Assembly: GCA_944323695.1 (NCBI GenBank)
Contig: CALUTI010000005.1
Location: 1-53,474 of the forward strand
Direction of reading: 5' to 3'
DNA from: Candidatus Gastranaerophilales bacterium
GTDB taxonomy: Bacteria > Cyanobacteriota > Vampirovibrionia > Gastranaerophilales > Gastranaerophilaceae
Length of the DNA stretch: 53,474 nt
A program made the translations under genes and the position numbers. This document shows, in pieces, positions 1-53,474 of this stretch (positions are counted from its first letter, which is position 1; each line of letters opens with the position of its first letter). Below the pieces are notes generated by a model. That model was not told the DNA's origin. It made no database searches and saw nothing but the letters and a program-made list of their open reading frames with translations.

Positions 1-54
1 TTGATGAAAGTTATTCTAATTTTATTCTATAAAAATTATATATGAGACTTTTTG

Positions 55-230
55 ATACATTTTGATAAAAAAGTATAAAAAAGCGTAGCTATAAGTATTT
101 ATATTGTATAGCCTGTGTTTTTTAGTATTTTAGTTACAGTTTTTTAATATAGTGAAAATATATAAAATATTTATGTTAGTATGAAAAAAATAATAAATTA
201 TTTACTCTATACTTTTTTATCAAAATGTAT
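55..230. repeat. 23-bp perfect inverted repeat flanking a 130-bp AT-rich segment
   Basis: Arms at 55-77 and 208-230 are exact reverse complements over 23 bases (arm 2 begins TATACTTTTTTATC and ends AAAATGTAT). Each arm is itself a rough dyad, ATAC...GTAT around a TTTT-GAT-AAAA core, as in tyrosine-recombinase core sites. The arms enclose 78-207, which is very AT-rich and holds several TATA-like boxes in both directions but no promoter I can call with confidence. The segment lies just upstream of the recombinase-like gene and the first glycan operon. Arm length and spacing match invertible promoters of other gut bacteria. Orientation switching is inferred, not seen. No gene is visible in 1-255. 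Confidence 0.8.
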
Positions 231-255
231 AGAAAATTAGGAAGGGCATTGAAGG

Positions 256-786
256 TTGACAGTTAGTTCTCCGATAAAAGATATCCAAACTATAAATATA
301 ATTAAGGATTTATATAAAAAGAAAAATATGATCCGGGATTTATTACTTTTTGAACTTGCAATTAATACAGGCGCAAATCTTAATGATTTGTTAAATTTAA
401 ATGTAAAAGATGTGATAAATAAGCACTATCTTGTAATAGATGGTAAAAAAAGTTTTCCTTTATCTGAAACAATAAAAGAGCTTATTTCAGAAGTTGTTTC
501 TAACCGTTCACTGACTGAACCTTTATTCAAGACTATAAAAAATAACCGATTGGATAGAACATTTGTTTTTTATAGTTTTAGGGATATATGTAATGAACTT
601 GGGCTTGAAAAAGACATTACAGTTGCATCATGGCGAAAAACATTTGCATATCATCATTACGAAAAATATAAAGATTTATCATACCTGCAGTGGCTTTTTA
701 ATCAAACTACCGTTGATTTAACAATGAAATTTATAGGTATCCGCGAAAATATGAACTTGAGATACAGACAAGGAGTGTGTTTGTAA
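256..786 (+). CDS. Degenerate tyrosine recombinase-like protein, leader gene of glycan operon 1
   Basis: A 176-residue protein resembling only the catalytic domain of XerC/D-type tyrosine recombinases. Aligned by eye, the usual TGLRxSEL motif is TGANLNDL near residue 39, so Arg I is lost. The HxLRHTF motif is ASWRKTF near residue 124, keeping only Arg II. The LGH box is FNQ and the nucleophilic Tyr position appears to be Phe. It should bind DNA but probably cannot cut it. There is no N-terminal core-binding domain. The TTG start at 256 is preceded by AGGAAGG at 239-245. Its TAA overlaps the ATG of the next gene (TAATG), so the two are translationally coupled. A regulatory role for the operon is inferred; a decaying integrase is the alternative. 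Confidence 0.6.
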   Translation: MTVSSPIKDIQTINIIKDLYKKKNMIRDLLLFELAINTGANLNDLLNLNVKDVINKHYLVIDGKKSFPLSETIKELISEVVSNRSLTEPLFKTIKNNRLDRTFVFYSFRDICNELGLEKDITVASWRKTFAYHHYEKYKDLSYLQWLFNQTTVDLTMKFIGIRENMNLRYRQGVCL

Positions 787-1793
787 TGCTAACGATTAAT
801 CCGTTTGATATCGAGATTTTTATATTGACTTATAACAGGAAAGAGTTTTTAAAAAAAGCACTTGAAAGTGCATTAAATCAAACTATAAAAGATCTAAAGA
901 TTACAGTAGTTGATAATGGCAGTACTGATGGAACAGAAGAGTTTGTCAGATCCTATCTTAACCGGTATGAGAATTTAAACTATGTCAGACACAACGAGAA
1001 TATTGAAGTTTTGGAAAATATAAAATTTACGGTTGGTCTTGCAAAAGAAAAGTATATGTTAATGTTTCATGATGATGATTTTATTCATCCTCAATATATT
1101 GAAACAGTTCTAAATATTATATCAAAACATGATGATATTGATTTTCTTTATCCTAAGACAACAATTTTTCAGTCAGAGGATAAAATAGATAATCAAATTT
1201 TTTCTGATATAAAATATCAAATTTATGACAGACAGCATTTTACCGCAAAAATGTTTATAAATAAGGGAACGGAAAATGTTGTTTTTCCAAGTTCCGTCTA
1301 CAGGACAGCTAACGTAAAACAGGCAATTTTACATGAAGCAATAAACACGACAGGCACAATTGCGGATAATGTGATCATAGTGGAATCTGTCATAAACGGC
1401 AAATGTGTTTATATTGAAAATTCGCTTTATTACTATAGAAGTCATCCAAGTCAAGAGTCACAGGTTTTAAAATTATATCCTGATGAAATTATCTGTTGTC
1501 TTAAGTTTTTCAAAGAAAAATTAAACAGTGATTTTTACTCCAAATTAATATTCAATGTTTTTTCTTATTACAGACTTTTACGTTTGTATAAACATTTTGG
1601 CTTATATAAAAATACAAAACTAAAAGAATTGGAAGATGACGCATATAAAGGAAATGCAGTTACAATATATGATTATATATTGTTCAAGCCTTATGGAATA
1701 TTGTTAAGGCCATTCAATGCTTTACTAAAGAAAATTTTGCAAAAAGTTAAACATCAAAACGAAACTTTTAGATTAGAAGGAGAAGCTAAATGA
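786..1793 (+). CDS. Family 2 glycosyltransferase
   Basis: A GT-A fold glycosyltransferase of 335 residues. The N-terminus carries the family signature IFILTYNR followed by VVDNGSTDGT, and the metal/nucleotide-binding acidic motif is HDDDF near residue 96. It should transfer a sugar from an NDP donor to a growing surface glycan at the cytoplasmic membrane face. ATG 786 is preferred over the in-frame GTG at 777 because AAGGAG at 770-775 sits 10 bases before 786 but only one base before 777. The gene overlaps rfbF by 4 bases (ATGA). Donor and acceptor cannot be told from sequence. Confidence 0.85.
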   Translation: MLTINPFDIEIFILTYNRKEFLKKALESALNQTIKDLKITVVDNGSTDGTEEFVRSYLNRYENLNYVRHNENIEVLENIKFTVGLAKEKYMLMFHDDDFIHPQYIETVLNIISKHDDIDFLYPKTTIFQSEDKIDNQIFSDIKYQIYDRQHFTAKMFINKGTENVVFPSSVYRTANVKQAILHEAINTTGTIADNVIIVESVINGKCVYIENSLYYYRSHPSQESQVLKLYPDEIICCLKFFKEKLNSDFYSKLIFNVFSYYRLLRLYKHFGLYKNTKLKELEDDAYKGNAVTIYDYILFKPYGILLRPFNALLKKILQKVKHQNETFRLEGEAK

Positions 1794-2587
1794 AAGTAAT
1801 AATTTTAGCAGGAGGCTTAGGGACAAGACTTTCGGAAGAAACAAGATTAATTCCGAAACCAATGGTGGAAATTGGCGGGAAGCCCATACTCTGGCATATT
1901 ATGAAAATTTATTCATATTATGGATTTAATGATTTTATTATATTGACCGGTTACAAATCTCACGTCATCAAGGAATATTTTGTAAATTATTATCAACAAT
2001 ATTCTGACATAACAGTAGATATGTCAACCAATTCTGTAGAAATTCATAAAATAGATACTGAGCCATGGAAGGTTACAATGCTTTATACCGGTCAAGAGAC
2101 AATGACCGGCTCAAGGATTAAAAAGGCGCAGAAATATATAGGCAATGAACCGTTTTTATTGACATACGGAGATGGTGTATCAGATGTAGATATCAACAAG
2201 CTAATAGACTGTCATAAAAGAAGCGGTAAATATTTGACCTTGACTGCCGTAAAACCCGGTGGAAAGTTTGGCGCTTTGGATATAGATTCTGAAGGTAATA
2301 TAAAGAGCTTTACAGAAAAACCGCAAGGCGACGGGAACTGGATTAACGGCGGCTTTATGGTATGCGAGCCGGAGGTATTTGATTATATAAAACCGGATGT
2401 AAATGATGTTGTATTTGAACGCGAACCATTGGAAAATCTTGCAAAAACCGGACAGCTTAATTCATACAAGCACAACGGTTTTTGGTATCCTATGGATACT
2501 TTGCAGGGAAAAAATCATCTTACGGAATTATGGTTAAAAGGTAAAGCTCCATGGGCATTGTGGCTGAAAGAGGCAGTTAATGTTTAA
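1790..2587 (+). CDS. rfbF: Glucose-1-phosphate cytidylyltransferase
   Basis: Makes CDP-glucose from CTP and glucose-1-phosphate, the first step to CDP-3,6-dideoxyhexoses. The 265-residue length is typical. The nucleotidyltransferase motif GGLGTRL is at residues 8-14, the KPM segment at 23-25 and the metal-binding YGDGVSDVD at 126-134. It is followed by rfbG and rfbH, the classic gene order, with an 8-base overlap into rfbG. This context separates it from the related glucose-1-phosphate thymidylyl- and uridylyltransferases. Confidence 0.93.
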   Translation: MKVIILAGGLGTRLSEETRLIPKPMVEIGGKPILWHIMKIYSYYGFNDFIILTGYKSHVIKEYFVNYYQQYSDITVDMSTNSVEIHKIDTEPWKVTMLYTGQETMTGSRIKKAQKYIGNEPFLLTYGDGVSDVDINKLIDCHKRSGKYLTLTAVKPGGKFGALDIDSEGNIKSFTEKPQGDGNWINGGFMVCEPEVFDYIKPDVNDVVFEREPLENLAKTGQLNSYKHNGFWYPMDTLQGKNHLTELWLKGKAPWALWLKEAVNV

Positions 2588-3662
2588 TAATATTTATCAT
2601 AATAAACGCGTATTTTTAACAGGTCATACCGGTTTTAAAGGAAGCTGGCTTTCGTTATGGCTTACAGCGCTGGGTGCAAAAGTTTGCGGATATTCGTTGG
2701 CGCCAAATACGGAACCGTCAATGTATGAAGAACTAAAAATAGGTGATAGAATCGAAAAATCCGTAATCGGCAACCTGCTTGATTTTGAAAAATTACAAAA
2801 AGAAATTAATGATTTTCAGCCGGAAATAATTTTTCATCTGGCAGCGCAGCCATTAGTGCGGCTTTCTTATTCAGAACCAATTTTAACCTATCAAACAAAT
2901 GTAATAGGAACATTAAATGTTCTGGAAGCTGCAAGAAGATGCTCATCTGTCAAGGCATTTGTTAATGTTACGACAGATAAGTGTTATGAAAATAGGGAAA
3001 TAGCTAGTGGTTACAAAGAAGACGAGCCAATGGGCGGATATGATATGTATTCAAGCTCCAAAGGTTGCGTGGAGATTATGTCATCATCTTTCAGACGTTC
3101 ATTTTTGGAAAACGGTTATGCCATGGCAACAGCGAGAGCCGGGAATGTAATAGGCGGAGGAGATTGGGCGCTTGACAGACTTATACCGGATTGCATAAAG
3201 GCAATAAACAGCGGGCAAAAAATAGAGATAAGAAATCCAATAGCAGTTCGCCCATGGCAGCATGTTTTAGAACCTTTATCAGGCTACTTGCTTTTGGGAC
3301 AAAAACTTATTCAGGAAGGCAATAAATATGCTGAAGGCTTTAATTTTGGCCCGAACGAGGAAAGCGTATTGCGTGTAGCAGAAGTCGCGGATAAGGTTTG
3401 TAAATTCTACGGCAAAGGCGAAGTGGTTATACATAAAAAAGATAATTTGCATGAGGCAAATTTGTTAATGCTGAATATAGAAAAAGCCGAAAGAATATTG
3501 GGCTGGACACCAACGTACACGGCAGACAAAGCAATCGAAGAAACAGTTAATTGGTATAAATATTTTTATGAAGGCAAAAAAGATTTATATGAATTTACAG
3601 TAAAACAGATTAAAGGTTATGAGGAGAGTATAAAGTGGAACAAGAATTACGCAATAAAGTAA
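2580..3662 (+). CDS. rfbG: CDP-glucose 4,6-dehydratase
   Basis: An SDR-superfamily dehydratase converting CDP-glucose to CDP-4-keto-6-deoxyglucose. It has 360 residues. The NAD-binding loop GHTGFKGSW is at 15-23, TTDK is at 131-134 and the catalytic YSSSK at 157-161. These match the extended SDR dehydratases, and the GHTGFKGSWL start is characteristic of RfbG. It overlaps rfbF by 8 bases and rfbH by 28 bases, so translation of the three is coupled. Confidence 0.93.
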   Translation: MFNNIYHNKRVFLTGHTGFKGSWLSLWLTALGAKVCGYSLAPNTEPSMYEELKIGDRIEKSVIGNLLDFEKLQKEINDFQPEIIFHLAAQPLVRLSYSEPILTYQTNVIGTLNVLEAARRCSSVKAFVNVTTDKCYENREIASGYKEDEPMGGYDMYSSSKGCVEIMSSSFRRSFLENGYAMATARAGNVIGGGDWALDRLIPDCIKAINSGQKIEIRNPIAVRPWQHVLEPLSGYLLLGQKLIQEGNKYAEGFNFGPNEESVLRVAEVADKVCKFYGKGEVVIHKKDNLHEANLLMLNIEKAERILGWTPTYTADKAIEETVNWYKYFYEGKKDLYEFTVKQIKGYEESIKWNKNYAIK

Positions 3663-4990
3663 AAGAAGCAGCTAGTGAATATTATAAACAAGTTTTTGGA
3701 AAGAAAAGAGAGTTTGATTATATTCCACCTTCAGGAAAACTTTTGGGCGAAGAAGAACTGCTTAATATGATAGATGCTTCTTTGGATATGTGGTTGACTG
3801 CAGGAAGATTCAATAAAGAATTCGAGACAAAATTTGCGAAATATCTGGGAGTAAAATATGCACTGTCAACAAATTCCGGCTCAAGCGCGAATTTACTTGC
3901 CTTTTCAGCATTAACTTCGCATAAGCTTGGTGAAAGAGCATTAAAAAAAGGTGATGAAGTAATCTCTGTTGCAGCAGGATTTCCGACAACAATAAATCCT
4001 ATTATTCAGCATGGAATGATCCCTGTTTTTGTGGATTGCGAAATCGGCACATATAATATTGATGCGGAAAAAATAGAAGAGGCTATAACTCCGAAAACAA
4101 AAGCAATATTTTTAGCCCATACACTTGGTAACAGCTATGATTTGGATAAGATAATGAGTTTGGCGGAAAAATATAACTTATGGGTAATAGAAGATTCTTG
4201 TGATGCTTTAGGCGGCGAATACAAAGGTAAAAAAATCGGCACAATTGGTCATATCGGGACATTTAGTTTTTATCCGGCGCATCATCTTACAATGGGCGAA
4301 GGCGGTGCAGTAATAACAAATGATCCGCAATTATATAAAATTATTATGTCGTTTAGAGACTGGGGAAGAGATTGCTGCTGTCCTCCCGGAAAAGATGGGG
4401 TGTGCGGTAAAAGATTCTCTCAGCAACTGGGCAACCTTCCTTTTGGCTATGATCATAAATACACATATTCTCATATCGGATTTAATTTAAAAATTACTGA
4501 TTGGCAGGCGGCTTTAGGTTGTTCGCAAATAGATAAACTGGATGGTTTTTTGGAACAAAGACGTAAAAATGCAGAGCTTTTGACGGAAAAATTGTCAGAC
4601 CTTACAGACTATTTAATTTTGCCAAAAGTAAATGACGGGGTAAAGCCTTCATGGTTTGGGTATCTGATTTCAGTAAAAGAAGATGCCCCGTTTACAAAAC
4701 AACAGATGGTTGAATACCTTGAAAATCATAAGGTCGGTACCCGCCAATTATTTGCGGGAAATATTTTAAGACAGCCGATGATTGTTGAGAACGATGTTAA
4801 TTTCAGACTCGGTGATTCTGAAATATTGAATTCAAAAGACTTAACAGAGGAGCATTATAAACTTCTTCCGAATACTGAATTCATAATGAATAATACCTTC
4901 TGGGTAGGAACTTTCCCTGCTCTGGGAGAAAAGGAAATTACAAGAATTGCAGATACAATTCATAATTGTGTGAAGGAGTATGTATGCTGA
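3635..4990 (+). CDS. rfbH: CDP-4-keto-6-deoxyglucose 3-dehydrase (E1-type)
   Basis: A PLP/PMP and iron-sulfur enzyme that removes the C3 hydroxyl from CDP-4-keto-6-deoxyglucose. The 451-residue protein has SFYPAHHLTMGEGG near residues 211-224, where ordinary aminotransferases carry a Schiff-base Lys and this family has His. The cluster DCCCPPGKDGVC near 246-257 supplies the cysteines of the [2Fe-2S] centre. The start is GTG 3635, behind GAGGAGAG and inside the end of rfbG. The reductase partner (E3/DdhD/AscD) is not in this window, so it must be encoded elsewhere or replaced by a general electron donor. Confidence 0.93.
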   Translation: MEQELRNKVKEAASEYYKQVFGKKREFDYIPPSGKLLGEEELLNMIDASLDMWLTAGRFNKEFETKFAKYLGVKYALSTNSGSSANLLAFSALTSHKLGERALKKGDEVISVAAGFPTTINPIIQHGMIPVFVDCEIGTYNIDAEKIEEAITPKTKAIFLAHTLGNSYDLDKIMSLAEKYNLWVIEDSCDALGGEYKGKKIGTIGHIGTFSFYPAHHLTMGEGGAVITNDPQLYKIIMSFRDWGRDCCCPPGKDGVCGKRFSQQLGNLPFGYDHKYTYSHIGFNLKITDWQAALGCSQIDKLDGFLEQRRKNAELLTEKLSDLTDYLILPKVNDGVKPSWFGYLISVKEDAPFTKQQMVEYLENHKVGTRQLFAGNILRQPMIVENDVNFRLGDSEILNSKDLTEEHYKLLPNTEFIMNNTFWVGTFPALGEKEITRIADTIHNCVKEYVC

Positions 4991-5835
4991 GTAGTAAAAA
5001 AACATTAGAAAAAAATGCTCTTACAATTCGTTACGGTATAATGAAAGCAATCAGTTCAAACAGAGGCGGACACATCGGCGGTTCAATGGATCTGGCAGAT
5101 ATGTTATCTGTGGTTTATACGGATTTTATAAGGGTAAATCCTGAAAATCCACGTGATGAAAACCGTGATTTTATGATATTTTCAAAAGGTCATGCAGGTC
5201 CTGCATTGTATTCGGCATTGTGTTTTAAGGGTTTTTTCCCTCCGGAAAGACTGGAAAATTTAAATAAACCAAACTCATTACTTCCGGGTCACTGCGATAG
5301 AAATAAAGTTCCGGGAGTTGATGCGACAACCGGCAGTTTGGGGCAGGGATTGTCAATTGCATGCGGTGCTGCACATGCAGCCAAGATTAAAGGGACAGAT
5401 CAAAGAGTTTATTGTGTAATAGGTGACGGAGAGGCGGCCGAAGGTCAAATTTGGGAGGCCGCACAGTATGCAGCTCATTATGAACTGGATAATTTAATCG
5501 CATTTTTAGACTGGAACAATAAACAAATTGACGGAACAGTTGATGAGGTTATGAAACTCGGTGATCCTGTTAAAAAATTTGAAGCTTTTGGCTGGAATGC
5601 TCAATTGGTAACCGGTACTGACGTTATCGGAATTCAAAAAGCAATTAATAGCGCTGTAACCTGTCATTCGAAAAAGCCTGTAATGATTGTTTTGAAAACA
5701 GTTAAAGGACAGGGCGCAAAGTGCATTATGGAAATGCCAAATAACCATTGTATTGCTCTGACAGATGAACTTAAGGAAAAAGTTATGAGTGAATTGGATG
5801 AACAGGCTGAAAAACTTGAAATGGAGGTTGTTTAA
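4984..5835 (+). CDS. Transketolase-like protein, N-terminal (TPP-binding) half, pair 1
   Basis: The pyrophosphate-binding half of a split transketolase, 283 residues. The TPP motif starts GDGEAAEGQIW and ends with DWNN, and the conserved histidine motifs GGHIGGS and SKGHAG are intact. ATG 4984 follows AAGGAG by 5 bases; the in-frame TTG at 4966 lies ahead of that ribosome site and is unlikely. The C-terminal half follows at once (TAATG). Natural split transketolases are known, so this is not a broken gene. Next to rfbFGH it probably moves a two-carbon unit onto or from a keto-sugar, giving a branched or chain-extended sugar; that is inference. Confidence 0.88.
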   Translation: MLSSKKTLEKNALTIRYGIMKAISSNRGGHIGGSMDLADMLSVVYTDFIRVNPENPRDENRDFMIFSKGHAGPALYSALCFKGFFPPERLENLNKPNSLLPGHCDRNKVPGVDATTGSLGQGLSIACGAAHAAKIKGTDQRVYCVIGDGEAAEGQIWEAAQYAAHYELDNLIAFLDWNNKQIDGTVDEVMKLGDPVKKFEAFGWNAQLVTGTDVIGIQKAINSAVTCHSKKPVMIVLKTVKGQGAKCIMEMPNNHCIALTDELKEKVMSELDEQAEKLEMEVV

Positions 5836-6803
5836 TGCAATTAAGATATACTGGCGGAAAAGCTGAAAAGGAGCCATTACAGGTTTTTAACGAAACAATG
5901 CGTGAATTATTTGAAGAAGATAAACGTGTTGTTTATCTGGATGCTGATTTAATGGGGTCGTTAAAGACAGCACAGCTTTGGAAAGATTATCCGAAAAATG
6001 TATTTAATACCGGCATTCAAGAGGCAAATATGATAGGTGTTGCAGCCGGCATGTATTTGAATGGCTTAAAACCGTATGTCCATTCATTTTCACCCTTTGC
6101 ATCAAGACGGGTATTTGATCAGGTATTTTTAAGTATAGGTTATGCTAAAAAAAGTATAAGAATAATAGGTTCAGATGCGGGGATTATGGCAACAAATAAC
6201 GGCGGAACTCACATGAGCTTTGAAGATGTCGCAATGATGAGAACAATTCCTGATGCTTGTGTAATTGATGCGTCTGATCCTGTAATGTTCGGGGAATTAT
6301 TAAAACTTACAAAAGACAGACCCGGGGTTACATATATACGTACAGCGAGACGTGATTTGAAAGATATTTATGTACCTGATGAAAAATTTGAGATAGGCAA
6401 AGGAAAAATTTTGCGTGAAGGTTCGGATGTCTCTTTGATAGCATCCGGTATCATGGTTGCAACATGTCTTGAAGCTGCTGAAAAACTTGCACAAATAGGT
6501 ATCAATGCGAGGGTTGTTGATATTATTACAATCAAACCTATTGATAAAGAGCTGGTCATAGACTGTGCAAAGACAACAAATGCAATTGTTGTTTGTGAGA
6601 ACGCAAATGTAATAGGCGGTCTGGGCAGTGCCGTATGTGATATCACGGCAGAAAGTTGCCCTGTTTGCGTGGAAAAAATCGGAATTAACGACAAATATGG
6701 CTGCGTCGGTAACGAACAATTTTTACGTGAAAAATACGGTTTAACAGTTGAAAGTATTGTTGAAAAAGCTAAAAAGTTAATAGAAAAGAGAGAAGCGAAA
6801 TGA
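5835..6803 (+). CDS. Transketolase-like protein, C-terminal half, pair 1
   Basis: The pyrimidine-binding and C-terminal domains of a split transketolase, 322 residues. It has the segment NTGIQEANMIGVAAGM, whose Glu activates TPP in this family, then the transketolase C-terminal domain with VICENANVIGGLGSAV-like sequence near residue 255. It should form a heterotetramer with the product of 4984-5835, the active site lying at the interface. The start overlaps the upstream stop by one base behind GGAGG. It ends with an ATGA overlap into the aldolase gene. Confidence 0.88.
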   Translation: MQLRYTGGKAEKEPLQVFNETMRELFEEDKRVVYLDADLMGSLKTAQLWKDYPKNVFNTGIQEANMIGVAAGMYLNGLKPYVHSFSPFASRRVFDQVFLSIGYAKKSIRIIGSDAGIMATNNGGTHMSFEDVAMMRTIPDACVIDASDPVMFGELLKLTKDRPGVTYIRTARRDLKDIYVPDEKFEIGKGKILREGSDVSLIASGIMVATCLEAAEKLAQIGINARVVDIITIKPIDKELVIDCAKTTNAIVVCENANVIGGLGSAVCDITAESCPVCVEKIGINDKYGCVGNEQFLREKYGLTVESIVEKAKKLIEKREAK

Positions 6804-8893
6804 TAAAATTATTGGATTGTACCCTACGAGACGGCGGTTATGTAAATGATTGGAAATTCGGGCATAAAGCAATTAAAGATATAAAAGAAAATCTTGAGTT
6901 GTCCGGTGTTGATATAATTGAGCTTGGTTTTATAAAAAATGAACCGGAAAATAAAGATAGAACTGTTTTTAATAATATAGACAGTGTAAAGAAGTTGATA
7001 GGGCAGAAACTTCCCAATAGAGAATATGCTGTTATGGCAGAAGTTGTAAACCCGCTTCCGCTTGATATGCTGGCGCCATACGATGAAGAATCACCTGAGA
7101 TTATAAGAGTAATTGTATGGAAAAGGATGTTGAAAGAAGGTTTTGAATACTGTAAAGGAATTGTGGAAAAGGGCTACAAGCTTTGTGTTCAGCCTGCGCG
7201 TGTGAGTCAGTATTCTGATGAAGAATTTGTCGATATGATTAAGATGTTTAATGAGCTTAATCCTATGGCTATCTATGTCGTTGACAGCTGGGGAACAATG
7301 TATAAAGAAGAACTTTTACATTATTTAAAACTTGCTGATGAAAATTTAAAAGACGGAATTTCTGTAGGGTATCACGGTCATAATAATATGATGCAGGCAT
7401 TTGATGTGGCGTGTGCATTTTGTGAACAACCGCTAAAACGCGATTTGATAATTGATGCCAGTGTCTACGGAATAGGCCGCGGCGCAGGAAATCTTAATAC
7501 GGAGATTTTTGCCAAATATGCTAATACATACCTTGATAAATTCTATGATTTAAAACCTTTAGTAAAAATTTATAACAAATATATTTCACAGATTTACAAA
7601 AAAGAAAAGTGGGGCTATTCAGTACCTTATTTTATTAGCGCAAAATATAATTGTAATCCGAATTTTGCAAGTTACTATGAGAAAAAAGGTGTTTCAGCTG
7701 AACTGATTGAAAGAGCAATTTCTACTATGAAGCCTGATGAACGTATTATATTCAAAAAAGAGGTCGCGGATGAATATTATACAAAAATTGATAAATATCA
7801 TGGCAAACGTTTGGGGATAATATTAATTACAGCTAATAAGCCTGCTGTAGTTCATTGTTTTTTGCAGAGAATTGCGCATACGGCTGCTGAACTTAATGTG
7901 GATATTATTGTTTATGATGGCAGCAAGAATAATGATACCAAAAATATTACTCAGATGTTTACTGCAAAAGGATTTTCAAATATTAAATACCAATATTATT
8001 CCGCATTGGATAAACTTAATTCAATTGACAGAAAAGTAATTAGTGCTTACGAAAAATATTCGGATGATTATGAATATTTATGGGTAACGCGTGATTCTTT
8101 ATCAATTAATCTTGATAAAGTCTGGGCAGGAATTATCGATTATATGAATGCTGCAGTTGATTTAATCGTTGTTGACGAAAAAACACGTGATTATAAAAAT
8201 CACGGTTCCAAAATTTATACAGATTGCACACAGTATTTTGTTGAACAATGTCATCAAACCACTATCTTAGGTGCAAGTATAGTCAGATCGGATGTTATAA
8301 AGAATATAATCAAAGAAGTTCCGTTGGATATGGAGAAAAATTTTGGAATCTGGCAGCCGATTTCTTATCTTGAATACTTTGCCAAGCACGATTTTGTCGC
8401 TGCAAGCTGGGTTGGCGATTTATGGGTAATGATGCCTCGAACATTAACACGAAACAAGAGGGGAACTTCTTTTTGGCATAAAAATACTTTATGGCAGTGG
8501 GGTGAACGGTGGTATAAAGCTATAACTTCGCTTCCAGAGGTTTATGATGAATTTAAGCCTTATGTATTGAAATTTGAATTGATTGACTGTAAACCGTTTT
8601 CGTTATTATTTCTTGCAAATGTTAGAAAATTGGGCGGACTTGATATATTTAAGGTGAATAAGTACAAAAAGTATTTACCTTATGTGTGTGATACTCCGAT
8701 TTGGCAGTTCTATGTGCTTTCGTTAATACCAAGGATTGCAGTTAATAGAATTGTCAGAATTTTTGTAGAAAAGTCAGGCAAAATTAAAAGAAGAAAATAT
8801 AGCAAATCAAGACGTTTAGCATTTAAAAAAGTCCTGAAATACAGTCGTAGCCTGGTAATCGGGGGGGGGGTGGCTCCTTCTCAGCTTAATTAA
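6800..8893 (+). CDS. HMGL/DRE-TIM aldolase fused to a glycosyltransferase-like domain; ends just after a poly-G tract
   Basis: A 697-residue two-domain protein. Residues 1 to about 265 form an HMGL-like TIM barrel of the 4-hydroxy-2-oxovalerate aldolase type: TLRDGG at 8-13 and the metal-binding HGH at 192-194. From about 335 a second domain begins LGIILITANK, with VYDGSKNNDT and YLWVTRDSL, and looks like a GT-A-type glycosyltransferase. A G10 run encodes GGG near the end, after which the frame closes in 8 codons. With 9 or 12 G the frame would stay open through the next gene, giving one protein of about 1103 residues with two copies of the second domain. As read here the gene is in the short state. 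The aldolase substrate is unknown. Confidence 0.8.
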   Translation: MIKLLDCTLRDGGYVNDWKFGHKAIKDIKENLELSGVDIIELGFIKNEPENKDRTVFNNIDSVKKLIGQKLPNREYAVMAEVVNPLPLDMLAPYDEESPEIIRVIVWKRMLKEGFEYCKGIVEKGYKLCVQPARVSQYSDEEFVDMIKMFNELNPMAIYVVDSWGTMYKEELLHYLKLADENLKDGISVGYHGHNNMMQAFDVACAFCEQPLKRDLIIDASVYGIGRGAGNLNTEIFAKYANTYLDKFYDLKPLVKIYNKYISQIYKKEKWGYSVPYFISAKYNCNPNFASYYEKKGVSAELIERAISTMKPDERIIFKKEVADEYYTKIDKYHGKRLGIILITANKPAVVHCFLQRIAHTAAELNVDIIVYDGSKNNDTKNITQMFTAKGFSNIKYQYYSALDKLNSIDRKVISAYEKYSDDYEYLWVTRDSLSINLDKVWAGIIDYMNAAVDLIVVDEKTRDYKNHGSKIYTDCTQYFVEQCHQTTILGASIVRSDVIKNIIKEVPLDMEKNFGIWQPISYLEYFAKHDFVAASWVGDLWVMMPRTLTRNKRGTSFWHKNTLWQWGERWYKAITSLPEVYDEFKPYVLKFELIDCKPFSLLFLANVRKLGGLDIFKVNKYKKYLPYVCDTPIWQFYVLSLIPRIAVNRIVRIFVEKSGKIKRRKYSKSRRLAFKKVLKYSRSLVIGGGVAPSQLN
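8861..8870 (+). repeat. Poly-G tract (G10), predicted phase-variation site at a gene-gene seam
   Basis: Ten consecutive G at the 3' end of the aldolase-GT gene. With 10 G the frame ends at 8893. With 9 or 12 G, translation enters the frame of the next gene and runs open to 10112. No ATG, GTG or TTG occurs in that frame between the tract and 9033. Confidence 0.85.
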
Positions 8894-9032
8894 AAAATGT
8901 ATAGTCTCATCAAGATGTGTAAGATCACATAGCGGTAAAATTTGTATAGAACGAAAAATATTTGGAATAAAGTTTAAACATACATTTTATTTCAAAAAGA
9001 GTAAATATAATTTAGGTGCGATAAAAGAAATA

Positions 9033-10112
9033 ATGCAAGAGAAAAATAAACAATTTCATTTAGGCAAACGAATGGCAGTTATTGTAATAACTGCCAACCG
9101 CGCAGATATTATTGATGATTATCTTTTTGCATTAGGTGAGTCTTATGATGATGCCGGAGTGGATTGTATTATATTTGACGGTAGTGACAATAACGATACT
9201 AAAAAGGTAGTTGAAAAATGGAATAAACGTTTTTTAAAAGATAATAGAGAGTTTTTGTTTTACAAAAAATATAACGCAACTAAAGATATTTATTCAATTG
9301 ATCAAAAAGTAATTGATGCCTGCAAAGAGTATGCCGATAAATATGAATATTTATGGCTTCAACGTGACAGATTAGGAATATTATTTAATAATTGCCTGGA
9401 AAATCTTTATAATATTTTAGCTAAAAATCCTGATATAATTGCTATATATAATTCCATAGATGAAAAAATTGAAAATTGTAACAGTTTTTATAAAGATTGT
9501 AGAGAATTTTTTAAAGATTATTATGCAGTTATAACGACATTAGGCCAATATATATTTAAATCTTCGTTCATAAAATCTGTAATAGAAGAAATTCCTTTGG
9601 ACGAAAAAACATATAGTCTTTATTTCCCAACAGCTGTTTTTCACTATATCGCAAACCGTGAATTTCTTGCTGCGAATTGCTCAGGTTCAATATTTAAATA
9701 TCATAGAAAAGCTATCACAAGTCGTTCTCATTGGTATAAATTCTTCTTTAAGCAATGGTTTGAGTTTATGTATAAAACACTTGTTAATCTTCCTGAAATT
9801 TACCGTGATTTAGTTCCGGTTATACTGAAAAAATGGAATGAACGATACAAATTGTGTCACCCTGTGGCATTATTATATTTGCATAAAGATTACGGTATAA
9901 GTAAGGATGAAATAGATAGATACGCACGGCAAATTCCGTTTATAAGTACTACGCCATTATCTATTTTTTACAAAATTTCCGAGATTGATTTTAAAAAAGA
10001 AAGCTTTAAAAATTTATTGAAAATAATTGAAGATTATGGAAAGGAAGTTGAGCAAAACCCGGATATTACTAATCTGGGAAAATTGGAAAAAGAACCTATA
10101 GGAGCAAAATAA
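9033..10112 (+). CDS. Glycosyltransferase-like protein, paralogous to the C-terminal half of the preceding gene
   Basis: 359 residues from ATG 9033. The core begins MAVIVITANRAD and includes FDGSDNNDTK and YLWLQRDRL, closely parallel to residues 335 onward of the previous protein, so the two domains are tandem duplicates. ATG 9033 has no convincing ribosome site. Its frame is open back to the G tract at 8870, and the intervening 54 codons include ERKIFGIKFKHTFYFKK, the N-terminal module seen in other proteins of these operons. The real product is therefore probably made as a fusion through the G tract when it has 9 or 12 G, with little expression otherwise. Confidence 0.75.
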   Translation: MQEKNKQFHLGKRMAVIVITANRADIIDDYLFALGESYDDAGVDCIIFDGSDNNDTKKVVEKWNKRFLKDNREFLFYKKYNATKDIYSIDQKVIDACKEYADKYEYLWLQRDRLGILFNNCLENLYNILAKNPDIIAIYNSIDEKIENCNSFYKDCREFFKDYYAVITTLGQYIFKSSFIKSVIEEIPLDEKTYSLYFPTAVFHYIANREFLAANCSGSIFKYHRKAITSRSHWYKFFFKQWFEFMYKTLVNLPEIYRDLVPVILKKWNERYKLCHPVALLYLHKDYGISKDEIDRYARQIPFISTTPLSIFYKISEIDFKKESFKNLLKIIEDYGKEVEQNPDITNLGKLEKEPIGAK

Positions 10113-10907
10113 ATGAAACAAATATCAAAAGAATTAAGAAAACATGCATTATATTTGTCGCACAAATGTCAGGACGGAAATCTGCAAAGTGTTTTTTCCT
10201 GCCTTGATATTGTGTGGGTTTTGTATGATAAAATTATGAACTGGTCGCCTGAAACAGCCCGGGATGATAACAGAGACTTTTTTATAATTTCAAAAGGTCA
10301 GGCTACCTTGGCGCTTTATCCTGTTTTGATTGAAAAAGGATACTTTACTATGGATGAAATTGCTCCTGAAATAGGAAATTTTAACAGCCGTTATTGTATT
10401 CAGACTGATCTTACAAAATTTGACGGCGGTATTGAAAATAATGCGGGTTCCTTAGGTCACGGTCTGCCTTTTGCTACAGGAATTGCAAATGCAAATAAAA
10501 TTAAAAAATCAAGTTCAAATGTCTATGTACTATGCGGTGACGGTGAATTCTGCGAAGGAACAATGTGGGAATCATGCATTTTTGCATCTGCTAAAAAGCT
10601 TGATAACCTTTGCGTGATAATTGATGATAACAATTCCGTCGGCGCAATGGTTGATATGGGTGATATGAAACAAAAATTGGAAACATTTAATTTTGATGTA
10701 AGAGTTGTTGACGGGCATGATACGGAGGAAATTGAAAAAGTCTTTAATCAACTTAAAACAATGAAAAACGGCAAGCCAAAAGCTGTGATTGCCAAAACGG
10801 TTAGAGGATTTGGCTCCAAGACAATGACGGAACATGATATTTGGTTCCATAAAAGTCCGAATGCAGAAGAATTAGAATTATTATCAAAGGAGGTTGAATT
10901 AGCATGA
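10113..10907 (+). CDS. Transketolase-like protein, N-terminal half, pair 2 (divergent)
   Basis: 264 residues. The TPP motif is present, starting GDGEFCEGTMW and closing with IDDNN. The usual histidine motifs are altered: GHIGGS of pair 1 corresponds here to DGNLQS, and SKGH is SKGQ. These residues normally contact TPP or the donor sugar, so this pair likely acts on a different substrate from pair 1. Start ATG 10113 follows AGGAGC. It overlaps its partner at 10904 by ATGA. Confidence 0.82.
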   Translation: MKQISKELRKHALYLSHKCQDGNLQSVFSCLDIVWVLYDKIMNWSPETARDDNRDFFIISKGQATLALYPVLIEKGYFTMDEIAPEIGNFNSRYCIQTDLTKFDGGIENNAGSLGHGLPFATGIANANKIKKSSSNVYVLCGDGEFCEGTMWESCIFASAKKLDNLCVIIDDNNSVGAMVDMGDMKQKLETFNFDVRVVDGHDTEEIEKVFNQLKTMKNGKPKAVIAKTVRGFGSKTMTEHDIWFHKSPNAEELELLSKEVELA

Positions 10908-11809
10908 GACGTGCATTTTTAAAACGTGTTGCAGATATGATAAGAAATGAAGCTGATACAACCTTTTTTACAGTTGATATCGGTATGTGGGCAATCCGTG
11001 ATGTGCTTGCGGAATTTCCTGATAGGTGCACAAATGTCGGTATATATGAAGATGGAATGATTTCTATTGCTGCGGGTATGGCTCGTCGAGGACTTGCCCC
11101 GACTATTTTTGGAATCCAGCCGTATTTAATTGAAAGAACACTTGAGCAAATCAAAATGGATTTGGCTTATCAAAAGTTGGGTGTGAATATAGTCGGTACC
11201 GGTGCTGCTGTCGATTATCCAAAATATGGATATTCTCACTATTGTGCAGAAGATTTGCATGTTATTAAGGCTATCCCCGGCTGTGAATTCATTGCTCCGG
11301 GAAGTGCAAAACAATTTATTCAGTTATTTAATTCTACTTATCGTGACGGTCATCCGACATTTTTTAGAGTGAGTGATCACCCTAATTCAAAATATGATCC
11401 GGATGTGGAATTTAATAAGGCTGTTGTTATGCAAAAGGGTTCAAAGGCTACTGTAATTGCGGTTTCTATAATGCTTGATGATGTTATGGAAGTTTGTAAA
11501 AATCTTGATGTAACTGTTTTGTATTATACAACCCTTGAGCCGTTTGACAGGGAAACACTGTCAAAATATTACAATGACGGTAAAATCCTTATTGTTGAGC
11601 CTCAATTTGAGGGCAGCCTTACATTCGATGTTATAAAAACATTTGAAGGAAAGCCGGTCATGGTTGAAGAAGTTGCATTCCCCCGGGAAATATTCAGAAA
11701 CTACGGGACATACGAAGAAAAAATGCAGTATTATGGTTTGACTAAAGAAAATATCAAACTGAAATTGGAAAAATTAATCGGAGCAGAATATGGATGCTTA
11801 CAAAAATAA
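10904..11809 (+). CDS. Transketolase-like protein, C-terminal half, pair 2
   Basis: 301 residues, pyrimidine-binding and C-terminal domains of a TPP enzyme. The motif NVGIYEDGMISIAAGM keeps the activating Glu. It starts behind AAAGGAGG, overlaps the N-half by four bases and runs 20 bases into the following epimerase gene. Together with 10113-10907 it makes a second complete split transketolase-like enzyme in the same operon. Confidence 0.82.
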   Translation: MRRAFLKRVADMIRNEADTTFFTVDIGMWAIRDVLAEFPDRCTNVGIYEDGMISIAAGMARRGLAPTIFGIQPYLIERTLEQIKMDLAYQKLGVNIVGTGAAVDYPKYGYSHYCAEDLHVIKAIPGCEFIAPGSAKQFIQLFNSTYRDGHPTFFRVSDHPNSKYDPDVEFNKAVVMQKGSKATVIAVSIMLDDVMEVCKNLDVTVLYYTTLEPFDRETLSKYYNDGKILIVEPQFEGSLTFDVIKTFEGKPVMVEEVAFPREIFRNYGTYEEKMQYYGLTKENIKLKLEKLIGAEYGCLQK

Positions 11810-12812
11810 AAAAGTTCTTGTAACGGGTGCGACAGGCCTTATTGGCAGTAATCTTGTTGAGAAACTTATGTCAATCGATAATATTTATGTTACGGTTCTT
11901 GCCAGAAATGAAAACAAGGTTAAAGCACTTTTTGAAAAATATTTAAATAGTCCGAATTTTAAGTATATTATACAAGATATTACTGAACCGTTTAATTTTA
12001 CCGAGGATTTTGATTATATATTTCACGCGGCAGGTTCTATCTCAGGGGAAGCTATCCGCAACTATCCGGTTGATATTATTAATGCAAATGTTGAAGGTAC
12101 AAAAAATTGCCTTGAATATTTAAAAAAGAATAAAAAAGGAAGGCTTGTCGTGTTTTCCTCCGCAACTGTTTACGGCAATAGCACCGGTAAAAATATAATA
12201 GTTGATGAAGAAGATACAACAATTACGGACAAATTAGGTTCTGCTATTTGCGCTTATTCGCAAAGCAAAAGAATGGCAGAAACCCTTGCAAGAGCGTATT
12301 TTACTCAATTCAATACCAGCGTTGTTATTGCAAGATTCAGCTATGTATATGGATTTACTAAGTTTTATCCGAATACTGCATTTTTTGAATTTATAAAGAA
12401 AGCTTTAAACGGTGAAGATATTATTCTAAATGGTACGTCTTTTGCAAGACGGGATAATATTTATGTCGAAGACGCTATAGATATGCTATTAGTTGTTGCG
12501 GCCGAAGGAGTTTCAGGTGAGGCTTATAATATATCCTGCGCAAACAAAAGTTTTGCAGCAATTGATGAAATCGCTGAAGAAATCGCAAGTGCCGCAAATA
12601 AGATTAAAAACAACTGCGTAAAAGTTGTTAAAAAATGTTTTGATGATAATAGTCGAGGTGCCGGCATTATTATTAATAATGCCAAAATCCGCGCCCTGAG
12701 CGATTTTAGGGGGGGGGGTAGGTCCCCTCTCATAGGATTAGAAGCCGGCATCTTCGAAACAGTCAATAGATTTAATCAGGAGATTGTTAATAAGGAAGGA
12801 GGTGCCAAATGA
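11790..12812 (+). CDS. NAD-dependent sugar epimerase/dehydratase with internal poly-G tract
   Basis: 340-residue extended SDR. The Rossmann motif GATGLIGSNL is near residues 13-22, and the catalytic pair is in AYSQSK near 152-157. It should modify an NDP-sugar in the operon. A G10 run near residue 308 encodes RGGGR inside the C-terminal substrate domain; the sequence after it (PLIGLEAGIFETV) is the expected family C-terminus, so this is the in-frame state. Gain of one G gives TAG at once and loss of one G gives TAG five codons on, removing about 30 residues. Substrate unknown. Confidence 0.82.
   Translation: MDAYKNKKVLVTGATGLIGSNLVEKLMSIDNIYVTVLARNENKVKALFEKYLNSPNFKYIIQDITEPFNFTEDFDYIFHAAGSISGEAIRNYPVDIINANVEGTKNCLEYLKKNKKGRLVVFSSATVYGNSTGKNIIVDEEDTTITDKLGSAICAYSQSKRMAETLARAYFTQFNTSVVIARFSYVYGFTKFYPNTAFFEFIKKALNGEDIILNGTSFARRDNIYVEDAIDMLLVVAAEGVSGEAYNISCANKSFAAIDEIAEEIASAANKIKNNCVKVVKKCFDDNSRGAGIIINNAKIRALSDFRGGGRSPLIGLEAGIFETVNRFNQEIVNKEGGAK
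12709..12718 (+). repeat. Poly-G tract (G10) inside an epimerase gene, in-frame state
   Basis: Ten G following the codons for SDF. The reading frame is intact with 10 G; 9 or 11 G both lead to stop codons within 15 bases. It is placed where a slip removes the C-terminal part of the enzyme. Confidence 0.85.
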
Positions 12813-12830
12813 TATAGAAAAGGAAAAAAC

Positions 12831-13571
12831 ATGAAAAAATTTAACGAAAAAGTTGTGCTTGTAACAGGTGCAACTTCAGGAATTGGCGAGGCAACGGCAA
12901 AAATGTTTGCACAGTGCGGTGCCTCAGTAGTTTTAGTAGGACGAAATAAAGATAAAGGTATTCAAATTGAGCAAGAAATAAGGGCAAAAGGGCAGGAAGC
13001 CTATTTCATAACCTGTGATGTATCAAAAGAAGAAGATGTAATAGAAATGGTTAATAAAGCTATTAAAAAATATAAAAAAATAGATATCTTATTTAATAAT
13101 GCAGGAATAATGTTGCCATCCCGTGAAATTGAACGGATGCCGGTTGATGACTGGAAAAAATCAATTGACGTCAATTTAACGGGGTGTTTTCTTGTGTCCA
13201 GGTATGTAAAACCTTATTTGTTAAAAGAAAAAGGTACAATAATAAATAATGCATCTATTGCGGGCTTGCAATATTATGCTGCGGGCCGATCCTATGCCTA
13301 TAGTGCGACAAAAGCTGCCGTAATTCAGTTTTCTCATCAAATGGCAAAAAATTACGGCGAGGAAGGCATCCGTGTAAATTGTATTTGTCCGGGTATTATT
13401 GATACTCCTATTTTAGGTGACAGAGACAGGAGTGTCTACGCACAGAGAGTCCCTTTGAAACGTTTGGGAACTCCTGATGATGTTGCAAAAGCAGTTTTGT
13501 TCCTGGCTTCTGAAGATGCTCAATATTTAACGGGTGTTGTTCTGCCTATTGATGGCGGGGTATCTTTATAG
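12831..13571 (+). CDS. Short-chain dehydrogenase/reductase
   Basis: Classical SDR of 246 residues, the standard length. The cofactor motif GATSGIG is at 13-19, NNAG near residue 90, and the catalytic YSATK near 160. The C-terminus ends DGGVSL as in FabG-like enzymes. It probably oxidises or reduces a sugar hydroxyl/keto group or a precursor for the operon's glycan. A FabG function is unlikely given the context. Ribosome site AAAGGA lies just before the start. Confidence 0.85.
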   Translation: MKKFNEKVVLVTGATSGIGEATAKMFAQCGASVVLVGRNKDKGIQIEQEIRAKGQEAYFITCDVSKEEDVIEMVNKAIKKYKKIDILFNNAGIMLPSREIERMPVDDWKKSIDVNLTGCFLVSRYVKPYLLKEKGTIINNASIAGLQYYAAGRSYAYSATKAAVIQFSHQMAKNYGEEGIRVNCICPGIIDTPILGDRDRSVYAQRVPLKRLGTPDDVAKAVLFLASEDAQYLTGVVLPIDGGVSL

Positions 13572-13589
13572 AAAGGGAAAAAATTAATT

Positions 13590-14318
13590 ATGACTATTTT
13601 AAAAAACAGAATTCAAAAAGTTAGTAATACAACAAATGTTCTTTATTCGTTTGATATTTTTGATACTGTTTTTACTCGTTCTGTAGCGGAGCCTGTAGCA
13701 ATTTTTTCTTTGATGCAATCGATTTTAATGACTGATAAATCCTTTTTGGATATTCCTCAAATTGTCAGAAGTAACTTTTTTACAATCAGAATTGATTCAG
13801 AAGCATTTATAAGGGCGAACAAATATATCACATGTCAGGTTTTTGAAATAACTTTAGATGATATATACAATAATATAAAACATAACTATGACTTATCAAT
13901 TGAGCAGATTGAAAGACTTAAGGAACTTGAAATTACAACTGAAATCAAAAATATTGTACCCATTCCGGAAACTATTAATAAAATTAAATCTTATCTGTAT
14001 GATAAAAAACGTGTTGTTTTAATTTCAGATATGTATTTGAACGAAAAGCAGATAAGAAGACTGCTTGTGAGTATTGATGAGATATTTGAGGATATAAAAA
14101 TTTATGTTTCTAGCGAGTTCAATAAAACAAAGAATAACGGGAATTTGTATGAATATATAAAACAAGAGGAAAATATTGATTATTGTAACTGGTATCATGT
14201 AGGCGATAATTGGGCAGTTGATGTTAAAAAAGCCAGAAATAAAAATATAAATGCGAATTTATTGGAAAAAGAACCATTAATGCCTTATGAAGCGCGTTAT
14301 TTATGGGAAAAAAATTGA
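13590..14318 (+). CDS. HAD-like hydrolase domain, N-terminal part of a split gene
   Basis: 242 residues with the HAD nucleophile motif FDIFDTVFTR near residue 21 and later VLISDMYLNEKQI and GDNWAVDV, motifs II to IV of the superfamily. Proteins of this kind in polysaccharide loci normally continue with a second domain, and that domain is found in the next, +1 frame from 14287. The break is at an A7 run (14308-14314): removing one A joins the two into a single protein of roughly 680 residues. Phase variation, transcriptional slippage or an assembly indel could explain it. Function in the glycan pathway is not defined. Confidence 0.75.
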   Translation: MTILKNRIQKVSNTTNVLYSFDIFDTVFTRSVAEPVAIFSLMQSILMTDKSFLDIPQIVRSNFFTIRIDSEAFIRANKYITCQVFEITLDDIYNNIKHNYDLSIEQIERLKELEITTEIKNIVPIPETINKIKSYLYDKKRVVLISDMYLNEKQIRRLLVSIDEIFEDIKIYVSSEFNKTKNNGNLYEYIKQEENIDYCNWYHVGDNWAVDVKKARNKNINANLLEKEPLMPYEARYLWEKN

Positions 14319-15636
14319 GGATGTCGATTTCCAATTATTAATTGGTGTAGCAAAATTAACAAGAAGATTGAGTAAAGATAACAGTGACGTATACAAATTT
14401 GGTGCATCATTTGCCGGTCCGTTATTATTCGGGTATGTAAAATGGCTAATAAATGAAGCTTTGCACTATAATGTAAAAACTCTTTATTTTATAGCTCGTG
14501 ATGGTTATATTTTAAAAGAAATTGCTGATATAATAATAAAAGAACGGAATTTAAATATTAAAACCAAATATATTTACGCATCAAGAAAAGTATGGCGTGT
14601 CGCAAACGAACATAATATTGATTGCTTTTTGTCTGTAATGAATAGTGAATATTTTGATAGATTCTCGACTTCCTTTGTAGCAGAACGCTTAGGGCTATCA
14701 AAAGATGAATTTACACGTTTAACAGGTTTTGAATGCAATAATAAAATTTTAAGCGAAAACTCCAGAAAATATTTATACGAAAAATTAGAAAACAATACGG
14801 CACTAAAACAAACTCTTATTGAAAAATATAAAATTAAAAATGAACTCTCAATAAAATATTTACAACAGGAGCTTGATTTTAGAGATAAAGATATTTGGTT
14901 TGTTGATGTCCATGGCTCCGGCAAAACTCAGGACATCTTAATAAAAACTCTGAAAAGCTTTTGTAATAATAATTTTGAATTCTTTTATTTTAGTTTGGAT
15001 ATTTCTATGACACCGGAAAATATAGCCGAAAAACGACAATATTTTACATATTTTCACATAAAACATTGGATGGAACTTCTTTGTCGGACTCCTGAGGGAC
15101 AAACTATAGGTTACAAAGAACATAATGGATATATCTATCCTATAAAAGGAAAATCTAATAATAATTTATTGAAGTGGGGTTTTAATTCTTATGTGGATGC
15201 CGTAAAGGATTACAGTAGGTTAATTCTTGAATTTGAACAGAAAAATAATATTAGTCTGGTATCGTATTCCTTGTGTAAAAAATATTTTGAATATTTTAAT
15301 TATTCCCTTGACAGAAATACTGCGGATTTGATTGGTTCTGTTCCGTTGTCAATCCTGGGTAATGAAAATAATCCTCAAGAGGCAGCGCCTGTATTTGGAT
15401 TTTTTGATTATTTTAAAATCCTATTTGGTCTGCATACAGATATCAATTATTTAGATAGTATTTCTTATGTTCGATCAAATAAATATTTCAGAAGTTTGAG
15501 AAAATTTTTGGATAAACACGGTTCGTTAAGAAATTTTTTCTTTGAGTTTTATAAAAATAATGAAGAAAAGGAAGTTTACCTGAAAATTTTGGGACAAAAA
15601 ATCACATTAAAAAAATTGTTTGGCTGGAGGGTGTAA
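14287..15636 (+). CDS. C-terminal domain of the split HAD glycan-locus protein
   Basis: The frame is open from 14287, though translation most likely enters it at the A7 run. The domain contains GASFAGPLLFGYVKWLI and LYFIARDGYILKE, hallmarks of the region that follows the HAD domain in large glycan-locus proteins. No ribosome site precedes ATG 14287, which argues for fusion with the upstream frame. The C-terminus has KILGQKITLKKLFGW, reminiscent of the ILGIKxK modules of neighbouring proteins. It ends with a TAATG overlap onto the methyltransferase gene. The role is unknown. Confidence 0.7.
   Translation: MKRVIYGKKIEDVDFQLLIGVAKLTRRLSKDNSDVYKFGASFAGPLLFGYVKWLINEALHYNVKTLYFIARDGYILKEIADIIIKERNLNIKTKYIYASRKVWRVANEHNIDCFLSVMNSEYFDRFSTSFVAERLGLSKDEFTRLTGFECNNKILSENSRKYLYEKLENNTALKQTLIEKYKIKNELSIKYLQQELDFRDKDIWFVDVHGSGKTQDILIKTLKSFCNNNFEFFYFSLDISMTPENIAEKRQYFTYFHIKHWMELLCRTPEGQTIGYKEHNGYIYPIKGKSNNNLLKWGFNSYVDAVKDYSRLILEFEQKNNISLVSYSLCKKYFEYFNYSLDRNTADLIGSVPLSILGNENNPQEAAPVFGFFDYFKILFGLHTDINYLDSISYVRSNKYFRSLRKFLDKHGSLRNFFFEFYKNNEEKEVYLKILGQKITLKKLFGWRV
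14308..14314 (+). repeat. A7 run at the frame break in the HAD gene
   Basis: Seven A between GGG and TTG. With A7 the upstream frame stops at 14318; with A6 it continues WEKIEDVDFQ and stays open to 15636. The required change is +1 in reading terms, so this is not a dnaX-type -1 site. Confidence 0.7.
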
Positions 15637-16655
15637 TGAAAAAAATCATACAAAGTCTATTTTCAGTAACTAATAGTTTGGACAAAAGACATAAAATAAT
15701 TTCAATTCTCGGGATTAAACTAAAATTTAAACGCCGTAGGAATTTTGCAGTAGAAATTATATCGGAAGATATTTCAAATCTCAATGAAATAAAAGAAAAT
15801 TTTGAATGTCCGTTTTGTAAATCAGAAAAATACTATCCTGTTAAATCTTTTAAATTTTCTGGACTTATTGAAGAATATGAAAAAGTATATAGAATTGATC
15901 CTATAGGTGAAAGATTACGGTACAAAAAATTAGTAAAATATAAATGTGCTGAATGTGGCATTGAATTCTATAATTATACTATAGTTACACCACCTGTTTT
16001 TTACGAAAAATTATTGGCAACGGGCAACTATATTTATCCCGAATATAAATGGGAATATGAAAAAGCATTAGAATTTATATTGAGTAATAACTGCAAAAGA
16101 GTGTTGGACGTTGCCTGTGGAAGCGGTAATTTCCTTGATAAAATTCAAAATATAACTGAATATTCAATTGGAACCGAATTTAATGCAACTGCCATTGACG
16201 AATGTATTAAAAAAGGACTGAAGGTTACCAATAAAAAATTGGAAGATTTAGATGAAAAATTTGATTTTGTAACAGCATTTCAGATTTTGGAGCACATGGA
16301 AAATCCGAAAATATTTATAAAAAATGTCTTAGAATGTGTAACAAGAGGTGGGTACGCTCTTTTTGCCACTCCAAATCCTGAAGGATTTTGGATTAAAGCT
16401 AATCCTTGGGTCTTGAATTTGCCGCCGCACCATAATTTGGACATTACGGAAGAATTTTATAAAAATCTTGAGAATTATTTTGATGTCAAATTGGTCGGTT
16501 ATTTCCAAGATGAACCTGACTGGGGACTATATAGATCTTTTGTTTTACCAATGCACACTAATTTATCTATGACGTCACAAGATTATTTATGTTTTTTAAA
16601 AGAAAAAGCGTCAATAAAAGGACATAATCATCTTGTCCTATTGCAAAAATTATAA
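15636..16655 (+). CDS. SAM-dependent methyltransferase with N-terminal zinc-ribbon
   Basis: 339 residues. The N-terminus has KIISILGIKLKF (residues about 21-32), the short module shared with other proteins of these operons. Then CPFC and CAEC, about 50 residues apart, suggest a zinc ribbon. The class I methyltransferase fold follows, with motif I VLDVACGSGNFL near residue 155 and FQILEHMENP after it. Zinc-ribbon methyltransferases of this layout include sugar C-methyltransferases; O-methylation is equally possible. It is the last gene of operon 1 and starts in a TAATG overlap. Confidence 0.8.
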   Translation: MKKIIQSLFSVTNSLDKRHKIISILGIKLKFKRRRNFAVEIISEDISNLNEIKENFECPFCKSEKYYPVKSFKFSGLIEEYEKVYRIDPIGERLRYKKLVKYKCAECGIEFYNYTIVTPPVFYEKLLATGNYIYPEYKWEYEKALEFILSNNCKRVLDVACGSGNFLDKIQNITEYSIGTEFNATAIDECIKKGLKVTNKKLEDLDEKFDFVTAFQILEHMENPKIFIKNVLECVTRGGYALFATPNPEGFWIKANPWVLNLPPHHNLDITEEFYKNLENYFDVKLVGYFQDEPDWGLYRSFVLPMHTNLSMTSQDYLCFLKEKASIKGHNHLVLLQKL

Positions 16656-16761
16656 TATTTGCAAAATTTATTATAAAAATGGAAAAGTAATAATTTAAAA
16701 AAGTCTAGCTTTTTGTATAAGTATGGTAAAATGCATGCCAGAATTTTGGTCTTATACAAAA
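16650..16761. repeat. Two intergenic inverted repeats after operon 1
   Basis: An 8-bp AT-only repeat (16650-16657 with 16669-16676) overlaps the end of the methyltransferase gene and may be a weak terminator. A second pair, TTTTGTATAAG at 16711-16721 and CTTATACAAAA at 16751-16761, is a perfect 11-bp inverted repeat with a 29-base loop. The string TTATACAAAATAA (16752-16764) occurs again at 41557-41569 upstream of operon 2, so it may be a regulator site. Nothing else is visible before the promoter at 16842. Confidence 0.6.
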
Positions 16762-16841
16762 TAACGATCTGTGCATAAAAAATAGTATGCCGGTATATAA
16801 TAGATTAAGGATTTTTAAAAAGTCAAATTTGTAAAATTTAT

Positions 16842-16870
16842 TTGACAGAATTCAAAATGTTTTTTATATT
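16842..16870 (+). promoter_or_regulatory. Strong sigma-70-type promoter of the antiporter gene
   Basis: TTGACA (16842-16847), 17-base spacer, TATATT (16865-16870). The ATG at 16880 is only 9 bases after the -10 box and has no ribosome site, so the mRNA is predicted to be leaderless or nearly so. Confidence 0.75.
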
Positions 16871-16879
16871 AAAATAAAG

Positions 16880-18343
16880 ATGTTATTAACAAATGAAATT
16901 CTTTTAATAGTCTCTGTTCTTTTAATAAGTGCAATTTTATTAAACAAAATTGGCGGCAAATTTGGAGTTCCGTCATTGTTAATTTTTATTCTCGTCGGAA
17001 TAATGGCAGGCTCTGACGGTATTGGCGGAATATATTTTGAAGATTTTTATCTGTCACAATTTATAGGAATTGTTGCAATTTCTTATATCCTTTTTATGGG
17101 CGGCTTGAGCGTGGATATAGATGAGTTAAAGCCGGTGTTTAAAGAAGGTGCTGTTCTGGCGACTTTGGGTGTATTTATTACAGGGATTGTTACAGGTTTA
17201 ATTTGTTATTATTTTTTGGATTTGTCATTATTGGAATGTATGCTTTTGGGTGGTATTATCTCCTCAACGGATGCTGCTGCTGTATTTAGTGTGTTACGTT
17301 CCAAAAGTATCAGCCTTGCAAATAATTTGAAGCCGCTTTTAGAGTTTGAATCCGGAAGTAACGACCCTATGGCTGTATTTTTAACGGTCGGGATTATCGG
17401 ACTTATTACCGCTCAATTGAATTTGCCGTATCTTATTTTTGACTTTTTTAAACAGATGACCCTTGGTATAGTTTTCGGGTATTTAATTGCAAGGGCTACT
17501 GTATGGTTGATAAATAGAATAAAGCTTGAATATGACAGTTTGTATGTAGTAATTACTCTGGCAAGTGTGTTGTTTACATATTCATTTATTTCTTTAATCG
17601 GCGGTAACGGATTTATAGGCACTTATGTCTGTGGTCTTGCAATGGCGGCTATGAAATTTGTCAACAAAAAGACTCTTATTAAATTCCACGATGCCACCGC
17701 GTGGATAATGCAGATTGTTATGTTCTTAATCTTGGGATTATTGGTTAATTTCAAATATGGATTTACATTTGTAAGACAGGCATTTTTAGTCGCAATGGTA
17801 TTAACTTTTGTTGCACGTCCTATTGCGGTATTTTTAACTACAATTCCGTTTAAGCGTTCTGTTAATGAAAAACTTATGATTTCCTGGGTAGGATTGCGCG
17901 GGGCTGCACCGATTGTGCTTGCGACATTCCCGCTGACTGCAAATATTCCTCATGCTATGGAAATATTCAATATAGTATTTTTCGTTGTTATAATTTCGGT
18001 TTTATTACAAGGGACAACAATTCCTTATATTGCCAAAAAATTGAAAGTCGATGCGCCTTTAGATGTGGAGCATAAGTCTATTTTGGAATATGACGGCGCG
18101 CATACGAGCAATAAGATGATTGAATTTACCGTACCTGAAAATTCTCAGATTTCCGGTAAACAAATATTTGAGTTAAACCTGCCAAAAGGTTCTCTGGTGA
18201 GTTTGATTTATAAAAACGGAGATTATATTATCCCGACCGGCAGTACAACAATTGATGCGTGTGATGTTTTGTTTATGCTTTTGGATGTTAAAAATGAACA
18301 ACAGGTTAAAGAAATAATCTGTACTCCAAAATCAGAAACTTAG
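16880..18343 (+). CDS. Potassium/proton antiporter, CPA1 family, with RCK-C domain
   Basis: 487 residues. About 12 hydrophobic segments span residues 1-385, with family sequences PSLLIFILVGIMAG, GGIISSTDAAAVF and LLEFESGSNDPMAVF (the transport Asp region). The cytoplasmic tail, from about 412, is a TrkA/RCK C-terminal domain beginning IEFTVPENSQISGKQ. This layout is that of NhaP2/CvrA, which exports K+ (or Na+) in exchange for protons under control of a ligand on the tail. Single gene, predicted leaderless, converging with the next gene by a 4-base overlap. Confidence 0.88.
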   Translation: MLLTNEILLIVSVLLISAILLNKIGGKFGVPSLLIFILVGIMAGSDGIGGIYFEDFYLSQFIGIVAISYILFMGGLSVDIDELKPVFKEGAVLATLGVFITGIVTGLICYYFLDLSLLECMLLGGIISSTDAAAVFSVLRSKSISLANNLKPLLEFESGSNDPMAVFLTVGIIGLITAQLNLPYLIFDFFKQMTLGIVFGYLIARATVWLINRIKLEYDSLYVVITLASVLFTYSFISLIGGNGFIGTYVCGLAMAAMKFVNKKTLIKFHDATAWIMQIVMFLILGLLVNFKYGFTFVRQAFLVAMVLTFVARPIAVFLTTIPFKRSVNEKLMISWVGLRGAAPIVLATFPLTANIPHAMEIFNIVFFVVIISVLLQGTTIPYIAKKLKVDAPLDVEHKSILEYDGAHTSNKMIEFTVPENSQISGKQIFELNLPKGSLVSLIYKNGDYIIPTGSTTIDACDVLFMLLDVKNEQQVKEIICTPKSET

Positions 18344-18642
18344 TTTTTTGTTTTTTGCATATTTAATCTATTGATTTTAATTTCGCGGATTAACTGTTTT
18401 AATTCGTTTATATGGGCGTTGATAGTTTCAACCTTATTGAGATAATAATTTGTTTGATTTGTAGATAATTTTTTATCATCATAAAGTTTTGTAAGTCGAT
18501 AAAGTTCAATTTCAAAATTGTTAATATTTTCTTGTAATGCTGAAATTTTTGATTCTTCATCTTTTGTCAGTTTTAAAACAGGACCTTTATATTGTTTTAA
18601 CGGTATATAGCCTTGGAAACTTACAGATTGTGATATTTGCAT
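18340..18642 (-). CDS. Small hypothetical coiled-coil protein
   Basis: 100 residues, not recognised. A short N-terminal stretch VSFQGYIPLKQY precedes a charged, helical region (about 28-95) with heptad-like leucines and isoleucines, probably a coiled coil. Ribosome site AAGGA precedes ATG at 18642. No signal peptide or membrane segment. Cytoplasmic, function unknown. Confidence 0.7.
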   Translation of the reverse strand: MQISQSVSFQGYIPLKQYKGPVLKLTKDEESKISALQENINNFEIELYRLTKLYDDKKLSTNQTNYYLNKVETINAHINELKQLIREIKINRLNMQKTKN

Positions 18643-18717
18643 TATTAAAATCCTTTTGTTTTAATTAAGTTTATGAACAAAAGAAATTGTTAGTTAATTA
18701 ATAAAATTTTACAAAAA

Positions 18718-19197
18718 TTATTTTCTTATACTGCAGCGTTCTAATGCTCTCACAAATCTTACGAGTTTTGTTTCTTTGTCTGCGGTTATGGAATCGACAA
18801 GAATTGTTTTGCAGCCCAAAAGCTTTCCGCATAATATATCAGTTAGCGGTCTGTCGCCTACAAGTATGCAATCCTTAGCGTGTAAATCGTATTTATGCAA
18901 AAATTCTTTTGCCGGGCCTGTTTGAGGTTTGCAAGCATTGAAAAGAAGCGGAAAATCTGAAATATTTTTTACCTTTTCAATATATTCAGGATTTTTGTTG
19001 TTTGAAATTACTGCTACAAAAAAGTTTTCTTTTACTTTTTTGAGCCACTCAATCATCTCATCTGAATACGAACCTGACTTTGATGCCATAATGGTACTAT
19101 CTAGGTCAAAAAGCATAGCTTTTATCCCAAGATTTTTTATTTCTTCAAGATTAATGTCGTAGATACTTTTTAAGTTATAATCAGGCTTTAGAAACAT
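18718..19197 (-). CDS. YqeG-family HAD-IIIA phosphatase
   Basis: 159 residues. The nucleophile motif is MLFDLDSTIM near residue 34, followed by VAVISNN (motif II) and VGDRPLTDI (motif IV). Length and the N-terminal FLKPDYNLKSIYDI match YqeG, a family found in Firmicutes and cyanobacteria and related to phosphatidylglycerophosphate phosphatases (Gep4/PgpA-like). Overlaps the upstream U32 gene by 17 bases, so it is translated with it. Substrate not proven. Confidence 0.88.
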   Translation of the reverse strand: MFLKPDYNLKSIYDINLEEIKNLGIKAMLFDLDSTIMASKSGSYSDEMIEWLKKVKENFFVAVISNNKNPEYIEKVKNISDFPLLFNACKPQTGPAKEFLHKYDLHAKDCILVGDRPLTDILCGKLLGCKTILVDSITADKETKLVRFVRALERCSIRK

Positions 19198-20425
19198 ACT
19201 CTTTTACTCCTATCGTACGTGCCAGCGCGTATTTGTATTCGACGGGAGCTCTTTCAAATTTTAAATAAACATCATCATTTGTGTTGCCTAAGGGTTGTTC
19301 CTCTCCGTCTTTGTTTTTAATCTCAAGAATTTTTGTTGTGAATTGTTCCGTCGGGGTAATAATTTCTACCTCATCATTCAAGTGGACTTTATTTTTGATT
19401 TTTACAAGATAACTGTCATCTTGTTTCCCGTGAAATTCAAACAGAAAATCAGCACCTGCAAGCCCTTTTGAAATATTGTAGCTGTAACTGTCGGGTTTGT
19501 TTTCTCCAAGTGCAAAACCTGTTGTGTAACCTCTATTACCTACTTTTTGCAATTCAATAAAATATTTGTGCATATCCGCATCGGGATTTTGTTTTAGTTC
19601 ATCAAGAGCATTTCTGTAAGTTTTAGCAACGGCCGAAACGTAATAAAGACTCTTTGTTCTGCCTTCAACCTTTAAAGAATCCACGCCTGCGTCAATAAGT
19701 TCTTTTAAGTGTTCTACAAGACAGAGGTCTTTGGGACTTAAAATATGCGAACCTCTTTCATCCTGATTGATTTCGTAATACTGATCAGGTCTTGTACTTT
19801 CAACGAGTTTGTAACTCCAGCGGCATGGCTGGGAGCAGTTGCCGTGATTAGCTTTTCTTTCACCGTTTGTGAAATAATCGCTCAAAAGACATCTCCCTGA
19901 AAAAGATACACACTGGGAGCCGTGAATAAAGCTTTCAAGTTCAATATCAGGGACACGGCGTCTGATTTCCGCAATATCTTTTATCGCAAGCTCGCGCGCA
20001 AGAATTACACGGCTTGCACCAAAATCACGCCAGAATTTTACGCTTTCGTAATTCAGTGTATTAGTTTGTGTGCTTATGTGTAAAGGTGTTTCCGGCATGT
20101 ATTTTTTAACAAGATTTATTACGCCGAAATCGCTTACGATAACAGCATCAGGATTTGAATCTTTAAGCCTGTCGATTGATTTTTCCAAAAGTTCAATATC
20201 ATTGTTGAATGCAAAAATATTAAGTGTTAAATATGCTTTTGCACCTAAGCTGTGTGCTAAATCAACTGCTGTTTTGAGATTATCGAGTGTAATGATTTCA
20301 CCTTTTCTCATTGCTCTGAGGCTAAAATCAACAACACCGAGATATACAGCATTTGCACCGTATCTAATTGCATATTCCAGTTTTTCCAAATTGCCCGCAG
20401 GCATCAACAGTTCTACATCCCTCAT
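19181..20425 (-). CDS. U32 family peptidase/collagenase-like protein
   Basis: 414 residues. It begins VELLMPAGNLEKLEYAIRYGA and contains the U32 signature region ESFIHGSQCVSFSGRCLLS, then GNCSQPCRW with conserved cysteines. The family includes RlhA, UbiU/V and YegQ; radical or Fe-S-linked hydroxylation of RNA or quinones is established for some members, peptidase activity for few. This subgroup cannot be assigned. Its promoter has the -10 box six bases before the start codon. Confidence 0.88.
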   Translation of the reverse strand: MRDVELLMPAGNLEKLEYAIRYGANAVYLGVVDFSLRAMRKGEIITLDNLKTAVDLAHSLGAKAYLTLNIFAFNNDIELLEKSIDRLKDSNPDAVIVSDFGVINLVKKYMPETPLHISTQTNTLNYESVKFWRDFGASRVILARELAIKDIAEIRRRVPDIELESFIHGSQCVSFSGRCLLSDYFTNGERKANHGNCSQPCRWSYKLVESTRPDQYYEINQDERGSHILSPKDLCLVEHLKELIDAGVDSLKVEGRTKSLYYVSAVAKTYRNALDELKQNPDADMHKYFIELQKVGNRGYTTGFALGENKPDSYSYNISKGLAGADFLFEFHGKQDDSYLVKIKNKVHLNDEVEIITPTEQFTTKILEIKNKDGEEQPLGNTNDDVYLKFERAPVEYKYALARTIGVKEYVSKA

Positions 20426-20431
20426 ACCAGA

Positions 20432-20460
20432 ATGATACTCAAAAGGTGATAAATAATCAA
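20432..20460 (-). promoter_or_regulatory. Promoter of U32 gene, predicted leaderless
   Basis: On the minus strand TTGATT (20460-20455), 17-base spacer, TATCAT (20437-20432), six bases, then ATG at 20425. No ribosome site is present between. Confidence 0.7.
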
Positions 20461-20532
20461 CCGATTAGGTGATGTTGTTTTTTGATTTGTGTAGAAAATA
20501 GAATATATAGAGAGTTTATTTGGAGAAAGATT

Positions 20533-20667
20533 ATGCAAACTATAGAAAATGCTGCAACCACAATTAAAGAAATCTGGCAATACCAACACCCCGTAATGCA
20601 TACCTGGTTTTTGCTAAGTGCGGTTTCTCTTTGTTCTATGTTTGCTGTTTTATATTTTGTGATATAA
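20533..20667 (+). CDS. Small single-span membrane protein (44 residues)
   Basis: A short gene with a clear ribosome site (TGGAGAAAG, 20521-20529) before ATG 20533. The N-terminal half is MQTIENAATTIKEIWQYQHP, amphipathic, followed by one hydrophobic span WFLLSAVSLCSMFAVLYFVI that ends the protein. It sits alone in the gap between the divergent U32 gene and a prepilin-like gene. Function unknown. The longer frame from 20482 lacks a ribosome site. Confidence 0.6.
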   Translation: MQTIENAATTIKEIWQYQHPVMHTWFLLSAVSLCSMFAVLYFVI

Positions 20668-20756
20668 GACACTGTAATAATTCAAATACTTATCAAGCAA
20701 AATAATGTTTTAACTTATAATACGGTTATAACTACCATTTTTCTATGTCTTTTATA

Positions 20757-21161
20757 TTAGTAACAGGAGCCGTCATATAATGTATAAATATCAGCTCTAT
20801 TGATAAGGGCATCCGGTGAAAAGTTGGGGCACCCTCCAGTAACTTGTAAAGATGCATATTCTTCAGGAATGCATCCTTTTTCAATGGCATTTCCTTGACA
20901 ATGTTTAACAATTTTTAATCTGCTTAAAACGGCTTCATTATAGGGTCCCCAACTATGGTCATTATCACCTGAAGCCATAATTGTATAATCGTATTTTAAT
21001 TCGTTATATATTTGTGAATACATAGAAAAGCTTTTTTTAATTTCTGCCTTGAGAATATTTTTTTGAATAACGCTTTTCAATGTAGGTATAGTTATAGCTG
21101 CTACAATGCCGATAATACCCAGAGTTATTAAAATTTCTGCTAAAGTAAAACCTTTTTTCAT
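20757..21161 (-). CDS. Prepilin-like protein (type IV pilin / pseudopilin N-terminus)
   Basis: 134 residues with the prepilin peptidase site KKG^FTLAE at residues 2-8 (conserved +5 Glu) and the hydrophobic helix ILITLGIIGIVAAITIPTL. The C-terminal part is short and holds cysteines near the end (HCQGNAIEKGCIPE, GSCY) that may form disulfides. It should be a minor pilin or pseudopilin exported through a type IV pilus or type II system; no assembly genes are nearby. ATG 21161 is chosen because GAGG lies just before it; the frame extends upstream without one. Confidence 0.88.
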   Translation of the reverse strand: MKKGFTLAEILITLGIIGIVAAITIPTLKSVIQKNILKAEIKKSFSMYSQIYNELKYDYTIMASGDNDHSWGPYNEAVLSRLKIVKHCQGNAIEKGCIPEEYASLQVTGGCPNFSPDALINRADIYTLYDGSCY

Positions 21162-21217
21162 ATATACCTCAAAATGGGTTATATTATGCTCCATTTTTAT
21201 AAATATTATATGTAAAA

Positions 21218-21445
21218 ATGTTATTGATGTCAAATAAGGATGAAAGACTTATATTATTGGGAAAACAGTTAAAAAAGTTACGCAAATCAAAAGGCGTTTC
21301 CCAGTTGAACCTGTCTGTTAAATTAGGTGTTACACGCGAGCATCTTTCAAAAATAGAGCGGGGAGTTGCATATCCCAGTGTAAAAATTCTATTTGCGATA
21401 GCGGATATTCTTAATGTTTCATTCAGAGATTTAGCTGATTTTTAA
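21218..21445 (+). CDS. XRE-family HTH regulator
   Basis: 75 residues, a lone helix-turn-helix domain: LGKQLKKLRKSKGVSQLNLSVKLGVTREHLSKIERG covers helices 1-4 in order. It probably binds an operator as a dimer. The start at 21218 has no ribosome site and a TATTAT box (21204-21209) lies 8 bases upstream, so this mRNA may also be leaderless; ATG 21227 is an alternative. It is a distant relative of the small HTH gene at 25849-26061. Targets unknown. Confidence 0.85.
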   Translation: MLLMSNKDERLILLGKQLKKLRKSKGVSQLNLSVKLGVTREHLSKIERGVAYPSVKILFAIADILNVSFRDLADF

Positions 21446-21462
21446 ATGATATTATGTCTTTA

Positions 21463-21471
21463 TGATATAAT
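21463..21471 (+). promoter_or_regulatory. Extended -10 promoter of ABC permease gene
   Basis: TGATATAAT, i.e. an extended -10 element (TGN + TATAAT at 21466-21471), exactly six bases before ATG 21478. No good -35 (TTTAAA-like) and no ribosome site, predicting a leaderless mRNA. Confidence 0.7.
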
Positions 21472-21477
21472 TTTTTT

Positions 21478-22302
21478 ATGAAAAAATTCCGGATAATGTT
21501 GGGGTATTTGATATTAATACTTATTGCAATAAGTATGCTTTATCCGTTTTTTGCAATGGTTAATCTGTCTTTTGTCGAAAATAGAGAAATTTTTTCTCAG
21601 GCTGATAGAATTTTTCATTCGCCTTTGACTTTTGAAAATTATAAAAATGTTTTCGGACAAATCCCTTTAAGCAAATATTTTATGAATAGCTTGATTGTCG
21701 CTGTTATAACCACGCTGGGACAGGTTATTATTGCGGCTATGGCGGGGTATGCTTTTGCAAGGTTAAAATTTAAGTATCGTGATTTGTTGTTTTTGATTAT
21801 ATTGATTACAATGCTTATCCCTCCGCAGGTGAATATTATTCCTTTATTTTTTCTGATGCGGGAAATGCATTTGATAGATACGTATCAGGCGTTAATTTTA
21901 CCTGGACTTTTTGGCGGGCTCGGGGTTTTTATGCTAAGACAGTATTTTTTGACTATGCCTAAAGACTTGGAGGAATCTGCCAGAATTGACGGATGTAATT
22001 TGTTTGAAACCTTTTTTAAAATAGCATTGCCGCTTGCGTTGCCGGCTGTGGCAACACTTGCAATATTTACCTTTGTATCAACATGGAACAGTTTTATGTG
22101 GCCGTTGATTGTCACAAATTCAGAAGGTATGCGCACCTTACCGGTCGGACTTGCAATATTTAAGGGAAGTTTTCGTGAGGTTACGCTTTGGGGTGAACTT
22201 TTGGCCTGCTCTGTTATTTGTACCCTGCCTGTAATTGCAGTATTTTTGTTGGGTAAAAAATATTTTATAAATGATATTTTGCAGGGCGGAGTTAAAGAAT
22301 AA
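21478..22302 (+). CDS. Sugar ABC transporter permease, MalG/UgpE type
   Basis: 274 residues with six predicted membrane spans. The EAA loop that docks on the ATPase is DLEESARIDGCNLFETFFKIALPL near residues 165-188. The N-terminus and C-terminus match the second permease of carbohydrate uptake systems (CUT1). The partner permease, binding protein and ATPase are not adjacent, so they must be elsewhere. Sugar or polyol (glycerol-3-phosphate) specificity is not readable. Followed by a strong terminator. Confidence 0.87.
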   Translation: MKKFRIMLGYLILILIAISMLYPFFAMVNLSFVENREIFSQADRIFHSPLTFENYKNVFGQIPLSKYFMNSLIVAVITTLGQVIIAAMAGYAFARLKFKYRDLLFLIILITMLIPPQVNIIPLFFLMREMHLIDTYQALILPGLFGGLGVFMLRQYFLTMPKDLEESARIDGCNLFETFFKIALPLALPAVATLAIFTFVSTWNSFMWPLIVTNSEGMRTLPVGLAIFKGSFREVTLWGELLACSVICTLPVIAVFLLGKKYFINDILQGGVKE

Positions 22303-22303
22303 A

Positions 22304-22329
22304 AAAAACAGGGCAGATGCCCTGTTTTT
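22304..22329. terminator. Bidirectional rho-independent terminator
   Basis: A-run, ACAGGGC, AGAT loop, GCCCTGT, T-run. It lies between the converging permease gene and the glycine-rich hypothetical gene and can serve both. Confidence 0.88.
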
Positions 22330-22819
22330 AAACTTGTTTTGGAGTGCTTTTAAGCTTTCCGAAAAGCCAATCTGTCGCAATTAATGCTCCGGCTGCAATG
22401 GCTCCCCACTTACCTGCCTGTTTCCATTTGAAGTTCTTTAATGCCTTGTTAAATAAAGTCGGCGCTTCTTTGGTAAATGTTTTTGTTTCTGTATCAAAAT
22501 ATTTTACATATTTATTTGCTTTGTCTGCATTTTTGCTTATTGTTCTTACAAAACTGTCTTTAAAATGTTTTGAATCTTTTAGAGGATTACCTGTTAAAAA
22601 ATATCCTGCACCTGCACCTGCTGCACCGCCTAATAATAATGTTCCGAGTCCTGTGCCTTTGGTTGCAGGTTGCTGCGGGTTACCTTGAAAGTTAACCTGA
22701 CCTTGCGGTAATTGCTGAGCGCCATTCTGGTTCATATAGGCATTGTACATAAAATCATCATTCAATGCTGAATTTGAATACCCGAAATTCCCGTAATTCA
22801 TCGGAATATTTGATACCAT
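22328..22819 (-). CDS. Hypothetical protein with glycine-zipper membrane segments
   Basis: 163 residues, not recognised. The first 50 residues are rich in Asn, Gln, Gly and Tyr (low complexity). A glycine-rich hydrophobic stretch follows, GLGTLLLGGAAGAGAGYFL near 57-75, and a second near 136-150 (WGAIAAGALIATDWLFG). Between them is a basic, helical region. It may be an inner-membrane or envelope-associated protein. The other glycine-rich protein at 39604-40281 has a broadly similar design. Confidence 0.7.
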   Translation of the reverse strand: MVSNIPMNYGNFGYSNSALNDDFMYNAYMNQNGAQQLPQGQVNFQGNPQQPATKGTGLGTLLLGGAAGAGAGYFLTGNPLKDSKHFKDSFVRTISKNADKANKYVKYFDTETKTFTKEAPTLFNKALKNFKWKQAGKWGAIAAGALIATDWLFGKLKSTPKQV

Positions 22820-22902
22820 ATTTAACCTAACCTTTCAAAAATTTATAAACTAACCTGTATTTATAAACAAATTTTGGGATGAATTATTGCCTTTTTGTAA
22901 AG

Positions 22903-24180
22903 TTATGTTAATAAAGTATCAAAAAGTCTTTCAAATTCAGGGAATGAGATTTTTACCCAGTCGAAATCTTTTATTAAAATTTCTTTTGAGCATAATAAGC
23001 CTGCAATATAAAGACTCATTGCAAGTCTGTGGTCGTGATAGGTTTCAGTTTCAATTCCGCCTGTGAGTTTTGTTTTTCCGTTTATTATCATACCGTCGGG
23101 TGTTTCTTCAATATCCGCGCCAAATTTTTTAAGTTCGGTAACTATTGCCTTTATCCTGTCTGATTCTTTGTTCCTTAGATCCTGAGCATCTTTTATCACG
23201 GTTTGTCCTTCTGCTTGCGTTGCAAGAACCGCAATTACCGGTATTTCATCAATAAGCCGCGGAATTATATCACCTTGAATTGTGCAGGCTTTCAGATTTG
23301 AATATTTAACTTTTAAATCTCCTGTCAATTCGTTTGAAATTGTTCGTTTATCCAAAATCTCAATATCTGCGCCCATTTGCTTTAGGATATCAAGAATTCC
23401 GGTTCTTGTGGGGTTTAATCCGACATTTTTTAAAATTATTTCGGACTCAGGCACAATAAGAGCTGCGGCAATAAAGTATGCTGCACTTGAAATGTCACCC
23501 GGAATTTCTATTGTTTTTGGCATTAATTCGGATTTTCCAATAGTTATTGTCAGCTTGTCTGTTTTTATGTCTGCCCCCATATAAGAAAGCATTAATTCCG
23601 TATGATTTCTTGATAAATAGGGTTCTGTAACAGAGGTTTTGTCGTCTGCAAATAGTCCTGCAAGAAGTATGGCGGATTTTACCTGTGCGGAGGCAATTGG
23701 CGTTGTGTAATCTATTCCGTGTAATTTTTGTCCGTGAATTTCAAGCGGTGCTTTGTCTTCATTGGATTTGATTTTTGCCCCCATTAAAGAAAGCGGAGTG
23801 ATAATTCTTTTCATAGGTCGGTTTGAAAGACTTTGGTCACCTGTGAGCGTTGAATTAAAATCCTGCCCCGCAAGTATTCCTGCCATAAGCCGCATTGTCG
23901 TTCCGGAATTTCCGCAATAAAGGTCACCTGTCGGTGCTGTTAATTTTCCGTTGGAGGTAATATAGAGTTCATTTTTGGAATTGAATTCAGCATTAATTCC
24001 AAGAGATTTGCAGATATCCAGCGATGATGCCGGATCCTGACCGGTTGAAAAGTTTTTAATTATGGATGTGCCGTTTGCAAGGCTTGAAAAGATTACAGCC
24101 CTGTGTGAAATGGATTTGTCTGACGGAATTGTTATTCTGCCTGTTAAGCCTTTTTTAGGTTTTGAAATTTTTTTGTCCAT
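22903..24180 (-). CDS. aroA: 3-phosphoshikimate 1-carboxyvinyltransferase (EPSP synthase)
   Basis: 425 residues, full length. Adds the enolpyruvyl group of PEP to shikimate-3-phosphate, sixth step of the shikimate pathway, in the cytoplasm. Motifs: IPSDKSISHRAVI near 18-30, LYCGNSGTTMRLMAG near 83-97 (PEP site), and DAQDLRNKESDRI and DHRLAMSLYIAG toward the C-terminus. It lies 19 bases after the TPR gene on the same strand. No ribosome site, but TAAAAT sits six bases before the ATG, so it may have its own leaderless promoter. Confidence 0.96.
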   Translation of the reverse strand: MDKKISKPKKGLTGRITIPSDKSISHRAVIFSSLANGTSIIKNFSTGQDPASSLDICKSLGINAEFNSKNELYITSNGKLTAPTGDLYCGNSGTTMRLMAGILAGQDFNSTLTGDQSLSNRPMKRIITPLSLMGAKIKSNEDKAPLEIHGQKLHGIDYTTPIASAQVKSAILLAGLFADDKTSVTEPYLSRNHTELMLSYMGADIKTDKLTITIGKSELMPKTIEIPGDISSAAYFIAAALIVPESEIILKNVGLNPTRTGILDILKQMGADIEILDKRTISNELTGDLKVKYSNLKACTIQGDIIPRLIDEIPVIAVLATQAEGQTVIKDAQDLRNKESDRIKAIVTELKKFGADIEETPDGMIINGKTKLTGGIETETYHDHRLAMSLYIAGLLCSKEILIKDFDWVKISFPEFERLFDTLLT

Positions 24181-24199
24181 AAATTGATTTTAGCACATT

Positions 24200-25402
24200 T
24201 TACCAGAAATAATAAGGATTGTAATATCTGTAATAAGGATAGTTGTAATAGTATCGGTTATAATTCATTTGCTGTTGGAGCAGCATAAGTCTTTGAAGCA
24301 TAAGTTCCTGCTCTTTTTGTTTTTGGGCATATTCAAGTTCTTTTATTTTCTCTTTAATTTCCTGAGTTTTTTTATCTTCGGAAGAATTTAGTGCTTCAAA
24401 GCATTTTACAAGGTTGTTACCATGATATTTTGTAATACAGTTGTTTGCGGTTTGGAAAAAATCATCCTGACGTTTAGACCAGTTTTCTACGTAAAAATTT
24501 ATGTCCGGTGAATTGTCAATATAAACCTTTTTCCAGTCAGGTTTGACAACAAAATCGGTTATTTTTTTGTATGCACTGTCGATTTTAGGCTGCTCAAGTT
24601 CTGCTATCATGTTATCAACGGTGTACAAGATTATGTCAGGGTTTTTAAGAAGAAGTTTTTTAGCATTGTATAAATAATTGAGTTTTAAAGTTTTATCACC
24701 ACAGGTTTGTGCGGCACGCAGATAATTCTGTGCGGCGTCAGGCTTTAGTTTTATAAGTTGTTGTGAATATTCGTATGCTTTTTTATTATTTTTAAGATTA
24801 TAATTTGCTATGTAAAGTAATTCTGCGGCCGCATAGAAATCATAATCGGATTTTGAAATCTTAGAGGCATATTTAATAACATTATTATTATCATTAAGTT
24901 TAAGATAAGTTTCTGCAAGTATAATATAATTTCGTTTTGCAATTTCAAGGTCGGTAATTGTCTCAAATTCTTTTACTGCTTGTGAATACCTGCCCATGTG
25001 TACACAGCTTCGCGCAATTATATCAGTCAGCATGTCTTTCGGTAAAATATTATCTGAGTTCAATTCTCTTAATTTTACAGCATAATTGTAAACTTGCTGG
25101 GACTGGGAATTTGCCGCGTATAAAAACATAAGATCATACAAGGCTGGCATGTAATCGGGGTATTTTTTCAGAATTTTTTCGTAATATTTGATTTTTTTCT
25201 TGGCTTTAACCGAATTTTTAGCCTTTTGCATGTATTTTTCAGCATATTTGTATTTTGATTTTTCGGATTTAGTATGTAAAGCATGAGTGTTCATGATGAA
25301 CTTCATTGTGGAAGTGTCAAACGTATATGGCTTAATATCTTCTATAGCAATAGCCGTGCCTAAAGTTAAAATAATTAGCACAAGCGGTAATAACTTTTTC
25401 AT
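24200..25402 (-). CDS. Exported TPR-like repeat protein
   Basis: 400 residues. An N-terminal signal peptide (MKKLLPLVLIILTLGTAIA) leads into helical repeats of the TPR type from about 60 to 280 (YEKILKKYPDYMPALYDLM, LKPDAAQNYLRAA). The C-terminus is a charged helix followed by a Tyr/Asn-rich tail. It should act in the periplasm or envelope as a scaffold; partners unknown. Start chosen at 25402, where AAGGAG lies 7 bases upstream, not the earlier in-frame Met. Confidence 0.8.
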   Translation of the reverse strand: MKKLLPLVLIILTLGTAIAIEDIKPYTFDTSTMKFIMNTHALHTKSEKSKYKYAEKYMQKAKNSVKAKKKIKYYEKILKKYPDYMPALYDLMFLYAANSQSQQVYNYAVKLRELNSDNILPKDMLTDIIARSCVHMGRYSQAVKEFETITDLEIAKRNYIILAETYLKLNDNNNVIKYASKISKSDYDFYAAAELLYIANYNLKNNKKAYEYSQQLIKLKPDAAQNYLRAAQTCGDKTLKLNYLYNAKKLLLKNPDIILYTVDNMIAELEQPKIDSAYKKITDFVVKPDWKKVYIDNSPDINFYVENWSKRQDDFFQTANNCITKYHGNNLVKCFEALNSSEDKKTQEIKEKIKELEYAQKQKEQELMLQRLMLLQQQMNYNRYYYNYPYYRYYNPYYFW

Positions 25403-25485
25403 ACATACTCCTTGAGCAGAGAATAACAAAATTTTATATAAAAGTCAACAAATCCGGATGTTTGTGTTAAGATATAAATAAACCT

Positions 25486-25572
25486 AGAGGGGTGTCCGAG
25501 AGGTTTAAGGTGCAATCTTGGAAAGGTTGTGTGGGAGCAATTCCACCGTGGGTTCGAATCCCATCCCCTCTG
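25486..25572 (+). tRNA. tRNA-Ser (anticodon GGA)
   Basis: Acceptor stem AGAGGGG/CCCCTCT closes the structure, discriminator G at 25572. The anticodon arm has loop TTGGAAA, anticodon GGA, decoding UCC/UCU. A long variable arm (TGTGGGAGCAATTCCACC region) marks a class II tRNA, and the T arm is GTGGG-TTCGAAT-CCCAT. CCA is not encoded. The last 16 bases recur at 25748-25763. Confidence 0.96.
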
Positions 25573-25611
25573 AATAAAGCGGGCAGACAAAAGTCGAGCC
25601 CGTTTTATTTT
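25573..25611 (+). terminator. Terminator of tRNA-Ser
   Basis: AATAAAGCGGGC (25573-25584) pairs with GCCCGTTTTATT (25598-25609), one G-T pair, followed by T residues. A nearly identical second copy lies at 25764-25802. Confidence 0.85.
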
Positions 25612-25677
25612 GGGATGAGGATGAGAACCCACCAACGTCTTTTGTGGTTCGAGCGCGAGCGAGCTGAAGGCGGAGAC

Positions 25678-25715
25678 TTGCCGCCTTAAAATGACGAGAT
25701 GATTTAAGGCGGCAA
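25678..25715. repeat. 13-bp perfect inverted repeat, GC-rich hairpin
   Basis: TTGCCGCCTTAAA (25678-25690) and TTTAAGGCGGCAA (25703-25715) with a 12-base loop, inside the segment between the two tRNA-Ser 3' copies. Stem is too strong to be chance in this AT-rich context; could be a repetitive palindrome or an element end. Confidence 0.75.
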
Positions 25716-25848
25716 TCGAAGACCTGTTAAAAGCGAGCGAGTAAGCAAATCCCATCCCCTCTGAATAAAGCGGGCAGGCAAAAGTCGAGCCCGTTTTATT
25801 TTTGGATGAAAACCCACACAGGCAAAGCCCCTAACCTGTTAATTTTAA

Positions 25849-26061
25849 TTATTCGTTAAATAAATCTTTTGTTTTTATATTTAATGCATCAGCAATGGTA
25901 TCTAATTTGTTTATTGTTGCATTCATTTTAGCATTTTCAAGTTTGCTTATGTATGAATTGTCCCTTCCTACAATCAATGAAAGTTCTTCTTGATTAAGTC
26001 CACAGCGCTCTCTTATTTGTTTTAAATTTTGTGCAATTATTTTTTTACTATCTTGACTCAT
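25849..26061 (-). CDS. Small XRE-family HTH regulator
   Basis: 70 residues. The HTH covers IAQNLKQIRERCGLNQEELSLIVGRDNSYISKLENAKM, a typical lambda-Cro/C1 type domain with nothing else. ATG 26061 follows AGGA by 7 bases; an earlier in-frame TTG at 26067 is rejected for lack of room. It lies 32 bases after the large AsmA gene end region on the same strand and may be co-transcribed with it. Targets unknown. Confidence 0.85.
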   Translation of the reverse strand: MSQDSKKIIAQNLKQIRERCGLNQEELSLIVGRDNSYISKLENAKMNATINKLDTIADALNIKTKDLFNE

Positions 26062-26099
26062 AATCAAATCCTGATTTTATTCAATCTTTTAACTAGGTT

Positions 26100-28889
26100 T
26101 TATTTAATTTTTTTAAGTGAGGATAAGAAATTATTGTTCACTACATCGCCGTCAACTTTTGTCAAAAATACCTGACAATCCTTTTCATCCGCTTCAATTT
26201 CCGGAATTTCTTTTAGTTCTGAGGCATAATAATGAGCGTCATTTCGACTGCTTAGAGGAATTCTGTTTGCAAGGCTGTTAAGTGAAAAGTTCCTTAAAAA
26301 TCCTGCAAAACCTTTATTTGTACTGCTGAATTTCGTATAAATCCTCAAAATTGCATCACCGTTTTCAATATTGTAACGCCCTACAATATAGCTTCCCAGT
26401 TGCGGGGCTGATGATTTTATTTTCAAAAGTTCTACAACGTTATTTTTTAGATAAAGTTCCCCTGTGATGTTGTCAAAATTGCCTTCAGGAATGCTTACCA
26501 TATCGGATAAAGTCGCAGGGCTAATCATTGCAACCGGATTTCTGAATATTGCTGCAAATTTCAATACATATTCTATTAGACCGATTTTTTGGATTGTACC
26601 GTCTTTTACTATGAATTTTATTGTCCCGTTTAATTTTAGTGAGTCATCTGTATTGAGCGCTATTAAGCCGCTTGCCTTTCCGGAGATTTCACGCGGAAGG
26701 TTCAGCAATGATGTTGACATCAAATCTGAATTAACATCCTTTATTCCAAGGGTTATGTTATAGAGATGTTTTTTTAAGTCACAGTAAACTTTTACTGATG
26801 AAATACCTTCTGCTATGTCAAATTTGTTTGAATGCAATTGAAGAATATTATTCTTATCCAGCGTAAGATTTGCTTTTAGATTACCGAATTTGATGTCCTT
26901 GTATTTCCCGTCATTAAGCCTTAGGATACATCTTTCTATAATAAGATTGTTGACATCAAACGTCGCAGCCGTTGTGTCTTTTGTCTCGTCGTAATTTTCA
27001 TAATCATATTCAACATTTTCAGCTGTTTTAGGTTGTTCGGTTACAGCCGCAGTGTTTTGCTGATTAAAGGACTGCATTACTTTTTCAATATCGATTTTAT
27101 CAATGCCAAAATCAATGTTTTTAATTACAACAGGAAACATAATTTTATTGGCAATAGTTCCTGAAAAATCGTATTTGGAACGCTTATACCAGCCTTCGGA
27201 TTTTATATTGATATAATCTTTATTCGTAGAAAATTCACCGCTTTTGATGAATACTCTTTGAGAGGGGATAATGATTTTTTCTGCGTTTAATTTGCCTTTT
27301 ACAACCGGATATGTACCGTTATTCAGCATTGAAAGGTCGCCGTAGAATTTTCCGCCTTTAAACAGTTTTTGCCCTATTAATACGTTCAAAAATTCACTTG
27401 GCAGCGGGTTGGGAATTACAAATCCTAATTTTTTAACAAACGGAACCGGTTTTGAAAGGTCAATGTCTCCGTTTAATGACAGAACGGGTTTTACTTTTAC
27501 CCCTCGGACAAGTTCTGAGGCTATGTAATAATTTATGTCTTTTATATTTAAAATATTATCTTCAAAGTGCAAATCAGCCTTGACCGCTCTGTCATATCCC
27601 GTCGGGGTTAATGAGGCGCCGTCTACAAGGATGTCTTCACCTTTTGCAAGTTTTGAAGCCCAGATTATGTCAATCTTATTATAAATGGATTTTATAATTA
27701 CGCTGGTACCGGCATTCCCTATAATTTTAAATGGGAAACCAACGAGTTTTGACAAATATTTTTCTGCAAACTCATTAGTCGCAACTGTTTTTACAACGAC
27801 TTCAGTGTCGCAGGATTTTGTGTAATCTTTTACGGTGCCGGTCAGGTCAATATGATTTTTCCTTGTTGTGCCGTAATAACCTTTGAAATCTTTTAAAGTT
27901 ATATCATTTGATGTTAAAACAATTTGCCCTTTATCTAATGTAAGAGGTAAATCCGCTACAGGAATGACTTTCAATGATGTTTTATTCATATCGATTGTAC
28001 CATTGAGGTCATTTTTTGTAAGCGTTATATCAAAATCAAAGCTGCCGTTAATGTCTTTGAAATATGAAATAATCTCGCTGCCGTTATTAATCAAAAGATT
28101 TGACCCGGCAATTGCAATAATATCATCCACATTAAATTTTTTAGCTGAAAGATTTAGTTTCATGCCAGTTTCACGGGAAGCTTCCGCATTGATATGCACA
28201 TCAGATTTGTTTACATTAAAAATGCAGTCTTTTACATATAAGTGTTTTTCTTTTATGAAGACTTTGTTCTTATCTCCTATTGCAAAACGCAGGGTTTTAT
28301 CAGCTTTTTTGATTGTTGTATCAAAATTAAAATGTACAAATCGTTCGTATTTGTTTCTGTTGTCTATAAATAACTTATCCGCATCAAGCCTTATATCAAC
28401 ATCAGGCTCAAGATGATAAAGAATTACCCCTTTTTTCAGAGCTAAAACTGAATCATAAAAATCCACGGCCCAATTAGACTTAGTCTCTTTTTCTTGTTTT
28501 TCCTGCTGAGGGATTAGTGTCATAAGTTTATTTACATCTGCAAAAATGTATTCTACAAGAAATTTGTCTAATATTATTCTTTGTTTTATAAGATCTTTAA
28601 AGGAAATTTGGGTGTTAAGATTTTTAATTTCCAGCAGACTTTCATTATTTTTTGTAAGCTTTAATTCATAAACTTTAAAGCCTATTGCAGGAGAAAAGCC
28701 GGTTTTTAATTCCGGATATTCTATAGACAAATCCGCACCGGTCATATTTTTGACCTCTTTTTGAACAAAGCTTATGAATTTGCTGTTTGATACTATATCA
28801 GGTAAAACTTTTATATATAAAAATGACAAAAGCCCTGCAATAATAATTATTGTACTAGAAATTCCGATTATTAATTTTTTCTTCATCAC
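26100..28889 (-). CDS. AsmA-like envelope protein (929 residues)
   Basis: One N-terminal membrane anchor (LIIGISSTIIIIAGLLSFLYI), then a long beta-rich region with the AsmA-type opening SLEIKNLNTQISFKDL and C-terminal repeats around 690-870 such as ITGELYLKNNVVELLKI. Members of this group (AsmA, TamB, YhdP, YicH) form periplasmic bridges that carry phospholipids to the outer membrane. It supports a diderm envelope. A shorter relative of the 1239-residue protein at 31305-35024. Ribosome site GAGGGAGAAG before the start; divergent from the WG-repeat gene. Confidence 0.8.
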   Translation of the reverse strand: MMKKKLIIGISSTIIIIAGLLSFLYIKVLPDIVSNSKFISFVQKEVKNMTGADLSIEYPELKTGFSPAIGFKVYELKLTKNNESLLEIKNLNTQISFKDLIKQRIILDKFLVEYIFADVNKLMTLIPQQEKQEKETKSNWAVDFYDSVLALKKGVILYHLEPDVDIRLDADKLFIDNRNKYERFVHFNFDTTIKKADKTLRFAIGDKNKVFIKEKHLYVKDCIFNVNKSDVHINAEASRETGMKLNLSAKKFNVDDIIAIAGSNLLINNGSEIISYFKDINGSFDFDITLTKNDLNGTIDMNKTSLKVIPVADLPLTLDKGQIVLTSNDITLKDFKGYYGTTRKNHIDLTGTVKDYTKSCDTEVVVKTVATNEFAEKYLSKLVGFPFKIIGNAGTSVIIKSIYNKIDIIWASKLAKGEDILVDGASLTPTGYDRAVKADLHFEDNILNIKDINYYIASELVRGVKVKPVLSLNGDIDLSKPVPFVKKLGFVIPNPLPSEFLNVLIGQKLFKGGKFYGDLSMLNNGTYPVVKGKLNAEKIIIPSQRVFIKSGEFSTNKDYINIKSEGWYKRSKYDFSGTIANKIMFPVVIKNIDFGIDKIDIEKVMQSFNQQNTAAVTEQPKTAENVEYDYENYDETKDTTAATFDVNNLIIERCILRLNDGKYKDIKFGNLKANLTLDKNNILQLHSNKFDIAEGISSVKVYCDLKKHLYNITLGIKDVNSDLMSTSLLNLPREISGKASGLIALNTDDSLKLNGTIKFIVKDGTIQKIGLIEYVLKFAAIFRNPVAMISPATLSDMVSIPEGNFDNITGELYLKNNVVELLKIKSSAPQLGSYIVGRYNIENGDAILRIYTKFSSTNKGFAGFLRNFSLNSLANRIPLSSRNDAHYYASELKEIPEIEADEKDCQVFLTKVDGDVVNNNFLSSLKKIK

Positions 28890-28930
28890 TTCTCCCTCTG
28901 ATAAAAATTATAACATAATAAATTTTATGT

Positions 28931-28936
28931 TATTAT
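28931..28936 (+). promoter_or_regulatory. -10 element of WG-repeat gene, predicted leaderless
   Basis: TATTAT with an upstream TG (extended -10, TGT-TATTAT), six bases before ATG 28943. No ribosome site. Confidence 0.6.
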
Positions 28937-28942
28937 ATGATT

Positions 28943-29842
28943 ATGAAGAAGTTTTTATTATTTTTAGGTTTAATTATAATTTGTCAGGGTATGGCAATTG
29001 CAGTTACACAAGAGGGCAGCGTATCCGAAAATGTTTCTGTTAAGGTTTTTAAAGGAGATAAATATTTCGGATTGAAGGATTCAAATGAGAATGTAATTGT
29101 TGAACCTGTTTATAAAAAAATGATAGTTCTCGGTGATTCTTCATTTATTGTTCAAAAAGGCAGCAAATTCGGTCTGATGGATTATAACGGAAATATTCTT
29201 ATCCCAATTAAATATACCCATGTCGAAAGGGTTTTGGGCAAATATTTAAAAATCGGGCGAGGAAATAAATACGCACTATATGATGAATATGGTAAAGAAA
29301 TTTTACCAAGAGAATACTCTTCAATAGATTTATTATTCGGCGGTATGTTTTTGACACGTAAAGATTTTAAGTATGGCATTTCGGATATGAATGGCAGAAC
29401 AATTCTTGAAAATAAATTCGACGATATATATATGCCTGAACCAAATATTATGAGAATAAGTTATGAAGGTCAATGGTATGAAATTGAACAGGTTCGAGGC
29501 GAAAAATTTACCCTGCCGCAGGATATTCAGGATATAAAAGGTAATGAAAATTTTAAAATATCAGAGCTTATTACAAAACCGGGCACAGCAACGGGTTATT
29601 CTGTTGTAACTTTTACTGATTATCTTTTAAAGCTGTTCTCGTCAATCTCACCTGCTCATGAGCAGACAATTGATGAATTAATGCTGTCACAGGGTGCGGA
29701 AACTGTTTCAATCCTGTTAAAGTTGACCTGGCTTCCGAAATATCCGTTCAGCTATGCCAGAAACTATTTTAATACGGTAAGAACACCGAATAACGGTCCT
29801 TTGTCAGAGGTTAAATACGAGCTTAAACGTCAATTACAATAA
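28943..29842 (+). CDS. Exported WG-repeat protein
   Basis: 299 residues. Signal peptide MKKFLLFLGLIIICQGMAIAV, then about five WG-like repeats between 25 and 180, for example YFGLKDSNENVIVEPVYKKM and KFGLMDYNGNILIPIKY, which form a beta-propeller-like or beta-barrel module. The C-terminal 110 residues are unassigned. ATG 28943 is preferred to 28937 on the promoter spacing. It should lie in the periplasm or be lipid-free exported; ligand unknown. A glutaredoxin gene follows 14 bases later. Confidence 0.8.
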   Translation: MKKFLLFLGLIIICQGMAIAVTQEGSVSENVSVKVFKGDKYFGLKDSNENVIVEPVYKKMIVLGDSSFIVQKGSKFGLMDYNGNILIPIKYTHVERVLGKYLKIGRGNKYALYDEYGKEILPREYSSIDLLFGGMFLTRKDFKYGISDMNGRTILENKFDDIYMPEPNIMRISYEGQWYEIEQVRGEKFTLPQDIQDIKGNENFKISELITKPGTATGYSVVTFTDYLLKLFSSISPAHEQTIDELMLSQGAETVSILLKLTWLPKYPFSYARNYFNTVRTPNNGPLSEVKYELKRQLQ

Positions 29843-29856
29843 AAGGAGTTTATATT

Positions 29857-30117
29857 ATGAATAACATTGAAATTTTTACATCACAAACCTGCCCATATTG
29901 TGTTAAAGCAAAAAAATTGCTTAAAACTCTTGGGCTTGAATACAAAGAAACTGATGTGTCAGATTCTTTTGATGAAATGGTTACGGAATTTGAAAAGCGT
30001 TTCGGCAAAAAAGTAATGACAATTCCTCAAATTGTAATAAATGACAAATATGTCGGCGGATTTGATGATTTGAACGCTTTGTACAAATCAGGCAAACTCG
30101 ACGAATATTTGAATTAA
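29857..30117 (+). CDS. Glutaredoxin
   Basis: 86 residues, thioredoxin fold. Dithiol active site CPYC at residues 11-14, cis-proline region TIPQIV near 60, and GGFDDL for glutathione binding. Reduces protein and low-molecular-weight disulfides in the cytoplasm using glutathione. Good ribosome site (AAGGAG). GrxC-like in size and motif. Confidence 0.93.
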   Translation: MNNIEIFTSQTCPYCVKAKKLLKTLGLEYKETDVSDSFDEMVTEFEKRFGKKVMTIPQIVINDKYVGGFDDLNALYKSGKLDEYLN

Positions 30118-30118
30118 A

Positions 30119-30742
30119 TTATCGTATAAAATTTGTCATTATTTTTTCTGCGGGTTTAGGGTTAATACCCTTTTCTTTGCCTGCTTCTATGCATTTTAAA
30201 ATCCATGCCATGTTTTGTCCCAAAACCTGCATTATCTGTATGCCTTCTTTGTCCTGCATAACTTCTTCAGGGGTGTTGCCGTGAACCATATTCCAATAGT
30301 TTGAAGATACAACAGGCATGTTGCAGATTGTGAAATGTTTCGTTATGGCATCAATTGAAGCTGTTGTACCTGCACGTCTTGCGGAAACTATTGCAGCACC
30401 CGGCTTGTAAGCAAAAGCACCGCCCCCTGCATAAAATAATCTGTCTAAAAATGACAATAATCTTCCGCTCGGATGCGCAAAGTACACAGGTGAACCAAAG
30501 ATAAATCCGTCAGATTCTTTTGCTTTTTCAATAACTTCATTTACAATATCGTCATTAAAAACGCATTTGCCTCCGTTTTGACGGCACCAGGCACAGCCTA
30601 TACAGTCTCTGATAGGATTTGGACCCAATTGTATAATTTCTGTATCAATGCCTTCAGCATTTAAGGTTTTAGATATTTCGTTTAATGCTGTATATGTACA
30701 GCCGTTTTTTCTGTTGCTGCCATTAATTAATAAGACTTTCAT
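30119..30742 (-). CDS. NADPH-dependent FMN reductase / flavodoxin-like protein
   Basis: 207 residues. Begins MKVLLINGSNRKNGCTYTAL, the FMN-phosphate loop of the WrbA/iron-sulfur flavoprotein group, then CIGCAWCRQNGGKC with cysteines that in relatives may hold an Fe-S cluster, and GSPVYFAHPSG for the flavin. Substrate not known. ATG 30742 follows AAGGAGG; the upstream Met of the open frame has no such site. Probably co-transcribed with the acetyltransferase gene just upstream. Confidence 0.85.
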   Translation of the reverse strand: MKVLLINGSNRKNGCTYTALNEISKTLNAEGIDTEIIQLGPNPIRDCIGCAWCRQNGGKCVFNDDIVNEVIEKAKESDGFIFGSPVYFAHPSGRLLSFLDRLFYAGGGAFAYKPGAAIVSARRAGTTASIDAITKHFTICNMPVVSSNYWNMVHGNTPEEVMQDKEGIQIMQVLGQNMAWILKCIEAGKEKGINPKPAEKIMTNFIR

Positions 30743-30753
30743 ATAAAACCTCC

Positions 30754-31305
30754 TTAAATTTGTTTTATAAATTTGCAAGGATTGCCTACTGCAACGGTAT
30801 TCGACGGAATGTCTTTTGTAACAACGCTTCCTGCACCGATTACACAGTTATCGCCTATTGTAACTCCGGGCATTACGCATACATTACCGCCAAACCACAC
30901 GTTATTACCGACAGTTATTGGTTTTGCAAATTCAAGACCTTTGTTGCGAGTTTCTGCATCAATAGGGTGTCCTGCCGTATAAAATCCGCAATTTGGACCT
31001 ATAAATACATTGTCGCCGAATTTTACTTTTGCGCAATCCAAAATTACAAGGTTATGGTTTGAATAAAAATTTTCGCCGATTTCTATGTTATAGCCGTAAT
31101 CGCAGTAAAATACAGGATTTATATTAAATCTCTCTTTTGTTTTGCCGAAAAGTTTTCGGATAACGTCAGACATGTGTTCAGGTTTTGTAAAAGGCGTATT
31201 GTTAAATTCATAACAAAGCTGTTTGCATCTATAGCGGTCTTCGACAAGGTCTTTGTCCTCCGCATTATAAAGCTCGCCATTTATCATTTTTTCACGTTCT
31301 GTCAT
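30754..31305 (-). CDS. Maltose/galactoside O-acetyltransferase-like protein
   Basis: 183 residues, left-handed beta-helix acetyltransferase. The Mac domain MTEREKMINGELYNAEDKDL is at the N-terminus, followed by hexapeptide repeats and the catalytic His region FYTAGHPIDAETR, then VWFGGNVCVMPGVTIGDNCVIGAGSVVTKDI. Uses acetyl-CoA to acetylate a sugar hydroxyl. Ribosome site AAGGACG; start overlaps the end of the upstream AsmA gene by one base. Confidence 0.92.
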   Translation of the reverse strand: MTEREKMINGELYNAEDKDLVEDRYRCKQLCYEFNNTPFTKPEHMSDVIRKLFGKTKERFNINPVFYCDYGYNIEIGENFYSNHNLVILDCAKVKFGDNVFIGPNCGFYTAGHPIDAETRNKGLEFAKPITVGNNVWFGGNVCVMPGVTIGDNCVIGAGSVVTKDIPSNTVAVGNPCKFIKQI

Positions 31306-34300
31306 TATTTTTCGTCCTTTTGGGAAAAGAAATTTTTAATCTTGCGGACTGCTTTTTGGAAAATATTTTCGTTTGCAATCCTTTCCGCCTCAGCTTGGGC
31401 TGCAAGTAGTTCCTCTAATGTGGCGTTAGGATTTTCAGGATCCGTAGGCGGCAGAGTTTCTACAAAATGTTCTGCATTCTCAATATCAGCCGTTGTTGCA
31501 AGCCATTTGAATGATTTTATCAAAGACAACGGTTTTGTTGTATCGCCTCTTAGAACTACCTGGAAGTTGGTTGTGCTCATTTTATTGAAATCTTCAACAA
31601 AATTCGGAATTTGAGCCATTTCTTCCGGTGTTACGGGCTCCGTGAATATAGAGAACATTTTCGCTGCAGCAACGTTTAATCCCGGAGTTGCTTTTACAAT
31701 GTTGACAGGGTTTACTGCAGCAATCGGTCCGAGCATATCTGCAATTTTGGAGCCTAATCTGGCGCGCAGCTTCATATCAGCTTCATTTGTCAGTATGTTC
31801 ATATCACCTGATATATTCATACACATTACAGGTCCGACGGAGGTTATCGGGTTAAGTTTTGCAATTCCGTCAGCCATTTCTATATGTCCGTTTAATACAT
31901 CAAAGTGAGAGGTTTGAACAGATGTCAATGAGTCGATAACACCGCCGAGTGCAGTCTGGAAAAATTCTGATTCACGAATGTTTTCTGCCAGAATAAGATT
32001 TTCCAGTTTACCAAAAGGTCCGAGCTGGCCGTCTTTAATCTCAAAATTAACTGTTCCGTTAATTCCTTTCATCTGTTCCTGCTGATTTTTAGCAGCACCG
32101 TTAATTGAAAGATTTGTATCAAACGCCATTGTGCCTGACAAGGTATCTTTCATTGCCATCAATTCATAGAAAGTTCTTGCTACATCAAAATTTGTACCGT
32201 GAACCTGTGCCTTCAACAACATTGTTACAAGGTTTGCTGAAACATCACCTGTAACTGTGCCGCCAATGGTTGATGTGTGGAGTCTGTTTAGATAGAAAAC
32301 ATTATCTGAAAGTGAAATATCACCGGTTGTATTTGTTAAAACAATCGGAGGTGATGAAATCCTTTTCATATTAATAGAACCGTCTCTGAGTGCAACGGGA
32401 ATATCTGCCGGTTCTGCGTTCGGATTAGCTTTAGGTGCATATTTCATTGCAGCATCAGATACTTTCATTAATTTTGGTACATCAATATTATCTGATGAGA
32501 TGTCTAAATTATTAACAACAAAGACTTGTGCAGGTGCAAGACTTGCATTACCCGCAAGTTGTATATCGGATCCGTTTAGGATTAAGTCTTCTAAAGTTAT
32601 ATACAATGTTTTTGCCAAAAATTTCAGGCTAAGAGTTTTCATTGACGTATACAATTCAGGTATTGTTAAATCCCAAATTCCAAAACTTCCTCTGTATTTT
32701 GGTGACAATGCCTGTCCGAAAATCAGCATGTCGCCTCCGAAAGTCAGATGTGAATCTTTAAATGCGCATATTTGCATTTTTAAATCTTCCGGAATTTTGA
32801 CAGATATCTGGTTTATAAAAGGTGCCGGTGTATCAAGTTTTGTAATTGTTCCTGATACGGTTGCAATACCTGTTGTACCTTCCATATTTGTTTCAAGATC
32901 TTCCGTAAACAATGTAGGTACTGCTTTTGTGTAAAGACCTGTATCTCTTATGTTGAGGCGGTTGCCTTTATAAGTTATTTTTGCCTGTATAATGCTTTGC
33001 AGACCCTTTACGGATTCAATATCAACAGGTGTAATATAATTCAGTTTGTCTGCTTTTATTTGGAAAATTATATCCTGTCTTTTGTCGTTTCCGCTTAAGC
33101 TGAAACGCATAGGAAGGGTACCTTTAGCACTGATAAACGGTGCTGCGGCATCTCCTAAAATTTGTTTTAAATCCTCAGCAAATAAATCACCGTCGGCTTT
33201 AACATTTATGTATGGTCTTTTCATATAGTCAAGAACAGAACCGTCGATATGTATTGCGGAAGAATTGTTAATTCTTACAACAAGCGGATTGATTGCAATA
33301 TTTTCTTCATCTATATTTATATTTAATTCAGGATTTGAAATTTTTGAATTTGTTTGGGGAAGATAAATATTTAAGTCATTATTTGTAATATTGCCGGTAA
33401 CGGTTTTGAAGTTGCTGTTCAATTTTATATCTGTTTTTTTATCAGTAACTCTTAGGGAGTTATCTTTTGTTGCCATATCAAAATCAGATAGAATTACGTT
33501 AATATCTGATACAGCTTTTTTAAGTTCTCCTGTCAGTTTTGTATCCAAAAACAGACTGCCGGATTTTATGCTGTAAGAATTTTTTAAATCAACCGGTGCA
33601 AATGCCGCGAATAACCCCGGAAGCGGAAGCTTTTCAGCATAAATTGAAATATCTGCTACGGATTTTTCGTTAATTTTCCCTTCTGCTTTCAGAATTGAGT
33701 CATTAACATACAGGTGTGTATCTTTGATTTCAAGGGTTTTATCTTCAAACAGAATATTTGCGTTAATATCTTTAAATAATAAGCCTATTTTGCTGTTTGA
33801 CAGGTTTCCGTTGCGGATTATTATTCCGCCGTTTGATTTTAATTTTTTGAAATTTGTTTTGATTTTTGCATTTGCGGATATATATCCTGCGCCTTTCATT
33901 AGTGCCAGGTCATTTTTAATGTTCAATGTATCCATAAACGCTTTTGTTAATATTATCAAATCATTGAAATATATTGGCTTTGAGTTGATTAACAAATCGA
34001 TTTTCGGGTGTTTTGAGTAATTAACATTACCACAAAGTCTTATATTTTGGTTTTTCGCAACATAAATATTTGTATCCAAATCAGCCGAATTACCTTTGAA
34101 TTTTGCTCTAAAATAGCTTTTAGGAAGCTGATAGCCTGAAAGATTCATTGTCAAATCTTCGACATCCACAAACCCATGCAGGATAATATTGCCTTTTCTG
34201 CTCAAGCGTGCTTTTAATTTTGTATCAATGTTTGTTTTGAGGTCGTAATCTCTGTACATCAAAACAGGGTTTACAAAGTCCATATCGGCTCTGTAATCGG

Positions 34301-35024
34301 GATCATCTTCTTCATCAATTTCGGCAGCAGGCGGAATAAATGAGTTTATATCCACGTTTGCTTTGATATTTACATCTTCATCACTTGAAAAACTTGTCTC
34401 TGTTTTTACTTTAAACGTTTTCATATTATTGAAGGCAGCAGATAATTCATCACCTGTTAATGCAAGGTAGTGACCTGATGCAAGGTCGTTAATTTTTGCC
34501 GAATAATTGTATACGTTTATATTGGGAACTTTAATTTTTATCCATGCAGGATTAAATGTGATTTTTGAAGTTTGGGCAGGTGCTTCTGCTTCTTTTTTAC
34601 GTTTTTGCTCATTGATAATATTTTGTACAATGCTCATAATTTTGTATTGTGAGCCGTCTTCTGCTATATCTATGTTGATTTTAGGGCTTTCAACCGTTAC
34701 ATCTGAAACTCTTACGGTTAGCAAAAGAAGGTTTGGTAAAGATATTTTTGTTTTAACATTGTCAACATTAAGTAAATCGGAATTGTCAGGTAATTTTATA
34801 CTTAAACCGTTAATCTTTACACCTGCTTCTAAAATAGGTGTTGTATAAATTCTTATGTCTTTAAAATCAATATTCAAATGTGATTGTTCAAGCGCAAGTT
34901 TTTGAATATCTTTTTTATATGTGTTCAAATCAAGCTTTCTCGGCAGAATAAATAAAAATGCAAGATAAGCTAAAATTATAAACGCTAATATTATGATCCC
35001 AATAACTTTTAAAAATGTCTTCAA
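31305..35024 (-). CDS. Large AsmA-like envelope protein (1239 residues)
   Basis: One N-terminal membrane span (VIGIILAFIILAYLAFLFI-like) then a long beta-rich periplasmic region with several AsmA-type segments, ending in the YhdP/TamB-like C-terminal part with LAENIRESEFFQTALGG and NISGDMNILTNEADMKL. A likely phospholipid bridge to the outer membrane. The C-terminus (about 1190-1239) is a charged tail. Start is TTG 35024, with AAGGAG 7 bases ahead; the first TTG upstream runs into a stop. Confidence 0.82.
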   Translation of the reverse strand: MKTFLKVIGIIILAFIILAYLAFLFILPRKLDLNTYKKDIQKLALEQSHLNIDFKDIRIYTTPILEAGVKINGLSIKLPDNSDLLNVDNVKTKISLPNLLLLTVRVSDVTVESPKINIDIAEDGSQYKIMSIVQNIINEQKRKKEAEAPAQTSKITFNPAWIKIKVPNINVYNYSAKINDLASGHYLALTGDELSAAFNNMKTFKVKTETSFSSDEDVNIKANVDINSFIPPAAEIDEEDDPDYRADMDFVNPVLMYRDYDLKTNIDTKLKARLSRKGNIILHGFVDVEDLTMNLSGYQLPKSYFRAKFKGNSADLDTNIYVAKNQNIRLCGNVNYSKHPKIDLLINSKPIYFNDLIILTKAFMDTLNIKNDLALMKGAGYISANAKIKTNFKKLKSNGGIIIRNGNLSNSKIGLLFKDINANILFEDKTLEIKDTHLYVNDSILKAEGKINEKSVADISIYAEKLPLPGLFAAFAPVDLKNSYSIKSGSLFLDTKLTGELKKAVSDINVILSDFDMATKDNSLRVTDKKTDIKLNSNFKTVTGNITNNDLNIYLPQTNSKISNPELNINIDEENIAINPLVVRINNSSAIHIDGSVLDYMKRPYINVKADGDLFAEDLKQILGDAAAPFISAKGTLPMRFSLSGNDKRQDIIFQIKADKLNYITPVDIESVKGLQSIIQAKITYKGNRLNIRDTGLYTKAVPTLFTEDLETNMEGTTGIATVSGTITKLDTPAPFINQISVKIPEDLKMQICAFKDSHLTFGGDMLIFGQALSPKYRGSFGIWDLTIPELYTSMKTLSLKFLAKTLYITLEDLILNGSDIQLAGNASLAPAQVFVVNNLDISSDNIDVPKLMKVSDAAMKYAPKANPNAEPADIPVALRDGSINMKRISSPPIVLTNTTGDISLSDNVFYLNRLHTSTIGGTVTGDVSANLVTMLLKAQVHGTNFDVARTFYELMAMKDTLSGTMAFDTNLSINGAAKNQQEQMKGINGTVNFEIKDGQLGPFGKLENLILAENIRESEFFQTALGGVIDSLTSVQTSHFDVLNGHIEMADGIAKLNPITSVGPVMCMNISGDMNILTNEADMKLRARLGSKIADMLGPIAAVNPVNIVKATPGLNVAAAKMFSIFTEPVTPEEMAQIPNFVEDFNKMSTTNFQVVLRGDTTKPLSLIKSFKWLATTADIENAEHFVETLPPTDPENPNATLEELLAAQAEAERIANENIFQKAVRKIKNFFSQKDEK

Positions 35025-35110
35025 TTCAATACTCCTTTTTCTTAATAGATTTATTATTAAATAACGGTTTTTTAAAATAAAGAGTATTTGAATTTTTGTT
35101 TACAAATTTT

Positions 35111-35139
35111 TTGGGGTTTATTATGATTTATGATATAAT
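35111..35139 (+). promoter_or_regulatory. Promoter of solo GT2 gene, leadered
   Basis: TTGGGG (35111-35116), 17 bases, TATAAT (35134-35139) with an upstream TG (extended -10). A 22-base stretch with GAGGTG precedes ATG 35162, so this gene has an ordinary leader. Confidence 0.6.
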
Positions 35140-35161
35140 ACTAACCGTAAAGAGGTGTTAT

Positions 35162-36040
35162 ATGACAAAAGTATCTGTAATTATTCCGGTATATAACGTA
35201 GAAAATTATTTGCGCGACTGTCTTAACAGTGTTGTAAATCAAACATTAAAAGACATTGAGATTATCTGTATTAATGACGGTTCTACGGATAAGTCAAGAG
35301 AAATCCTGCAGGAATTTGCAGATAAAGATTCCCGTATAAAAATAATTGATCAGGAAAATAAAGGTCAGGCTGCGGCCAGAAATATAGGTATAAAACTGGC
35401 AAAAGGTGAATTCATCGGTTTTGTCGACAGTGATGATTGGCTTGCAGCGGATTTTTATGAAAAGCTTTATGATAGTGCTATAAAATTTAATGCGGATATT
35501 GCGGCTGGTAGTATTAAAAGATGCTTTGCATCAGGTAAATCAGAAGATTGGATTACCTATAAAAATATTACATTTACAAATAAATTAAGAAAAAAGTTTG
35601 ATTTGTGTAAAGTACCTAAATTCCATTATATATGGAATAAAATATACCGCAGGGTTCCATTTTTGCATAGCGGTGTGACTTTTGAAGAAGGCATCTATTT
35701 TGAAGATCTTGAGTTTATGCATAAAGTTCTTTGCTATCTTGACAATCTCGTGGCAGTTCCTGATGTGTTTTATTATTATCGTGATAATGTAAATTCTACT
35801 GTAAACTTAAAGTCTGACAGGCACTATAATGATCTTTTTTATGCAATAAGAAAATGCCAACAATTTATTAAAACACATAATATGAACGTCAATTACAAAT
35901 ATTATAACTGGCTGGATAAAGAAATTTGGAAAATTTTCGGCATAACTTTTTTAGTTATCAAAAAAAATGAATTCCAATTAAAAGTATTGTTATTTGGCTT
36001 TATAGAAATTTTTCATAAGATTAATTACACAAGACGCTGA
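35162..36040 (+). CDS. Family 2 glycosyltransferase, stand-alone
   Basis: 292 residues. Opening TKVSVIIPVYNVENYLRDCL, donor-binding ICINDGSTDKS and metal motif FVDSDDWL near residue 92. Outside the two glycan operons, between envelope genes. It may add a sugar to lipid A, a capsule or a membrane lipid. ATG 35162 with GAGGTG is preferred over the far-upstream TTG of the open frame. Confidence 0.85.
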   Translation: MTKVSVIIPVYNVENYLRDCLNSVVNQTLKDIEIICINDGSTDKSREILQEFADKDSRIKIIDQENKGQAAARNIGIKLAKGEFIGFVDSDDWLAADFYEKLYDSAIKFNADIAAGSIKRCFASGKSEDWITYKNITFTNKLRKKFDLCKVPKFHYIWNKIYRRVPFLHSGVTFEEGIYFEDLEFMHKVLCYLDNLVAVPDVFYYYRDNVNSTVNLKSDRHYNDLFYAIRKCQQFIKTHNMNVNYKYYNWLDKEIWKIFGITFLVIKKNEFQLKVLLFGFIEIFHKINYTRR

Positions 36041-36065
36041 TAAAAAAAGAGCCTTATAAAAGGCT
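36041..36065 (-). terminator. Hairpin with T-run on the minus strand
   Basis: GAGCCTT/AAGGCTC (36049-36065) with seven A on its 5' side, giving a T-run for minus-strand transcripts; on the plus strand it is a hairpin without T-run after the GT2 gene. A 14-bp perfect palindrome TTAATCATGATTAA at 36123-36136 lies further on and may be an operator. The rest of the 190-base gap shows nothing else. Confidence 0.5.
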
Positions 36066-36221
36066 CGTTGGAATTAAGAATAGCTGGAAGTATGAAAAAG
36101 ATTTAATTATATTAAACCCCTTTTAATCATGATTAACAATTACCCGAATGTCTGATAATTTTTTTAATTTGGCTTATATAAATGTAGACGTTCAGGTAAT
36201 GGCTGTGATTTGACATGTTTT

Positions 36222-36227
36222 TATAAT
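36222..36227 (+). promoter_or_regulatory. -10 box of MCE gene, predicted leaderless
   Basis: TATAAT exactly six bases before ATG 36234, with no ribosome site. The TTGACA at 36210 is only six bases from it and cannot be the matching -35. Confidence 0.65.
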
Positions 36228-36233
36228 TATTTT

Positions 36234-37145
36234 ATGAATAAATATTGGGAAATATTTAAGCAGAAAAAATTCTTAACGGTAATTGGTGTTGTGTTTCTTC
36301 TGGCAGTTCTTTATATTACCGTTAAAATGCTGACTAATATATATATTACAATTCAATTTGATGAACTGGCACCGTTTGAGTCAAATATGCCGGTATATTA
36401 TAAAGGTTTTCGTGTTGGTCGTACGCGCAGTATTAGACCTGATAAGGATTTTAAACATACTCTTATAAAAGTAGTGCTTGATTATAAAGAACTGAAACTC
36501 CCTAAAAATACTACTGCTCTTGTCAAAAAAATTGATAAAGGCGAAAAAGAAGGAAGATTTGATTATATTGACCTTATTTATCCTGATTCACCTTCAATTT
36601 ATCATCTTAAAACAGGGTCTTATATCAAAGGCAGAACATCACTTGACTGGAGCACTTTACTATCACAGCAGGCTGATAAAGGAAATTTGGACGATATAAG
36701 CGACGGTATCGGCAATCTGTTGGACAGCCTTAAAGATACCAGCGATTCTTTAAATACAATCTTCCAAACCTTGAATGAAATTCTTGCCGAAAACAGACCT
36801 AATATTATGGATGCGACATCTAATCTTTCTAAAACTACAAATAACCTGCAAGATGTGTCTTTAAAAATTAATAATTCTATCTCTCAGGACGGTATTAATA
36901 ATACAACCTCGGGTTTTGAAGGTTCATCTGAAAATATTGACGGAGCAACGAAAAATCTTAAAGAGGTCAGCGAAAATCTTAATCAAATGATGCCATATAT
37001 TGATGCAACAATTATTGATGTTAATACAACAATGTGTAATGTAACACAAATTTCTCAAGGAATTTTGGAGACACTTCAAAAACGTATGGGGCTTATGAGG
37101 CTTTTGATGGGACAACCAGTTAAAAAGAAAAAATGCTGCCCATAG
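36234..37145 (+). CDS. MCE/MlaD-family lipid-transport substrate-binding protein
   Basis: 303 residues. One N-terminal membrane span (FLTVIGVVFLLAVLYITV), then the single MCE domain about 30-115 (FESNMPVYYKGFRVGRTRSI), then a helical region with heptads from about 150 (LNTIFQTLNEILAENRPNI). A hexameric periplasmic ring that moves phospholipid between membranes, fed by an MlaE/F ABC system not seen here. ATG 36234 is preferred to TTG 36210: the TATAAT box leaves no room for the longer form. Fits the AsmA proteins nearby. Confidence 0.85.
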   Translation: MNKYWEIFKQKKFLTVIGVVFLLAVLYITVKMLTNIYITIQFDELAPFESNMPVYYKGFRVGRTRSIRPDKDFKHTLIKVVLDYKELKLPKNTTALVKKIDKGEKEGRFDYIDLIYPDSPSIYHLKTGSYIKGRTSLDWSTLLSQQADKGNLDDISDGIGNLLDSLKDTSDSLNTIFQTLNEILAENRPNIMDATSNLSKTTNNLQDVSLKINNSISQDGINNTTSGFEGSSENIDGATKNLKEVSENLNQMMPYIDATIIDVNTTMCNVTQISQGILETLQKRMGLMRLLMGQPVKKKKCCP

Positions 37146-37156
37146 TATTTTTATGA

Positions 37157-37162
37157 TATACT
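37157..37162 (+). promoter_or_regulatory. Extended -10 of antiporter gene, predicted leaderless
   Basis: TGATATACT: TATACT with upstream TG, exactly six bases before ATG 37169, no ribosome site. It begins 12 bases after the MCE gene ends. Confidence 0.65.
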
Positions 37163-37168
37163 CGGGCT

Positions 37169-38473
37169 ATGGAAATATTGCTTAACCCGGTTGTGGTATC
37201 AGTAGTTTTATTATGTATTTTATGCCTTTGCAAGGTCAATGTCCTTCTTGCAATTATGATATCGGCTATCGTAGGCGGGCTTGCAGGGCATCTTCCCATA
37301 CAGGATATTATGCATATATTTATAAGCGGCATGGGCGGGAATTCCGAAACCGCTTTAAGTTATATTTTGCTTGGCGCATTCGCCGCTTCTATGACACATA
37401 CGGGTCTTGCACCTCTTTTGGCTAAAAAAATCGGCAGTATTATTAAGTCAAATAAATATTTGCTAATAGCTATTTTGACAGGAATTGCAATCCTGTCCCA
37501 AAACCTTATACCCGTTCATATTGCCTTTATTCCAATATTAATCCCGCCGCTTTTGCATGTAATGAATAAATTAAAAATTGACAGGCGTGCAATTGCCTGT
37601 GCCCTGGCTTACGGTCTTAAAACACCCTATATAGTTCTTCCTGCTGGATTCGGATTAATATTTCAGGGACTCTTGGCGGATAATATCACCCAAAATGGTA
37701 TTACCGTTGCAAAATCCGATATATGGCATTATACGTGGTTTTTGGGAATCGCAATGACTGTCGGACTTTTTGTTGCTATATTTTTATCTTACAGAAAGCC
37801 GCGTGAATATGAGGATGTGAAAATTTCCGGTTATGATGAAACTGAAGATTTAAAGTTTAACAAAAGTCATTATATAACTTTATTTGCCGCTTTTATGACA
37901 CTTGTCATTCAGCTTTGGACTAATTCTTTACCGCTTGGCGCTCTTGTCGGGCTCGGAATTATTTTTGGTACAAAGGCAATTGACCATGACAAAATGGATA
38001 AACTTATTAATGAAGGAATTGGCATGATGGGGTATGTTGCCTTTGTAATGCTGGTTGCTGCGGGATTTGCATTTGTATTAAAAGAAACAGGCGGTGTGGA
38101 AGCTTTAGTTAGTGCAATTACGCCGTTTATGGCCGGCAGTAAGCTGATAGCTGCTGCATTAATGCTTTTTGTCGGGCTTTTTGTAACTATGGGAATAGGA
38201 ACTTCTTTTGGAACAATCCCGATTTTAGCTGTTTTATATGTACCGATATGTATAAGTCTGGGATTTAGTCTGCCTGCCACTGTCATTGTAATCGCTGCGG
38301 CAGCGGCTCTTGGTGATGCGGGTTCCCCTGCATCCGACACGACACTCGGCCCGACGGCCGGTTTGGATGCCGACGGGCAGCACAACCATATTTGGGATAC
38401 CTGTGTGCCGACATTTTTACATTATAATATTCCGCTAATAATTTTTGCGTTACTTTCTGTTATAATATTTTAG
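37169..38473 (+). CDS. Na+/H+ antiporter family protein (NhaC/YuiF-like)
   Basis: 434 residues, 10-12 hydrophobic spans. Sequences such as AIMISAIVGGLAGHLP, ALAYGLKTPYIVLPAGFG and AAALGDAGSPASDTTLGPTAGL fit the ion-transporter superfamily that includes NhaC and the YuiF group. Exchanges Na+ or a small organic anion/amino acid for protons across the inner membrane; substrate not certain. Not related in sequence to the 16880 antiporter. Confidence 0.8.
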   Translation: MEILLNPVVVSVVLLCILCLCKVNVLLAIMISAIVGGLAGHLPIQDIMHIFISGMGGNSETALSYILLGAFAASMTHTGLAPLLAKKIGSIIKSNKYLLIAILTGIAILSQNLIPVHIAFIPILIPPLLHVMNKLKIDRRAIACALAYGLKTPYIVLPAGFGLIFQGLLADNITQNGITVAKSDIWHYTWFLGIAMTVGLFVAIFLSYRKPREYEDVKISGYDETEDLKFNKSHYITLFAAFMTLVIQLWTNSLPLGALVGLGIIFGTKAIDHDKMDKLINEGIGMMGYVAFVMLVAAGFAFVLKETGGVEALVSAITPFMAGSKLIAAALMLFVGLFVTMGIGTSFGTIPILAVLYVPICISLGFSLPATVIVIAAAAALGDAGSPASDTTLGPTAGLDADGQHNHIWDTCVPTFLHYNIPLIIFALLSVIIF

Positions 38474-38530
38474 GGGTGTATGGTAAAACATTAAAATTTA
38501 TGTTATTATATTTCTAAAAAGGAGCGTATT

Positions 38531-39253
38531 ATGTTTGAAAAATTGGAAAAATATCAACTTACTTTATTAGCTTTAATTTTAGCCTTCGGTGTATTTTTTG
38601 CTACAAAATATGCAACTAATTCTCTTTCACGTGAAGGAATTACGGTTACAGGTTCTGCCTATGAAATCGTAAAATCCGATTCCGGAAAGCTTACTTTTGA
38701 TATTAGTATTCAGGCTAAGACAAAATCTGAAGCTTATAATCTTATGAAAACACAGCTCCCGGTTGTAAAAAATTATTTAAAAGAAAACGGAATTGAAAAT
38801 ATTGATATTAAAACATATAATGGTTATTATACATATAAATATAACCCTGTTACAAGAAGTTATACTAATGAAGTTGATTCATATAAACTACTTCAGCCTG
38901 TTGAAGTAACTTCAAATGATGTCAATAAAATTAAAGAACTTTCACTGGATATCCAGAGCCTTTTAGATAAAGGTATTGATATTAATGTAAATCAGGCATC
39001 ATATTTCTACTCAAAGCTTCCGGAGTTAAAGGTAAAACTTTTGGGTGATGCGACAACTGACGCTAAAGACCGTGCAGCAGCTATGTTAAAAGCTACTCAT
39101 AACAGAGTCGGGAAAATTCAATCTGTTAAAATGGGTGTATTCCAGATAACAGATGTAGATTCAACAAGTGTTTCTGATATGGGAATCAACGATACTTCAA
39201 CAATAGATAAAAAAGTTACTGCTGTGGCAAATGTTGTGTTCAAGATTAAATAA
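38531..39253 (+). CDS. SIMPL-domain (DUF541) exported protein
   Basis: 240 residues. N-terminal hydrophobic segment LTLLALILAFGVFFATKYA (signal anchor), then the SIMPL fold from about 40 to 238: ITVTGSAYEIVKSDSGKLTF and ATTDAKDRAAAMLKA are typical. Periplasmic or membrane-anchored; members include Bp26 and YggE, the latter linked to oxidative stress. Ribosome site AAGGAG. The next exported protein follows 12 bases on. Confidence 0.85.
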   Translation: MFEKLEKYQLTLLALILAFGVFFATKYATNSLSREGITVTGSAYEIVKSDSGKLTFDISIQAKTKSEAYNLMKTQLPVVKNYLKENGIENIDIKTYNGYYTYKYNPVTRSYTNEVDSYKLLQPVEVTSNDVNKIKELSLDIQSLLDKGIDINVNQASYFYSKLPELKVKLLGDATTDAKDRAAAMLKATHNRVGKIQSVKMGVFQITDVDSTSVSDMGINDTSTIDKKVTAVANVVFKIK

Positions 39254-39265
39254 CAAAGGATTTGT

Positions 39266-39607
39266 ATGAAAAAGATTATTTTATTATCATCTGTAATATT
39301 TATGTCAACTTTGACGGCATATTCTTATTCAGGAATTGACATTAATCCTGCAACTATGCCATTACAGTTTATACAGCAGCAGACTTTCCAAAAAAATGAT
39401 ATATATGATTACAGAAGATTTACTGATGCTTATGATAATCCTATAGAAAAGCGGAATGAAAGTCCGGAAGAAATTCAGGCTGAATTTGAAGAAATCCAAA
39501 ATCTGAAACAGCCGCCGAAAATCATGCTAGGTCAACCTAAAAAAGAGTCTGAAATGGAATTAATTCAAGATAACGGGCACATACATATTAAGCATGTAGG
39601 TGATTAA
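39266..39607 (+). CDS. Small exported hypothetical protein
   Basis: 113 residues, not recognised. Signal peptide MKKIILLSSVIFMSTLTAYSYS, then a hydrophilic body rich in Gln, Glu and Pro (PEEIQAEFEEIQNLKQPP). No Cys. Ribosome site AAAGGA. Likely co-transcribed with the SIMPL gene. Converges on the next gene with a 4-base overlap. Confidence 0.7.
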   Translation: MKKIILLSSVIFMSTLTAYSYSGIDINPATMPLQFIQQQTFQKNDIYDYRRFTDAYDNPIEKRNESPEEIQAEFEEIQNLKQPPKIMLGQPKKESEMELIQDNGHIHIKHVGD

Positions 39608-40281
39608 TTACTTTCTCCGGCTCTGTATCCGCATAGAACATATATAGGCGGCAAAATCGGCGCAACCGGCAATTTTTTTAATGCCGGAATGTCTGTCATT
39701 GCAAGGGCTCCTAATGCATCGTCAATATTTGCAATGGAATCTTTCATTGTTAATTTTCTATCAGGTACTTTGTCCTTTGGATCGCAAATTAGGTTTGACA
39801 GTTTTGCAGCGCCGAACATGCCGCCTAAAAGCCCTATAAAAATAGCACTAATTTTACCGTAAATATTATTTAACGGTTTTATTTTGTCTGTTAATTTGGA
39901 TAGTCCGAGAACAACTACAGGCGGAATTGCCGCATTCATAAATTGGAATATACCTTCGTTAAATTTTTGTTTTTTGTCAAATCTATCTGCACCTATCATG
40001 CCGCCTGCAACCCCTCCGATTATACTTCCGGCACTGATGCCTATAATCTCCTTTAAGCCGTATTCCATTTTTAAAATATTTTTTTGCTGTTTTTGGGCAA
40101 AAGTTAAAAGCGGAATTGTGGTACCGACAATTGCACCTGTTAATGCGCGTATGGATTCTTTTCTTTCGCTTTCGCGCATTTGGTGGTATCTGTAGGATAA
40201 ATATCCGTTTTTTGATGTTCTGTTACTTGAAAACGAATTTAGGGTTGTATATTCTGAAGTATGGTTTATTCCCTTTATCAT
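39604..40281 (-). CDS. Hypothetical membrane protein with glycine-rich spans
   Basis: 225 residues, not recognised. The first 45 residues are hydrophilic; hydrophobic, Gly-rich segments follow (LTGAIVGTTIPLLTFA, GISAGSIIGGVAGGMIGA, AAIPPVVVLGLS, ISAIFIGLLGGMFGAA). Probably four membrane spans. A TATAAT box lies about 20 bases before the start with no clear ribosome site. Similar in general design to the protein at 22328-22819. Confidence 0.65.
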   Translation of the reverse strand: MIKGINHTSEYTTLNSFSSNRTSKNGYLSYRYHQMRESERKESIRALTGAIVGTTIPLLTFAQKQQKNILKMEYGLKEIIGISAGSIIGGVAGGMIGADRFDKKQKFNEGIFQFMNAAIPPVVVLGLSKLTDKIKPLNNIYGKISAIFIGLLGGMFGAAKLSNLICDPKDKVPDRKLTMKDSIANIDDALGALAMTDIPALKKLPVAPILPPIYVLCGYRAGESN

Positions 40282-40421
40282 ATTAAATGTCCGGTTTTAT
40301 ATTATAAGTGTATCATAAACATTTAAAAAAATATTATTCTAAAGTTTATTAACGATTAATACCGCATCAGGTGATTAAATATTCCTGTTTTATTTTATAA
40401 TCAATAAAAAGGAGATATATT

Positions 40422-40751
40422 ATGGCATTATTTTTGAGATGGTTGTTATATACATTAGCGTTAATATTTACTTCATGGGTTGTTCCGGGAATTGAGGTTT
40501 CAAGTTTTTTGAATGCAATGTTTGTAGTTGTTATTATTGCATTAATTAATACGTTTATAAAACCTTTCCTTCAAATAATTACATTGCCTATAAATATTTT
40601 GACGCTCGGGTTGTTTAGTTTGGTAATAAATGCTTTGCTATTAATGCTTGCAGGATATATAACCCCCGGGTTTGAAGTCGAAGGATTTTTAAGCGCTTTA
40701 TTTGGCTCAATAATTTTATCGTTATTTACGCTTGGTATAAGTAGAATTTAA
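40422..40751 (+). CDS. Phage-holin-like (YvlD/superfamily IV) membrane protein
   Basis: 109 residues, four membrane spans. The core INTFIKPFLQIITLPINILTLGLFSLVINALLLML is the conserved signature of this chromosomal family, widespread in cyanobacteria and Firmicutes; despite its name no lysis role is established. TATAAT at 40396-40401 and AAGGAG before ATG. A terminator follows at once, so it is a single-gene unit. Confidence 0.9.
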   Translation: MALFLRWLLYTLALIFTSWVVPGIEVSSFLNAMFVVVIIALINTFIKPFLQIITLPINILTLGLFSLVINALLLMLAGYITPGFEVEGFLSALFGSIILSLFTLGISRI

Positions 40752-40775
40752 AAGGCTCTCAATGAGCCTTTTTTT
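40751..40775. terminator. Rho-independent terminator
   Basis: AAAGGCTC, loop TCAAT, GAGCCTTT and T-run (to 40775). Ends the holin-like gene; the converging hypothetical gene stops at 40774 within it. Confidence 0.88.
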
Positions 40776-41031
40776 ATCCTATTTCCGGAACCTTGTAATC
40801 AGATTTAGGTATATCATTTTCATCACGCATAATTGGTTTTGTATAAACCGGTTTTTTTGCCGGCTCAGGCATCTGCGGTACAACCTTTTCCTTAGCGGGC
40901 GTGATTGTTACGGGAGTGTTTTGTTCATCAATAGTTGCTCTGTTCATTTTAACAATAAAATGACACATAACTGAAAGAATGATTAAACATAGAATTATAC
41001 CAATAATTTTGAGAATATTCTTATGATTCAT
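40774..41031 (-). CDS. Small membrane-anchored hypothetical protein
   Basis: 85 residues, not recognised. A basic N-terminus MNHKNILK leads into one hydrophobic span IIGIILCLIILSVMCHFIV (a signal anchor), then a Pro- and Lys-rich hydrophilic tail facing the periplasm. Ribosome site GTGGAGC before ATG 41031. Confidence 0.65.
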   Translation of the reverse strand: MNHKNILKIIGIILCLIILSVMCHFIVKMNRATIDEQNTPVTITPAKEKVVPQMPEPAKKPVYTKPIMRDENDIPKSDYKVPEIG

Positions 41032-41050
41032 TGCTAATGCTCCACTTATA

Positions 41051-41268
41051 GAATAATGTCGGAGAAGGGACTGTCTTGGATTTCCTTCACGCTCGAATAG
41101 TTTCGCTTTTGAACCTGCGGTTCAAGTCAGCTCAATATTCTCGCTACCCGAACTAAATCAATCGTTCGTCCGGAAATCCGCTTGACCCCTGACCGAACTC
41201 CGCTCGGTAGGGTTCTTCGTCCTTACTCTTATTATTTGTATTTTGTGAATAATGTCGGAGAAGGGACT
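41051..41268. repeat. 22-bp perfect direct repeat duplicating the tRNA-Leu 3' end
   Basis: 41247-41268 and 41051-41072 are identical. The tRNA copy covers the last 16 bases of the gene plus 6 flanking bases; the other copy lies 196 bp downstream in the direction of the tRNA. The 174 bases between are GC-richer, with a small TTGAACC/GGTTCAA hairpin (about 41112-41128) and no gene I can support. The layout is the same as at the tRNA-Ser gene, with the repeat beginning at the same place in the T loop. Confidence 0.78.
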
Positions 41269-41333
41269 TGAACCCTCACGAATTTCTTCATACGCACCTG
41301 AAACGTACGTGTCTACCATTCCACCACTCCGAC
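41253..41333 (-). tRNA. tRNA-Leu (anticodon CAG)
   Basis: On the minus strand: acceptor GTCGGAG/CTCCGAC, discriminator A at 41253. Anticodon stem TACGT/GCGTA with loop TTCAGGT gives CAG, decoding CUG. A long variable arm and T arm GAGGG-TTCAAGT-CCCTT mark a class II tRNA. CCA not encoded. The gap 41334-41611 (278 bases) holds only the hairpin at 41555-41587. Confidence 0.95.
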
Positions 41334-41554
41334 AGAATTTAATAATATTATAATACAAAATTTTGGCATGTGTTAATTTATAGGATTAAATTCTTATCAG
41401 ATTTATTCAACATTTAATTCATTTTGATGCGAATAATGCAAATCAAGTTTTATAAACGTTTTCGCTGATGTTTATATCTAAAAATTACATTTTTTAATGT
41501 TAAATATAATTAAATTTTATTTGTGATATCATGAGTTTGCTTTGATATTATATG

Positions 41555-41587
41555 TTTTATACAAAATAAACAAAATGTTGTATAAAA
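41555..41587 (+). promoter_or_regulatory. 10-bp inverted repeat upstream of glycan operon 2
   Basis: TTTTATACAA (41555-41564) and TTGTATAAAA (41578-41587), a perfect inverted repeat with a 13-base loop, 24 bases before the first gene of the operon. It contains TTATACAAAATAA, shared with the inverted repeat at 16711-16764 after operon 1. Could be a regulator operator, or an untranslated-leader hairpin. The promoter itself is not clear. Confidence 0.55.
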
Positions 41588-41611
41588 TTAAAAATGGAGT
41601 ATTTGAAATAA

Positions 41612-43114
41612 ATGAAAATAATTATACAAGCAGGGGGAAAAGGAACAAGATTAGAAGGGCTAACAAGGAATAAGCCTAAATGCCTGGTTCCGGTAAATAA
41701 TTTGCCAATTATATTTTATGCCTTCCAAAAATTCAAGGATGCGGAATTTACTATAATAGCAGATTATAAAACAGATGTTCTTGAAAAATATTTGAAGGTT
41801 TTTGCTGCTCAATATAATTATAAAATTGTTAAAGCAAATAAAAAAGGCACGATTTCAGGGATAAAAGAGACGATAGCAACATTTTCTCCGGAAGAGCCGT
41901 TTATGATTATGTGGTGTGATTTAATCCTTTCAAAAGATTTTCAAATCCCTGTCAAAAAAGGTAATTACATTGGTATTTCAAAGGATTTTGAATGCCGTTG
42001 GTCTTATGTAGACAAAAAATTTATTAAAGAACCGTCTAAGGAAAACGGTGTTGCAGGATTATTTGTTTTTGAAAACAAAAAAATGCTTGAAAATATTCCG
42101 GAAGAAGGTGCGCTTGTAGCTTGGTTAGAAAAACAAAATATCGAATTTAACAGACTTGATTTATATGGTTCAAGAGAAATTGGGACATTGTTATCTTATT
42201 CTGATAATAATGATTCTACACCAAGGTGCCGCCCTTTTAATTCAATGGAATTTAACGGCGATATTATTATCAAACGCGGTATAAATGAGCAGGGAAAAAA
42301 GATTGCCGTGGATGAAATTGCATGGTACAAGCATGTAAAATCATTAGGATTTGAAAATATTCCTGAAATTTTTGAATACGAGCCGTTAAAAATGAAACTT
42401 GTTCAAGGCAAAAATATTTATGAATATGATTGCCTTACAAAATCTCAAAAGAGAGAAATATTAAGGAAACTTATAGAAGCGTTGAAAGAATTGCATAACC
42501 TTGAACCAAAACAACCGGTGGTGATTCAGGATGTTGAAGATAATTTCTTAAATAAAACTTTTGACAGATTATCTAAAATTGAAAACCTTGTTCCGTTTGC
42601 TAATAATGAATTTATTAAAATTAACGGACAATATTATAAAAATGTATTTTTTAACAGAGAAGAATTAAAGGCTGCAGTGAAAAACGTTTATCCTAAAGAA
42701 TTTTGTCTTATCCATGGGGATTGTACTTTTTCAAATCTTATGTTTGATACCTTTAATATGAAAGCAATTTTGATAGATCCGAGAGGGTATTTTGGCAAAA
42801 CAAAATTGTATGGTGATGAAGATTATGATTGGGCTAAATTATACTACTCAATAAAAGGTGAATATGACCAATTTAATCGTAAAAAGTTTACGCTTGATAT
42901 ACGAGAAAAAGATGTTGAATTTGCGATTAAACCTAATAATTGGGCTGACATGGAGGAATTTTTCTTTGATTGTCTGCCGCATGTAAGCAAGTATAAAATA
43001 AAACTTTTGCATGCGATTATTTGGTTATCTTTAACGACTTATGCGTGGGAAGATTACGATTCTATCTGCGGGGCTTTTTATAACGGTATTGTGAAGTTGG
43101 GTGAGGTTTTATAG
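41612..43114 (+). CDS. Bifunctional sugar nucleotidyltransferase / phosphotransferase (kinase)
   Basis: 500 residues, two domains. Residues 1 to about 195 are a nucleotidyltransferase: IIIQAGGKGTRLEGLTRNKPK at the N-terminus and MIMWCDLILSKDF for the metal site. From about 205 an aminoglycoside/choline-kinase-like domain follows, with the catalytic loop LIHGDCTFSNLMFD near 367-380 and metal motif LIDPRG near 388. One enzyme could phosphorylate a sugar or polyol and then attach a nucleotide, giving an activated donor for operon 2. Substrate not known. First gene of the operon, weak ribosome site. Confidence 0.8.
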   Translation: MKIIIQAGGKGTRLEGLTRNKPKCLVPVNNLPIIFYAFQKFKDAEFTIIADYKTDVLEKYLKVFAAQYNYKIVKANKKGTISGIKETIATFSPEEPFMIMWCDLILSKDFQIPVKKGNYIGISKDFECRWSYVDKKFIKEPSKENGVAGLFVFENKKMLENIPEEGALVAWLEKQNIEFNRLDLYGSREIGTLLSYSDNNDSTPRCRPFNSMEFNGDIIIKRGINEQGKKIAVDEIAWYKHVKSLGFENIPEIFEYEPLKMKLVQGKNIYEYDCLTKSQKREILRKLIEALKELHNLEPKQPVVIQDVEDNFLNKTFDRLSKIENLVPFANNEFIKINGQYYKNVFFNREELKAAVKNVYPKEFCLIHGDCTFSNLMFDTFNMKAILIDPRGYFGKTKLYGDEDYDWAKLYYSIKGEYDQFNRKKFTLDIREKDVEFAIKPNNWADMEEFFFDCLPHVSKYKIKLLHAIIWLSLTTYAWEDYDSICGAFYNGIVKLGEVL

Positions 43115-43483
43115 ATGTTAGAATTTTCCTCCCTTGCTAAAACATGGATATTAGATATTGACGGAACAATTGTAAAGCATAACGGCTATAAAATTGACGG
43201 TTATGATACTTTGCTGCCCGGGGTTAAAGAATTTTTTGAAAAAATTGCAAATGAGGATAAGGTGGTTTTGCTTACCGCCAGAAAAGGTGAGTATTTAGAG
43301 AGTTTAAAGACTTTTTTAAAAGCTAATAATATCCGATATGATTATCTTTTGTGTGATATGCCTGTTGGTGAAAGAGTTTTGGTTAATGACACAAAGCCGA
43401 GCGGATTGAAAACTGCTTTTGCAGTAAATAAGAACCGCGATGGAAGATTGGATCTGGAGTATAAAATTTGTATGGAGATTTAA
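43115..43483 (+). CDS. HAD-family phosphatase, small, glycan-operon type
   Basis: 122 residues. HAD nucleophile motif WILDIDGTIV near residue 11, motif II VVLLTARKGEYL, and VNDTKPSG for motif IV. A minimal HAD without cap domain, as in capsule-locus phosphatases. It directly follows the kinase/nucleotidyltransferase gene with no gap, so it likely removes phosphate from the same pathway's intermediate. GGTGAGG serves as ribosome site. Confidence 0.78.
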   Translation: MLEFSSLAKTWILDIDGTIVKHNGYKIDGYDTLLPGVKEFFEKIANEDKVVLLTARKGEYLESLKTFLKANNIRYDYLLCDMPVGERVLVNDTKPSGLKTAFAVNKNRDGRLDLEYKICMEI

Positions 43484-43486
43484 TAA

Positions 43487-44536
43487 ATGAAACTTTTTAG
43501 CAAAATCAGAATTAATTACTCAAAGGGGAAATTAAGACAAGTCAGAATTTTTGATATACCGGTATGGCAGTATGAAAAGTCGAAATTGACAAATAATAAA
43601 TTAAAAATTTCATTTCCGTTATTTAATAAATTGCCCAAGAGCGATTTGGTGTTTTATTTAAAATTTAATTCCGCAAATTCCCATTATAATATAGCGTCCC
43701 TAGAACATTGGATAAATATTGTTAATGCAATGGGCGGCGATTATTATATTATTTGTGACAATAAGAATTTGGAAAGGCAAATTTTAAGTCAATTAGAATT
43801 TGATAATTCGAATATAAAATTTATCAAAAGTGATAATACAATATCTTCTAAAGTAATAAAAGCAATGGCAATCCCATTTTGGAGAAAAGCAGCCCGTGCA
43901 CATCTTACGACATTTTACCATGCTCAAAAAATCGGTCTTAATTCTTTTTGGAATATTGATGCGGATGATACGATGTTTTTTGATGAAGCTTCAAATGTCG
44001 CAGCAGCATTAAAAATCGTTCAGAAATATGCTGTGGAAAATAATATTAATTGTTTTTCATTGGATATGCATAGTTCGTATTTTAATGGTATTCTGTGGAA
44101 TTTTGGTGTTACTTTTGTGTATGATACAGGAGCGTGTATAAAGGCTATTAAAGAAATAGATGGTAGAATGAAGCAAGAAACGCCGTATTACGGTGCTGAC
44201 AATTATTTTAGACATTTAAAGAATAAAAATTTATTAAATTGTAAAACATATAATATAAATAATTGTTATTTTGTGCATTGGGGACAGTGGGGAATTATTT
44301 ATATTTTGAAAACCCTTCAAATTTGTAAGAATAATAAACTTATTTATCCTTTTATGGCTCAAATGGCGCTTAACAGTGATATAGGAGTAATTGATACAGC
44401 CCCGGGAATTATTAATTTTGATACTTGTATAACAGAGGAATCAAGCCGGAAATTCTTAGATGATATTTTATTGAAGGAAAGACGACGTATTTATAATCGT
44501 TTTTGGAGGAATAATGAGATTTCTGCAAAAAATTAA
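43487..44536 (+). CDS. Putative glycosyltransferase
   Basis: 349 residues. N-terminus QVRIFDIPVWQYEKSK resembles the ILGIKxK module of other operon proteins. A GT-A-like core follows with the acidic cluster WNIDADDTMFF near residue 165, typical of a metal-dependent nucleotide-sugar site. No close family recognised by eye. Overlaps the next gene by 23 bases. Confidence 0.65.
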   Translation: MKLFSKIRINYSKGKLRQVRIFDIPVWQYEKSKLTNNKLKISFPLFNKLPKSDLVFYLKFNSANSHYNIASLEHWINIVNAMGGDYYIICDNKNLERQILSQLEFDNSNIKFIKSDNTISSKVIKAMAIPFWRKAARAHLTTFYHAQKIGLNSFWNIDADDTMFFDEASNVAAALKIVQKYAVENNINCFSLDMHSSYFNGILWNFGVTFVYDTGACIKAIKEIDGRMKQETPYYGADNYFRHLKNKNLLNCKTYNINNCYFVHWGQWGIIYILKTLQICKNNKLIYPFMAQMALNSDIGVIDTAPGIINFDTCITEESSRKFLDDILLKERRRIYNRFWRNNEISAKN

Positions 44537-45560
44537 AAATGCTGATGTTAAAAGAATAAAATTGTTTGGCATCACTATATATAAGCGTGTGAGAAAGGAT
44601 TTATTCTTCTATTATTATTTGATGGGAATAAAGTGTTTTAAACGTGACTTGAAATTAGAATTTTATAATAAAATAAAAAAATATGTTAAAAATTATAATA
44701 AAATATATGTTTTAAACTCAAATATCGGCGAAGTTTATTTGTTTTTTAAATATTTCGCAAACAGCATAATAACTTCCGATAAAAGTTTGGTTATAGCTAC
44801 TAAAAAATCCCATATAGATGTTATAAATTCATTAAAGTCTAAATGTAAGTATATTCTTTTCGAAAAAGCCGATTTGAATTTGTTCCCTGATGTTTTTTCT
44901 GTCAAGGGTAAAAAGTTTTATGTGTTTTTTACTCATAAATATTATGTTGAATTAGAAAAAGATATTCGTGAAGGGCATGAGCATTATTTTGAAAGAATGC
45001 AGGAAATTTTTTCAGGTAATCAAATCTCTATTAATAAAGTAAATATTAATGAGGACATAGAGTTATCTTTGTCCAAAAAAATTACTGAAATAAATTTAAA
45101 TTCCAATAATTTTGTTATCATCATACCGGAAAGTAACAGTTGTTCAGATTTGGATGAAGCCTTTGTTAAACAAATAACTTATGAATTAAAGAAAAAGGGG
45201 TATGATGTATTTTTTAATACAAAGACAGGTTTTTCAGAATCAATTGGTTGTAAAAGTTGTTTTTTGAATTTACAGGAATTGTTTAAACTTTCTGAAATGG
45301 CAAAGGCTGTAATAGGTGTCAGGTGCGGCTTAATGGAATATATAGCCGAAAGCGGCACTCCGGCTTATGTTATTTACAAATCATTTAAAAATAGATTACC
45401 GGAAGAATTTATGTCTGCTCAAAAAGCTTACGAGGGCTTTAGTTTAGCAAAACTCCCTGAAAATAACTATAAAATGAAGGAATATATTGTGAAGGATTTA
45501 GATGATTATGAAATTATAACCGGAAATATCACGGAGGATATATGCAAAATACAGAATTGA
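44514..45560 (+). CDS. Putative GT-B-type glycosyltransferase
   Basis: 348 residues. N-terminal module VKRIKLFGITIYKRVRK. The C-terminal half has alternating beta-alpha units ending with AVIGVRCGLMEYIAESGTPAYVIY near 290-315, like the acceptor-donor end of heptosyltransferase-type GT-B enzymes. Ribosome site GGAGG. Donor unknown. Confidence 0.55.
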   Translation: MRFLQKIKNADVKRIKLFGITIYKRVRKDLFFYYYLMGIKCFKRDLKLEFYNKIKKYVKNYNKIYVLNSNIGEVYLFFKYFANSIITSDKSLVIATKKSHIDVINSLKSKCKYILFEKADLNLFPDVFSVKGKKFYVFFTHKYYVELEKDIREGHEHYFERMQEIFSGNQISINKVNINEDIELSLSKKITEINLNSNNFVIIIPESNSCSDLDEAFVKQITYELKKKGYDVFFNTKTGFSESIGCKSCFLNLQELFKLSEMAKAVIGVRCGLMEYIAESGTPAYVIYKSFKNRLPEEFMSAQKAYEGFSLAKLPENNYKMKEYIVKDLDDYEIITGNITEDICKIQN

Positions 45561-46867
45561 CAGTTATAATTCCTGTTTATAATGCCGAAAAATATTTAAA
45601 ACAATGTCTGGACAGTATTTTAACTCAGACGTTTAAAAATTTTGAAGTGATTTGTGTTAATGATCGCTCCAATGATTCTTCATTGAAAATTTTAAATGAA
45701 TATTCATCAAAAGATTCACGTATAAAAGTAGTGAATAATCTGAAAAATTTGGGACCGGGAGCCTCCAGAAATATTGCAATAAAACAGGCCGCAGGCGAAT
45801 TTATCCATTTTATTGATGCGGATGATTTTTTAGTTGATAACAATGTTTATTCTGTATTAATGGAACAGTGTATAAATGAACATCTTGATTTGTTAATTTT
45901 TAATCATAAAGAGTTTGATGAGGTTACATCAACATTTATAGAGGATGAATCTTTAAAAAGATTCAGATTTCTTTATGAGAATAAATATCTGGCACATTTA
46001 TGGACGCAGAAAGAACTCGAAAAACATTATTTTAATATTCAAATTATGCCATGTTTTAAAATCCATAGAAAAAGAATTTTGATTGAAAATGAAATATATT
46101 TTCCTGAAGATATATTCTATGAGGACACTGCCTTTTCTAATTATGTCTCATTGTATTTTAAAAAAATTAAAGTTATTAAAGATCAATTATATGCTTACAG
46201 AATTAATGTAAATACATCCACGACATCTAATATAATGGATAAATTTAAAGATATTGTTACCATTCACAGAGTAATGTTTAATTTTTTGGTGGAAAGAAAT
46301 TTATATGAAAAATATAAACATAGATTTGTAAGCCTATGTATTGAAAGTTTATGCTGGTATTTTTTGCCGCAAATTGATGATTATGACAAGGCTGTCGAAC
46401 TGAACATGCAAATCGCCGCGTTTATAAAAGATTTGAAATTGAGTAAAAAAGATTTGAAAGAATTGGAGTATCCTTCATTAAAGACGATTATTAATAATTA
46501 TCTGAGTTATACCGGAACGGATGAATTATTAAATCTGAATTTAGTAGTGGCCGGAATTCCTTTTTTATCAGTAAAACAAGGGATTAAAGAAACCAAAATT
46601 TATTTGTTCAAGAAAATTTTGCTTTATAAGATTACGAATACGAATGAGCGTCGTGCTGTTCATTATTTATTCGGCTTTTTACCATATTTAAAAATGAAAA
46701 TCAAGTTTGCCAAAATATATTATCTTTTTCTCTTAATCCCGATATTTAAAATTGACATTTGTAATTTTTATTACAGGGATAATTTTAACTTTACGTTAAG
46801 ACAAAAACAATTACTTGTGTCTGGAAGTAAAGAAAATTGTTGTATGGAGGTTAAGTGTGAAAAATAG
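45542..46867 (+). CDS. Family 2 glycosyltransferase
   Basis: 441 residues. Opening LTVIIPVYNAEKYLKQCLDS, donor site VICVNDRSNDSS and metal motif HFIDADDFLVD near residue 90. The C-terminal third is unassigned and includes a hydrophobic stretch YYLFLLIPIFKIDI near 400. Ribosome site GGAGG, and it overlaps both neighbours slightly. Confidence 0.85.
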   Translation: MQNTELTVIIPVYNAEKYLKQCLDSILTQTFKNFEVICVNDRSNDSSLKILNEYSSKDSRIKVVNNLKNLGPGASRNIAIKQAAGEFIHFIDADDFLVDNNVYSVLMEQCINEHLDLLIFNHKEFDEVTSTFIEDESLKRFRFLYENKYLAHLWTQKELEKHYFNIQIMPCFKIHRKRILIENEIYFPEDIFYEDTAFSNYVSLYFKKIKVIKDQLYAYRINVNTSTTSNIMDKFKDIVTIHRVMFNFLVERNLYEKYKHRFVSLCIESLCWYFLPQIDDYDKAVELNMQIAAFIKDLKLSKKDLKELEYPSLKTIINNYLSYTGTDELLNLNLVVAGIPFLSVKQGIKETKIYLFKKILLYKITNTNERRAVHYLFGFLPYLKMKIKFAKIYYLFLLIPIFKIDICNFYYRDNFNFTLRQKQLLVSGSKENCCMEVKCEK

Positions 46868-47720
46868 ATTGTTCAGTTTTTTATTTTCTAAGACTTATGA
46901 AAATTTTCATTGTGTTTTCAATATTTGTGGTATTAAATTCAAATTTATAGATAAAAATGTATGCCTGAAAAAAATCGTAAACAGAGTTGATGATATTTTT
47001 TATAATCAGCAGGTCTTATGTCAGGTACCGTTTGTTCATAAATATTTTTCGCAGTTTAAAAATTGTAATATCGGAAAAGAAATTGTCTTATTGGCATCCG
47101 GTCCTACATTAAATTTTTATGAAAAAATTCCTGATGCAATCCATTGCGGGGTGAATGGTGTTATAAGGAACATTGATTATTTGGATTATCTGTTTTGTAT
47201 AGATGATTTTATACAGGATACCAAGCTGCGAGAACAAATTATCTCTTATAAAGGGAATAATTGTAAAAAGTTTTATGGAATTTTACCGCAAAGGCGAATT
47301 CAGGTGTTGAATATGGACTATGAATTTACGCAGAGGATTTTGCCGCGTGTAATTTCAGAATCCGGAGCTTACGCATTTCTTTTTGAGGATATTTTTCAAA
47401 ACAAATGGGCTGTTGATCTTGAAACGGAACCATTTGGCGATTTTGGCGGGAGCGTTTTTACGGCCTTACAATTTTTATTATACACAAATCCAAAGAGGAT
47501 TTATCTTGTGGGAAATGATTGTTCCAGCGGTCATTCGTATGATGCGGATTTGAAAGATGATTATTCTTGTAAAATCGAATGGTTTAAGATGTTTAAATCC
47601 TTTAAAGATAAAATATATCCTGATGTTGAAATAGTCTCAGTAAATCCTGTCGGCTTAAAGGGGATCTTTAAAGACATATATACTGATGAATATTTAAAAA
47701 GCATGGAGGATAAAAAATAA
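46857..47720 (+). CDS. MptE/DUF115-like protein, paralog 1
   Basis: 287 residues from GTG 46857, which is 6 bases after GGAGG; earlier in-frame starts lie within the previous gene. N-terminal module FNICGIKFKF. Core: IVLLASGPTLNFYEKIP and VNGVIRNIDYLDYLFCIDDF, then GGSVFTALQFLLYTNPKRIYLVGNDC, as in the 6-hydroxymethylpterin pyrophosphokinase-like/DUF115 fold that in other bacteria modifies flagellins or glycans. About 45 percent similar by eye to its neighbour. Acceptor unknown. Confidence 0.7.
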   Translation: MKNRLFSFLFSKTYENFHCVFNICGIKFKFIDKNVCLKKIVNRVDDIFYNQQVLCQVPFVHKYFSQFKNCNIGKEIVLLASGPTLNFYEKIPDAIHCGVNGVIRNIDYLDYLFCIDDFIQDTKLREQIISYKGNNCKKFYGILPQRRIQVLNMDYEFTQRILPRVISESGAYAFLFEDIFQNKWAVDLETEPFGDFGGSVFTALQFLLYTNPKRIYLVGNDCSSGHSYDADLKDDYSCKIEWFKMFKSFKDKIYPDVEIVSVNPVGLKGIFKDIYTDEYLKSMEDKK

Positions 47721-48613
47721 TGGAGAAAATTTTTTCCTATATATTTTCTTGTACAAATATTGATAATCATAAGATTATAAATATATTGGGATTAAAATTT
47801 AAGTTTAAAAATAAGGCCAAGGCAATACCGGCATTAGCTGATAATACGGATAAAATCTTATATGGCGTTCAACGTTTAATTGCAACCGCAAGTATACATC
47901 GTGAAACATTTTCACCATTTAAAAACAAACATCAAAATGAGAAAGTTGCGTTAATAGGATGCGGACCAACTTTAAATTATTTTACACCGATTAAAGATGT
48001 ATATTATTGCGGTTTGAACAGGGCATTTTTGTTTAAAAAGATAGACTTTGATTATTTATTTGCAATAGATAACTGGGGATTAAACGGCATTTTGGATGAA
48101 TTTATTAAATACAATCCCAAATGTATAAAGTTTATTGGAGACCAAAACAGAAATCTTGCAGGTTCGCAGATTCCGGAAAGCTCTGCATTGAAGATAAATT
48201 GCCTGAGATATAAAACTACTCCGCCGGGCATGGATATGCGAATTGCTTATGATTTGTCTTGTGAACCTCTGGGGCAATTTTGTTCTGTATCATTTCATGC
48301 GCTGCAGTTTCTTTTATATACAAATCCTAAAACGTTATATCTTGTCGGTATTGATTGCAATATAGCAACTGCCGGTCATTTTACAGGTGAAACTGTTGGC
48401 GATTTTAATAAAATGAAATTTAACGATAAATATGCGGTTGAGGTATATAAAAAATTTAAAAGTTTTGCTGAGGAATATTATCCGGAAACTGAAATTATCT
48501 CAATTAACCCTGTGGGCTTAAAAGGTATTTTTAAAGATGTTTATACAAAAGAATATCTTAATGAACATCCTGAAATAGAAAATGTGGAAGTACTAAAGGA
48601 GGAATTAATATGA
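47720..48613 (+). CDS. MptE/DUF115-like protein, paralog 2
   Basis: 297 residues. N-terminal module HKIINILGLKFKF at about 14-26. Core KVALIGCGPTLNYFTPIK and CSVSFHALQFLLYTNPKTLYLVGIDC parallel the preceding protein, and both end with NPVGLKGIFKD near the C-terminus. A tandem duplication. Such DUF115-like proteins are found next to ulosonic-acid genes. ATGA overlap with the next gene. Confidence 0.7.
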   Translation: MEKIFSYIFSCTNIDNHKIINILGLKFKFKNKAKAIPALADNTDKILYGVQRLIATASIHRETFSPFKNKHQNEKVALIGCGPTLNYFTPIKDVYYCGLNRAFLFKKIDFDYLFAIDNWGLNGILDEFIKYNPKCIKFIGDQNRNLAGSQIPESSALKINCLRYKTTPPGMDMRIAYDLSCEPLGQFCSVSFHALQFLLYTNPKTLYLVGIDCNIATAGHFTGETVGDFNKMKFNDKYAVEVYKKFKSFAEEYYPETEIISINPVGLKGIFKDVYTKEYLNEHPEIENVEVLKEELI

Positions 48614-49293
48614 GTCAACTAAATTTAACTGAATTGCGAAAACGATATTCAAAACTGTATGCGGGAGTCGTATATGATGCAATGACATTTGATGTGAAAT
48701 ATAATAAACCATTTGTATTAAAAAAAGAAATCAAGCCCGGCTGGGATTTTGATGAAGTACTGTTTGGGCCGGCATTCACGTGTAAAGGCTGCAAAGTTTT
48801 AGATAAAAGTCACATTGATGATACTGTCAGAATAAAGATGTTTAAGGCATTTTATGACGGTTGTGTTCAAGTGATTTCTTCAGGCGGTTTTCGTGATGTA
48901 GCTGAATTTGGCGATATTTCAGGTAAACTTGCCAGAAAATTCGGTGCCAAAGGCGTTGTCTTAGATGCTCCAACAAGAGATATCAAGCTGATTAAGGCAG
49001 ATAAATTCCCGATTTTTTGTGACGGTGTTCAGCCGGTAGATGCATATTCCAAATGGCAAATTACCGAATTTGAGGTTCCGGTTGTAATGCCCGGAATAGA
49101 CGGCATTGTTGAAATAAATCCGGGTGATTTTATATACGGAGATCCAGATGCGGTAATTGTCATTCCTAAAGAGTTGGTATATAAGGTGCTGGAACTTGCG
49201 GAAGCAAGATTGGAAAAAGAAAATCGTGTTCGCCATGAATTGCTGAAAACGGAAGATATTCAAGATTTATATGATAAAGTTGGGAGGTGGTAA
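48610..49293 (+). CDS. RraA-like aldolase-family protein in a glycan operon
   Basis: 227 residues. RraA/4-hydroxy-4-methyl-2-oxoglutarate aldolase fold: VVYDAMTF near residue 21, GPAFTCKGCK near 57, SSGGFRDVAEFG near 98-109 (with the R-D pair of the active site) and NPGDFIYGDPDAVIVIP near 178. In the fold, members act as metal-dependent aldolases/decarboxylases or as RNase E inhibitors. Here between MptE-like and NeuB-like genes an aldolase or lyase role in making a sugar acid is more likely. ATGA overlap upstream. Confidence 0.78.
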   Translation: MSQLNLTELRKRYSKLYAGVVYDAMTFDVKYNKPFVLKKEIKPGWDFDEVLFGPAFTCKGCKVLDKSHIDDTVRIKMFKAFYDGCVQVISSGGFRDVAEFGDISGKLARKFGAKGVVLDAPTRDIKLIKADKFPIFCDGVQPVDAYSKWQITEFEVPVVMPGIDGIVEINPGDFIYGDPDAVIVIPKELVYKVLELAEARLEKENRVRHELLKTEDIQDLYDKVGRW

Positions 49294-49294
49294 T

Positions 49295-50205
49295 ATGAAA
49301 CCGATTTTTGTTGCTGAGTTTACAACAAATCACATGGGCAATTTGAACTTGTTGCTGAAAATGGCAGAATCTGCTAAATATGCAGGTGCTGATTATATAA
49401 AAATGCAAAAAAAGATGTTGAAACCTTTTATACAAAAGAAAAATTGGATTCGGAATATATAAGTCCATACGGCAAAACATATAGAGATTACAGAAGTTTA
49501 TTTGAGTTTTCAAAAGAAGATTTTTTAAGATTCGACAAAAAATGTAAAGAGTTAAACATAAAGTGGTTTACCACAATTCAGGATATTCCTTCAATGTATG
49601 AAATGCTTGAGTTTGATCTGCCGATGTATAAAGTCGCGTCTTGCAACGGAAATAATAAAGAATTTTTAAATGCTGTAAAATTAAATGTTTCAAAAGATAA
49701 AACACTTGTTATTTCAGTTGCCGGCAGAACCCTTAATGAGATTGAGGGAATTGTAAAATTGTTTAGTGACTATAATTTGTATATATTACACTGCGTAGCG
49801 GAATATCCTTGTCCGGCTGCTGATTTGAGACTGGGTAATATTATAAGATTGCGGCAAGAATTTGAAAATGATAAAGTTAAAATCGGATATTCAGGGCATG
49901 AAGAAGGTATCATACCAACTCTGGCAGCAATAGATTTCGGTGCCAAATTGATAGAACGACATTTTTGTCAGAACAGGCACTCTTTTGTCCATCATATTGA
50001 ATGCTCATTAGAGCCGGACGAATATAAAACCCTGGTTGATTTGTCAGAAAGAAAAAATCTGAATGAACTATATGCGCCATATCTGCCTCCGATAGCCTGT
50101 CAGGAAAAGTTTGGCATGAGTAAAGTGGAAGAAGATTTTCTTGTGAAAAGTCATTATGGTAATACTTATTTGCACGGCCATAATATATTAACATTCCAGA
50201 GGTAG
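49295..50205 (+). pseudogene. NeuB-family (sialic/ulosonic acid) synthase gene split by a frameshift at an A7 run
   Basis: The frame from ATG 49295 (ribosome site GGAGG) gives KPIFVAEFTTNHMGN and ADYIKMQKK, then stops at 49462. The -1 frame continues the expected protein, KKDVETFYTKEKLDSEYISPYG, and is open to 50205, with KVASCNGNNKEF, HCVAEYPCP and IGYSGHEEG. Joined, it is about 300 residues, a NeuB-like PEP-condensing aldolase domain without the C-terminal SAF domain. The break is at A7 (49407-49413); A8 restores it. The local string A-AAA-AAG is also the dnaX-type slippery site for -1 frameshifting, so it may still be made. Confidence 0.8.
49407..49413 (+). repeat. A7 run and A-AAA-AAG slippery heptamer in the NeuB-like gene
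   Basis: In the upstream frame the codons are CAA AAA AAG, so the heptamer A AAA AAG is in the right phase for a -1 slip, which enters the true downstream frame at GAT. No strong stem-loop is obvious downstream. Confidence 0.7.
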
Positions 50206-50206
50206 T

Positions 50207-50794
50207 ATGATTATATTTTTTAGACATGGAAAAACTGAATGGAATTTGCAGAAAAGATTACAAGGCAAAGAGGCTAATTCGGATTTGCTTCCGGTTGATG
50301 TGGATTTGATTAAATTAATTCAAAATGATTATGCCTCGGTTAACTTTGATAAAATTTTCATAAGTCCTTCTAAAAGAGCTCAGGATTATTCTAAAATACT
50401 TGACTTGAAGGCAAAAGAAATTTTGACGGTTAATGATCTTGATGAAATTTCTTTCGGTCGTTTTTCCGGTCAAAGATTGGATGAAATTGATAAAAATATA
50501 ATCGCAGCAAGAAATCGTGATAAATGGAATTTCTGTCCGCCAGGCGGCGAATCTTACGCGGATTTATATGAAAGATTAACAAATATATCAGAAATACTGC
50601 ATAAGTATTCTGATTTAAGTGTAGCGATTATTGGCCATGAAACTACAAATAAAGTTTTAATCGGAAAGTTGATGAATTTTTCAAAAGAAAGAATATTGGG
50701 TATGAAACAGCCAAATGAAGCTGTTTATAAAATTTGTGGAAATAAATTATATAAGAAAAATTATAAAGAGGAAATAGAATGGGAAAAATTATAG
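50207..50794 (+). CDS. Histidine phosphatase family protein
   Basis: 195 residues. Catalytic FFRHGKTEWNLQKRLQG at residues 4-20 (RHG), second His in AIIGHETTNK near 144. Phosphoglycerate-mutase-like branch-2 phosphatase. Placed between the NeuB-like and cytidylyltransferase genes it probably dephosphorylates the condensation product, as KdsC does for KDO-8-phosphate and other phosphatases do for sialic-acid relatives. Role by context. Confidence 0.8.
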   Translation: MIIFFRHGKTEWNLQKRLQGKEANSDLLPVDVDLIKLIQNDYASVNFDKIFISPSKRAQDYSKILDLKAKEILTVNDLDEISFGRFSGQRLDEIDKNIIAARNRDKWNFCPPGGESYADLYERLTNISEILHKYSDLSVAIIGHETTNKVLIGKLMNFSKERILGMKQPNEAVYKICGNKLYKKNYKEEIEWEKL

Positions 50795-52173
50795 CATTTG
50801 TGCATGCCAAAGGGACAAGTGAAAGAGTTCCTTCAAAAAATCTAAAACTGTTAAACGGAAAACCATTATTTTATTATGCTTTAAATAACGCACTTAAGGC
50901 AAAGATGGTAGACGAAGTTGTAATAGATAGTGATAGTGATGAGATTTTAGAGCTTGGAAAAAGTTATGGCGCAGTACCGTTAAAACGTCCGGAAAAATTA
51001 GCTACAAATCTTGCAACCGGTGATGATTTAGCATATTGGCAAGCTTCAAACCGGCCGGATTCGGATGTTGTATTACAGGTTATACCTACTGCACCGTTTT
51101 TAAAGTCTGAAAGTATTGATAACGCAATAAAATTATTATTGGAAAAAGATGTAGATTCTGTTGCCGGAGTTGCAAAAGAAAGTTTTTATCTATGGAAAAA
51201 TAATAAACCTGATTATTATGTTAATGGCAGAATACCAAACAGCAAAGATCTGGAACCTTTAATATTTGAAACAACTGGACTTTATATTAATAAAACAAAA
51301 GCAGTTCTTAAAAATAAAAAAAGGTTAAACCCTGAATCTTGTCTTCCATATTTTTTATCTAAAATTGAATCTGTAGATATAAATACCCCGGAAGACTTTG
51401 AATTCGCGGAGTGTCTGGCTCGGGGGGGGGGCGAATACCTCATCATTGCTGTAATTCCGGCTCGTTATGAATCTTCACGGCTCCCCGGTAAGCCGCTTGC
51501 GGATATCCATGGCAAGCCTATGATATATAGAGTTTGGGAAAATGCAATTCAAGTGCCTTTGTTTGATAAAGTAATTATTGCAACTGATGATAAGAGAATT
51601 GCAGATGTATGTGAGAAATATAATATGAATTATCTAATGACAGACAAAAAACATCCGAATTGTACTTCACGTTTGGGTGAAGTGGCAGAAAAATATCCTG
51701 CGGATATATATGTGAGCGTAAATGGTGACGAACCATTGGTAAGCAGTGAAAATATAACAAAAATTGTTCGTGAATCGATAATGAAATATCCTGATTTTAC
51801 ATTTGGCTGCAGATATTTTGAAGAGCCATCTGAAGTTATTGATCCGTCAAACATAAAAGTTGCAGTCAATGAAAAAGACAACAGGTGTATTTTTATTTCA
51901 AGAACACCAATTCCATATCCATATAAGCGAATAGACTTTAAATATAAAAAATCCATAGGCATAGAATGTTATTCAAAGGAGAGCTTGGATTTTTTCTTAA
52001 ATCAAGCGCCAGCAGAATATGAAACTATAGAAGATTTGACTTTTTTACGATTTATAGAAAACGGTAAGCAGATATATGCAAAACGAATAGACGGGAATTC
52101 ATTGTCGGTAGACACCGTAAAAGATTTGGACAGAGTAAGGGTATTATTTAAAAAACAAAAGGGGGACAAATGA
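50779..52173 (+). CDS. Fused NeuA-like and KdsB-like cytidylyltransferases joined at a poly-G tract
   Basis: 464 residues. Residues 1 to about 213 are a CMP-acylneuraminate synthetase-like enzyme: IAFVHAKGTSERVPSKNLKLL, QVIPTAPFL, and the family end DINTPEDFEFAE. Residues about 219-464 are a CMP-KDO synthetase (KdsB): IIAVIPARYESSRLPGKPLA, NGDEPLV and DLTFLRFIENG. Between them the G10 run encodes GGG. The KdsB half has no ATG, GTG or TTG before PARYESSRLPG, so it needs this fused reading frame. With 9 or 11 G only the first enzyme is made. Start overlaps the phosphatase gene by 16 bases. Confidence 0.88.
   Translation: MGKIIAFVHAKGTSERVPSKNLKLLNGKPLFYYALNNALKAKMVDEVVIDSDSDEILELGKSYGAVPLKRPEKLATNLATGDDLAYWQASNRPDSDVVLQVIPTAPFLKSESIDNAIKLLLEKDVDSVAGVAKESFYLWKNNKPDYYVNGRIPNSKDLEPLIFETTGLYINKTKAVLKNKKRLNPESCLPYFLSKIESVDINTPEDFEFAECLARGGGEYLIIAVIPARYESSRLPGKPLADIHGKPMIYRVWENAIQVPLFDKVIIATDDKRIADVCEKYNMNYLMTDKKHPNCTSRLGEVAEKYPADIYVSVNGDEPLVSSENITKIVRESIMKYPDFTFGCRYFEEPSEVIDPSNIKVAVNEKDNRCIFISRTPIPYPYKRIDFKYKKSIGIECYSKESLDFFLNQAPAEYETIEDLTFLRFIENGKQIYAKRIDGNSLSVDTVKDLDRVRVLFKKQKGDK
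51422..51431 (+). repeat. Poly-G tract (G10) at the NeuA-KdsB seam, fused state
   Basis: Ten G after CTC/GCT codons closing the NeuA-like domain. 10 (or 7, 13) G keep the fusion; 9 G gives a TAA eight codons on and 11 G a TGA about 13 codons on. Confidence 0.88.
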
Positions 52174-52922
52174 TTTCAGCGAAAATAGTGAAATTTTTAA
52201 TAAATTTACTTCCAAGTAGAAAACTCAGACATAAATATCGCGATAAATATTTTCCGAAAACGAGTATTATAGAAAATTACGGTGAAAACAACAAGTTAAT
52301 TTTGTTTGATGACAGTGGTAATGAAACTGATTTAAAGTATATAAATAATTTAAGTGTAAAATTCTTAGGAAACAACAATGTTATAAGGCTTTATTATAAG
52401 TTACGGTTGGGGATTCCAACATTAATAACTTGTACGGAAAATAATGTTGTATCTATAGGCAAATCCAAGTTTTGTATGTTTATAAGTTTTTCAGAATTAC
52501 CATTAAGTAATAATACAGAATTGCATATAGGTGAAAATTTTGAATGTGGTTTAACGGTATTTAGGCTACATAGAGAATCTAATCTAAAAGTTACAATTGG
52601 TGATGATTGTATGTTTTCATCAAATATTTATATAAAACCTTCAGATGGCCATACAATTATCGATAAAAATACAAATAAAATAATAAATTACCCTCAAAGT
52701 ATAAATATTGGCAATCACTGTTGGTTGGGCCGTGATGCGGTAGTGCTAAAGGGGGGGGGCATCCCGGACAATTCAATTATAGGCATAAGATCGGTATATA
52801 CAAGATCATCAAATCCCAAAGACCAGACAAATTGGAATGGTGGAATCTTTGCTGGTAATCCTGCAAAAATTATTAAAACTAATGTTACATGGGATAGAAA
52901 CGATACTCAAGGAAATCCTTAA
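52170..52922 (+). CDS. Left-handed beta-helix acyltransferase with poly-G tract
   Basis: 250 residues. Hexapeptide-repeat acyltransferase: VVSIGKSKFCMFISF, LHIGENFECGLTVF, and the C-terminal coil INIGNHCWLGRDAVVLKG, then IPDNSIIGIRSVYTR and GIFAGNPAKIIK. The G9 run encodes GGG where relatives have a short variable loop (KGVTIPDNS). In-frame now. Likely acetylates the glycan. 8 G gives TAG about 7 codons on; 10 G gives TAA about 30 codons on. Overlaps the cytidylyltransferase by four bases, behind a G5 run. Last gene of operon 2. Confidence 0.82.
   Translation: MISAKIVKFLINLLPSRKLRHKYRDKYFPKTSIIENYGENNKLILFDDSGNETDLKYINNLSVKFLGNNNVIRLYYKLRLGIPTLITCTENNVVSIGKSKFCMFISFSELPLSNNTELHIGENFECGLTVFRLHRESNLKVTIGDDCMFSSNIYIKPSDGHTIIDKNTNKIINYPQSINIGNHCWLGRDAVVLKGGGIPDNSIIGIRSVYTRSSNPKDQTNWNGGIFAGNPAKIIKTNVTWDRNDTQGNP
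52751..52759 (+). repeat. Poly-G tract (G9) in the acyltransferase gene, in-frame state
   Basis: Nine G following AAA in VVLK. The frame is intact as read. Slip by one base truncates the last beta-helix coils and the C-terminal tail. Confidence 0.85.
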
Positions 52923-53035
52923 AAATAATGGTTTGATTTTTTTAAATTAGTTGGGTAAGGCATTATTGAAAGTATCTGGGAAACTATAAAAAGATTAAAA
53001 AACCGGAAGTATCTGCATTTGACACTTCCAGTAAA

Positions 53036-53299
53036 ATGGTTGCGGGAGTCCACATTGAACGTGTTTGGAAATTTGAAAGCAAAGTTATACGTACATCTTC
53101 GGATGAGGTAATTTCTTTCATAAGAAGAAAAAAGGTATTTTCTCGTAACTCACTGGAAAAAACTATGGGTTTAACGACTGGACAAGCCTACTGGTACATC
53201 AATCGTTTACTTAAAACAGGCATGATACGCAAGCTGAAAGCAACAGAGTATGTTGGTAATAAAGGCAAACAACAGGCAATATACAAAATAAAAACCTAA
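53036..53299 (+). CDS. Winged-helix DNA-binding protein, possibly a truncated gene
   Basis: 87 residues from ATG 53036. The helix-turn-helix is FSRNSLEKTMGLTTGQAYWYINRLLKTGMIRKL, followed by a wing (ATEYVGNKGKQQAIYKI). No ribosome site precedes the ATG. The frame is open back to a stop at 52967, and the 22 upstream codons (KKIKKPEVSAFDTSSK) look coding, so this may be the 3' part of a longer gene cut off just after operon 2. A hairpin GGAAGT/ACTTCC overlaps that stretch. Not recognised beyond the fold. Confidence 0.6.
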   Translation: MVAGVHIERVWKFESKVIRTSSDEVISFIRRKKVFSRNSLEKTMGLTTGQAYWYINRLLKTGMIRKLKATEYVGNKGKQQAIYKIKT

Positions 53300-53396
53300 A
53301 AATTTAAATCTTTTGGTCTATATCAAATCAATTATATGGATTATGACTTTAAATAGCATAAATAGTTTAATTGTTATAGCATAGGAGAGTTGTGGC

Positions 53397-53474
53397 ATGG
53401 CAGAGAGAAGAGAAGGTTTTTATATAGAATTATTAGACTTGTTGAAACAAGACCCTGAAAATAGATTTTATTCA
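53397..53474 (+). CDS. Start of a further gene, cut by the window end
   Basis: AGGAGAG (53383-53389) precedes ATG 53397. The 26 visible residues begin MAERREGFYIELLDLLKQ and stay open to the last base. Not recognised. It may form a unit with the winged-helix gene. Confidence 0.65.
   Translation, partial: MAERREGFYIELLDLLKQDPENRFYS

Follow-up and report, generated by a model that had tools for sequence, protein, structure and literature searches.

The start of this contig carries a 23-bp inverted repeat ahead of a glycan operon, which raises the question of whether the DNA between the two arms is an invertible promoter. The window, i.e., the whole stretch of 53,474 nt that was analyzed, opens contig C5 of a Candidatus Gastranaerophilales genome (G000; 1.73 Mb in 19 contigs). 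Positions 55 to 230 are, in all likelihood, a promoter inverton of the FimB/FimE-like kind. The left arm (ATACATTTTGATAAAAAAGTATA) is the exact reverse complement of the right arm, as an earlier note had described, and the match holds at 27 of 29 positions when the arms are widened to 49 to 77 and 208 to 236. Dinucleotide shuffling of the region (100 replicates) gave scores of at most 16, compared with the 23 observed, which rules out a chance origin, and no other inverted repeat of at least 17 nt (gap <600) occurs in the 53-kb window. Each arm consists of two imperfect half-sites (ATACATTTT and AAAAAGTAT) around a short center and is internally near-palindromic, consistent with the proposed recombinase core sites. 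The ORF next to the right arm encodes a degenerate recombinase and is not a glycan gene. An Rfam search of positions 1 to 3000 of the window revealed no RNA element.

Table 1. Features of the candidate switch and its surroundings (window coordinates unless a contig is named)
Feature	Position	Strand	Remarks
3' end of recombinase A	1..32	+	Rest on C9:46-585, minus strand; stop codon at 30-32
Left arm, putative recombination site	55..77	+	Imperfect match from 49; assembly branches at inner edge
Invertible spacer (candidate)	78..207	.	130 nt; relatives have homologs in either orientation
Candidate extended -10 promoter, AAAATATTTATGTTAGTATGAAA	164..186	+	TG at 174-175; -10 TAGTAT at 177-182; faces operon
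Right arm	208..230	-	Imperfect match out to 236
B, tyrosine-recombinase-fold paralogue without catalytic residues	256..786	+	First gene of the operon; Pfam PF00589
Glycan operon behind the switch	777..16655	+	Sugar-enzyme genes (777-8893; 9033-16655) plus unknowns

The gene directly adjoining the left arm encodes recombinase A, an intact tyrosine recombinase of 179 amino acids (aa) that comprises the catalytic domain only. The catalytic R, K, HxxR, H, and Y are all present (in GLRISD, EKKTGK, GTHTMRK, FNH, and RYIG), and 22 nt separate the stop codon from the perfect arm. Two of the features expected of a tyrosine-recombinase promoter inverton, repeats beyond chance and a catalytically complete tyrosine recombinase nearby, are found at this locus. 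The FimB/FimE-type NCBIfam models NF007371 and NF007370 gave A 35.5 and 24.2 bits against cut-offs of 222 and 221, which places A outside that subfamily by this measure, though A would work like FimB/FimE. The best score against the Xer (XerC/XerD/XerA) equivalog models was 86 bits, with a cut-off of 220, and the 179 aa do not make a full-length Xer protein. A can be described as XerC/FimB-like. Matches to relatives of A and B at E values of <1e-30 were obtained in 195 of the 288 genomes of the family, and a repeat lies just past the stop codon in many A genes without B as well. Downstream of a paralogue of A on contig C7, no repeat was detectable.

The contig boundary itself bears on the question. 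Bases 1 to 77 of contig C9 are the reverse complement of bases 1 to 77 of the window, and C9 (reversed) is the true left neighbor of C5. A comparison of all 38 contig ends of G000 yielded exactly three 77-nt overlaps, at 16S rRNA sequence, a tRNA, and the C9/C5 boundary, which indicates that 77 is very probably the k of the assembler and that the C9/C5 boundary is a branch in the assembly graph. The 77-mer is present only at C5 and C9, which rules out repeated sequence as the cause of the break. Base 77, the innermost base of the left arm, is the last one before the branch. Base 78 is A as assembled and would be G with the spacer flipped, so a fork at exactly this point is expected if the flipped spacer coexists. 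The branch is indirect evidence of a population of mixed orientation in the sequenced sample; it could in principle reflect strain variation happening to begin at base 78. In a relative (G006), contig C14 begins and contig C30 finishes exactly at the two arms (ACTCAACACAATAGATATTGTGTTGA) and the spacer is missing; A and a glycosyltransferase operon lie on opposite flanks. The flipped junction was not found in viral contigs, nor was a second assembly of the same species displaying the flipped form. Within the genus of G000, the only closer relative with a spacer was G009, whose contig begins inside it. A dispersed palindromic repeat (GCATTTTCTTTCTCTTTGTTGCGAAGCAAAGAGAAAGAAAACGC) occurs at many contig ends of G000.

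The same boundary speaks to the alternative that a former inverton has become fixed in this strain, with repeat and recombinase kept and inversion ceased. Such decay occurs among relatives: no A was found in the genome containing locus L160, and at about 5800 to 6010 this locus retains B, a single arm-like remnant, and a promoter-like motif facing B, which probably represents a switch locked ON, and in G015, B is down to a remnant. G000 itself has perfect arms and an intact A, and its assembly forks at the arm, which makes a fixed inverton very unlikely here.

The layout is not peculiar to G000. A scan with the B alignment, using one genome per species, retrieved 54 loci, about 25 of which are B, nearly all in metagenome-assembled genomes (MAGs) that bear the name Candidatus Gastranaerophilales, are unnamed, or are related. 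In one MAG labeled Rickettsiales, the B locus (L162) is nearly identical to that of Avigastranaerophilus (L161), and it is probably a mislabeled or misbinned MAG or a recent transfer. The cassette of A, repeat, B, and glycan genes recurs across Candidatus Gastranaerophilales. Among the 24 B loci with enough upstream sequence, the present window counted, 16 have a strong inverted repeat, compared with 0.03 expected, with spacers of 103 to 229 nt; the other 8 have no strong repeat in the region searched. The arm sequences vary between loci. In partial Mantel tests of 11 loci, the arms covaried with A given B (r = 0.50, P = 0.0008), but an association of the arms with B given A was unsupported (P = 0.25). 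The spacers showed the same pattern in the test of the 11 loci. These results indicate that A, arms, and spacer act as one unit, in which A is the likely cognate enzyme; this unit appears to have been exchanged relative to B and the operon. Several arm-like sites in a row follow A at L077 (about 3520 to 3960), L071 (about 4320 to 4760), and L151 (5700 to 6000), suggesting multisegment (shufflon-like) promoter arrays. In another genome, A lies beside one arm copy (TAACCATATTGTGAAG) on a separate contig (L196, about 2083), and the B locus (L154) has both arms and no adjoining A, a layout that suggests either that A acts in trans or that a larger rearrangement took place.

Opposite orientations of the spacer were found by comparison between genomes. 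Many of the weaker spacer similarities are AT-rich noise, and only shuffle-controlled pairs were relied upon. In these pairs, homologous spacers are inverted between genomes although the flanks keep the same order: the L145 spacer is opposite to those of L150, L153, L154, and L146 (z of 6.5 to 9), that of L144 is opposite to that of L158 (z = 6.5), and that of G000 is opposite to that of L163 (z = 6.2). The remaining homologous pairs share one orientation. These observations also weigh on the reading of the repeat as a plain operator, i.e., two palindromes bound by a regulator, such as B acting as a repressor, and no inversion. The near-palindromic arms and the noncatalytic recombinase fold of B, for which MrpR provides a precedent as a pure DNA-binding regulator, would suit an operator. 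The arms track A and not B, an intact recombinase adjoins them, the assembly breaks at the inner arm edge, and the spacers of relatives occur in both orientations, all of which render a plain operator highly improbable. The invertible promoter, as the earlier note had proposed, accords with each of these observations.

A promoter on the spacer is suggested by an extended -10 motif (T-rich, then TTTGTG-n-TAnnnT) present in 15 of 16 spacers, once per spacer. It points toward B in 5 loci (G000 and L142 to L145) and away from B in 10, and it always ends 9 to 33 nt from the arm read into, so that the distances in the two orientations are mirror images. Leave-one-out analysis recovered the motif above all shuffles in 14 of 16 spacers, with L149 and G000 failing, and among independent spacers of A-only loci, 6 of 17 exceeded 12 bits, compared with 0.9% in shuffles. 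The promoter call for G000 is the weakest of the set; the motif on its plus strand has a counterpart at the same place and in the same direction in L142 (24 nt, 87.5%) and is also found in G009. The same motif, at 22 bits, lies at 41514 ahead of the second glycan operon of the window, which indicates that this organism probably uses it as an ordinary promoter. Judged from the sequence, the assembled orientation of G000 is probably ON. The start of the second operon (41514 to 43483) has this plain extended -10 promoter with no repeat and no B. Its NTP_transferase+APH gene product is 84 to 86% identical to those encoded by the first genes of the operons behind B in L144, L146, L147, and L154, and its 122-aa product is 67 to 74% identical to the counterparts in these loci; the corresponding identities with L160 are 80% and 71%.

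In the proposed mechanism, A would recombine the two inverted 23-bp sites and thereby flip the 130-bp spacer. In the assembled orientation, the extended -10 promoter would face B and the glycan operon (ON), and in the other orientation, it would face the 3' end of A (OFF). The predicted outcome is a phase-variable surface glycan. The operon encodes a GT2 glycosyltransferase, a nucleotidyltransferase, a CDP-glucose-dehydratase-like protein, a DegT aminotransferase, split transketolases, an HMGL-like protein, an epimerase, an SDR protein, a methyltransferase, and unknowns. The targets of the switches of relatives are likewise mostly glycan genes (GT2, GT8, LicD, Stealth, and UDP-galactopyranose mutase). 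At L179 (5929 to 11464), an A-type recombinase and an inverted repeat (CAACACAATGTTATTATGTTGCC, gap of 149) lie ahead of the gene for the BREX protein BrxC, a candidate phase-variable phage defense system.

The protein at the head of the operon, B, is 38% identical to A and matches the Phage_integrase family of Pfam (4.1e-14). Its gene starts with TTG behind a GGAAGG/GAAGG-like ribosome site. In the 24 B proteins, the histidine of HxxR is always absent and the second arginine always present, the nucleophilic tyrosine is replaced by phenylalanine in 19, the first arginine (R-I) is gone in 21, and the motif SWRKTFAY is invariant. Phylogenetic analysis placed B in one clade, separate from all A (support of 100/100). 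A comparison of the B genes of G000 and G009 gave a dN/dS ratio of 0.045 (dS is close to saturation), pointing to purifying selection. An AlphaFold model of B (pLDDT of 87.7) matches the folds of XerA, XerH, and Cre. The residue losses, the single clade, the dN/dS ratio, and the confidently predicted fold indicate that B is a conserved protein minus the residues of catalysis. Quite apart from the inverton, B might be a functionless duplicate of A that decays at the operon head. The catalytic residues are gone, and B is missing or a mere remnant at some loci (G006 and G015), yet its single clade, the motif kept in all 24 proteins, the low dN/dS ratio near saturation of dS, and the intact predicted fold make this unlikely. 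The remnant in G015 (L136, about 2380 to 2460, contig C18) comprises about 25 codons behind an intact A and repeat.

As a conserved protein, B is conjectured, by analogy, to be most likely a regulator that binds DNA and controls the switch or the operon; UpxY/UpxZ provide the analogy for its position and MrpR that for its fold. B would be produced only or mainly in the ON state. It is conceivable, at somewhat less than even confidence, that B, made only when the switch is ON, feeds back on the switch or operon, which would make the inverton self-sensing. B might do so by blocking or biasing inversion by A, through site occupancy or mixed complexes, by acting at the leader as a repressor or activator, or by regulating the long glycan transcript. 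No description of such a feedback layer was found for known invertible promoters. Coevolution of A and B was unsupported (r = 0.15, P = 0.12), which weakens a model of tight contact between the two. At some B loci (L141, L152, L160, L161, and L162), no repeat is detectable. Given this and the lack of detectable coevolution between A and B, it is at least as probable that B acts on the operon itself as that it affects A directly.

In Escherichia coli, fimS (with FimB/FimE) and ipuS/hyxS are short promoter segments flipped by a small (~200 aa) tyrosine recombinase that is usually encoded alongside, and the present locus resembles them in having a candidate promoter on a short inverted-repeat segment, a small tyrosine recombinase, and a probable surface structure as the target (PMC6083910). 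It differs in that A scores far too low for the models of tyrosine-type DNA invertases, which are 198 to 200 aa long. The target here is a glycan operon, and the paralogue at its head is catalytically dead, whereas the recombinases of the E. coli sets are known as active enzymes. In Bacteroides, capsular polysaccharide operons have invertible promoters and start with the regulatory genes UpxY/UpxZ (PMC7315117). The present operon is likewise a glycan operon behind a putative invertible promoter and headed by a candidate regulatory gene, but B has a recombinase fold and is neither an UpxY-type antiterminator nor an UpxZ-type repressor, the recombinase gene lies next to the switch, and the phylum is another one. 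MrpR (YopR), the master repressor of Bacillus phage SPbeta, has a tyrosine recombinase fold but no longer functions as a recombinase and instead regulates by binding DNA (PMC10516654). B likewise combines a recombinase fold with lost catalytic residues, but MrpR is a phage lysogeny repressor and does not head an operon behind an inverton with an active paralogue. No parallel to a conserved dead recombinase at an operon head was found among invertons. A search of the open-access literature turned up no publication describing invertons in Gastranaerophilales or Melainabacteria. Neither Melainabacteria nor cyanobacteria are mentioned in one recent survey of invertons; they may be covered by large surveys outside that literature. 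A promoter inverton is apparently unreported in the Gastranaerophilales lineage.

If true, the switch would mean that the surface glycans of Gastranaerophilales (Melainabacteria), which are related to cyanobacteria and live in the gut, undergo site-specific phase variation. The frequency of A and B relatives in the family indicates that such switches may be widespread. The correspondence between arm sequence and recombinase clade offers a natural collection of recombinase/site pairs, and the dead recombinase at the operon head raises the question of whether invertons sense their own ON state.
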